A DNA stretch of 30,488 nt, taken from IMG/VR virus record IMGVR_UViG_3300027608_000104, positions 1-30,488 of that record; one strand, given 5' to 3'. A program made the position numbers and the translations under genes. The notes under the pieces are model-generated. The model had not been told where the DNA came from, ran no database searches, and saw only the letters and a program-made list of their open reading frames with translations. The DNA comes from a virus. This document shows positions 1-30,488 of the stretch, in pieces (positions within the stretch are counted from its first letter, which is position 1; each line of letters starts with the position of its first letter).

Positions 1-2
1 CC

Positions 3-251
3 ACGGACAAGAGACTTAAGAAGTACAAGAGAGAGTTAAAACCAGACTTTATGAGATATTACAGTAGTAATAAGATTCTTAAAGATGCTCACAAAGCTGG
101 AGTAACAATAAAAAGAGAAATTCTTGTGATTTGTTCTACTCAGATGGAGCTGACATATCAAGAAGTAAAGCACCAGTTTCAATATGAGGTGCTTGAGAAA
201 GATGAATTCCTAAATGGAAATATTTTAGGAAGATTTTATAAAACAAAGTAA
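3..251 (+). CDS. C-terminal part of a probable GIY-YIG-type (Seg-like) endonuclease, cut by window edge
   Basis: The frame is open from the left edge with no stop, so the ATG at 51 is probably internal and the gene begins outside the window. The visible 82 residues include a YYSSNKIL stretch, an IKREIL stretch and a closing segment ending NGNILGRFY. This order (tyrosine-serine segment, basic strand, then a Glu-containing helix and a final N-x-N-I-x-G-x-F-Y) is familiar from the C-terminal half of phage GIY-YIG endonucleases of the SegE kind. Members of that family cut DNA and often act as free-standing homing endonucleases. The diagnostic GIY and YIG motifs would lie upstream and are not visible, so the call rests on the tail alone. 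The next gene starts 2 bases after its stop. Another small DNA-metabolism protein is possible. Confidence 0.45.
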   Translation, partial: TDKRLKKYKRELKPDFMRYYSSNKILKDAHKAGVTIKREILVICSTQMELTYQEVKHQFQYEVLEKDEFLNGNILGRFYKTK

Positions 252-253
252 TT

Positions 254-658
254 ATGACAGAAGTAGAATTAACAAGCCTCTTATTTAAGTTGGCTGATCT
301 TGGTGTTACAGGTGTTAAAGTAAAATATGATGGTGGAGGAGACTCCGGTGCCATAGAATGGATTGGTTATACAACAGAAAAGTGTGAAACTCCAGAAGAA
401 GTATGTGATAGAGTAAATGATTGGGAAAATGATTCAAATTTAGCACAGTTAGATTCAGAAGCCTTTTCTTTAATTGAAAATTTTGTAGATGAAACTATTC
501 TTAATGATATAGAAGACTGGTGGAATAATGAAGGTGGTTGGGGAGATTTATGTATTTGTATTCCTTCAGGAAAGTACATTATTAATAATCATGTAAGAGT
601 CACTAATCATGAAGATTTCTTTCATGATGGAGATTTATTAAGTAAAACAGAAGAATAA
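254..658 (+). CDS. Small acidic protein, DUF6878-like
   Basis: 134 residues and acidic. An N-terminal helix is followed by a YDGGGDSGAIE stretch (about residues 25-35), a helical middle and a segment NNEGGWGDLCI near residue 90. The pattern of a YDGxGDSG motif followed by a helix and a (D/E)GxxG(D/E) strand is what I recall of the DUF6878 family from plasmids and phages, whose role is unknown. The Asp/Glu/Gly motifs could bind metal or nucleotide, but that is inference. The stop overlaps the next start as TAATG, so the two genes are probably translationally coupled. The same pairing with a DUF6915-like protein downstream suggests a joint function. No signal peptide or membrane segment is visible. 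Confidence 0.6.
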   Translation: MTEVELTSLLFKLADLGVTGVKVKYDGGGDSGAIEWIGYTTEKCETPEEVCDRVNDWENDSNLAQLDSEAFSLIENFVDETILNDIEDWWNNEGGWGDLCICIPSGKYIINNHVRVTNHEDFFHDGDLLSKTEE

Positions 659-1005
659 TGGCACATCCTTGGCAACATGCAAAATCCTCAGCTAAAAAGT
701 TTGGAGGATCTCCTGTAGATTATTTAGAAATCCATAAATGGTTTGATGAAACTAAAGCTTGGATTGGACACAGTATGCATAGAATGTTCAGACACCACAG
801 TGAGGGTATATTTGAATGTGAAAAAAGATTTGGTATGACTATTACTAACTCTGACGGTAAAGATGTATATGTAAGATATGTGGGAGAACAACATGTCAAA
901 GAGGATTGCAACAACTATATCCCTACTGCAAAAGAATGGGTTGATATGATTGTAAGTGGTAAACCACAAGAGTGGGCAATAAAAACTTTAAAAATTGAAG
1001 ACTAA
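658..1005 (+). CDS. Small histidine-rich protein, DUF6915-like
   Basis: 115 residues. It begins MAHPWQHAKSSAKKFGG and continues with HKWFDETKA, a histidine-dense stretch around FRHHSEGIF, then TITNSDGK and VRYVGEQHV. This string of motifs matches my memory of DUF6915 proteins, found in phages and mobile elements and of unknown function. The conserved His, Asp and Glu residues (HxWxD, RHHxEG, GEQH) look like a metal site, so an enzyme is plausible but unproven. The start overlaps the previous stop (TAATG), and its own stop overlaps the next start in the same way, so it sits inside a tightly coupled cassette. No membrane segment or export signal is seen. Confidence 0.65.
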   Translation: MAHPWQHAKSSAKKFGGSPVDYLEIHKWFDETKAWIGHSMHRMFRHHSEGIFECEKRFGMTITNSDGKDVYVRYVGEQHVKEDCNNYIPTAKEWVDMIVSGKPQEWAIKTLKIED

Positions 1006-1421
1006 TGAGTAAAATGATTTTTGACAAAGAAGAGACAAAGAATCTGATTATGATGTTAAAGTCTGAAGATGCAGATAATCATATTATAGCATTTGAGACT
1101 TTAAAGAATGTTGATTTTAAAAAGTATGTAGGAGAACTATTAGTTCTCTATAAGTTTGGTGGACATACAATGGAGAACTGGATGACTAATTGCAAAAAGA
1201 TAGCAACTAAGTTATTGGATATTAAACCAGAAACTCCACTAAGTAGTCCTAAAACACTAAGTCTGATTACAAAACACAAAGGTTCTAAAGCTTCGGTTGA
1301 GCTATTTATGGAATTCTTTATTAGGGATATGTCACGGATGTTAGAATCTATTGGCTACCCTACAGATAAATTTGAGATAAACATTAAATTTAAAGATGAT
1401 GGACAAACAACAGAGTCTTAG
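1005..1421 (+). CDS. Unrecognised small helical protein sharing a domain with the 3853-5166 gene
   Basis: 138 residues, predicted mostly helical. The segment MLKSEDADNHIIAFETLKN (about residues 17-35), followed by LLVLYKFGGHTMENW, resembles MFKSSDEDNHVLAMEIMAN followed by LLYLEMLFEKHSNSMQH in the 437-aa protein encoded at 3853-5166. The two probably share a paralogous helical module. The function is unknown; a protein-protein adaptor role would fit its place beside the VWA and MoxR genes, but this is only context. Translation is coupled at both ends, with a TAATG overlap upstream and a 26-base overlap with the downstream gene. It ends in a tandem TAG-TAA stop. The C-terminal third (KFEINIKFKDDG) may add two strands. 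Confidence 0.7.
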   Translation: MSKMIFDKEETKNLIMMLKSEDADNHIIAFETLKNVDFKKYVGELLVLYKFGGHTMENWMTNCKKIATKLLDIKPETPLSSPKTLSLITKHKGSKASVELFMEFFIRDMSRMLESIGYPTDKFEINIKFKDDGQTTES

Positions 1422-2577
1422 TAAAATTGGTAAAGAGCTAATGTTGAAAGAGCCCTACTACGGGTTCTTTCTTATTATGCTTAATAAGTTATGGGGTAAA
1501 ATGGTACCAACAGCTGGTGTAAGTAAGAATGGTATTAATTATCAACTTGCTATTAATCCTGAATTTTGGGAAAGTCTTAGTGATCCTCATAGACTTGGAT
1601 TATTGAAGCATGAGTTGCTTCATATTGCATTTGGTCACTTGACTACATTCTTTAAGTTTTCTGATAAAAGACTTGCTAATGTGGCAATGGACATGGAGAT
1701 TAATCAATACATAGATAAGGAATATCTTCCTGAAGGTGGTATTGATATAGACAACTATGAAGATTTAAATCTTGATAGAAAAGCTGGTTGTAGATATTAC
1801 TATGACAAGCTTAAGGAACTTCAAGATGAAAAGAATAAAAATGGTACTTGTGGAAATGATCCTATGGATGAATTACTAGATAACATTGAATCTGGTAATA
1901 TTCCTGATCATAGTACATGGGAGGAATTTGAAAATCTAAGTGAAGCTGAGAAACAGTTAATTGAAAGACAACTGCAAAAAGTTCTTACTGATGCTCAAGA
2001 ACAAACTATTAAGAAAAGAGGTACTGTTCCTGGAGAAATAGAAGGATTAATTATTGTAGAAGAAGTTGTCAAGCCTAAATTTAATTGGCGGGGTTATATC
2101 AGAAGATTTACTGGTGTAAGTACTAAAGTATTTACTAAGAAAATTAGAAGAAAAGAGAACCGCAGATTTGAGGCTAATCCTGGTTTAAAAGTAAAAATGA
2201 GACAGCACATGTTGTTAGCTATTGATACTTCAGGATCTGTAAGTGATACTGAATTACAAGAATTTATGAGTGAAATATTTCATATTTATAAATGTGGTGT
2301 AGATATTACTGTAGTACAATGTGATACAACAATAAAATCAATTGAACCTTACAAAGGTAAATTAGAAATGAATGTAACAGGAAGAGGTGGTACTGAGTTT
2401 GATCCTGTCTTAGAATATTTTAACGAAAACCAAAAGAAATATACTAGCTTAGTATATTTTACTGATGGTGAATGTGATACAGATGTAAAACCTAAAGGTA
2501 ATACTTTATGGGTTTTGTCAGAAAGATCAAGTATGAATGAAAGTTTACCAGGTAAAGTAATTAAATTAGAACTATAA
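1396..2577 (+). CDS. Metallopeptidase-like (DUF2201 type) plus VWA domain protein
   Basis: 393 residues. The N-terminal part has a zincin-type motif KHELLH (H72, E73, H76) followed by the A-x-D-x-E-x-N segment around D99-E101 that usually supplies a further ligand in the DUF2201 putative metallopeptidase family. A charged helical middle leads to a von Willebrand factor A domain with an apparently complete metal-ion-dependent adhesion site: DTSGS (D277-S281), the GGT loop (T333) with D336, and FTDG (D357). In this family the VWA protein works with a MoxR AAA+ ATPase, and that partner follows 11 bases downstream. The pair probably acts as a chaperone-like or conflict-related machine on an unknown client. 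The start at 1396 overlaps the previous gene; the ATGs at 1399 and 1441 are alternatives that keep both domains. Confidence 0.85.
   Translation: MMDKQQSLSKIGKELMLKEPYYGFFLIMLNKLWGKMVPTAGVSKNGINYQLAINPEFWESLSDPHRLGLLKHELLHIAFGHLTTFFKFSDKRLANVAMDMEINQYIDKEYLPEGGIDIDNYEDLNLDRKAGCRYYYDKLKELQDEKNKNGTCGNDPMDELLDNIESGNIPDHSTWEEFENLSEAEKQLIERQLQKVLTDAQEQTIKKRGTVPGEIEGLIIVEEVVKPKFNWRGYIRRFTGVSTKVFTKKIRRKENRRFEANPGLKVKMRQHMLLAIDTSGSVSDTELQEFMSEIFHIYKCGVDITVVQCDTTIKSIEPYKGKLEMNVTGRGGTEFDPVLEYFNENQKKYTSLVYFTDGECDTDVKPKGNTLWVLSERSSMNESLPGKVIKLEL
1447..1470 (+). promoter_or_regulatory. GC-rich hairpin inside the start of the VWA gene
   Basis: A 9-bp stem (AAAGAGCCC pairing with GGGTTCTTT, one G-U pair) closes a 6-base loop, about 50 bases into the 1396 gene. 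The CCC/GGG core stands out in this AT-rich DNA. It could affect translation or act as a weak attenuator, but it also encodes a KEPYYGFF segment that may be protein-constrained. Function is inferred. Confidence 0.35.
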
Positions 2578-2588
2578 AAAAAAGAAGT

Positions 2589-3758
2589 ATGAATCAAGTA
2601 CAATTAAATGTTGACGAGTTAAAGAATTTTATTAAACACATGGTTGTTAATAACCAACATATTCAAGCTGATGGTAAAGTACCAGTTGCTGTTAATATAG
2701 AAGGTGATGCTGGTCTAGGTAAGACTTCAGCAATTATGCAGTTGGGTAAAGAACTCAATATGGAAGTTGTTAAGCTGAATTTATCTCAGCTAGAAGAATT
2801 AGGTGACTTAGTAGGTTTTCCTGTAAAAGAATTTCAAATTGCAAATACCGAAGGTAAAACTACTTGGATTAATGAATCTCAGATATCTGCAGCAAGTGCA
2901 AAAGGTTATAAAGTTGTAGATAAGAGAATGTCACATGCTGCTCCTGAATGGATTCAGGGTAAAGGAGAAGGTGGTTTCTTAATCTTAGATGACTATACAA
3001 GAGCTGATGCAAGATTTATGCAAGCCACTATGGAAATTCTTGATAGACAAGAATATGTTTCTTGGAAATTACCAAAGAACTGGCATGTTATTTTGACTAC
3101 TAATCCAGACAATGGTGACTATAATGTTACTAGCTTAGACGTAGCTCAGAAGACTAGATTTATATCAGTTGAGTTGAAATATGATTCTGATGTATGGGCT
3201 AAGTGGGCTGAGAAATCAAGAATAGATGGTAGATGTATTAACTTTATGTTGATGAATCCAGAATTGGTAACTCAAAGAGTTAATCCAAGAGCTATTACTA
3301 CTTTCTTTAATGCTATTAGTTCTATTGATAAGTTTGAAGCTGAGTTGCCTCTTATTCAAATGATTGGTGAAGGTTCTGTTGGTCCAGATTTTAGTTCTAT
3401 GTTTACTATGTTTATTAATAACAAACTAGACAAGATCATTAGTCCTGCAGATATCTTAACTAAAGATGAGCAATATGTAATGAATACTCTTACTCATGCT
3501 GTTGGTAGAGATGATGAGTTCCGTGCGGATATTTCTAGTGTAATTGCAACAAGAATTATCAATTATTCTATTACTCTTGCAGATAAAGGAGCAATTGGTA
3601 AACCAATTATTGACAGGATAGCTAAACTTACTACTGACTGTGATGCATTTACAGATGACCTTAGATACTATATGGTCAAGGAGATTGTCAACGGTAATAA
3701 AGTTAAGTTCTCTCAATTGATGATGAATCAACAAGTGGTGAAGATGGCTGTAAAATAA
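2589..3758 (+). CDS. MoxR-type AAA+ ATPase
   Basis: 389 residues. The Walker A motif is GDAGLGKT (residues 39-46), followed by the MoxR-like stretch LGDLVGFPV (about 71-79). Walker B is FLILDD (130-135), sensor 1 is the TTN at 170-172, and a KTRF segment around R190 may be the arginine finger or sensor region. MoxR ATPases form hexameric rings that remodel or load metal into client proteins, usually together with a VWA protein that recognises the client. Such a VWA protein is encoded immediately upstream in the same operon, which strongly supports a working pair. The C-terminal 190 residues are helical and carry no motif I recognise. The start is preceded by an A-rich leader (AAAAAAAGAAGT). 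This is the last gene before the terminator at 3814. Confidence 0.9.
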   Translation: MNQVQLNVDELKNFIKHMVVNNQHIQADGKVPVAVNIEGDAGLGKTSAIMQLGKELNMEVVKLNLSQLEELGDLVGFPVKEFQIANTEGKTTWINESQISAASAKGYKVVDKRMSHAAPEWIQGKGEGGFLILDDYTRADARFMQATMEILDRQEYVSWKLPKNWHVILTTNPDNGDYNVTSLDVAQKTRFISVELKYDSDVWAKWAEKSRIDGRCINFMLMNPELVTQRVNPRAITTFFNAISSIDKFEAELPLIQMIGEGSVGPDFSSMFTMFINNKLDKIISPADILTKDEQYVMNTLTHAVGRDDEFRADISSVIATRIINYSITLADKGAIGKPIIDRIAKLTTDCDAFTDDLRYYMVKEIVNGNKVKFSQLMMNQQVVKMAVK

Positions 3759-3813
3759 TTAAAAGATAGAGATTTTCCCTATCATTTATCAGTATTATAA
3801 AAATTAATCACAT

Positions 3814-3840
3814 AAGGGGGATGAACTATTCCCCCTTTTT
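3814..3840 (+). terminator. Intrinsic terminator after the MoxR gene
   Basis: A 7-bp stem (AAGGGGG with CCCCCTT) with a 10-base loop runs straight into a T-tract. It lies 56 bases after the ATPase gene and 13 bases before the next start, so it separates the first and second forward transcription units. The promoter of the following gene would have to overlap it or read through it. Confidence 0.85.
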
Positions 3841-3852
3841 AAACTTTAAAAA

Positions 3853-5166
3853 ATGAAAACATATCTGTTTATTCATGATGTAGAAGTAACTCAAACTGAG
3901 CTAATAATAAAGATTGAACCTTTATATTGTGCTGAAAGAGACTCAGATCAAGTAATGAATGTAAACAATAAAGAGTATATTCCTACAAAGGGAGATAAAC
4001 TTTATTTTCTACCAGGAGTTAATATACCAAGAGTAAAGTTAAAAGACTTATCACTACAACATGGTATTAAAACTGTTAGAAACATTGATGAAGCTACACA
4101 TGTCTTTTGTGGTAAGAATACTAAAGACAAGTTAGTAAATAGTCATTGGTATTATGATTTAGATACTCAGCTTTTAAGAGATATAGTTGATAATTCCGAA
4201 GGCATAATGGATGATCACTATAGAGAAAACTTAAGACAAGCTCTAGAGTTTTACACAGAACCTGTTGTAATTGTTCAGTATAATTCTGCATCTAGATTGA
4301 GAAATAGTAGTTTAGATATACTTGATAAACTTACAGGAAATATACTAAGATCATCTAATGTTTATTATACTGTTGATGACGAACATACAGATCTATTTCC
4401 AGGAATTCTAAATATAGATATTTATGATGAAAGTAAATTACTTAAACATATCAATGGAGATGATGCAGCTACTATAGATGAAACTATGTTCCTACAGATC
4501 AGTGATATGTTTAAAAGTTCAGATGAGGATAACCATGTTCTTGCAATGGAAATTATGGCTAACTGTAATTATAATGATAGTTTACTTTATCTTGAGATGC
4601 TGTTTGAAAAACATAGTAATTCTATGCAGCACACTCGTACTAAAAGTCATGTTAATTTTAAGTCTTTACTTAGTTATCTGGATAAGAATAAAAATTATAT
4701 GTATACTGATGTTGACGATATTATGAAATCACTTATTAATAAAAATTTAATTGATTTAGATAAAATTAATGTTATAATGAAGTATTATGGTAAAAAAATA
4801 GCTGAAGATGGTGGTAATAACTATTTTGATGTTAAATCAATTACTCTTAATGAAGATTATGCAAAGTTACTAGATACTAACTATGTTCATGAGCTTGTCC
4901 AAGATTTCATACCAGAGAATGATTCAGATATGTCTGAAATACATGGAAATCTTATAGAGCTTAACTCTCCAGAGATTGAAGAGCTATGCAGTGATAGTGC
5001 ACAGGAAGAAGAACTAATAGATGAAGGCATAGAAGAAGCATTTGCTATGATTGAGAGAATTGAACTCAAGTCAGACTTAATAGCATTAGAAGAGTTTACA
5101 AAGAGCCCTGAAATTATCACTACAAATATAAATCCAAAACAAGATGATGCATTTGAATGGTTCTGA
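3853..5166 (+). CDS. Unrecognised 437-aa phage protein, first gene of unit 2
   Basis: 437 residues and acidic, especially at the C-terminus. The N-terminal 100 residues contain a patterned segment (KLYFLPGVNIPRVKLKD, about 54-70) and an AxHVFCGKNT stretch. A helical domain around residues 215-300 (MFKSSDEDNHVLAMEIMANC and the NFKSLLSYL segment) resembles the small protein at 1005-1421. The last 80 residues are rich in Asp and Glu, ending DDAFEWF, so a flexible interaction tail is likely. I do not recognise a catalytic motif. It heads the operon containing a PD-(D/E)XK nuclease and overlaps that gene by 23 bases, so it may be a partner in DNA processing. The start has the A-rich leader CTTTAAAAA directly before ATG. 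Confidence 0.8.
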   Translation: MKTYLFIHDVEVTQTELIIKIEPLYCAERDSDQVMNVNNKEYIPTKGDKLYFLPGVNIPRVKLKDLSLQHGIKTVRNIDEATHVFCGKNTKDKLVNSHWYYDLDTQLLRDIVDNSEGIMDDHYRENLRQALEFYTEPVVIVQYNSASRLRNSSLDILDKLTGNILRSSNVYYTVDDEHTDLFPGILNIDIYDESKLLKHINGDDAATIDETMFLQISDMFKSSDEDNHVLAMEIMANCNYNDSLLYLEMLFEKHSNSMQHTRTKSHVNFKSLLSYLDKNKNYMYTDVDDIMKSLINKNLIDLDKINVIMKYYGKKIAEDGGNNYFDVKSITLNEDYAKLLDTNYVHELVQDFIPENDSDMSEIHGNLIELNSPEIEELCSDSAQEEELIDEGIEEAFAMIERIELKSDLIALEEFTKSPEIITTNINPKQDDAFEWF

Positions 5167-6157
5167 AGAACTAGAAAGGTTTTACAAGAACAAATTTTAT
5201 TTTAGTTATAGTGGGTTGAATAAATTACTTTATTCACCAGGTCTATTCTATAATCATTATGTGCTCAACCAGAGAGAAGACAGTACGGACCCACACCTTG
5301 TAGGTGGTAGGGTCCTACACTGCCTTTTATTTGAACCCGAAAAGTATGATGATTACTTTATATCACTACCGGGAAAACTCCCAAGTGATAATCCAAGAAA
5401 AATAATTGATATTATTTTTAAGTTACATAATGGATATTCAAATAATTCATTAACTTTACAAGACTACTCACAAGATATACTTACAAATCTACTTACAGCA
5501 AATCTTTATCAAAATCTTAAAACTGATCAACAAAGACTTGACAAGATCCTTACTGAAGAACACAAAGAGTATTTTGAATTCCTTAAAAACAGTCTAAATA
5601 AATCAATAGTAGATGAACCAACTTTGCATGGCTGCAAAGAACAGGTTCAAGTACTAAAGAATAATAGTGATGTGAGAACACTATTACAACTAGACAAATC
5701 TAAGGAAGACACACACATTGATATCTATAATGAGTTGCACATTAAGGTTGAACATGAGACATTTGCTTTTGGTTTTCACGGAATACTTGACAATGTTGTA
5801 GTTGATAATGAGGCAAAGATAATTTTTATCAATGACCTCAAAACAACTGGTAAGTCTATACAAGATTTTCCTAATGCAGTAGAGTATTACAAATATTGGA
5901 TGCAAGCAGTTATGTATACTATTCTAGTATGGGATAAATTTATAAAAGGTAAGCCGGATAGACATACTTGGAAACTTCAAGTAACCTTTATTGTAATTGA
6001 CAAATACAATTTAGTTTATCCTTTTCAAGTATCTGATCAAACACTAAATCAGTGGAAAAGTGATTTTAAACATGTTTTACATGTTGCAGATTGGCATTAT
6101 GAAAACAAAAAATATGACCTTCCATATGATTTAGCATTAGGTAATGTAAAATTATAA
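5144..6157 (+). CDS. PD-(D/E)XK nuclease, RecE/Cas4-like exonuclease type
   Basis: 337 residues. The N-terminal motif SYSGLNKLLYSPGLFYNHY (about 21-39) and the GGRVLHCLLFEP segment (54-65) are typical of phage PD-(D/E)XK exonucleases of the RecE/DUF3799 kind. The catalytic core is visible as GILDN (D216), DLKTTG (D231 and K233) and the helix WMQAVMYTI, with the Q-x-x-x-Y pattern (Q254, Y258) of the RecB/Cas4 branch. These enzymes resect double-stranded DNA ends for recombination or help process replicating phage DNA. No single-strand annealing protein is identified in the window, so the pathway partner is unclear. The start overlaps the preceding gene by 23 bases, and ATG codons at 5144 and 5147 are both possible. 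The next gene starts 5 bases after its stop. Confidence 0.85.
   Translation: MMHLNGSEELERFYKNKFYFSYSGLNKLLYSPGLFYNHYVLNQREDSTDPHLVGGRVLHCLLFEPEKYDDYFISLPGKLPSDNPRKIIDIIFKLHNGYSNNSLTLQDYSQDILTNLLTANLYQNLKTDQQRLDKILTEEHKEYFEFLKNSLNKSIVDEPTLHGCKEQVQVLKNNSDVRTLLQLDKSKEDTHIDIYNELHIKVEHETFAFGFHGILDNVVVDNEAKIIFINDLKTTGKSIQDFPNAVEYYKYWMQAVMYTILVWDKFIKGKPDRHTWKLQVTFIVIDKYNLVYPFQVSDQTLNQWKSDFKHVLHVADWHYENKKYDLPYDLALGNVKL
5281..5322 (+). promoter_or_regulatory. Strong composite hairpin inside the nuclease gene
   Basis: A perfect 6-bp GGACCC/GGGTCC stem (5287-5292 and 5310-5315) encloses a CACC/GGTG stem with a 5-base loop. It is extended outward by TA/TA and CAG/CTG pairs across small bulges. It is unusually GC-rich for this genome and lies about 140 bases into the nuclease gene. 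It overlaps codons for the conserved GGRVLH motif, so protein constraint is a competing explanation. Confidence 0.4.
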
Positions 6158-6162
6158 CTATT

Positions 6163-6723
6163 ATGCCAGTTAAAAACGTGTACAGAAAGTATTTTCAAAA
6201 ATCAAAAGTGTTTTTGTATCCACTTTTGAATATTAAACGAGGTAGTTGTGCAGTTCCTGAAGAAACATATTTCTCATGGAACACAATAAAACCTGAAGAT
6301 GCAAAATTAATCTGTGTGTATGATTGTAGGAGTGATGATGAATTTATAAGATTTGAAAAAACAATTTTACTTAAGCATAATAGACTGATTAATTATATTA
6401 AAACACATGATAAAATAATATATACCTTTGACTTTTCTGATATAAAAAACGATTGGTTATTTTTTATAAGTGGTAAGTATAGTAAAATGTCATTAAGAGT
6501 CAAAGAAAAAATTCTAAACTTTTTTGACGTTAATTCTAGTAATTATGTTTATATGAAAAGTTATCTTTTTCCTGAAGGTTTTTATTCAGATTATTCTAAA
6601 TGCTTAGATATAGATGAAAGTATCTTGCGAGAAGTAGTAGAATTATGTAATAAACCAGATTTAGAAAAAGAAACATTATTATCAGAAATAGTAAATTTGG
6701 AAAATTTTAAAATTCTAGATTAA
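6163..6723 (+). CDS. Unrecognised 186-aa protein
   Basis: 186 residues, rich in Lys, Phe, Tyr and Ile, with a basic N-terminus (VYRKYFQKSKVFLYPLL) followed by KRGSCAVPEETYFSW and an LICVYDCRSDDEF strand. The alternation suggests an alpha/beta fold with a well-defined core. I recall similar YRKYFQKS-type proteins among phages of Bacteroidota but know no function. No catalytic motif, signal peptide or membrane segment is evident. It lies 5 bases after the nuclease gene and 25 bases before the next gene, within unit 2, so a role in replication or recombination is possible from context only. A 9-bp inverted repeat lies about 40 bases into the gene. Confidence 0.75.
   Translation: MPVKNVYRKYFQKSKVFLYPLLNIKRGSCAVPEETYFSWNTIKPEDAKLICVYDCRSDDEFIRFEKTILLKHNRLINYIKTHDKIIYTFDFSDIKNDWLFFISGKYSKMSLRVKEKILNFFDVNSSNYVYMKSYLFPEGFYSDYSKCLDIDESILREVVELCNKPDLEKETLLSEIVNLENFKILD
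6202..6229 (+). promoter_or_regulatory. Perfect 9-bp inverted repeat inside the 6163 gene
   Basis: TCAAAAGTG (6202-6210) and CACTTTTGA (6221-6229) form a perfect inverted repeat around a 10-base spacer, about 40 bases after the start codon. It could be an mRNA hairpin affecting initiation or a repressor-type operator. It lies within coding sequence, so chance or codon constraint cannot be excluded. Confidence 0.3.
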
Positions 6724-6748
6724 TTTATATTAAATTAAAACTTAAAAA

Positions 6749-7099
6749 ATGAATAATTCAATGATGCTTTTACAAGCAAGTTGGCAAGACCAACAAACAT
6801 TTAGAATGATACCTGTTACAGAAAATTGTCCTTATGTTGAATGTATATTTGATCCAAGTACAAAAGTATTTGTGGTGATTTCAAAAATCAAAAAAACTAC
6901 TTTACACATGCTTCCTAAATTAGATGAGTATGGTCAAGCAGTTACTGGTGTAAAAGGTATGAAACAAGAAAGACACAAGTTAGACGTCTTTCAAGAATTT
7001 TATATTGAAGATATGTTAGCAGTTAAAGATATTATACATCTTTTTGCTGTTAATGCTAAAACATTTGATTTTGAAGCATTTATGCTTAAAGAAGTATAA
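6749..7099 (+). CDS. Unrecognised 116-aa protein, last gene of unit 2
   Basis: 116 residues. It contains an aromatic and strand-rich N-terminal half (RMIPVTENCPYVECIFD, then FVVISKIKKTTLHMLPKLD) and a basic helical stretch (KGMKQERHKLDV) before a C-terminal segment rich in Phe and acidic residues. It could be a small mixed alpha/beta DNA- or protein-binding factor, but no family is recognised. The start is preceded by the leader AAACTTAAAAA, nearly the same as the AAACTTTAAAAA leader of the 3853 gene, which suggests a shared A-rich initiation signal in place of a Shine-Dalgarno site. A terminator follows directly. Confidence 0.75.
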   Translation: MNNSMMLLQASWQDQQTFRMIPVTENCPYVECIFDPSTKVFVVISKIKKTTLHMLPKLDEYGQAVTGVKGMKQERHKLDVFQEFYIEDMLAVKDIIHLFAVNAKTFDFEAFMLKEV

Positions 7100-7111
7100 A
7101 TTTAGAATGTA

Positions 7112-7142
7112 AGAAAGGGGTAGGATTTTTCTTACCCTTTTT
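7112..7142 (+). terminator. Intrinsic terminator ending unit 2
   Basis: A stem of about 11 pairs (AAAGGGGTAGG with CTTACCCTTTT, two wobble pairs) closes a 6-base ATTTTT loop and ends in T residues. It sits 13 bases after the 116-aa gene and 42 bases before the DNA polymerase gene, so it marks the end of unit 2. Confidence 0.85.
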
Positions 7143-7183
7143 ATTAACTAAAAGGGGGAACAGCTTAACTGAACTTATAGCCT

Positions 7184-9082
7184 ATGAGAACACATTGGGT
7201 AATGGATTACGAGACACTTTCCAATTGTTTTATTGGTGTCTTTGAAGATGTAAAGTCTGAACACACAGAAATATTTGTCTGTCACGAATCTAGAAATGAT
7301 ATATTAGAACTTGTTACTTTCTTAGAGAGAAATATAACTCTTAATGAATGGCATGTAAGTTTTAATGGTCTTGCTTTTGACAGTCAAATAACTGAATATA
7401 TCCTACGGGATAAAGATCAATTACTGGAACAAGATGGTGAAACTATTGCAAAATTTATTTATGAAAAAGCACAAGACACTATTCAAAATAGTAATAACGG
7501 TGAATTTGCTAAATTTAGTCCTAAGAATTTAAGTATTAGACAGATTGATGTATTTAAGCTTAATCACTGGGACAATGCAGCAAAGAGATCTAGTCTTAAA
7601 TGGATTCAGTATACCATGGATTGGAAAAGTATTATGGATATGCCAATTCATCACAGTTTTCATGTAGTAGAATCTGAAATAGAAGAGATTATTAAATACT
7701 GTATTAATGATGTTAAGTCTACTAAACAGATTATGCATCTTAGTAAAGAACAAATTAATTTAAGAAGATCACTTTCAGAAGAATATAACATTGATTTATT
7801 TTCAGCATCTGAACCTAGAATTGCTAAAGATTTATTTTTACATTTCTTAAGTAATGCTACTGGTATAAAGCAATGGGAACTTAAACAATTAAGAACTAGT
7901 AGAGAACAAATTATATTTAAAGATATTATTCTACCATATATTAACTTTGAGACAGCTACATTTCAAAACCTTCTAAAAAAGTTTCAAGATGTAATATTGT
8001 ATCCAGGTCAAACAAAAGGTGGATTTAAATATTCTGCACAATATAAAGGAATAAAAACCGATTATGGTTTAGGTGGTATACATGGTGCTAGAGAAAGCAG
8101 AGTGTATAATTGTACTGAAGATACTATAATTATGACATCGGATGTTACTAGTTTTTATCCGAATCTAGCAATTAGAAATAAATGGGCACCTGCTCATTTA
8201 CCTAAAGAAGCATTCTGTAATCAATATGAATGGTTCTTTGAAGAAAGAAAAAAGATACCTAAGAAAGATCCAAAGAACTATGTATACAAAATTGTTCTAA
8301 ATTCTACTTATGGTCTTAGCAATGATGAGAATAGTTTCTTATATGATCCTCAGTTTACTATGAGAATTACTATTAATGGTCAGTTAAGTCTTACTATGCT
8401 GTATGAGATGATTTGTGAAGGTATACCCGGAGCAATTCCTCTAATGCAAAATACAGATGGTCTAGAAACAATGATACCAAGAGAACATATAGAGAAGTAT
8501 ATGGAAATATGTGCCCGTTGGGAACAAATTACCAACTTACAACTTGAACATGATAAGTATTCTAAGTTAGTTTTAGGTGATGTAAACAATTACATTGCTG
8601 TTACTGAAGATGGAAAGTCTAAATGTAAAGGTAGATTTGAGTATAATAACTTAGCATTACATAAAAACAAAAGCTTTTTAATTATCCCTAAAGCACTACA
8701 TGCATATTTTGTAGATGGTATTAAACCTGAAAAGTTTATAAAGGACAATTTAAACATTTTTGATTTTTGTGGTGGTGTTAAAATAAAAGGTGCTTGGAAA
8801 TTTACTGAAAGAAAAATAGATAATGGAGAATATAGTGAAACAAAACTACAAGAAACCATTAGATATTACATCTCTAACAAAGGCTCTAAAATCATTAAAA
8901 CTAATTATAATGACAAGCGTGAAATCCAGGTGGAAGCTGGTAAATGGCTACAGTCAACTATGATTAATTATGAAGAAAAATCATTTGAAGAGTATGATAT
9001 TAATTATGATTATTATATTGAAAAGGTTAGAAAGGAAATTGAATCTTTAGAACCAATTATAAACCAATTAAGTTTATTTTAA
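7184..9082 (+). CDS. Family B DNA polymerase with 3'-5' exonuclease
   Basis: 632 residues. The N-terminal exonuclease shows Exo I (D8-Y-E10), Exo II (N61 and D66 in NGLAFD) and Exo III (Y172 and D176 in YCINDV), so proofreading should be intact. The polymerase domain has motif A DVTSFYP (D320), motif B K369-x3-N373-S-T-Y-G and motif C, which here reads QNTDG (N423, D425) instead of the usual DTDS. The catalytic second Asp is kept and the first is Asn. Only 49 residues separate D320 from K369, so the fingers insertion is very short. A KCKGRFEY segment (about 486) corresponds to the KxY-like region before the thumb. It is the probable replicative polymerase of the phage and heads unit 3; the next gene starts 2 bases after its stop. 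Confidence 0.93.
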   Translation: MRTHWVMDYETLSNCFIGVFEDVKSEHTEIFVCHESRNDILELVTFLERNITLNEWHVSFNGLAFDSQITEYILRDKDQLLEQDGETIAKFIYEKAQDTIQNSNNGEFAKFSPKNLSIRQIDVFKLNHWDNAAKRSSLKWIQYTMDWKSIMDMPIHHSFHVVESEIEEIIKYCINDVKSTKQIMHLSKEQINLRRSLSEEYNIDLFSASEPRIAKDLFLHFLSNATGIKQWELKQLRTSREQIIFKDIILPYINFETATFQNLLKKFQDVILYPGQTKGGFKYSAQYKGIKTDYGLGGIHGARESRVYNCTEDTIIMTSDVTSFYPNLAIRNKWAPAHLPKEAFCNQYEWFFEERKKIPKKDPKNYVYKIVLNSTYGLSNDENSFLYDPQFTMRITINGQLSLTMLYEMICEGIPGAIPLMQNTDGLETMIPREHIEKYMEICARWEQITNLQLEHDKYSKLVLGDVNNYIAVTEDGKSKCKGRFEYNNLALHKNKSFLIIPKALHAYFVDGIKPEKFIKDNLNIFDFCGGVKIKGAWKFTERKIDNGEYSETKLQETIRYYISNKGSKIIKTNYNDKREIQVEAGKWLQSTMINYEEKSFEEYDINYDYYIEKVRKEIESLEPIINQLSLF

Positions 9083-9084
9083 TT

Positions 9085-10344
9085 ATGCCAAGAAAAATAG
9101 AAAACACAGGTAAAGCACACTTAATTAGTGTGCCATTACCTAATCATGCTGCTAGTTATACTGTAATTAGCCACCAATTTATTATTGATTATGCATTCCA
9201 ATCCCTTACTAATGCAGGGTTTGGTATTGTAGATGAGGAGTACAGATGTACTGCTGATGGGCAAATTGCTCAGGGAATTTATAAATTAAATTTTAATAAT
9301 GATCCTGAGTTATCAATGATGTTTGCATGGACAAACAGTTATAATAAACAAGTAAAGTTTAAATGTGTTGTAGGAGCTTATATTAATAATACAGGTTCTG
9401 TTATGATTTCTGGAGAAGTTGGTAGCTGGGTTAGAAAACATACAGGTACTGCAGATACAGAAGTAAAATCAACCATTGATGATTATATTAGCAATGCGCA
9501 TATGTATTATAATCAGTTATGTTCTGATAAAGCTGCTATGGAAGTAGTAACATTAAATAGAAGAAAACAATCTCAATTACTTGGCGTATTGTTTGCTGAG
9601 TATGAAATACTTACTACAGAGCAAGCTAGCATGATCAGAGATCAGATGAAAAGACCCCAGCAAGTATTTAATAATACTGATAGTCTATGGGCTTTTTATA
9701 ACTATGTAACTAATGCATTACAGTCATCACATCCTAAGACTTGGATGGAAGATCAAAGAATCTTGCATTTCTTCATAGGTACCATCTGTGACTTCAGTGC
9801 ACCACCTCAAGCGGTAACTGCACCAGTTATTAATTTAAGTGCACCAGTTGACCCATTAGATGACAATTATGGAGAACCAGAGAATCAAACAAACTTGTTG
9901 GTTCAAATTGCTGAAGTTACAGGAGATGAATCTGTGTTAGCACCTCAACAAATATTTGATTTAGAACAATCGGAAGTGTCTGATAATCAAGTGGTGCAAG
10001 AAGAGGTTGAAATAGATACTGTTTTGCACCAGTCTGAAGAAATCATTCTAGATATTACAGATACTAATGAAGCTCAAGAAGTTATATCTTTAGAACCAAC
10101 TCCTGAAGATTATGAACAGTTCAATGCAGAAGAGATACTTGAATACACTGATCCTATTGGTAATACATTTGAAGTTCCTATAGTAGAAGTTAAACTTGAT
10201 ATAGTTGATCTTAATGAAACTACTAAACAAGCAGTAATAGTAGAAGAAAACTTAGATAATGCTTTTGCTCAAGAAGATAATTTTGATCTTGACTTCACAA
10301 GTAATAGTGAAGAAGATGAAGATTCAGTTCCTGATTTCTTCTAA
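9085..10344 (+). CDS. DUF932-like protein with long acidic tail ending PDFF
   Basis: 419 residues. The N-terminal 240 residues resemble the phage and plasmid DUF932 family: the strand pair FGIVDEEYRC and IAQGIYKLN, a core with MFAWTNSYNKQ and SGEVGSWVRKHTG, and a C-terminal helix with SLWAFYNYVTNAL before HPKTWMEDQRI. DUF932 proteins often lie near replication genes, but their role is unsettled. From about residue 265 the chain is disordered and extremely acidic, closing with EEDEDSVPDFF. That resembles the acidic tail of bacterial SSB, which recruits replication proteins through a terminal Pro-Phe. Together with its position 2 bases after the polymerase gene, this suggests a polymerase accessory or a single-strand-binding substitute. 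The tail similarity is only compositional. Confidence 0.65.
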   Translation: MPRKIENTGKAHLISVPLPNHAASYTVISHQFIIDYAFQSLTNAGFGIVDEEYRCTADGQIAQGIYKLNFNNDPELSMMFAWTNSYNKQVKFKCVVGAYINNTGSVMISGEVGSWVRKHTGTADTEVKSTIDDYISNAHMYYNQLCSDKAAMEVVTLNRRKQSQLLGVLFAEYEILTTEQASMIRDQMKRPQQVFNNTDSLWAFYNYVTNALQSSHPKTWMEDQRILHFFIGTICDFSAPPQAVTAPVINLSAPVDPLDDNYGEPENQTNLLVQIAEVTGDESVLAPQQIFDLEQSEVSDNQVVQEEVEIDTVLHQSEEIILDITDTNEAQEVISLEPTPEDYEQFNAEEILEYTDPIGNTFEVPIVEVKLDIVDLNETTKQAVIVEENLDNAFAQEDNFDLDFTSNSEEDEDSVPDFF

Positions 10345-10368
10345 TAAAAACTAATTAATTATTTAAAT

Positions 10369-10399
10369 AAGGGGTAGCTTCGGCTATCCCTTTTTTTTT
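10369..10399 (+). terminator. UUCG-capped terminator between the two convergent blocks
   Basis: A 10-bp stem (AAGGGGTAGC with GCTATCCCTT, one wobble) is capped by the very stable cUUCGg tetraloop and followed by nine T residues on the forward strand. On the reverse strand the same hairpin has a CGAA loop and a weaker TTATTT tail, so it may also stop the leftward operon. The stop codon of the last reverse gene overlaps the T-tract (10398-10400). Confidence 0.92.
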
Positions 10400-10550
10400 A
10401 AGTAATCCAATCAAAATGTAAATTAATTAATCCTAAGTATATAGAAACAGTATAGTATTCAATATCATTATCAGGATAATCAATTGTCCAACCAATTAAA
10501 AATTGATTATGAGGAAATACAAATTCAAATGATAATAACCACCATTTCAT
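10398..10550 (-). CDS. 50-aa aromatic small protein, last gene of the leftward operon
   Basis: A 50-residue frame starting at the ATG that overlaps the stop of the 45-aa gene as ATGA and ending on a TAA inside the terminator T-tract. It is rich in Trp, Phe, Tyr and Ile (MKWWLLSFEFVF, IGWTIDY, then YLGLINLHFDW). The aromatic strands and the final FDW pattern recall short conserved proteins of Bacteroidota phages that I cannot assign a function. It could be a small beta-sheet structural protein; a membrane-spanning helix is less likely because polar residues break the hydrophobic runs. Coupling to the 45-aa gene and the fit between its stop and the terminator support a real gene. Confidence 0.65.
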   Translation of the reverse strand: MKWWLLSFEFVFPHNQFLIGWTIDYPDNDIEYYTVSIYLGLINLHFDWIT

Positions 10551-10684
10551 TTTCCTTGAGCTCTATAACGTTTTTTATAGTTCTTAGATTTTTTACATTT
10601 AGAACTTTTAGTTTTAGAATGTATCCCTGGACGGGATATTTTTGATTTAACGTATGCTCTTATTGTTGTTGTTGTCTTTGCCAT
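10547..10684 (-). CDS. 45-aa strongly basic small protein
   Basis: A 45-residue frame, MAKTTTTIRAYVKSKISRPG followed by IHSKTKSSKCKKSKNYKKRYRAQGK, with about one third Lys and Arg. The SRPG-x-H-x-K-T-K-S-S-K and NYKKRYRAQG pattern matches a short conserved protein I recall from many crAss-like and related phages. Its charge suggests binding to nucleic acid or a packaged, DNA-associated role; the function is not known. It starts 2 bases after the stop of the 1972-aa gene and its stop overlaps the start of the 50-aa gene, so it belongs to the leftward operon of giant, probably virion, proteins. Confidence 0.8.
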   Translation of the reverse strand: MAKTTTTIRAYVKSKISRPGIHSKTKSSKCKKSKNYKKRYRAQGK

Positions 10685-10685
10685 G

Positions 10686-13600
10686 TTATCTTAAATTTTC
10701 AAATTGTTCTTTCTTTTTAATTGCCCAAATTGCTGAATAATTTTTACCTGTAAATCCTAATGATGACAAGAAATGATTTAAAATTTTTGCAGATTCTTTT
10801 TCTTGCCATGCATACGGACCAACATCCTGCTTATAATATGCTGATTCATTACCTGTTACCAAATAAAATAAATCTTTTGTTAACTTTAGCATATTACCTA
10901 TAGTAGGTTGTAAAACTATTGTGCTTGATTTAGTAAAATCCAACCAATCTTGGGATCCAAATACAGGATTAAATAACTGATTCTCTTTTTGAATCATTAA
11001 TACTTGATATAATGCATGATTAGCAATCCATCCTGATAAACCATAATCTTTTTCTCTTTGTTTCATTTTTGCAAATCTATCTGAATCATCATCATCATAT
11101 CCAAATATAATAGCAGCAGTAAGCATCAATAATATTATATAAGCCGTTTCAGTTAACATTTTTTTCAATGCAACTTTTTCTCTATTTGTCATGTAATGTT
11201 TTAAGTAATCAGCATCTTGTAACATTTTTTTAATAGCAGATAAAGCATCAACATAAAAACCTCTTGTTAATTCATTAGTGTTCCAATTATAAACATCACC
11301 TCCTAAATTATTTTTTGACGTATCAAACTGAAATCTATTTAAAAACAAACCAGTAATAAATCTTCTAGAGAAAAAGAAAGTATTATAAAGTAAATTCTTT
11401 TCAGCCAAAGGCGAATCCAGTTGATTGGTTAAACCATTTAATCTTAGATTAGCATCATAAACTTTGAATTTAAAATCATTTAATTTTTTACTTCTACTTA
11501 TTATTAGTTCTTCACCTTCAGAAAGAGCTCTTTCTTTTTTAATTTTATTTTTAGCCATTAATTCAGCTACAGACATGTGATATTTTTTGGCTAAACTTTC
11601 TAATGTTTCTCCTGTAGATACAACATGATTTACTTTGTCTACACCCCATTCAGGATTGATTCCTTCTTTTAATTTTAAAATATTATTTTGATCAAGTTCA
11701 AATGCTTCAGAATAAGGAATTTGAATTACAGAACCATTGTCTTTTACTTGATCTACCATTTGATAATACATCATACCAAATCCTAATTCTAATGAAGAAT
11801 TAACCTCCATTAACTTTCTATCAGAATATAACCAATTTCTATCAAAAAAATCTGTTACAAATGATCTTGTAGAAGCTTTACCAAACTCTGTTCTTGCTTT
11901 ACCTGGTGTTAAATCAAAAGCATCAATAATTTGTGTATCTAAAGGTTTTGCACCTTTAGCATAATAACCTTTAGTGCCAAGTTCAAATGTTGCTTTTGCT
12001 GCTCTATACTTACCTTGAGCCATACTTTTTATATTCATATTTTTACCACCAGCAACCTCAATAAGTTTATTAAATTGCATACCACCACGGTTTTTTAATG
12101 ATGATACAGGATTTAATGAATAAAAAGCAAAACTACTGAAACCCATTAGTGAAGAACTTAATTTAGTAATCCATGGATTATCAGCTTGAAAATCACTAAC
12201 TTTTTTTCCATAAAATGTTCTATTTATAAAATCTAATAATGCTGTTACTCTTCTATCAGTATCTGTATTTTTGGATAAATTTTTAATTTTATTTGTAGCT
12301 TTTAATAAAGAACTACTTGCCTGATTTAAGTTTTTAATTGAATTATCTTCATTAGATAAAACATCTAATATAGCATTCATTACAGGTTCTTCTTTGATTA
12401 AGACTCTTTGCTCATTAAGTGAATACATATAATCCCACATGGCTCTTAATACATCTGTGGAAGTTTCTTTTAAATCAAGCTTATATACACCTCTTACAGG
12501 AATTCTAGATATTGCACTACCTTGTAAATCAGTAGGAACATACATCATATGTTCTTCTAGATTCATAGCATATGTTTCAGCATCATCTGCTTTTTTCTGA
12601 AAAATAGATTTAATATATTCTAATCCTGTTTTAGCAACAGTTAACTTATCTTTTGCTTCTTGTTTTCCTTTACCAGATCTTATGTATTCTAAGGTAGTTC
12701 TTTGACGAAATCTTGCTAAATCTAAATAAAGTCTTGAGGAATAAGGTGTATCTTTTTGAACATCAAGATAATTTTGTTTTAATTTTTCAAGAAGTTTAAA
12801 TTTGGCATTGTTAGTTGCTTTCAAATCATAATATTCTTTATTTAAATATTTAGTATCTGATGCATCTTCTCTAGGTAAATAATTACCTCTATTATCTATA
12901 ACAGTTCCTATATAATTTGTTGATTTACCTGTTGGTATTGTTTTATAATCATCTTTTATAAATGATTTAGTATATTTAGAAATTGGGGCTCCATCTACAG
13001 TAATCTCTTTCCCAGTAATTGGGCTAATGATTTTTGTTTTCTTATAATAAGAACTATCATTAGGTCTTTCTACACTCCATACTTTTATTCTTGAATAACC
13101 AGTATCATAACCACCTTGACCATTATTTAATTCTTGATCCCATATATCTCTAACTACATGATTATTTAAAAACCAATTTTTAAATACATCGTTTTTTTCA
13201 AATAAATCTGCTATTGTCTGTTTATCACGTACAAAATCATCAATTGTTTCTTCTGTAAGTGGCTCTATATCAATACCTTCAAGTGCTTTATTTATAGCAA
13301 TAATATAATAATCTGTAGCTACTATATCTCTAAGTTCATTTAGTTCTGCATATTTTGTTCTTAACTCAGCAGATTCTAATACAGATAAACCAAATTCATT
13401 TTTTTTATTTGTTAAGTCAGTAAAATCATCAATATCTTTTTGAGTACTTGCAATTTTACTGTTTTTCTTAAATACATAATTTTCTAAATAAAATAGTCTT
13501 TTTGATTCTTTTGGTGTTAATCCTGATTTTTTGTCAAATGTTTTTTGCAACTGAATTATTTCTTCTTCTATTTCCAAAAGTCTTTGAGAAGATGCTTCTC

Positions 13601-16600
13601 GTAAATTTAAACCATTTGGTTGCCCATCTTTATCAGTTACTTGATTAACAAGTCTAAATCGTTCTTCATAAAGTTCATTAAGTTTTTTTACAGTAGGATT
13701 GTTATTGCTACGTATTTGCAATTCTTTTATTCTATTTAAAATGTTTGCTTTATCTTCAAAATATTTAGCAGAATAAGATATACGTGTAGTTTTAGCAATA
13801 AATTGATCTATTCTTCTTTTAAATTCTTCTGGATTTTCTTCTAATGTAACACCTTCTGCTGGTAAAATTACTTTAGCAAAATGATCTAAATCATTTTGAT
13901 ATTTATTAAAATCAGTTTCAAATGTATAAAATTTAGAAGACTCTTGTCTATATTTTCTTCTTACTAATACTCGTTGAAGTTCTTCACCTGATTTATATTG
14001 ACCAGTTGATAATGTCAAAGAATATAAATCATCATATTCAATCTGTGCTTCTTTAGATGGTGTAAAATCTAAAACATCATCGAGCTCAGTCCATGCTGAA
14101 TTATTTTTTATAACATTTAATTTCTCCAATGCCTTTTGCCTTTCTATATAAGCATCTAAAGATACATTAGCAGATACGGTAATTGTTTGTTTTGTTGAAG
14201 GATCGTATACTTCATTATCTGTATTCCATATTTTTCTAACATCATAAACAACTTGTTTATAAGGTCTATGCATATACTTTTCATTAAATTCAGCTAATGC
14301 AGATATAGCAATTTTAATATCATCCTTATTACCTTTTTTTCTAGCAATAACAAGATTGTTTTCCAATACAGCTAGATCATATCTCCAATTTTTAAACTTA
14401 TCAATAAAAGTATAAATTTCATATTCAGAAACTTCATTTGTTTCAGGGTTAATATCTGGAACTTTATCTACTGTAAGAAAAAAATCTTTCATCTCAGTAG
14501 TATTAGTGGGATCAATACCTGCTGCAATGAATAAAGGATTTAATTGATCAGCCATTTTATTTAACTGAGTATAGCTTTCACTTTCTGTTTGTGATAATTT
14601 TTGTCTTACGTATTTAAAAACTGAACCAAGTAAATCATCCATATTACCTGTAGGTGTAAACATTGCTGTAAGTAAACCTAAATCTTCTGTTTTACCTTCT
14701 ACATAATCACTTATAGTATCAGCAGTTATTCTTTTAACAGTGTAAGCTTGAATTCTATCCATTAAGAGATTAATAGCTTTAGGTTGTCTAGATAGTTTTA
14801 ACTGTGTGGCACTAATATTTTTAAGTTTTTGATTATCAATTTTATCAAAAATATCTTCAAAAAATTCTTGTATTTCTTGTTCTGAAAAACTTTCTTTATT
14901 TAATATTTGAAGAACTCCAGTTTTAAAATCACCTGTGATATTTTCAGCTAATAATTCTGTATTATCAATAAAAAATTCTTTGGCAAACTCTAAAGTTAAT
15001 TCATCAGAAAGATCAATAGTATTTTCTAATTGCGTATTAATACTAGATAATTTAGCAATTAAAGGATTTGTACTATCTAACTTTAATAACTTTATAGTGC
15101 CTCTAATAAAATCTTGTTCTCCTTTAAGAACATTTTTAAAGTATTTAACTTTAGCAATTCCATCAACAGTTAGATGTTTATTATTTTCTTTTAGATTATT
15201 TAATACTTCATTTACTTTTCTAGTAAAAACATCTATTTCATTTACACTATTTATAAAAGCTAAAGATCTTGTTCTAAAGTCACCTTCTCTTTGTTCTAAT
15301 GCTGTAACAATATTATTAAGATCATCCTCTGTCAAATTTAAACCTGTGGTTTTAAATGGTTCTAAATAATCTCTTATATTTTTAATAACATTTAATCCAC
15401 CTTCTTCTTCTAATTCTTCTCTTAATCTTTTAGGAGAGTTTTTTAGAAGATTTAATTGATATTTCATAAAACTATGAGTATCATCAATTATTTGAATAAA
15501 ATCTTTAGCATTTGTTTTTTCTAATGCTTTTATAAAATCATCTGTTTCTTTACTCATTTCAGCAAATAAAGATTTTTGATATTGTAAATCAGTAATAACA
15601 AAGTCTTTATTAATCATCATATCAACAAGTTCATTTAATGTAGTAGATGAATTAAGGTTAGCTAATTTTACTTCCCTACCCATAAGTTTTTTAATAACTT
15701 GTTTTAATGCATAAATTAATTTATCCATAAAATTTTTAAATGCTACATCATCTGATTTTATATTATTGATTTTATTTTCAGCATCTATTTCCATAGCAGT
15801 AACTATAGATTCTTCTTTAAATCTGTCAGTACCTTCTGCTAATTCAGGATATTCATCACGAACTCTTTGTTTAGCAAGTCTACCAGTAGTAGATAAATCT
15901 AATTGAGCATATAAATTATCAAAAAGTATTTTATTTTGATATGCAATACCTTTAATTAAGGGGTGTGCAAATTCATGAATTACTTTAGATGAATTAAATT
16001 TACCTTTTATAAAATAAACAGCATCACCATAAAAAAATGCAGATACATTTGACTTATAAGGAGTTGGACTATTTTGCAATAACATTATTGCTTCATCTGG
16101 AGTTACAATATAATAGTTTATATCAAAAGCTTGTTTAAATTTTTCACCAAGTTTTTCTGCAATTTCTAAATCTCTTTGAGCTTCGAGTGCTCTATCAAAA
16201 TTTAATTGATTAGTTACTTCATCAAAAAGATAATTATCTGTATATTCTTTATCAGTAACACCAAGTCGTCTTGCATCTTCTTTCTGAATTTCTCTGGCTT
16301 GAGTTTCGGCTTGTTTATATTCTGTTAGTTCTTTTTGAACTTCTAAATCATAATAATGATCAATTAAAGATTTAGGTATTGTAATTACTGGATTTAAAAA
16401 GTCACCTTGTATTTGATAATCTAATACTTTAAGTTGTTCAATTTTATCATTAGAAGGTCTATATTGATTTATATAATCTGTTAAATCTTCATTTACTTTT
16501 TGAGCATATCTCTTAGCAATATCAATTCTTTTACCAAGACCATCTTTAGAAAGATCTTCTACTAATTTTTCTGCAAACTGTTTTATCTTAATTCTACAAG

Positions 16601-16604
16601 GCAT
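10686..16604 (-). CDS. 1972-aa giant protein with HExxH peptidase-like motif, LysM domain and hydrophobic segment
   Basis: 1972 residues. Near the N-terminus VIHEFAH gives a zincin-type HExxH site (H210, E211, H214), with EE at 264-265 in KEESIV a possible third ligand. Long charged helical and coiled-coil-like stretches follow over about 300-1400. A LysM-like domain spans roughly 1658-1703 (HVVSTGETLESLAKKYHMSV, then LSEGEELII); LysM binds peptidoglycan and could hold the protein at the cell wall during DNA entry. A hydrophobic segment at about 1816-1836 (AYIILLMLTAAIIFGY) ahead of DDDD could be membrane-inserting. It follows the RNA polymerase gene by 32 bases and likely belongs to the same set of packaged, injected giant proteins. 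The domain order resembles polyvalent proteins of phages and mobile elements. The exact role is inferred. Confidence 0.85.
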   Translation of the reverse strand: MPCRIKIKQFAEKLVEDLSKDGLGKRIDIAKRYAQKVNEDLTDYINQYRPSNDKIEQLKVLDYQIQGDFLNPVITIPKSLIDHYYDLEVQKELTEYKQAETQAREIQKEDARRLGVTDKEYTDNYLFDEVTNQLNFDRALEAQRDLEIAEKLGEKFKQAFDINYYIVTPDEAIMLLQNSPTPYKSNVSAFFYGDAVYFIKGKFNSSKVIHEFAHPLIKGIAYQNKILFDNLYAQLDLSTTGRLAKQRVRDEYPELAEGTDRFKEESIVTAMEIDAENKINNIKSDDVAFKNFMDKLIYALKQVIKKLMGREVKLANLNSSTTLNELVDMMINKDFVITDLQYQKSLFAEMSKETDDFIKALEKTNAKDFIQIIDDTHSFMKYQLNLLKNSPKRLREELEEEGGLNVIKNIRDYLEPFKTTGLNLTEDDLNNIVTALEQREGDFRTRSLAFINSVNEIDVFTRKVNEVLNNLKENNKHLTVDGIAKVKYFKNVLKGEQDFIRGTIKLLKLDSTNPLIAKLSSINTQLENTIDLSDELTLEFAKEFFIDNTELLAENITGDFKTGVLQILNKESFSEQEIQEFFEDIFDKIDNQKLKNISATQLKLSRQPKAINLLMDRIQAYTVKRITADTISDYVEGKTEDLGLLTAMFTPTGNMDDLLGSVFKYVRQKLSQTESESYTQLNKMADQLNPLFIAAGIDPTNTTEMKDFFLTVDKVPDINPETNEVSEYEIYTFIDKFKNWRYDLAVLENNLVIARKKGNKDDIKIAISALAEFNEKYMHRPYKQVVYDVRKIWNTDNEVYDPSTKQTITVSANVSLDAYIERQKALEKLNVIKNNSAWTELDDVLDFTPSKEAQIEYDDLYSLTLSTGQYKSGEELQRVLVRRKYRQESSKFYTFETDFNKYQNDLDHFAKVILPAEGVTLEENPEEFKRRIDQFIAKTTRISYSAKYFEDKANILNRIKELQIRSNNNPTVKKLNELYEERFRLVNQVTDKDGQPNGLNLREASSQRLLEIEEEIIQLQKTFDKKSGLTPKESKRLFYLENYVFKKNSKIASTQKDIDDFTDLTNKKNEFGLSVLESAELRTKYAELNELRDIVATDYYIIAINKALEGIDIEPLTEETIDDFVRDKQTIADLFEKNDVFKNWFLNNHVVRDIWDQELNNGQGGYDTGYSRIKVWSVERPNDSSYYKKTKIISPITGKEITVDGAPISKYTKSFIKDDYKTIPTGKSTNYIGTVIDNRGNYLPREDASDTKYLNKEYYDLKATNNAKFKLLEKLKQNYLDVQKDTPYSSRLYLDLARFRQRTTLEYIRSGKGKQEAKDKLTVAKTGLEYIKSIFQKKADDAETYAMNLEEHMMYVPTDLQGSAISRIPVRGVYKLDLKETSTDVLRAMWDYMYSLNEQRVLIKEEPVMNAILDVLSNEDNSIKNLNQASSSLLKATNKIKNLSKNTDTDRRVTALLDFINRTFYGKKVSDFQADNPWITKLSSSLMGFSSFAFYSLNPVSSLKNRGGMQFNKLIEVAGGKNMNIKSMAQGKYRAAKATFELGTKGYYAKGAKPLDTQIIDAFDLTPGKARTEFGKASTRSFVTDFFDRNWLYSDRKLMEVNSSLELGFGMMYYQMVDQVKDNGSVIQIPYSEAFELDQNNILKLKEGINPEWGVDKVNHVVSTGETLESLAKKYHMSVAELMAKNKIKKERALSEGEELIISRSKKLNDFKFKVYDANLRLNGLTNQLDSPLAEKNLLYNTFFFSRRFITGLFLNRFQFDTSKNNLGGDVYNWNTNELTRGFYVDALSAIKKMLQDADYLKHYMTNREKVALKKMLTETAYIILLMLTAAIIFGYDDDDSDRFAKMKQREKDYGLSGWIANHALYQVLMIQKENQLFNPVFGSQDWLDFTKSSTIVLQPTIGNMLKLTKDLFYLVTGNESAYYKQDVGPYAWQEKESAKILNHFLSSLGFTGKNYSAIWAIKKKEQFENLR

Positions 16605-16636
16605 TATACTTCTTTATTTAAATATACAAATTATAA

Positions 16637-19600
16637 TTAACATGTGTCTCCTGTATCAGGAATATTAAATCCTTCTAAACCAAATAAGTTTAAATTAGTA
16701 TTAGTTGGTTTAACACTAGTAGATAGTTCATCAGATACAAACTTTTTAAATCCTGCTATGTCTTGTTTAGAACCTAATGCATGTACTTGTTCTGGTTTAT
16801 ATGTAATGTATGTTTTTTCATTACCTCCTTGACCACTATCTCTTCCTATTACAGAATCAGTATTTTCTTTTTTTACTTCATCAGGAGTAACAAATTTATC
16901 CCCTAAACCACTTTCTCTAAACTTTTTAGCTTTATCTGAAAATTCATATTGTTCATCTACTATAGTTGGATTAATAATATTTAAAATAATAGGATTTCTT
17001 TTACCTTTCATTTCTTCTAATTCTATTAACCAAGAACCAAAATCTGTAGAATAAAAGGCTTTATTATCTATTGGAGTTATATTGCCAGTTTTATTAACAT
17101 GATAAACAATATCTTTTACTTTACTATCAGGAAATATAGAATCTAAATATGCAGAGTATTGTTCAGGTGTACCTATATTATTTAACTCAGAATTAGATTC
17201 AAATAGTTCTGACACACCTTCTTTAACACTAGTAGATGATTGAGTAGTTTCAGTAGATAAATTACCTGTATCATTGTCAAATCCAAATTCTTCTAAAAGC
17301 CTTTGTTTTAAATATTGATATGTATCTGGAGCTTTTTCTTTTGTTTTAGCAAGTCCTGTACCTAAACCATCTTTAGGTAATACAATTATTCTACCATCAG
17401 CTTTAATTTTTTCTATAGCTCTATTAATTAAACTAATGTTTGCTTCATACATTTTATCATTAAAATATGCTTTTTCATAAGTATTTGGAGAACTCTTTGT
17501 TGGTATACCAAATGCATTTTCTTCATCTCTTACTATTGCTTGACCTCCTTTACCTGTTTGAGTAACATTATCACCGAACACATATATTTTATCAGGATTT
17601 GCCTTCAATAAAGCTGTAGTATAATAATTAGATTCAACTTGAACATTACCTACAGATTGAGTAGATGATTGAGTAGTAGTAGCAAGTGCAGTTTTAAGTT
17701 GTTCTCTCCAATCAGTATCAGCCATATTAATAGTTGGTATACCTTTTCTTCTAGCCATTTCTACAGCTTGTCCTGTACCACCTTTAGGTCTTAAAGGATT
17801 ATTTGTTTCCGGAGCATAAAATATTACAAAATCTACTGTATTGTCAAGATTTTTACCAAAAATTTGATTAGTATTTCTTGCCATTAATTTTATAGCACCT
17901 GGAGTAAGTCTATCTGGAGCAGGGTGTACTTCTTTAACTATAGCACTAGACTTTTCAGTAACTGCTTCATTATACTTATCAGCAGATACAATTCCTTTAA
18001 CAGTTTTTCTTATACTATAAGGACCAAATAAAGTTTTGTTTTTACTTCCATCTGAAAAAGCTTTATCCGCACCTTCTTCATCTAAATTTGTTTCTTTATT
18101 TTTAAATGTAAAACCTGTTTGTAAAGTATATCCTAAACCGTCAAGATATTTAGCAACTTCAGTCATTTTATCAAGAACCTCTTGTGGAGTTTGTCTAGAA
18201 CCAATACCTGCATAAGTCATAGTTGGGCTAGATGACTTATTAGGAAGACTATTTAATATAGGTTTATTAGTATTATCAACACTGGCAGGTTCTTGAGTAG
18301 GTTTTATTACTCTAGGAAATACAATCTCACTTGTATCATCTTCTGATTCTTCTTGAACATCATCAACAGGTACAGTTACTGTATAGTTTTTAAATTCATT
18401 AATAGATAGCAATGTCTTTAAAATCTCTTCTAAATTAGAAAAAGGATCTTCTGAACTCAATACATTTTTTTCAAAATTCAATACAGGTTGTTTAACTAAA
18501 TCAGTAAATTTTTCAGCATTAAGAATATTAGCAAATCCAAATCTATTTTTACCTACACCATGTTGAAAATATACAACCTCAGAAAAGTATTTAAATACAT
18601 TTGATATATGTTTATTTAATTCTTTATATTCATTACCAGCATATTTAGAAAAATCAATATCACCCAATTGATCTAACTGATTTTTATAAGAATCAGCCAT
18701 ATCACCATCAGCACTCAAACCATCAGAAAAATCAAATAATCTTAACGTTGAGTTTTTAAGAGTTGCTTGAGTTATAAAATTTAAAACTGGAAAAGTATTA
18801 GTCAATATCTTATTATCTATTATGGTTCTCATCACTAAGTCATAGTATGACATGGTAGTAGTACCACTAATATAAGCTGGATTAAAACTTGCATATAATG
18901 CACTCTCAGCAAGAAACTTTTCATAAGCAGCTTTCTCAGATGTAGATTCTTCTAATATATTTTTATACATCACATTATCTTTTACACTAGATAATGGTTT
19001 ATCTTTTCTAATGAATTCTCGATGCATTACAAATTTTACAAACTGTTCTAAATTTTTAAATGGATTTAAGTTTCCACCTATAAATGTATGATAATCTAAA
19101 TTTGTATAATTTTTATCTACTGTAAAGTTTTTAGCTAGATAAGCTCTATTTTCATAAATTTCAGTAAGTAAGTCTAAATTAACTTCTATAAAGTCATCTG
19201 TTATATTTACTTCATTTTCTATAGAGTTATTTATTTTTACAGGTGTAGTATGAAATACTTCAGGTACAGTTGCTTTTATACCTTCTACATTATAAAAATA
19301 AGTAAGTCTATTTTGAAATAAATTATTTAATACAGCATTGTTAAAATTCTTAGTAAATTTTTCTTCTCCTGATACACCTTCACCAAATCTTCTAACAACT
19401 TTAGAATTTGACATTGCATTTTGAATAAATACTGCAGTTACTGGGTGAAGTCTAAAAGGAAGGACACTTTCTGCAATAGATATTATAAGATCTGTATTGT
19501 TAAAGTTTTTCATAATAGATTTCTCCATTACTTGTTCAACAAATATATCATTGATTTTAGAATCACTTTTTAATCCAAGTAAGTTAAGTCTTCTTTTATT

Positions 19601-22600
19601 TACCTGTTGAACTGTAGAAAGTTTATCAGTATCATAAGAAGATATTATTTGAAAATTATCTAATCCACTTTTTTGATTTTCTAGTTCAATATAATTAGCA
19701 AAAATAGCAAGTGCTTTTAAGGATTCCATATCATTAGAATCCTTTACTTCTTTTAATTTATCTATAGTAATAGTATTACCTATATATTTAGAAGCGGCTT
19801 CAGCAAATTCTACATAATTTTCAGAAGTTATTAATGAACCATATATTTTATCTTTAGATAAATTAATTCTATTAAATACTACATTACTATCAGGATTTAA
19901 ATCATAAATAGAAATTATTTTTTGTAATTCATTTTTATATAAATCACTTTTTTTAAAATCAGCTACATTAGAAAATTTATCACTAACAGCTACACCCTCT
20001 TTGTTTTTATAATTTACTTCTATTGGTCCTGACATAAATTCAACATGTCTTTTTAATTTAAGTTCATTTGTTCTAAAACCAATTTTAACTAGTTCATCAT
20101 AAGGAATGTTTTTTAATGCATCCTGTTTAGCTTCATATCTAGCATATATGCCTGGAGTTAAAACAGGAGAAAATGCATTGTTATATTTTCTAATGTTTTC
20201 AATATATTGTTTAACTAGTGGCTGATTCATTAAGTAAAATACCTCCTCTTCTGATACACCAACTTGTATTAAGTAATTAATTACTCCAATTGCTTCAGGA
20301 AATAATTGTAATGTAAATGGCCAAGACTCTTTACCTCTATCTAGAATACCATTAAGATTATGAGAATTAACATCAGTAATTCTAGGTCCTTTATTACTAA
20401 AAGCTCCCGATAATGATATATGTTCTTTACCATCAATGTTAAGTTTATTGTGTTTAAATCTCAAATGCATAGGAACGTCAACTGTCTCATCTACAAGTCC
20501 ATTACCTAGATTTATTTGTTTTTTATAAACTAAAGGCATTGGAGCCAATAGAGTCTTATACATTATATGATTCTTATTAACTTTTGCTGTAATACCTAAA
20601 GCAGGTTCCAAGGATAAGTTAGCATCAAACTTATATAAGTTATAAGCAACGGTTAATAATGTAGATGGACTAATTCTTTTTTGTCCTTTTTTGTTTGTAA
20701 TACTTGAAATTTTATAAGGATTATCATATCTATCATAAAGATTAGAACCTTTTTCTAAATCAGCTACATATTTTTGTACTAAATATGTCTTATTTGGTTT
20801 AATTAAATACGCAAAATTTTCTGGTATCTTCATTATATTAGCAGCAGAAGTAATATATTTATTTTGATAATACTTTTTAACTTGCTCTAAATACTTCTTA
20901 GGTTTTAAATCATCTTTAGAAAGTTTTCCATCGGTCTCTAAAGTTTTTAATCTTTCATATTCTTTAATAAAATCTTCATAACTTGCAGGACCAGTGTTTA
21001 CTACTTTACCTGTTTTATCTATATGAGGCATTGTAAGAAATAACTTATCACCGTCAAAGTCAGATCCAGCTTTTGCAACAAGTTCTGTAGGTACTATAAC
21101 AGTATTTAAAACAGAAGCATCAACAAAATGCCAGACTTCAAATGCTTCAATAGTATTTGTAGCATCATTTGGAATTCTTGGACCTACTAATGTAATTGCT
21201 TCTCTATGTTGATTTAAGAACTCATCTGTTTTAATAAGTTCATTTAATCTATCCATAGTTTGTATTTTAGAACCTTGCCATTCTAAGTTTAATAAATTTA
21301 CAAAATCTCCATTAAACGGTATTGCAACTTTAGCTAAGTATGTTTGAGATCTTTCTCCTGTTTTTTTATTAATAATCTCACCTCTTCTATAGAATGGTAA
21401 GGTATTGGAACCTAGGAATTTTTTTTCTAATTCTTTATTTTTAGTAACTGCTTCATCTTTTGTAAAAGCACTATCCCATAGACCATTAGTAAATGTAGAA
21501 GGTGCTTGAACCATTGGTTCACCTTTAGTTTTTTGTCTAACAATTCTATTTTGAATTATTGAAAGTATAAGTTTTTCTATTTTTTCTGCTTCTGGAATAA
21601 GAGATAAATCATATCTTAAATGATCACCTTTACGAGATGTATCAACAAGCTTTTGAATATGATTAGGAACATTTCTTTTTCCTAATTCATCTCTTATAAC
21701 TTCAACAAATCTTTTTAAGTTACCAACATAGCTACCATCTACTTCCTCAAAACCTATTTCATCTAAAAGTTCTCTTTTATATAATTCAGTTAAGTCTTTT
21801 ACATTAGTGTTATAATTATCTACTAAAGGTTTATTTTTTTCATTAATAAGTTTACCATTATTAAATAAGTTATCATAAATAATAAAACGAGTTTGTGTTG
21901 CAATAGGAATTACATTTTTTAGTTTATCATTTATTACAGTAACTTCTTTTAAATAATTTAAATATATAGGATTTGCAGTAATAATAGCTTCTTCATTAAG
22001 ATCTTTGTCTTTGTCTGTAGCAAATAAATTATTGACTTCCCCGTCCTCAGTTAGATATGATCCTTTAGATCCTGATTCAAATGTTACATACTGAACATTA
22101 TCTTTTAACATTTTTAAATGTAATTTATACAATTCAGAACCTTCTTTTGCATTACCATTAGGTATCAACGGCATTACAGAAAATTTATGCATTGCAGTAG
22201 TTGCAATAAAATCATTTTCTAATGAACCAAAATAGTGATATTTTCTTATTGGAAAGCCTTCAAAAACTTGTGCTGGAGTAACTTTATCACCATTAGCAAT
22301 TTTTTGAAATAAATCTTCTTGAGATACTGACCATTTTCTACCAGATATAGATAAAGCTCTATATGCATCAAATGTAATCAAAGCAATACCATCAGACTCT
22401 TCCATATCAATATAAGCATTGGCATCCTCTTCTACATAAGCATCTATATCTTCTTTAGAAAGAGCTGGATATGATTCATATGCTTCTCTCCAAGCTTCTT
22501 TGAAATCATCTAAATAAATAGATTTTCTTTTAGCATCTTTAATTACACCTGTGATAATTTTTTCAGAAAAAATATAATTATTTAAATCTTTTCTATCTAA

Positions 22601-25600
22601 TTGTTTAGATAATTTACCTGCATAAGTTTTATCTTCTGTCATTTCAACAGTCTTCATATAGTTTTGCCAGTCTTTATCATTTAAAATACTATAACCACCT
22701 GACTGAACTCCGGGAATTCTTTTAGACCAATCTTCTTTAAAATGATTCCATTGTGCAAAATCACCCATAAGTATAATAGATGTTTCAAACTTATGTATCC
22801 AATCATTATACAAATAAGCTTGCATCAATCTATTTATTACTTTAGTATTGTTTCTTAGATCAATGATTTCAGCATCATTTAATTCTCTATTAAACATTTT
22901 TTCAAGTATAGATTTTGGTACAAAAGGTATCTTATTATAGTATAAATCTATATGTGATTGAGTTTGAAAATTAAAATACTCAGTTACATCATTAAATATT
23001 TTATCATACAAATCTCTATTTTGCCTAATGTAATCAACTATATCCATTTCTAATTGATCATCAGCTAAAGCATATAACTCTTTTTTAGTTGAGTTTTTTA
23101 AAATAGTATCAAATGCTGAAAAAATATCTCCTTCTACAACTTCATTTCCATTTTGAGAGATGCCAACCGGTCTATTAAAACCTGATATCTTTAATAAGTT
23201 TGGTCTTTCGGCAGGGTTTCTAAACTTTTTAAGTCTATCAAATTCAGCAGCAATATAGTTAAGCATATGATTTTCAAATATATACTCTCTAGCTTTAGTT
23301 ATTTCTCTAAACATAGGTACATCTGCATATAAATAAAGATCATCTCCTTTTGTTATACCCGTAGGAGTAACACCTCCTTGAAGACCTCCCTTTAATCTTA
23401 TAGCAAAAGAAGATTTCTTTTCAGACATCCTAGGTAATTCATCCACTCCACCTAAAAGAACATTACTAAATCCTAATAAGAATCTTCCTAATGGATCTAA
23501 TTCAGTAGTTGCTTGTCCAACTTCTCCTTCTGGTTTAAATCCTGCAATATATATTGTTTCTAATGTTTTATCATTTCTTTCAGCCAGTGGATTGTTTAAA
23601 TCAAATAACTGATTAAGCAATGTTAATCTTTTAGTGAATGTATTTATTTTTGGATCCAAATACCTCATATGAGGATGATTCTTAATCAAATCTGCAAATG
23701 ATTTAGCAGAGTTCAATGCATTTGTTTTTTCAAGCATTGCGTTCATGTCTGAATTTTCATAAGCAATATTGTTATTAGGTAACAATACACCTAAATTAGC
23801 AGAATCATATCCATATTTAGCTTGTAACTCAATCATTCTTTTTACTTGAGTCTTTTGATTAACAGATGACTTATCTACAATACCAGCAGCAATTTCATTG
23901 TTTAAAACATTTAATGGATTTTGTTTAAATTTAACAACTGCTTCTACTTGTAAAGGGGAATATTTACTAGGATCACTTTCAATAGTTTCAAATGTCTTAA
24001 GTATTCTAAAGAAATATGGAAGACCAAACTCTACTCTTTTTGCACCTAATTCATCTTTTATAGCACTAACATCATCAAAATAAATTCCAATAGCATTAGC
24101 AAATTCAAAGTCTTTGGTTGAATCTAACTCACCTTTAGAATTTGAAAAGTCTTGTATAATTTTAGAAAGTTTTAATTCACGTTTATTATCTTCTGTTTTC
24201 TTAATGTATTTAGTAGTTGGAGAAGTTAAATAACTATTAGTCCAACCTTTTAAAATACTAGATACTTCTATAGAAGATTGAGTAAATATAAAATCATAGC
24301 CTACAGGAGTTTTTTCTATATTACCCCCCATATCAATTTCTTTAATAATAGGCACACCTAATAGATTCCAATATTTAATTCTTGGTCTAGAGAAATCTTG
24401 CCAGAAACTTAAACTTACTTTAGCTTCAAATCTGTTTCCAATATTTTTAGGATCAGGTAATTTATACTCTATAAGTTCATTTAGCTCTGGGAAAATAAGA
24501 TTTCCATCTTTATCTTTTTTATTTGCTTCTTCACTTAAAAGTTTAAATACTTCATTTCTATCTTGAACACCTCCGATAGTTTTTGCAACTTGAGTAAAGA
24601 CTTTTCTAAAATCAGCTCTTTCATTAAAACCAAACTTATCTTTTATAGGATTACCTTCAAAATCCACTTTAGTTAATGACTTTAAAATAAATTTAGTTTC
24701 ACTACCTAGAAGATCTTGTAATTTAGTTTTAAGATTTTTTTCATCAGCAAGATTAGATGAATCTCTGTGAGTTTCTGCAGGGTTATTAGGATCTTTTACA
24801 TTGTCATCTGAATCAATATTTTCTTCTATATCAACTTCCACAGATTTTTTAAGAATTTCAAAATCAGAATTATTCATATGATATTGAATAACACCTTTTG
24901 AATCATTACCCCAGTTACGAATAGCTGTTTGTAATATTCTAATATTATCCGATAATACTTCTTGTTCAGGAGTAAGTACTTGATCAATAAATGTAGGATT
25001 TATAGGAATAATTTCATCATATGCCTTAGCACCACCTTCTATGTAGTTTTTTAATTGTACATCAGCATCTTCATATTTTGATACAACAAGTATATCTACA
25101 TCTTTTAATTCTTTATGCGTATAAAAATCTCCTACTATTTTTATAGAATGCCACTTTTCCCCTTTAACTCTATCACCATTTTTTAGGTCTGCATCAAGTA
25201 AATTATAATCATCTATCTGGCTTTTTAAAAGAACATACTTATCTCTACCTTTAGTATTGTTCATTATAGCTACAGCATTCTTTTTAAAATTTTCTTTTGT
25301 TTTAAATGTACTAAGTAAAGGAACACCTTTTATAGTTCCTAACTTTGTTGTTTCTTCGTCTAATTTATCTTGAAGTCTTTGTTTAATTCTTGTATATAAA
25401 TAAGCTTTATTTTTTTCTAGTAAGAGTGTACCTAATGCAGTAGCTTTTAGATTTGGTAAACCAGCAGCTTTTCTTTCATCATAAATAGCTTTAGTTTCTT
25501 CAACTATTAAATTATCTATTGATCTTGATAATTGTTGAGAATCCCCTGTACTTAATGCTTCATATTTAGGATAGTTTACATTACTCACTCCTCTATCCAT

Positions 25601-28477
25601 TTCAAAGAAATAGATGTTATTTATTGTAGGTTCATAATTATTTATTTTACCTATATACAAGTTATTATAAAGTTCAGCTACTCTTGGAATATTCATTATA
25701 TCCATTCTAACTTCATGAGCTGAAGGATTCTTTATTCCAAATAATGCTTTTAAAAATTTAAGTATTCTTCTAAACAAACTATTTTTTTTAGGAGAACCTT
25801 TTTTAACTGTTTGATCTTTAGCATAGTTTCTAAAATCTTCAGCCAACATTTCTTCTATTTCAAAGAAATTCATATTAATATATGGTTGTTTACCAGAAGC
25901 ATCTTTATAATTTTTTACTTCTTTATATAGCTCAAACTTTTCAGCTTTACTTAAGAATAACTGAGAGAATACATGCCATGATTCATGGTATACATCTACA
26001 AATGTACCTTTAGCAGGATTAATAAGAATTGATGCTATAAATGGATCATCCGGATTTAATAAGTTAGATCCACTAGTAACAAATTTTGCATAGACATTAG
26101 AGTTAACTAAATTCATTGCAAAACTAAATCCTATATTATTTTCTCTAAATATCTTACCTGTTTTAGAAGTTTTCCACCACTTTTCTGCAGAATCAATTAA
26201 TTCTTTTGTTGGTTTATCATCTGGATAATTTGATCTATTAAAATCTAGATCAAGAGATGTTTGAGGAGTATTTAAATCATTGTTATTAATTTCTTGACTT
26301 TGAAAAGATGGATTTTCTACAGACAAATCTTTTTTCTTTTGTTCTTCAAATTCTTCGTCAGTAGATATTCTTATATTTCCAATATACTTGTCATCTATAT
26401 AAACTTCAATTACATCATCAAACTCATCAACTGTATCTCTATATTTTAATTCAGCTGTAACTCCTAAGTAATCATTACTATTTCTTAAAGCATCTATTTC
26501 TAAACCAAAGTTTTCTTCATTAATAATAACTATATCTTTATTTTTTACAGTATTATAACCATCTGCAATCTTACCATTACCTTCAACAAAACTAAATCTT
26601 CTTTTAGAATATTCTGGAAAAATTATATCACCTGTAATGTTCTCTCCTTTTTTTAATCTTTCTACTAGTGCAGCATGTATTTCTTTAATTTCATTTACTG
26701 TACCAGGAATACTATTTAAATTCTCATCAATAGTTTCTGTTTGACTATCTTGTAAAAGTGATATAGGTCCATCAGCAGCCCCAAAAACAATCTGTTTATT
26801 ATAGAAACCAGGATCGGCATTAATCAATCTTACATCTTGATTAAATTGAGTTATAAAATCAACATAATTATTATCAACTTTAATCTGTTTTGTATTTATA
26901 TCATATCTTAAAAAAGGTTTTGTTTTATTTATAAAATCTTTTTCATAAGTAAAAAACGTAGGTTTACCATTATAACCTTTTAAATATGCATTTTTTATTG
27001 CTGTAATATTGTTTAAAATTTCATCATCAGACATTTTACTTATTGCCTCAGATGTAAATTTGATATCTTGTCTTATACCGTCTAAACCTGTTTTAGCATA
27101 TATTATAAATATACCATCATTAGTATATTTATGTTTTTTAACTTTTGAGGTTAATGTTCTAGATGAATATCCTTCTAATACTTTAATCTTAGTATCAACT
27201 GGAATATTAGGATTCATCAATAACTCTGCAATTTCATTGGCAATTGTTTCAGTTATTTCAGGTCTAGTTATTTCAAACTTATTGTTATTTAATACAATAT
27301 ATCCAAATCCTTTTCTTATTTGTTCATCAAATTCACCAGCTATGTCTAAAGTATTAACTACATTTTTATCAACAGTAGGTTGTTCAATTAAATCTTTTAT
27401 ACCAATTACAATAGATGATAAATCTGAATTAACTCCACTAGTTACTCCAATAAACGGTAAAAATTGTACAGCATTAGGATCACTCTTTAAAGACTCTTGT
27501 ATATTATATAATGTTTCAAATTCTTTTTGTTTATTTTTTGAATCTTTAACTTGATCTTCTATATTATAAATGTCTTTAACAGTAAATCCATTGTTTGTTT
27601 TTCTTGCTGCTCTTAGGAACTGATAGAATATTTGACCATTTTCTTTTGTTGTTATGTTTCCATCTTGATCAAAATATAAATTTTCTCCAGCTTCATCTAC
27701 AAGAACAAGTATTACTCTTTGATTATTTTGAAAAACATCTTCTTTTTGTTTACTGTCAGTAACTATTTCTACAGATCTATTATACTCATTTTGAGTATCT
27801 GCGTATAGTAAGTTTATGTTATTAGTTCTAACAAACTCACTTAATATTTGAGCTTTTATTTTTACTTGTACTTCTTGATACTCAAATAAGTCAGGATTCT
27901 CAGATACTTGAAATGCTTTTTCTAATTTATCAAAAGTATTTATAAAAGATTTTTTAGACTTATTTAATGTTGTTGGTTCTAATGTTTTTTTATCATTAGG
28001 ATTAATTTTAACAAAAGGAGAACCTGTTCCAGTAAAAGTTTTTGAAGCTACAAACCTATCCGGATTTTTAACAGGCGGCTCATCTCCTTCAATTTGTTCT
28101 TGCTGTAAAGCTAATTCTTTTTCTACTTCAGCAAGTTGTCTTAATATAGGTGTGTCATCTTTTTTAAAAACATCTATGATATTTAACAAACCTCTTTCAG
28201 AATCTTTAAATAGTTTATTTAAATCTTTTATTCTATTAATATTTATAGCATCAGGTAAGTTATCTAAACCAACTTGTGCAGCTGCCTTAAACATTATATC
28301 GGGCACATATTGCAAAAATTTTGCAGCATTATCTGTATTAGTTTTTTCTGCAATCTTGTTAAAAAGATTACGCATATATGTTTCTGGATCAAAAGATTTA
28401 TTTTTTGATAAATGCCCATAAACATTTGCATATAATTTTTCAATTTGACTTGGTGAAAGTGCACAGGTTATATTCAT
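16637..28477 (-). CDS. 3946-aa giant virion RNA polymerase with zincin-like, SLOG-like, macro-like and ART-like domains
   Basis: 3946 residues. A zincin-type HESWH site (H831, E832, H835) is followed by the likely ligand region EEMLAEDF (about 875-882). The polymerase core has the DFDGD loop at D2473, D2475 and D2477, inside a VAKAGSDFDGDKLFL strand context preceded by VGPRIPND. About 230 residues later comes the LNGILDRGKESWPF segment that I associate with crAss-like RNA polymerases. This is the single-chain, two-barrel type related to phi14:2 gp66, YonO and eukaryotic RNA-dependent RNA polymerases. The C-terminus adds a SLOG-like Rossmann domain (about 3420-3590, YAGIGSRQTP), a DUF7831/macro-like domain (about 3613-3735, IYVFGDN and DGLGTGLA) and an ADP-ribosyltransferase-like domain (about 3767-3915, H3793 and Y3809). 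Ser/Thr-rich linkers join them. The start overlaps the previous stop as TAATG. The RNA polymerase call is strong; the C-terminal calls are moderate. Confidence 0.93.
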   Translation of the reverse strand: MNITCALSPSQIEKLYANVYGHLSKNKSFDPETYMRNLFNKIAEKTNTDNAAKFLQYVPDIMFKAAAQVGLDNLPDAININRIKDLNKLFKDSERGLLNIIDVFKKDDTPILRQLAEVEKELALQQEQIEGDEPPVKNPDRFVASKTFTGTGSPFVKINPNDKKTLEPTTLNKSKKSFINTFDKLEKAFQVSENPDLFEYQEVQVKIKAQILSEFVRTNNINLLYADTQNEYNRSVEIVTDSKQKEDVFQNNQRVILVLVDEAGENLYFDQDGNITTKENGQIFYQFLRAARKTNNGFTVKDIYNIEDQVKDSKNKQKEFETLYNIQESLKSDPNAVQFLPFIGVTSGVNSDLSSIVIGIKDLIEQPTVDKNVVNTLDIAGEFDEQIRKGFGYIVLNNNKFEITRPEITETIANEIAELLMNPNIPVDTKIKVLEGYSSRTLTSKVKKHKYTNDGIFIIYAKTGLDGIRQDIKFTSEAISKMSDDEILNNITAIKNAYLKGYNGKPTFFTYEKDFINKTKPFLRYDINTKQIKVDNNYVDFITQFNQDVRLINADPGFYNKQIVFGAADGPISLLQDSQTETIDENLNSIPGTVNEIKEIHAALVERLKKGENITGDIIFPEYSKRRFSFVEGNGKIADGYNTVKNKDIVIINEENFGLEIDALRNSNDYLGVTAELKYRDTVDEFDDVIEVYIDDKYIGNIRISTDEEFEEQKKKDLSVENPSFQSQEINNNDLNTPQTSLDLDFNRSNYPDDKPTKELIDSAEKWWKTSKTGKIFRENNIGFSFAMNLVNSNVYAKFVTSGSNLLNPDDPFIASILINPAKGTFVDVYHESWHVFSQLFLSKAEKFELYKEVKNYKDASGKQPYINMNFFEIEEMLAEDFRNYAKDQTVKKGSPKKNSLFRRILKFLKALFGIKNPSAHEVRMDIMNIPRVAELYNNLYIGKINNYEPTINNIYFFEMDRGVSNVNYPKYEALSTGDSQQLSRSIDNLIVEETKAIYDERKAAGLPNLKATALGTLLLEKNKAYLYTRIKQRLQDKLDEETTKLGTIKGVPLLSTFKTKENFKKNAVAIMNNTKGRDKYVLLKSQIDDYNLLDADLKNGDRVKGEKWHSIKIVGDFYTHKELKDVDILVVSKYEDADVQLKNYIEGGAKAYDEIIPINPTFIDQVLTPEQEVLSDNIRILQTAIRNWGNDSKGVIQYHMNNSDFEILKKSVEVDIEENIDSDDNVKDPNNPAETHRDSSNLADEKNLKTKLQDLLGSETKFILKSLTKVDFEGNPIKDKFGFNERADFRKVFTQVAKTIGGVQDRNEVFKLLSEEANKKDKDGNLIFPELNELIEYKLPDPKNIGNRFEAKVSLSFWQDFSRPRIKYWNLLGVPIIKEIDMGGNIEKTPVGYDFIFTQSSIEVSSILKGWTNSYLTSPTTKYIKKTEDNKRELKLSKIIQDFSNSKGELDSTKDFEFANAIGIYFDDVSAIKDELGAKRVEFGLPYFFRILKTFETIESDPSKYSPLQVEAVVKFKQNPLNVLNNEIAAGIVDKSSVNQKTQVKRMIELQAKYGYDSANLGVLLPNNNIAYENSDMNAMLEKTNALNSAKSFADLIKNHPHMRYLDPKINTFTKRLTLLNQLFDLNNPLAERNDKTLETIYIAGFKPEGEVGQATTELDPLGRFLLGFSNVLLGGVDELPRMSEKKSSFAIRLKGGLQGGVTPTGITKGDDLYLYADVPMFREITKAREYIFENHMLNYIAAEFDRLKKFRNPAERPNLLKISGFNRPVGISQNGNEVVEGDIFSAFDTILKNSTKKELYALADDQLEMDIVDYIRQNRDLYDKIFNDVTEYFNFQTQSHIDLYYNKIPFVPKSILEKMFNRELNDAEIIDLRNNTKVINRLMQAYLYNDWIHKFETSIILMGDFAQWNHFKEDWSKRIPGVQSGGYSILNDKDWQNYMKTVEMTEDKTYAGKLSKQLDRKDLNNYIFSEKIITGVIKDAKRKSIYLDDFKEAWREAYESYPALSKEDIDAYVEEDANAYIDMEESDGIALITFDAYRALSISGRKWSVSQEDLFQKIANGDKVTPAQVFEGFPIRKYHYFGSLENDFIATTAMHKFSVMPLIPNGNAKEGSELYKLHLKMLKDNVQYVTFESGSKGSYLTEDGEVNNLFATDKDKDLNEEAIITANPIYLNYLKEVTVINDKLKNVIPIATQTRFIIYDNLFNNGKLINEKNKPLVDNYNTNVKDLTELYKRELLDEIGFEEVDGSYVGNLKRFVEVIRDELGKRNVPNHIQKLVDTSRKGDHLRYDLSLIPEAEKIEKLILSIIQNRIVRQKTKGEPMVQAPSTFTNGLWDSAFTKDEAVTKNKELEKKFLGSNTLPFYRRGEIINKKTGERSQTYLAKVAIPFNGDFVNLLNLEWQGSKIQTMDRLNELIKTDEFLNQHREAITLVGPRIPNDATNTIEAFEVWHFVDASVLNTVIVPTELVAKAGSDFDGDKLFLTMPHIDKTGKVVNTGPASYEDFIKEYERLKTLETDGKLSKDDLKPKKYLEQVKKYYQNKYITSAANIMKIPENFAYLIKPNKTYLVQKYVADLEKGSNLYDRYDNPYKISSITNKKGQKRISPSTLLTVAYNLYKFDANLSLEPALGITAKVNKNHIMYKTLLAPMPLVYKKQINLGNGLVDETVDVPMHLRFKHNKLNIDGKEHISLSGAFSNKGPRITDVNSHNLNGILDRGKESWPFTLQLFPEAIGVINYLIQVGVSEEEVFYLMNQPLVKQYIENIRKYNNAFSPVLTPGIYARYEAKQDALKNIPYDELVKIGFRTNELKLKRHVEFMSGPIEVNYKNKEGVAVSDKFSNVADFKKSDLYKNELQKIISIYDLNPDSNVVFNRINLSKDKIYGSLITSENYVEFAEAASKYIGNTITIDKLKEVKDSNDMESLKALAIFANYIELENQKSGLDNFQIISSYDTDKLSTVQQVNKRRLNLLGLKSDSKINDIFVEQVMEKSIMKNFNNTDLIISIAESVLPFRLHPVTAVFIQNAMSNSKVVRRFGEGVSGEEKFTKNFNNAVLNNLFQNRLTYFYNVEGIKATVPEVFHTTPVKINNSIENEVNITDDFIEVNLDLLTEIYENRAYLAKNFTVDKNYTNLDYHTFIGGNLNPFKNLEQFVKFVMHREFIRKDKPLSSVKDNVMYKNILEESTSEKAAYEKFLAESALYASFNPAYISGTTTMSYYDLVMRTIIDNKILTNTFPVLNFITQATLKNSTLRLFDFSDGLSADGDMADSYKNQLDQLGDIDFSKYAGNEYKELNKHISNVFKYFSEVVYFQHGVGKNRFGFANILNAEKFTDLVKQPVLNFEKNVLSSEDPFSNLEEILKTLLSINEFKNYTVTVPVDDVQEESEDDTSEIVFPRVIKPTQEPASVDNTNKPILNSLPNKSSSPTMTYAGIGSRQTPQEVLDKMTEVAKYLDGLGYTLQTGFTFKNKETNLDEEGADKAFSDGSKNKTLFGPYSIRKTVKGIVSADKYNEAVTEKSSAIVKEVHPAPDRLTPGAIKLMARNTNQIFGKNLDNTVDFVIFYAPETNNPLRPKGGTGQAVEMARRKGIPTINMADTDWREQLKTALATTTQSSTQSVGNVQVESNYYTTALLKANPDKIYVFGDNVTQTGKGGQAIVRDEENAFGIPTKSSPNTYEKAYFNDKMYEANISLINRAIEKIKADGRIIVLPKDGLGTGLAKTKEKAPDTYQYLKQRLLEEFGFDNDTGNLSTETTQSSTSVKEGVSELFESNSELNNIGTPEQYSAYLDSIFPDSKVKDIVYHVNKTGNITPIDNKAFYSTDFGSWLIELEEMKGKRNPIILNIINPTIVDEQYEFSDKAKKFRESGLGDKFVTPDEVKKENTDSVIGRDSGQGGNEKTYITYKPEQVHALGSKQDIAGFKKFVSDELSTSVKPTNTNLNLFGLEGFNIPDTGDTC
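16709..16724 (-). repeat. Linker repeat copy A (after ART-like domain)
   Basis: The 16-base sequence TTTAACACTAGTAGAT here is identical to 17222-17237. It encodes the STSVK linker following the ART-like module near the C-terminus of the giant polymerase protein. Confidence 0.85.
17222..17248 (-). repeat. Linker repeat copy B (between macro-like and ART-like domains)
   Basis: This stretch contains both repeat units: bases 17222-17237 match 16709-16724 (16 bases) and bases 17231-17248 match 17660-17677 (18 bases). It encodes TTQSSTSVK, the linker between the macro-like and ART-like modules, and so links the other two copies. Confidence 0.85.
17660..17677 (-). repeat. Linker repeat copy C (between SLOG-like and macro-like domains)
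   Basis: The 18-base sequence AGTAGATGATTGAGTAGT here is identical to 17231-17248. It encodes part of the TTTQSSTQS linker between the SLOG-like and macro-like modules. Confidence 0.85.
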
Positions 28478-30488
28478 TACTCACAAATTAAATTATCTTC
28501 ATCAAAAAATTCATCATCTAAATTTTTAATAGATTTAGTTTCTATATCTTTTTCTACACGAGTAAGATCATCTTTACTATTTAAGAAATTTGATACTATA
28601 TCTCCTCCTTGTTTTACATAATCTTTATCTAAATCTGTCATGGTACTATCTTTTTGAATATCAGGTTTTGAAATTAGCTTAGATAATTCAAAATTAGCAT
28701 TTAATTCTTTCATACTATAATCTTTTTGTTTAGTAGGTCTCTTACCAATTAATTTTACAAAATTTACTGTACCATCATTGTTTACAGAAATGATTTTTAT
28801 TGACTCACCTTGTTTAACATATGGAGTTTTCTTATCAATATATACATCATTTTTAGCAATTAATTCAGTACCTTCTTTAAACATATCTAATGTTATAGCT
28901 TCTTCTGGTTCTTCTTCAAGTTCAGTTTCTCTTTTTCTTATTGCATCATTTAATGTATCTAATGATTCAGAAGATATCTCATCCTGCTTGTTTAATAAAG
29001 TAATTTTTCCTTTAATAACCTTTATATTTTGACTACCAGATTTATAAATTTCATCAAGTAAATCTTTTACAGTACCTTTTTCTTTTTCAGATATAGTTTC
29101 TGTAGAGACATCTTCTTTATCTATAGCATCTTTTATAGGGCTTGTTTGATCATCATCTGTGGTTTCAATGTCCTCATCCTCAAAGATATCTGCTGCAGTA
29201 TCTGATTTAAACTGACTTTTAATTAAAGGAATTAATGAGTTGATTTTATCTTGAACAAGACTTTTATCTAACATAATTAAAAATTTAGAACTTTCACTTA
29301 ATAAAGTTTTATTTGTTGGTTTTTGACCAGACTCTATTTTTCCAGTTTCTAAATCTTTAATTACTTGTATAGGTAAAATTGCTACTTTAGGATTTACTTC
29401 AATCATTCTGTTTAACAAATTAGCATAAGCAGTTTGTTGTAAACTATATTCTTCTAATTTAGAATACTTACTTTCAGTTTTATTAAAGTTATCCCACTTA
29501 CTTTTTTCTCCAGTTTTTATATCTACAATATGTATATTTCCTTTTCTATCAGCTACAAGTAAATCAATCTCTCCAGCAATACCTAATTCTTTATCATAAA
29601 CTATTAATCCTTGGGAAGCTATATATACTTCTCCACTATCATGTAATTTTTTTAGTTCTGTTAGATAACCGTCTACTCCAAATAAACTTTCATAAGCTTC
29701 ATCAGATATTTTAGTACTATCTTTTACGGGAAATATGCCTTTATCAAATAGATTTTTTACAGCATTATCAATATAGTTACCTACTATTCTTGAAGCTTCA
29801 TAAGTTTTTTCAGTAACTATATTTTGTATTTCTTCAAGTAAATTTTTAGAAGTTGTACTTACAGGTTGAGTACTAGTAGTAGGCTCTTCTAAAGCTGCTA
29901 GTTCTTCATAAACATCTGAAGATAATTTACCCTCTTTTATGTATCTTTTTAATTCTGAAAAAATAACATTTCTTGTAGGTTTAATTGTTCCTTCAGTTTG
30001 AATTTCAAATCTTACACCTTCATTAGTATAACCTATAACTTTAAGAGTATCCCCAGACTCTTCACCTTTATGTAAAGAATCTATAGGAAATAATTCTTCT
30101 TTGCTTCTTCTTTCTATATCAGCTTTAGTATCTGTAGTAGTAGGAGTTGTAGGTGTAGTTGATTCAGGAATAGCTGCAATCTGATCATCTAATAATTTTT
30201 GCAATCTATCTATTTCATTTATTAGTTTAGTAAATAAAACTTTGTTACTTACAGCTCTTGGATCTTTACTAGATTCTTCTAAATCTTCTTTTGTATAGTT
30301 TTCACCATTGATAAGAACAATAATTTTATTATTTTGATCTACACTAATCTGTGATATTTCAGGTATTGTCTCTGGCTCAAAATTTTCAATTAAATTTTTT
30401 AATTGAACTCCTCTATTTATTGGAATAAATACTTCTTCTCCTTTAGCTAGTAAGGCTTTTAATTCTTGTTCTAATTCATTATATGTAA
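28477..30488 (-). CDS. Partial giant-operon protein with RecB-type PD-(D/E)XK nuclease domain
   Basis: The frame is open to the right window edge, so the N-terminus is missing; the TTG at 30204 is internal and not a credible start. A PD-(D/E)XK nuclease core is visible: GIAGEIDLL (catalytic Asp codon 29563-29565), VDIKTG (D and K codons within 29515-29523) and the helix LQQTAYANLL, with the Q-x-x-x-Y motif of the RecB/Cas4 branch. A Thr/Pro linker (STTPTTPTTT) precedes the domain. Two segments, one around LHKGEESGDTLKVIGY and one around VKQGESIKIISV, look like small SH3-type barrels. The C-terminal 100 residues are acidic. It is translationally coupled (TAATG) to the giant polymerase gene, so it probably acts with it in the virion or early in infection, perhaps on host DNA or on the incoming genome end. 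Confidence 0.85.
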   Translation of the reverse strand, partial: TYNELEQELKALLAKGEEVFIPINRGVQLKNLIENFEPETIPEISQISVDQNNKIIVLINGENYTKEDLEESSKDPRAVSNKVLFTKLINEIDRLQKLLDDQIAAIPESTTPTTPTTTDTKADIERRSKEELFPIDSLHKGEESGDTLKVIGYTNEGVRFEIQTEGTIKPTRNVIFSELKRYIKEGKLSSDVYEELAALEEPTTSTQPVSTTSKNLLEEIQNIVTEKTYEASRIVGNYIDNAVKNLFDKGIFPVKDSTKISDEAYESLFGVDGYLTELKKLHDSGEVYIASQGLIVYDKELGIAGEIDLLVADRKGNIHIVDIKTGEKSKWDNFNKTESKYSKLEEYSLQQTAYANLLNRMIEVNPKVAILPIQVIKDLETGKIESGQKPTNKTLLSESSKFLIMLDKSLVQDKINSLIPLIKSQFKSDTAADIFEDEDIETTDDDQTSPIKDAIDKEDVSTETISEKEKGTVKDLLDEIYKSGSQNIKVIKGKITLLNKQDEISSESLDTLNDAIRKRETELEEEPEEAITLDMFKEGTELIAKNDVYIDKKTPYVKQGESIKIISVNNDGTVNFVKLIGKRPTKQKDYSMKELNANFELSKLISKPDIQKDSTMTDLDKDYVKQGGDIVSNFLNSKDDLTRVEKDIETKSIKNLDDEFFDEDNLICE

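What the first reader, a model, noticed from the sequence alone, without database searches (positions are those of the whole stretch)
16637..18225. SLOG-like, macro-like and ADP-ribosyltransferase-like modules fused in a row to a virion RNA polymerase
Seen: after the polymerase core of the 3946-aa protein come YAGIGSRQTP with GADKAF and GGTGQAVEMA (SLOG/DprA-like), then IYVFGDN, GIPTK and DGLGTGLA (DUF7831, macro-like), then VYHVN, FYST and a final YKPEQVHALGS (similar to ART domains of polyvalent proteins). Known: SLOG domains bind or process nucleotides including NAD-related signals, macro domains bind ADP-ribose, ART domains transfer ADP-ribose from NAD, and phage T4 injects the ART Alt that modifies host RNA polymerase. 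Inference: this is an injected NAD/ADP-ribose module, either redirecting host transcription or countering NAD-depleting or ADP-ribosylating defences, delivered in the same chain as the phage polymerase.
Basis: partly seen in the sequence, partly recalled or inferred. Interest (0 to 1): 0.8.

Follow-up and report, generated by a model that had tools for sequence, protein, structure and literature searches.

The report
Swappable NAD/ADP-ribose tail on phage RNA-polymerase
A crAss-like phage carries, on the very end of the giant RNA polymerase that such phages pack in their particles and inject, a row of small domains of the kinds that bind or process NAD-derived molecules, and a sister phage with an almost identical polymerase carries a different row in the same slot, which suggests an exchangeable, pre-loaded counter-defence payload.

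Summary
The 3946-aa ORF (16637-28477, minus) is a crAss-like RNA polymerase. Its C-terminus holds a SLOG domain (phrog_768, E 2e-45), DUF7831 (Pfam, E 6e-35; best structural matches are DarG/TARG1-type macrodomains, but weakly) and a diverged polyvalent ART (the model matches PARP/ParT folds; 43 of 61 relatives hit ART-PolyVal). SLOG and DUF7831 keep their motif residues. The ART keeps its His, but the usual Tyr position is Phe and the PARP Glu position is Thr, so an Alt-like transferase is doubtful.

The larger finding is that this row is a replaceable cassette. Sister contig L241 (about 90% DNA identity on both sides) has a different 2.1-kb segment in place of 16713-18363. Among 57 complete polymerase C-termini sampled by active site only, 25 carry at least one of the three module types and none carries two types. 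In three named Crassvirales the transcription-block tail holds NADAR beside a DUF7831 variant, with a SLOG-type segment in two.

The individual families, and SLOG-macro-NADAR groupings, are published as predicted countermeasures to ADP-ribose signals. I found no report of them on a crAss-like virion polymerase. Best explanation: an injected, exchangeable counter-defence payload. Biochemistry and virion presence here are untested.

The parts
16637..28477 (-). 3946-aa crAss-like RNA polymerase polyprotein carrying the tail cassette
   Evidence: ORF list; DFDGDK at residue 2473; similarity to crAss002 RNAP catalytic subunit and 15 other crAss-like records
18364..25694 (-). polymerase part kept in the sister phage (91.6% DNA identity to L241)
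   Evidence: blastn; L241 begins inside the gene, so nothing upstream of 25694 could be compared
21047..21061 (-). polymerase active-site motif DFDGD
16713..18363 (-). exchangeable cassette: the stretch replaced by an unrelated 2.1 kb in L241
17666..18220 (-). SLOG domain, residues 3420-3604 (GxGSR, GADxxF, RNTNQ, GGTGQxxE kept)
   Evidence: phrog_768 E 1.8e-45; column conservation
17303..17629 (-). DUF7831, macro-like; residues 3617-3725; FGDN, TGKGGQA, GIPTK (K3661 invariant in 49/49), PKDGLGTGL
   Evidence: Pfam PF25176 E 6e-35; model pLDDT 95.8; best structural rows are macrodomains
16712..17242 (-). polyvalent-type ART, diverged; residues 3746-3922
   Evidence: active-site columns
17101..17160 (-). 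ART leader YSAYLDSIFPDSKVKDIVYH, unusually conserved at DNA level across contigs
17638..17676 (-). linker between SLOG and DUF7831 with two copies of the TQSST-type repeat
17221..17247 (-). linker repeat between DUF7831 and ART (reference copy of the 27-nt family)
18274..18300 (-). linker repeat copy upstream of SLOG (70% to the reference), near the left breakpoint
16708..16734 (-). linker repeat copy at the right breakpoint (78%)
   Evidence: breakpoint
16640..16711 (-). conserved polymerase C-terminal end (NLNLFGLEGFNIPDTGDTC), nearly identical in DNA to L241

Best explanation
The C-terminus of this crAss-like virion RNA polymerase is an exchangeable payload bay. Here it carries a SLOG domain, a DUF7831 macro-like domain and a diverged ART. 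Being part of the polymerase chain, the modules would be packed in the virion, injected and present before any phage gene is expressed (inferred from relatives). There, SLOG and DUF7831 would bind or degrade ADP-ribose-type signals or adducts made by host defence: SLOG at the base-ribose bond, DUF7831 at groups on the distal ribose (inferred). The ART probably binds rather than transfers, or acts weakly (inferred). The cassette is exchanged between phages by recombination between the conserved polymerase body and the conserved last 25 residues, perhaps helped by repeated linker DNA (inferred). Shown: domain identities, fusion to a crAss-like polymerase, replacement of the cassette between two close relatives, and recurrence of NAD/ADP-ribose-type modules in other crAss-like polymerase tails. 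Not shown: virion packaging in this phage, any enzymatic activity, any effect on a defence system.
For: Domains. Motif residues kept in SLOG (R3534 and G3566-G3567 35/35; E3573, E/D in 30/35) and DUF7831 (K3661 49/49). Same slot, different content: L241 is 91.6% identical over 18364-25694 and 88.7% over 11335-16712, with nothing alignable between, and a sharp right border. General: 10 of 25 listed pairs with at least 85% core identity have less than 75% of the tail alignable; SLOG is 66-74% identical where the core is only 24-27%. Active-site-only sample: 25 of 57 complete tails carry one of the three module types. Named Crassvirales: cr130_1 has SLOG motifs in permuted order (E 1.7e-4), NADAR (E 2e-9) and DUF7831 (2e-21) after the polymerase motif; cr272_1 has NADAR and DUF7831 plus a SLOG-like stretch seen mainly by motif (HMM E 0.17); cr131_1 has NADAR and DUF7831 in a separate ORF of the same block. 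Outside polymerases: DUF7831 and SLOG as adjacent small genes in L067 and nearby in L057; fused in L194, L198, L202. Linker motif TQ[SPA][ST] is 19-fold denser in tails than cores. Literature: crAss-like RNAPs are virion proteins (PMC7886860, PMC10172136); SLOG/Macro/NADAR are predicted to counter ADPr signals and are often combined (PMC9503650).
Against: No biochemical data. The two polymerases with virion proteomics, phi14:2 gp66 and crAss001 gp50, lack all three modules, so virion carriage of such a tail is extrapolated. The macro assignment rests on weak scores: VIA Z at most 5.6, Foldseek E above 0.1, hhalign probability 6%. The segment occupying this slot in L241 has no convincing family match, and my impression of DUF4326 and NADAR there failed the HMM test, so it is not shown that swapped payloads are always NAD-related. 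Other tails carry 2OG-oxygenase, helicase or RNase H, which are not NAD enzymes. Many distant polymerases end in a DUF7831-like domain that has lost the G-x-x-T-K lysine, which may have a structural role.
Confidence: 0.55

Rival explanations
1. The tail modules regulate or assist the polymerase itself: SLOG/DUF7831 sense NAD or ADP-ribose ligands, or process NAD-capped 5' ends of phage transcripts, so that transcription is tuned to the metabolic state or to defence alarm.
For: Fusion to the polymerase; PMC9503650 proposes SLOG as a sensor controlling fused nucleic-acid enzymes; a DUF7831-like domain sits 34-44 residues from the C-terminus in 15 of 57 sampled polymerases, as a fixed part would.
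Against: The same modules are found alone or in unrelated large proteins and are absent from close and distant polymerases, so they are not needed for polymerase function.
Confidence: 0.15
2. SLOG acts as a DprA-like DNA-binding or recombination protein and the tail helps protect or process incoming DNA; the NAD connection is incidental.
For: The best named match is 'DprA-like'; 12 of 35 relatives weakly match Pfam DNA_processg_A; helicase and 2OG-oxygenase (AlkB-like) modules occur in sister tails.
Against: The GGTGQxxE motif has Glu/Asp where DprA has none (comparison with DprA from memory; columns); neighbouring modules are macro-like, ART and NADAR types.
Confidence: 0.12
3. The ART modifies host RNA polymerase or other host proteins at the start of infection, as T4 Alt does.
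For: ART fold; N4-like virion polymerases fused to ARTs of the same clade are published with this proposal (PMC5512222); 8 of 57 sampled tails carry ARTs.
Against: In this copy the usual Tyr column has F, HG is HV, and the PARP Glu column is T; clade and active-site type differ from Alt (H-Y-D versus R-S-E, PMC5512222).
Confidence: 0.1
4. The tail is a passive filler or packaging/structural region whose domains are decaying.
For: ART degenerate; K-less DUF7831-like ends in other polymerases; strong length variation.
Against: SLOG here keeps its motif residues and is 49-83% identical to copies in polymerases whose cores are only 21-41% identical, which speaks for exchange or constraint on working domains; DUF7831 likewise keeps its motif residues.
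Confidence: 0.08

Closest known systems
Viral SLOG-Macro-NADAR networks (Iyer, Burroughs, Anantharaman, Aravind 2022, PMC9503650)
   Same: Same domain types, the same tendency to be fused or neighbours, and the prediction that they counter soluble ADP-ribose derivatives early in infection
   Different: Described mostly as standalone phage genes; no crAss-like phage is mentioned in that text; here they sit on the virion RNA polymerase as a swappable cassette
Polyvalent proteins, including N4-like virion RNAP fused to ART, metallopeptidase and lysozyme (Iyer et al. 2017, PMC5512222)
   Same: Large injected multidomain protein with a virion polymerase plus effector domains, ART of the same Pfam family among relatives, HExxH motif in the same chain
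   Different: N4 polymerase is of the T7 type; this one is the two-barrel crAss-like type; no SLOG or macro-like module on a polymerase was found in the passages of that paper read here
crAss-like virion RNA polymerases (phi14:2 gp66; crAss001 gp47/49/50; PMC7886860, PMC10172136)
   Same: Homologous polymerase with a DxDxD motif, transcription gene block, PDDEXK protein in the block
   Different: gp66 (2180 aa) and gp50 (2412 aa) lack the SLOG, DUF7831 and ART modules
DarG/TARG1 macrodomains (PMC5179494)
   Same: Among the top rows of the structure comparison; parallel order of an N-rich loop, P-T-K lysine and GxGxG loop
   Different: Sequence profile match is weak (hhalign 6%), and the domain is about 34 residues shorter between the first loop and the lysine; activity unknown
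T4 Alt
   Same: Virion-borne ART idea
   Different: Different ART clade and active site; here the active site is partly lost

Membership tests
SLOG superfamily (DprA/LOG) | Profile match to an SLOG-type family | tested here: met
   phrog_768 DprA-like E 1.8e-45 over residues 3419-3604; relatives match Pfam DNA_processg_A and LDcluster4
SLOG superfamily (DprA/LOG) | Glycine-rich loop after strand 1 and GGx loop with polar/acidic residue | tested here: met
   G3424, G3426, R3534, G3566, G3567 35/35; T3568 34/35; E3573 E or D in 30/35
SLOG superfamily (DprA/LOG) | Which clade (DprA, LOG enzyme, YpsA/cADPR sensor) | tested here: inconclusive
   Profile search of solved structures gave DprA only at E 0.4; no structure model was made
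DUF7831 (PF25176) | Pfam gathering score | tested here: met
   120 bits against 27
Macro domain | Macrodomain fold | tested here: inconclusive
   Seven best VIA-align rows are all macrodomains (Z 4.7-5.6, rmsd 3.5-4.2, 100-114 aligned), next unrelated row 4.6; Foldseek E above 0.1
Macro domain (DarG/TARG1 class) | Catalytic lysine in a P-T-K motif | tested here: inconclusive
   K3661 invariant 49/49 in G-I-P-T-K; DarG sequences carry F-P-T-K; no residue-level superposition, hhalign 6%
Macro domain | ADP-ribose binding or hydrolysis | not testable with these tools
   needs protein
ART-PolyVal / Tox-ART-HYD2 | Pfam PF18760 match of this copy | tested here: not met
   No family for the window copy at E 0.01; 43 of 61 aligned members match
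ART superfamily | ART fold | tested here: met
   All 50 listed Foldseek rows are PARP-type ARTs (best prob 0.99, E 0.004); VIA-align best rows PARP, ParT, RES at Z 5.5-6.2
ART-PolyVal / Tox-ART-HYD2 | H-Y-D active site | tested here: inconclusive
   H3793 kept (53/61 H); usual Tyr column is F3808 with Y3809 next; D3874 kept (54/61); PARP Glu column is T3889
crAss-like RNA polymerase | DxDxD motif and homology to crAss-like RNAP | tested here: met
   DFDGDK; all 16 phage records matched are crAss-like, including crAss002 RNAP catalytic subunit
crAss-like RNA polymerase | Virion component injected with DNA | not testable with these tools
   published for relatives only (PMC7886860, PMC10172136)
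Polyvalent protein | Several unrelated effector-type domains in one injected chain | tested here: inconclusive
   multidomain architecture met; injection not testable

The most novel reading that the evidence does not exclude
Crassvirales use the C-terminus of their virion RNA polymerase as a generic, recombination-served payload bay: conserved polymerase end sequences and repeated linkers let phages exchange ready-to-inject anti-defence modules (NAD/ADP-ribose-processing ones prominent), so that the first protein to act in the cell carries the current set of countermeasures.
Probability: 0.4. Interest if true: 0.78.

Novelty: new variant of a known kind. Interest (0 to 1): 0.62.

Why it matters
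If true, one of the most abundant virus groups of the human gut delivers anti-defence modules on the same polypeptide as its polymerase and changes them by cassette exchange. That gives a simple, testable explanation for the extreme size and divergence of these polymerases. It points to polymerase tails as a place to look for new inhibitors of NAD-based bacterial immunity, and it gives DUF7831, a family without known function, a specific hypothesis (DarG/TARG1-like ADP-ribosyl hydrolase or binder).

Tried and rejected
Mixed alignment of all three domains for one structure job failed: the DUF7831 rows misaligned, so only DUF7831 and ART were modelled and SLOG was not. Direct searches of solved structures with the 537-aa tail, and with the DUF7831 and ART profiles, found no relative (triosephosphate isomerase rows look like chance); the SLOG profile reached DprA only at E 0.4. 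PADLOC and NCBIfam gave nothing. phrog_447 'NAD synthetase' at window 3-251 looked like a supporting gene but is a GIY-YIG endonuclease. My visual reading of the L241 tail as DUF4326 + NADAR was tested and not supported. A polymerase query against solved structures did not recover gp66. L088's tail had no relatives in the phage collection. No macrodomain appears among the 50 listed Foldseek rows for DUF7831 in the PDB; they appeared only in VIA-align's second look. Correlation of core and module identity across polymerases was not significant, so 'independent evolution' rests on the close pairs, not on that test. The high 14-mer sharing at the ART leader is partly a selection effect, because loci were fetched with the FPDSKVK pattern.

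Full report
What was checked. It is a crAss-like RNA polymerase: a 1000-aa piece around the active site matches 16 phage records, all crAss-like, including the annotated RNAP catalytic subunit of Bacteroides phage crAss002. The gene order (polymerase, then a ~2000-aa ORF, then replication genes on the other strand) resembles that of three named Oafivirinae (cr130_1, cr131_1, cr272_1). A PDDEXK protein lies next to the polymerase, as described for crAss-like transcription blocks (PMC7886860).

The three modules. SLOG, residues 3420-3604: phrog_768, E 1.8e-45. Across 35 sequences the GxGSR loop, GAD, RN and GG(T)G positions are invariant or nearly so, and the Glu of GGTGQxxE is E or D in 30. DUF7831, residues 3617-3725: Pfam E 6e-35. 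An AlphaFold model on 49 sequences has pLDDT 95.8. In the PDB second look the seven best chains are all macrodomains (Poa1p, a coronavirus ADRP, DarG of Thermus aquaticus and M. tuberculosis, TARG1), Z 4.7-5.6, with the first unrelated chain at 4.6. DarG sequences fetched next to DarT genes show VNTVNxxGVMGxGxA and FPTK; DUF7831 shows FGDN..TGKGGQA and GIPTK in the same order, and K3661 is invariant. K80 of DarG is essential for its activity (PMC5179494; placing K80 in the FPTK motif is my reading). Profile-profile support is weak (probability 6%, E 0.0065) though above 30 column shuffles. I call it macro-like, not proven macro. ART, residues 3746-3922: a model of pLDDT 86 whose 50 listed Foldseek matches are all PARP-type ARTs and whose best VIA-align rows are PARPs, ParT and RES. 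43 of 61 aligned members match ART-PolyVal, the window copy does not. Its His is kept, but the Tyr column is Phe (with Tyr next to it), HG is HV, and the PARP-Glu column is Thr.

The row is a cassette. Contig L241 is the closest relative found. It is 91.6% identical in DNA over 18364-25694 and 88.7% over 11335-16712, but window 16713-18363 is replaced by about 2.1 kb of unrelated sequence; both proteins end in the same FGLEGFNIPDTGDTC. The right border is sharp, with near-identical DNA immediately after it; the left border is gradual. Among listed pairs of polymerases with at least 85% core identity, 10 of 25 have less than 75% of the tail alignable, in one case with modules in a different order. 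Conversely, SLOG is 66-74% identical between this protein and polymerases with only 24-27% core identity. Linkers carry a repeated element: five related 27-nt copies in the window, at or near the module borders. The peptide motif TQ[SPA][ST] is 19 times denser in tails than in cores. Codon identity is raised at the ART leader (ratio 1.38-1.39 against about 1.0-1.34 elsewhere). These are consistent with, but do not prove, recombination at linkers.

How common. Polymerases were fetched by active site only. Of 57 with a complete C-terminus, 15 carry a DUF7831-like domain (34-44 residues from the end), 8 carry ART, 2 carry SLOG, and none carries two types. Because this sample ranks by similarity to the window, it is not a census of Crassvirales. 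Many of the DUF7831-like ends are degenerate and lack the lysine. Tails found by module searches add 2OG-Fe(II) oxygenase and helicase, and the active-site sample adds RNase H and a cpYpsA-type SLOG.

Named Crassvirales. With TAG read as Gln, the cr130_1 polymerase (5801 aa, DFDID at 4229) carries SLOG motifs in permuted order (residues 5037 to about 5200), NADAR and a DUF7831 variant (5430-5579). cr272_1 has NADAR, DUF7831 and a weak SLOG-like stretch. In cr131_1, NADAR and DUF7831 lie in a separate ORF of the same block. In all three the DUF7831 lysine is replaced (STQ). cr130_1's protein is labelled in the database as 'DprA-like DNA recombination-mediator protein'. The polymerases with published virion proteomics, crAss001 gp50 and phi14:2 gp66, have no SLOG, DUF7831 or ART.

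Outside polymerases. DUF7831 and SLOG occur as small standalone genes, adjacent in L067 and close in L057, and fused in other large proteins (L194, L198, L202). DUF7831 is a small gene of unknown function in Caulobacter, Brevundimonas, Ruegeria, Sinorhizobium and other phages. This supports a shared job independent of the polymerase.

Mechanism and standing. Published analysis predicts that phage SLOG, Macro and NADAR domains counter soluble ADP-ribose derivatives and are often combined (PMC9503650), and that ARTs fused to N4-type virion polymerases act at the start of infection (PMC5512222). The present case puts this module set on the crAss-like polymerase, in a slot that is exchanged between close relatives. 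Shown here: identity, fusion, exchange, recurrence. Inferred: injection in this phage, ligand, enzymatic action, benefit against a defence. I found no paper in the held library that describes these fusions; subscription papers and figures could not be searched, and Fig. 3 of PMC7886860, which shows domains in the transcription block, could not be seen.

Noticed in passing
17101-17160: The ART leader (YSAYLDSIFPDSKVKDIVYH) shares exact 14-mers with up to 47 of 145 contig groups, against at most 12 for SLOG/DUF7831 motifs, and has raised codon identity; both ends of this ART family are conserved while the middle is hypervariable. Partly a selection effect of the search pattern.
   Followed up: partly
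DUF7831 model, BFVD matches: DUF7831 proteins also occur in giant eukaryotic viruses (Tupanvirus, Yasminevirus, Hyperionvirus).
   Followed up: no
25973-25987 and 15963-15977: HExxH motifs (HESWH in the polymerase N-terminal half; HEFAH in the 1972-aa ORF) suggest metallopeptidase domains in both giant proteins, as in N4-type polyvalent polymerases.
   Followed up: no
3-251: phrog_447, labelled 'NAD synthetase', matches a GIY-YIG endonuclease here (Pfam SegE_GIY-YIG); the PHROG label is misleading.
   Followed up: yes
28477-30486: PD-(D/E)XK nuclease-like protein directly upstream of the polymerase; in cr130_1 a similar stretch lies inside the polymerase chain.
   Followed up: partly
10686-16604: 1972-aa ORF of the transcription block with a LysM domain at residues 1660-1702 and no relative in the phage collection.
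   Followed up: no
L267, L269, L272, L292, L293, L296, L302, L304, L306, L312, L314, L318 (C-termini): A degenerate DUF7831-like domain, without the G-x-x-T-K lysine, is the last domain of many crAss-like polymerases; L312 (GLRTN) looks intermediate.
   Followed up: partly
L001, L092, L260, L018, L190, L287, L254: Sister tails carry 2OG-Fe(II) oxygenase (AlkB-like), PIF1/AAA_30 helicase or RNase H modules.
   Followed up: partly
L241:7320-9426: The alternative cassette of the sister phage has no Pfam or PHROG match except a weak SepSecS hit, and contains an HExxH-like motif (HEAAH).
   Followed up: partly
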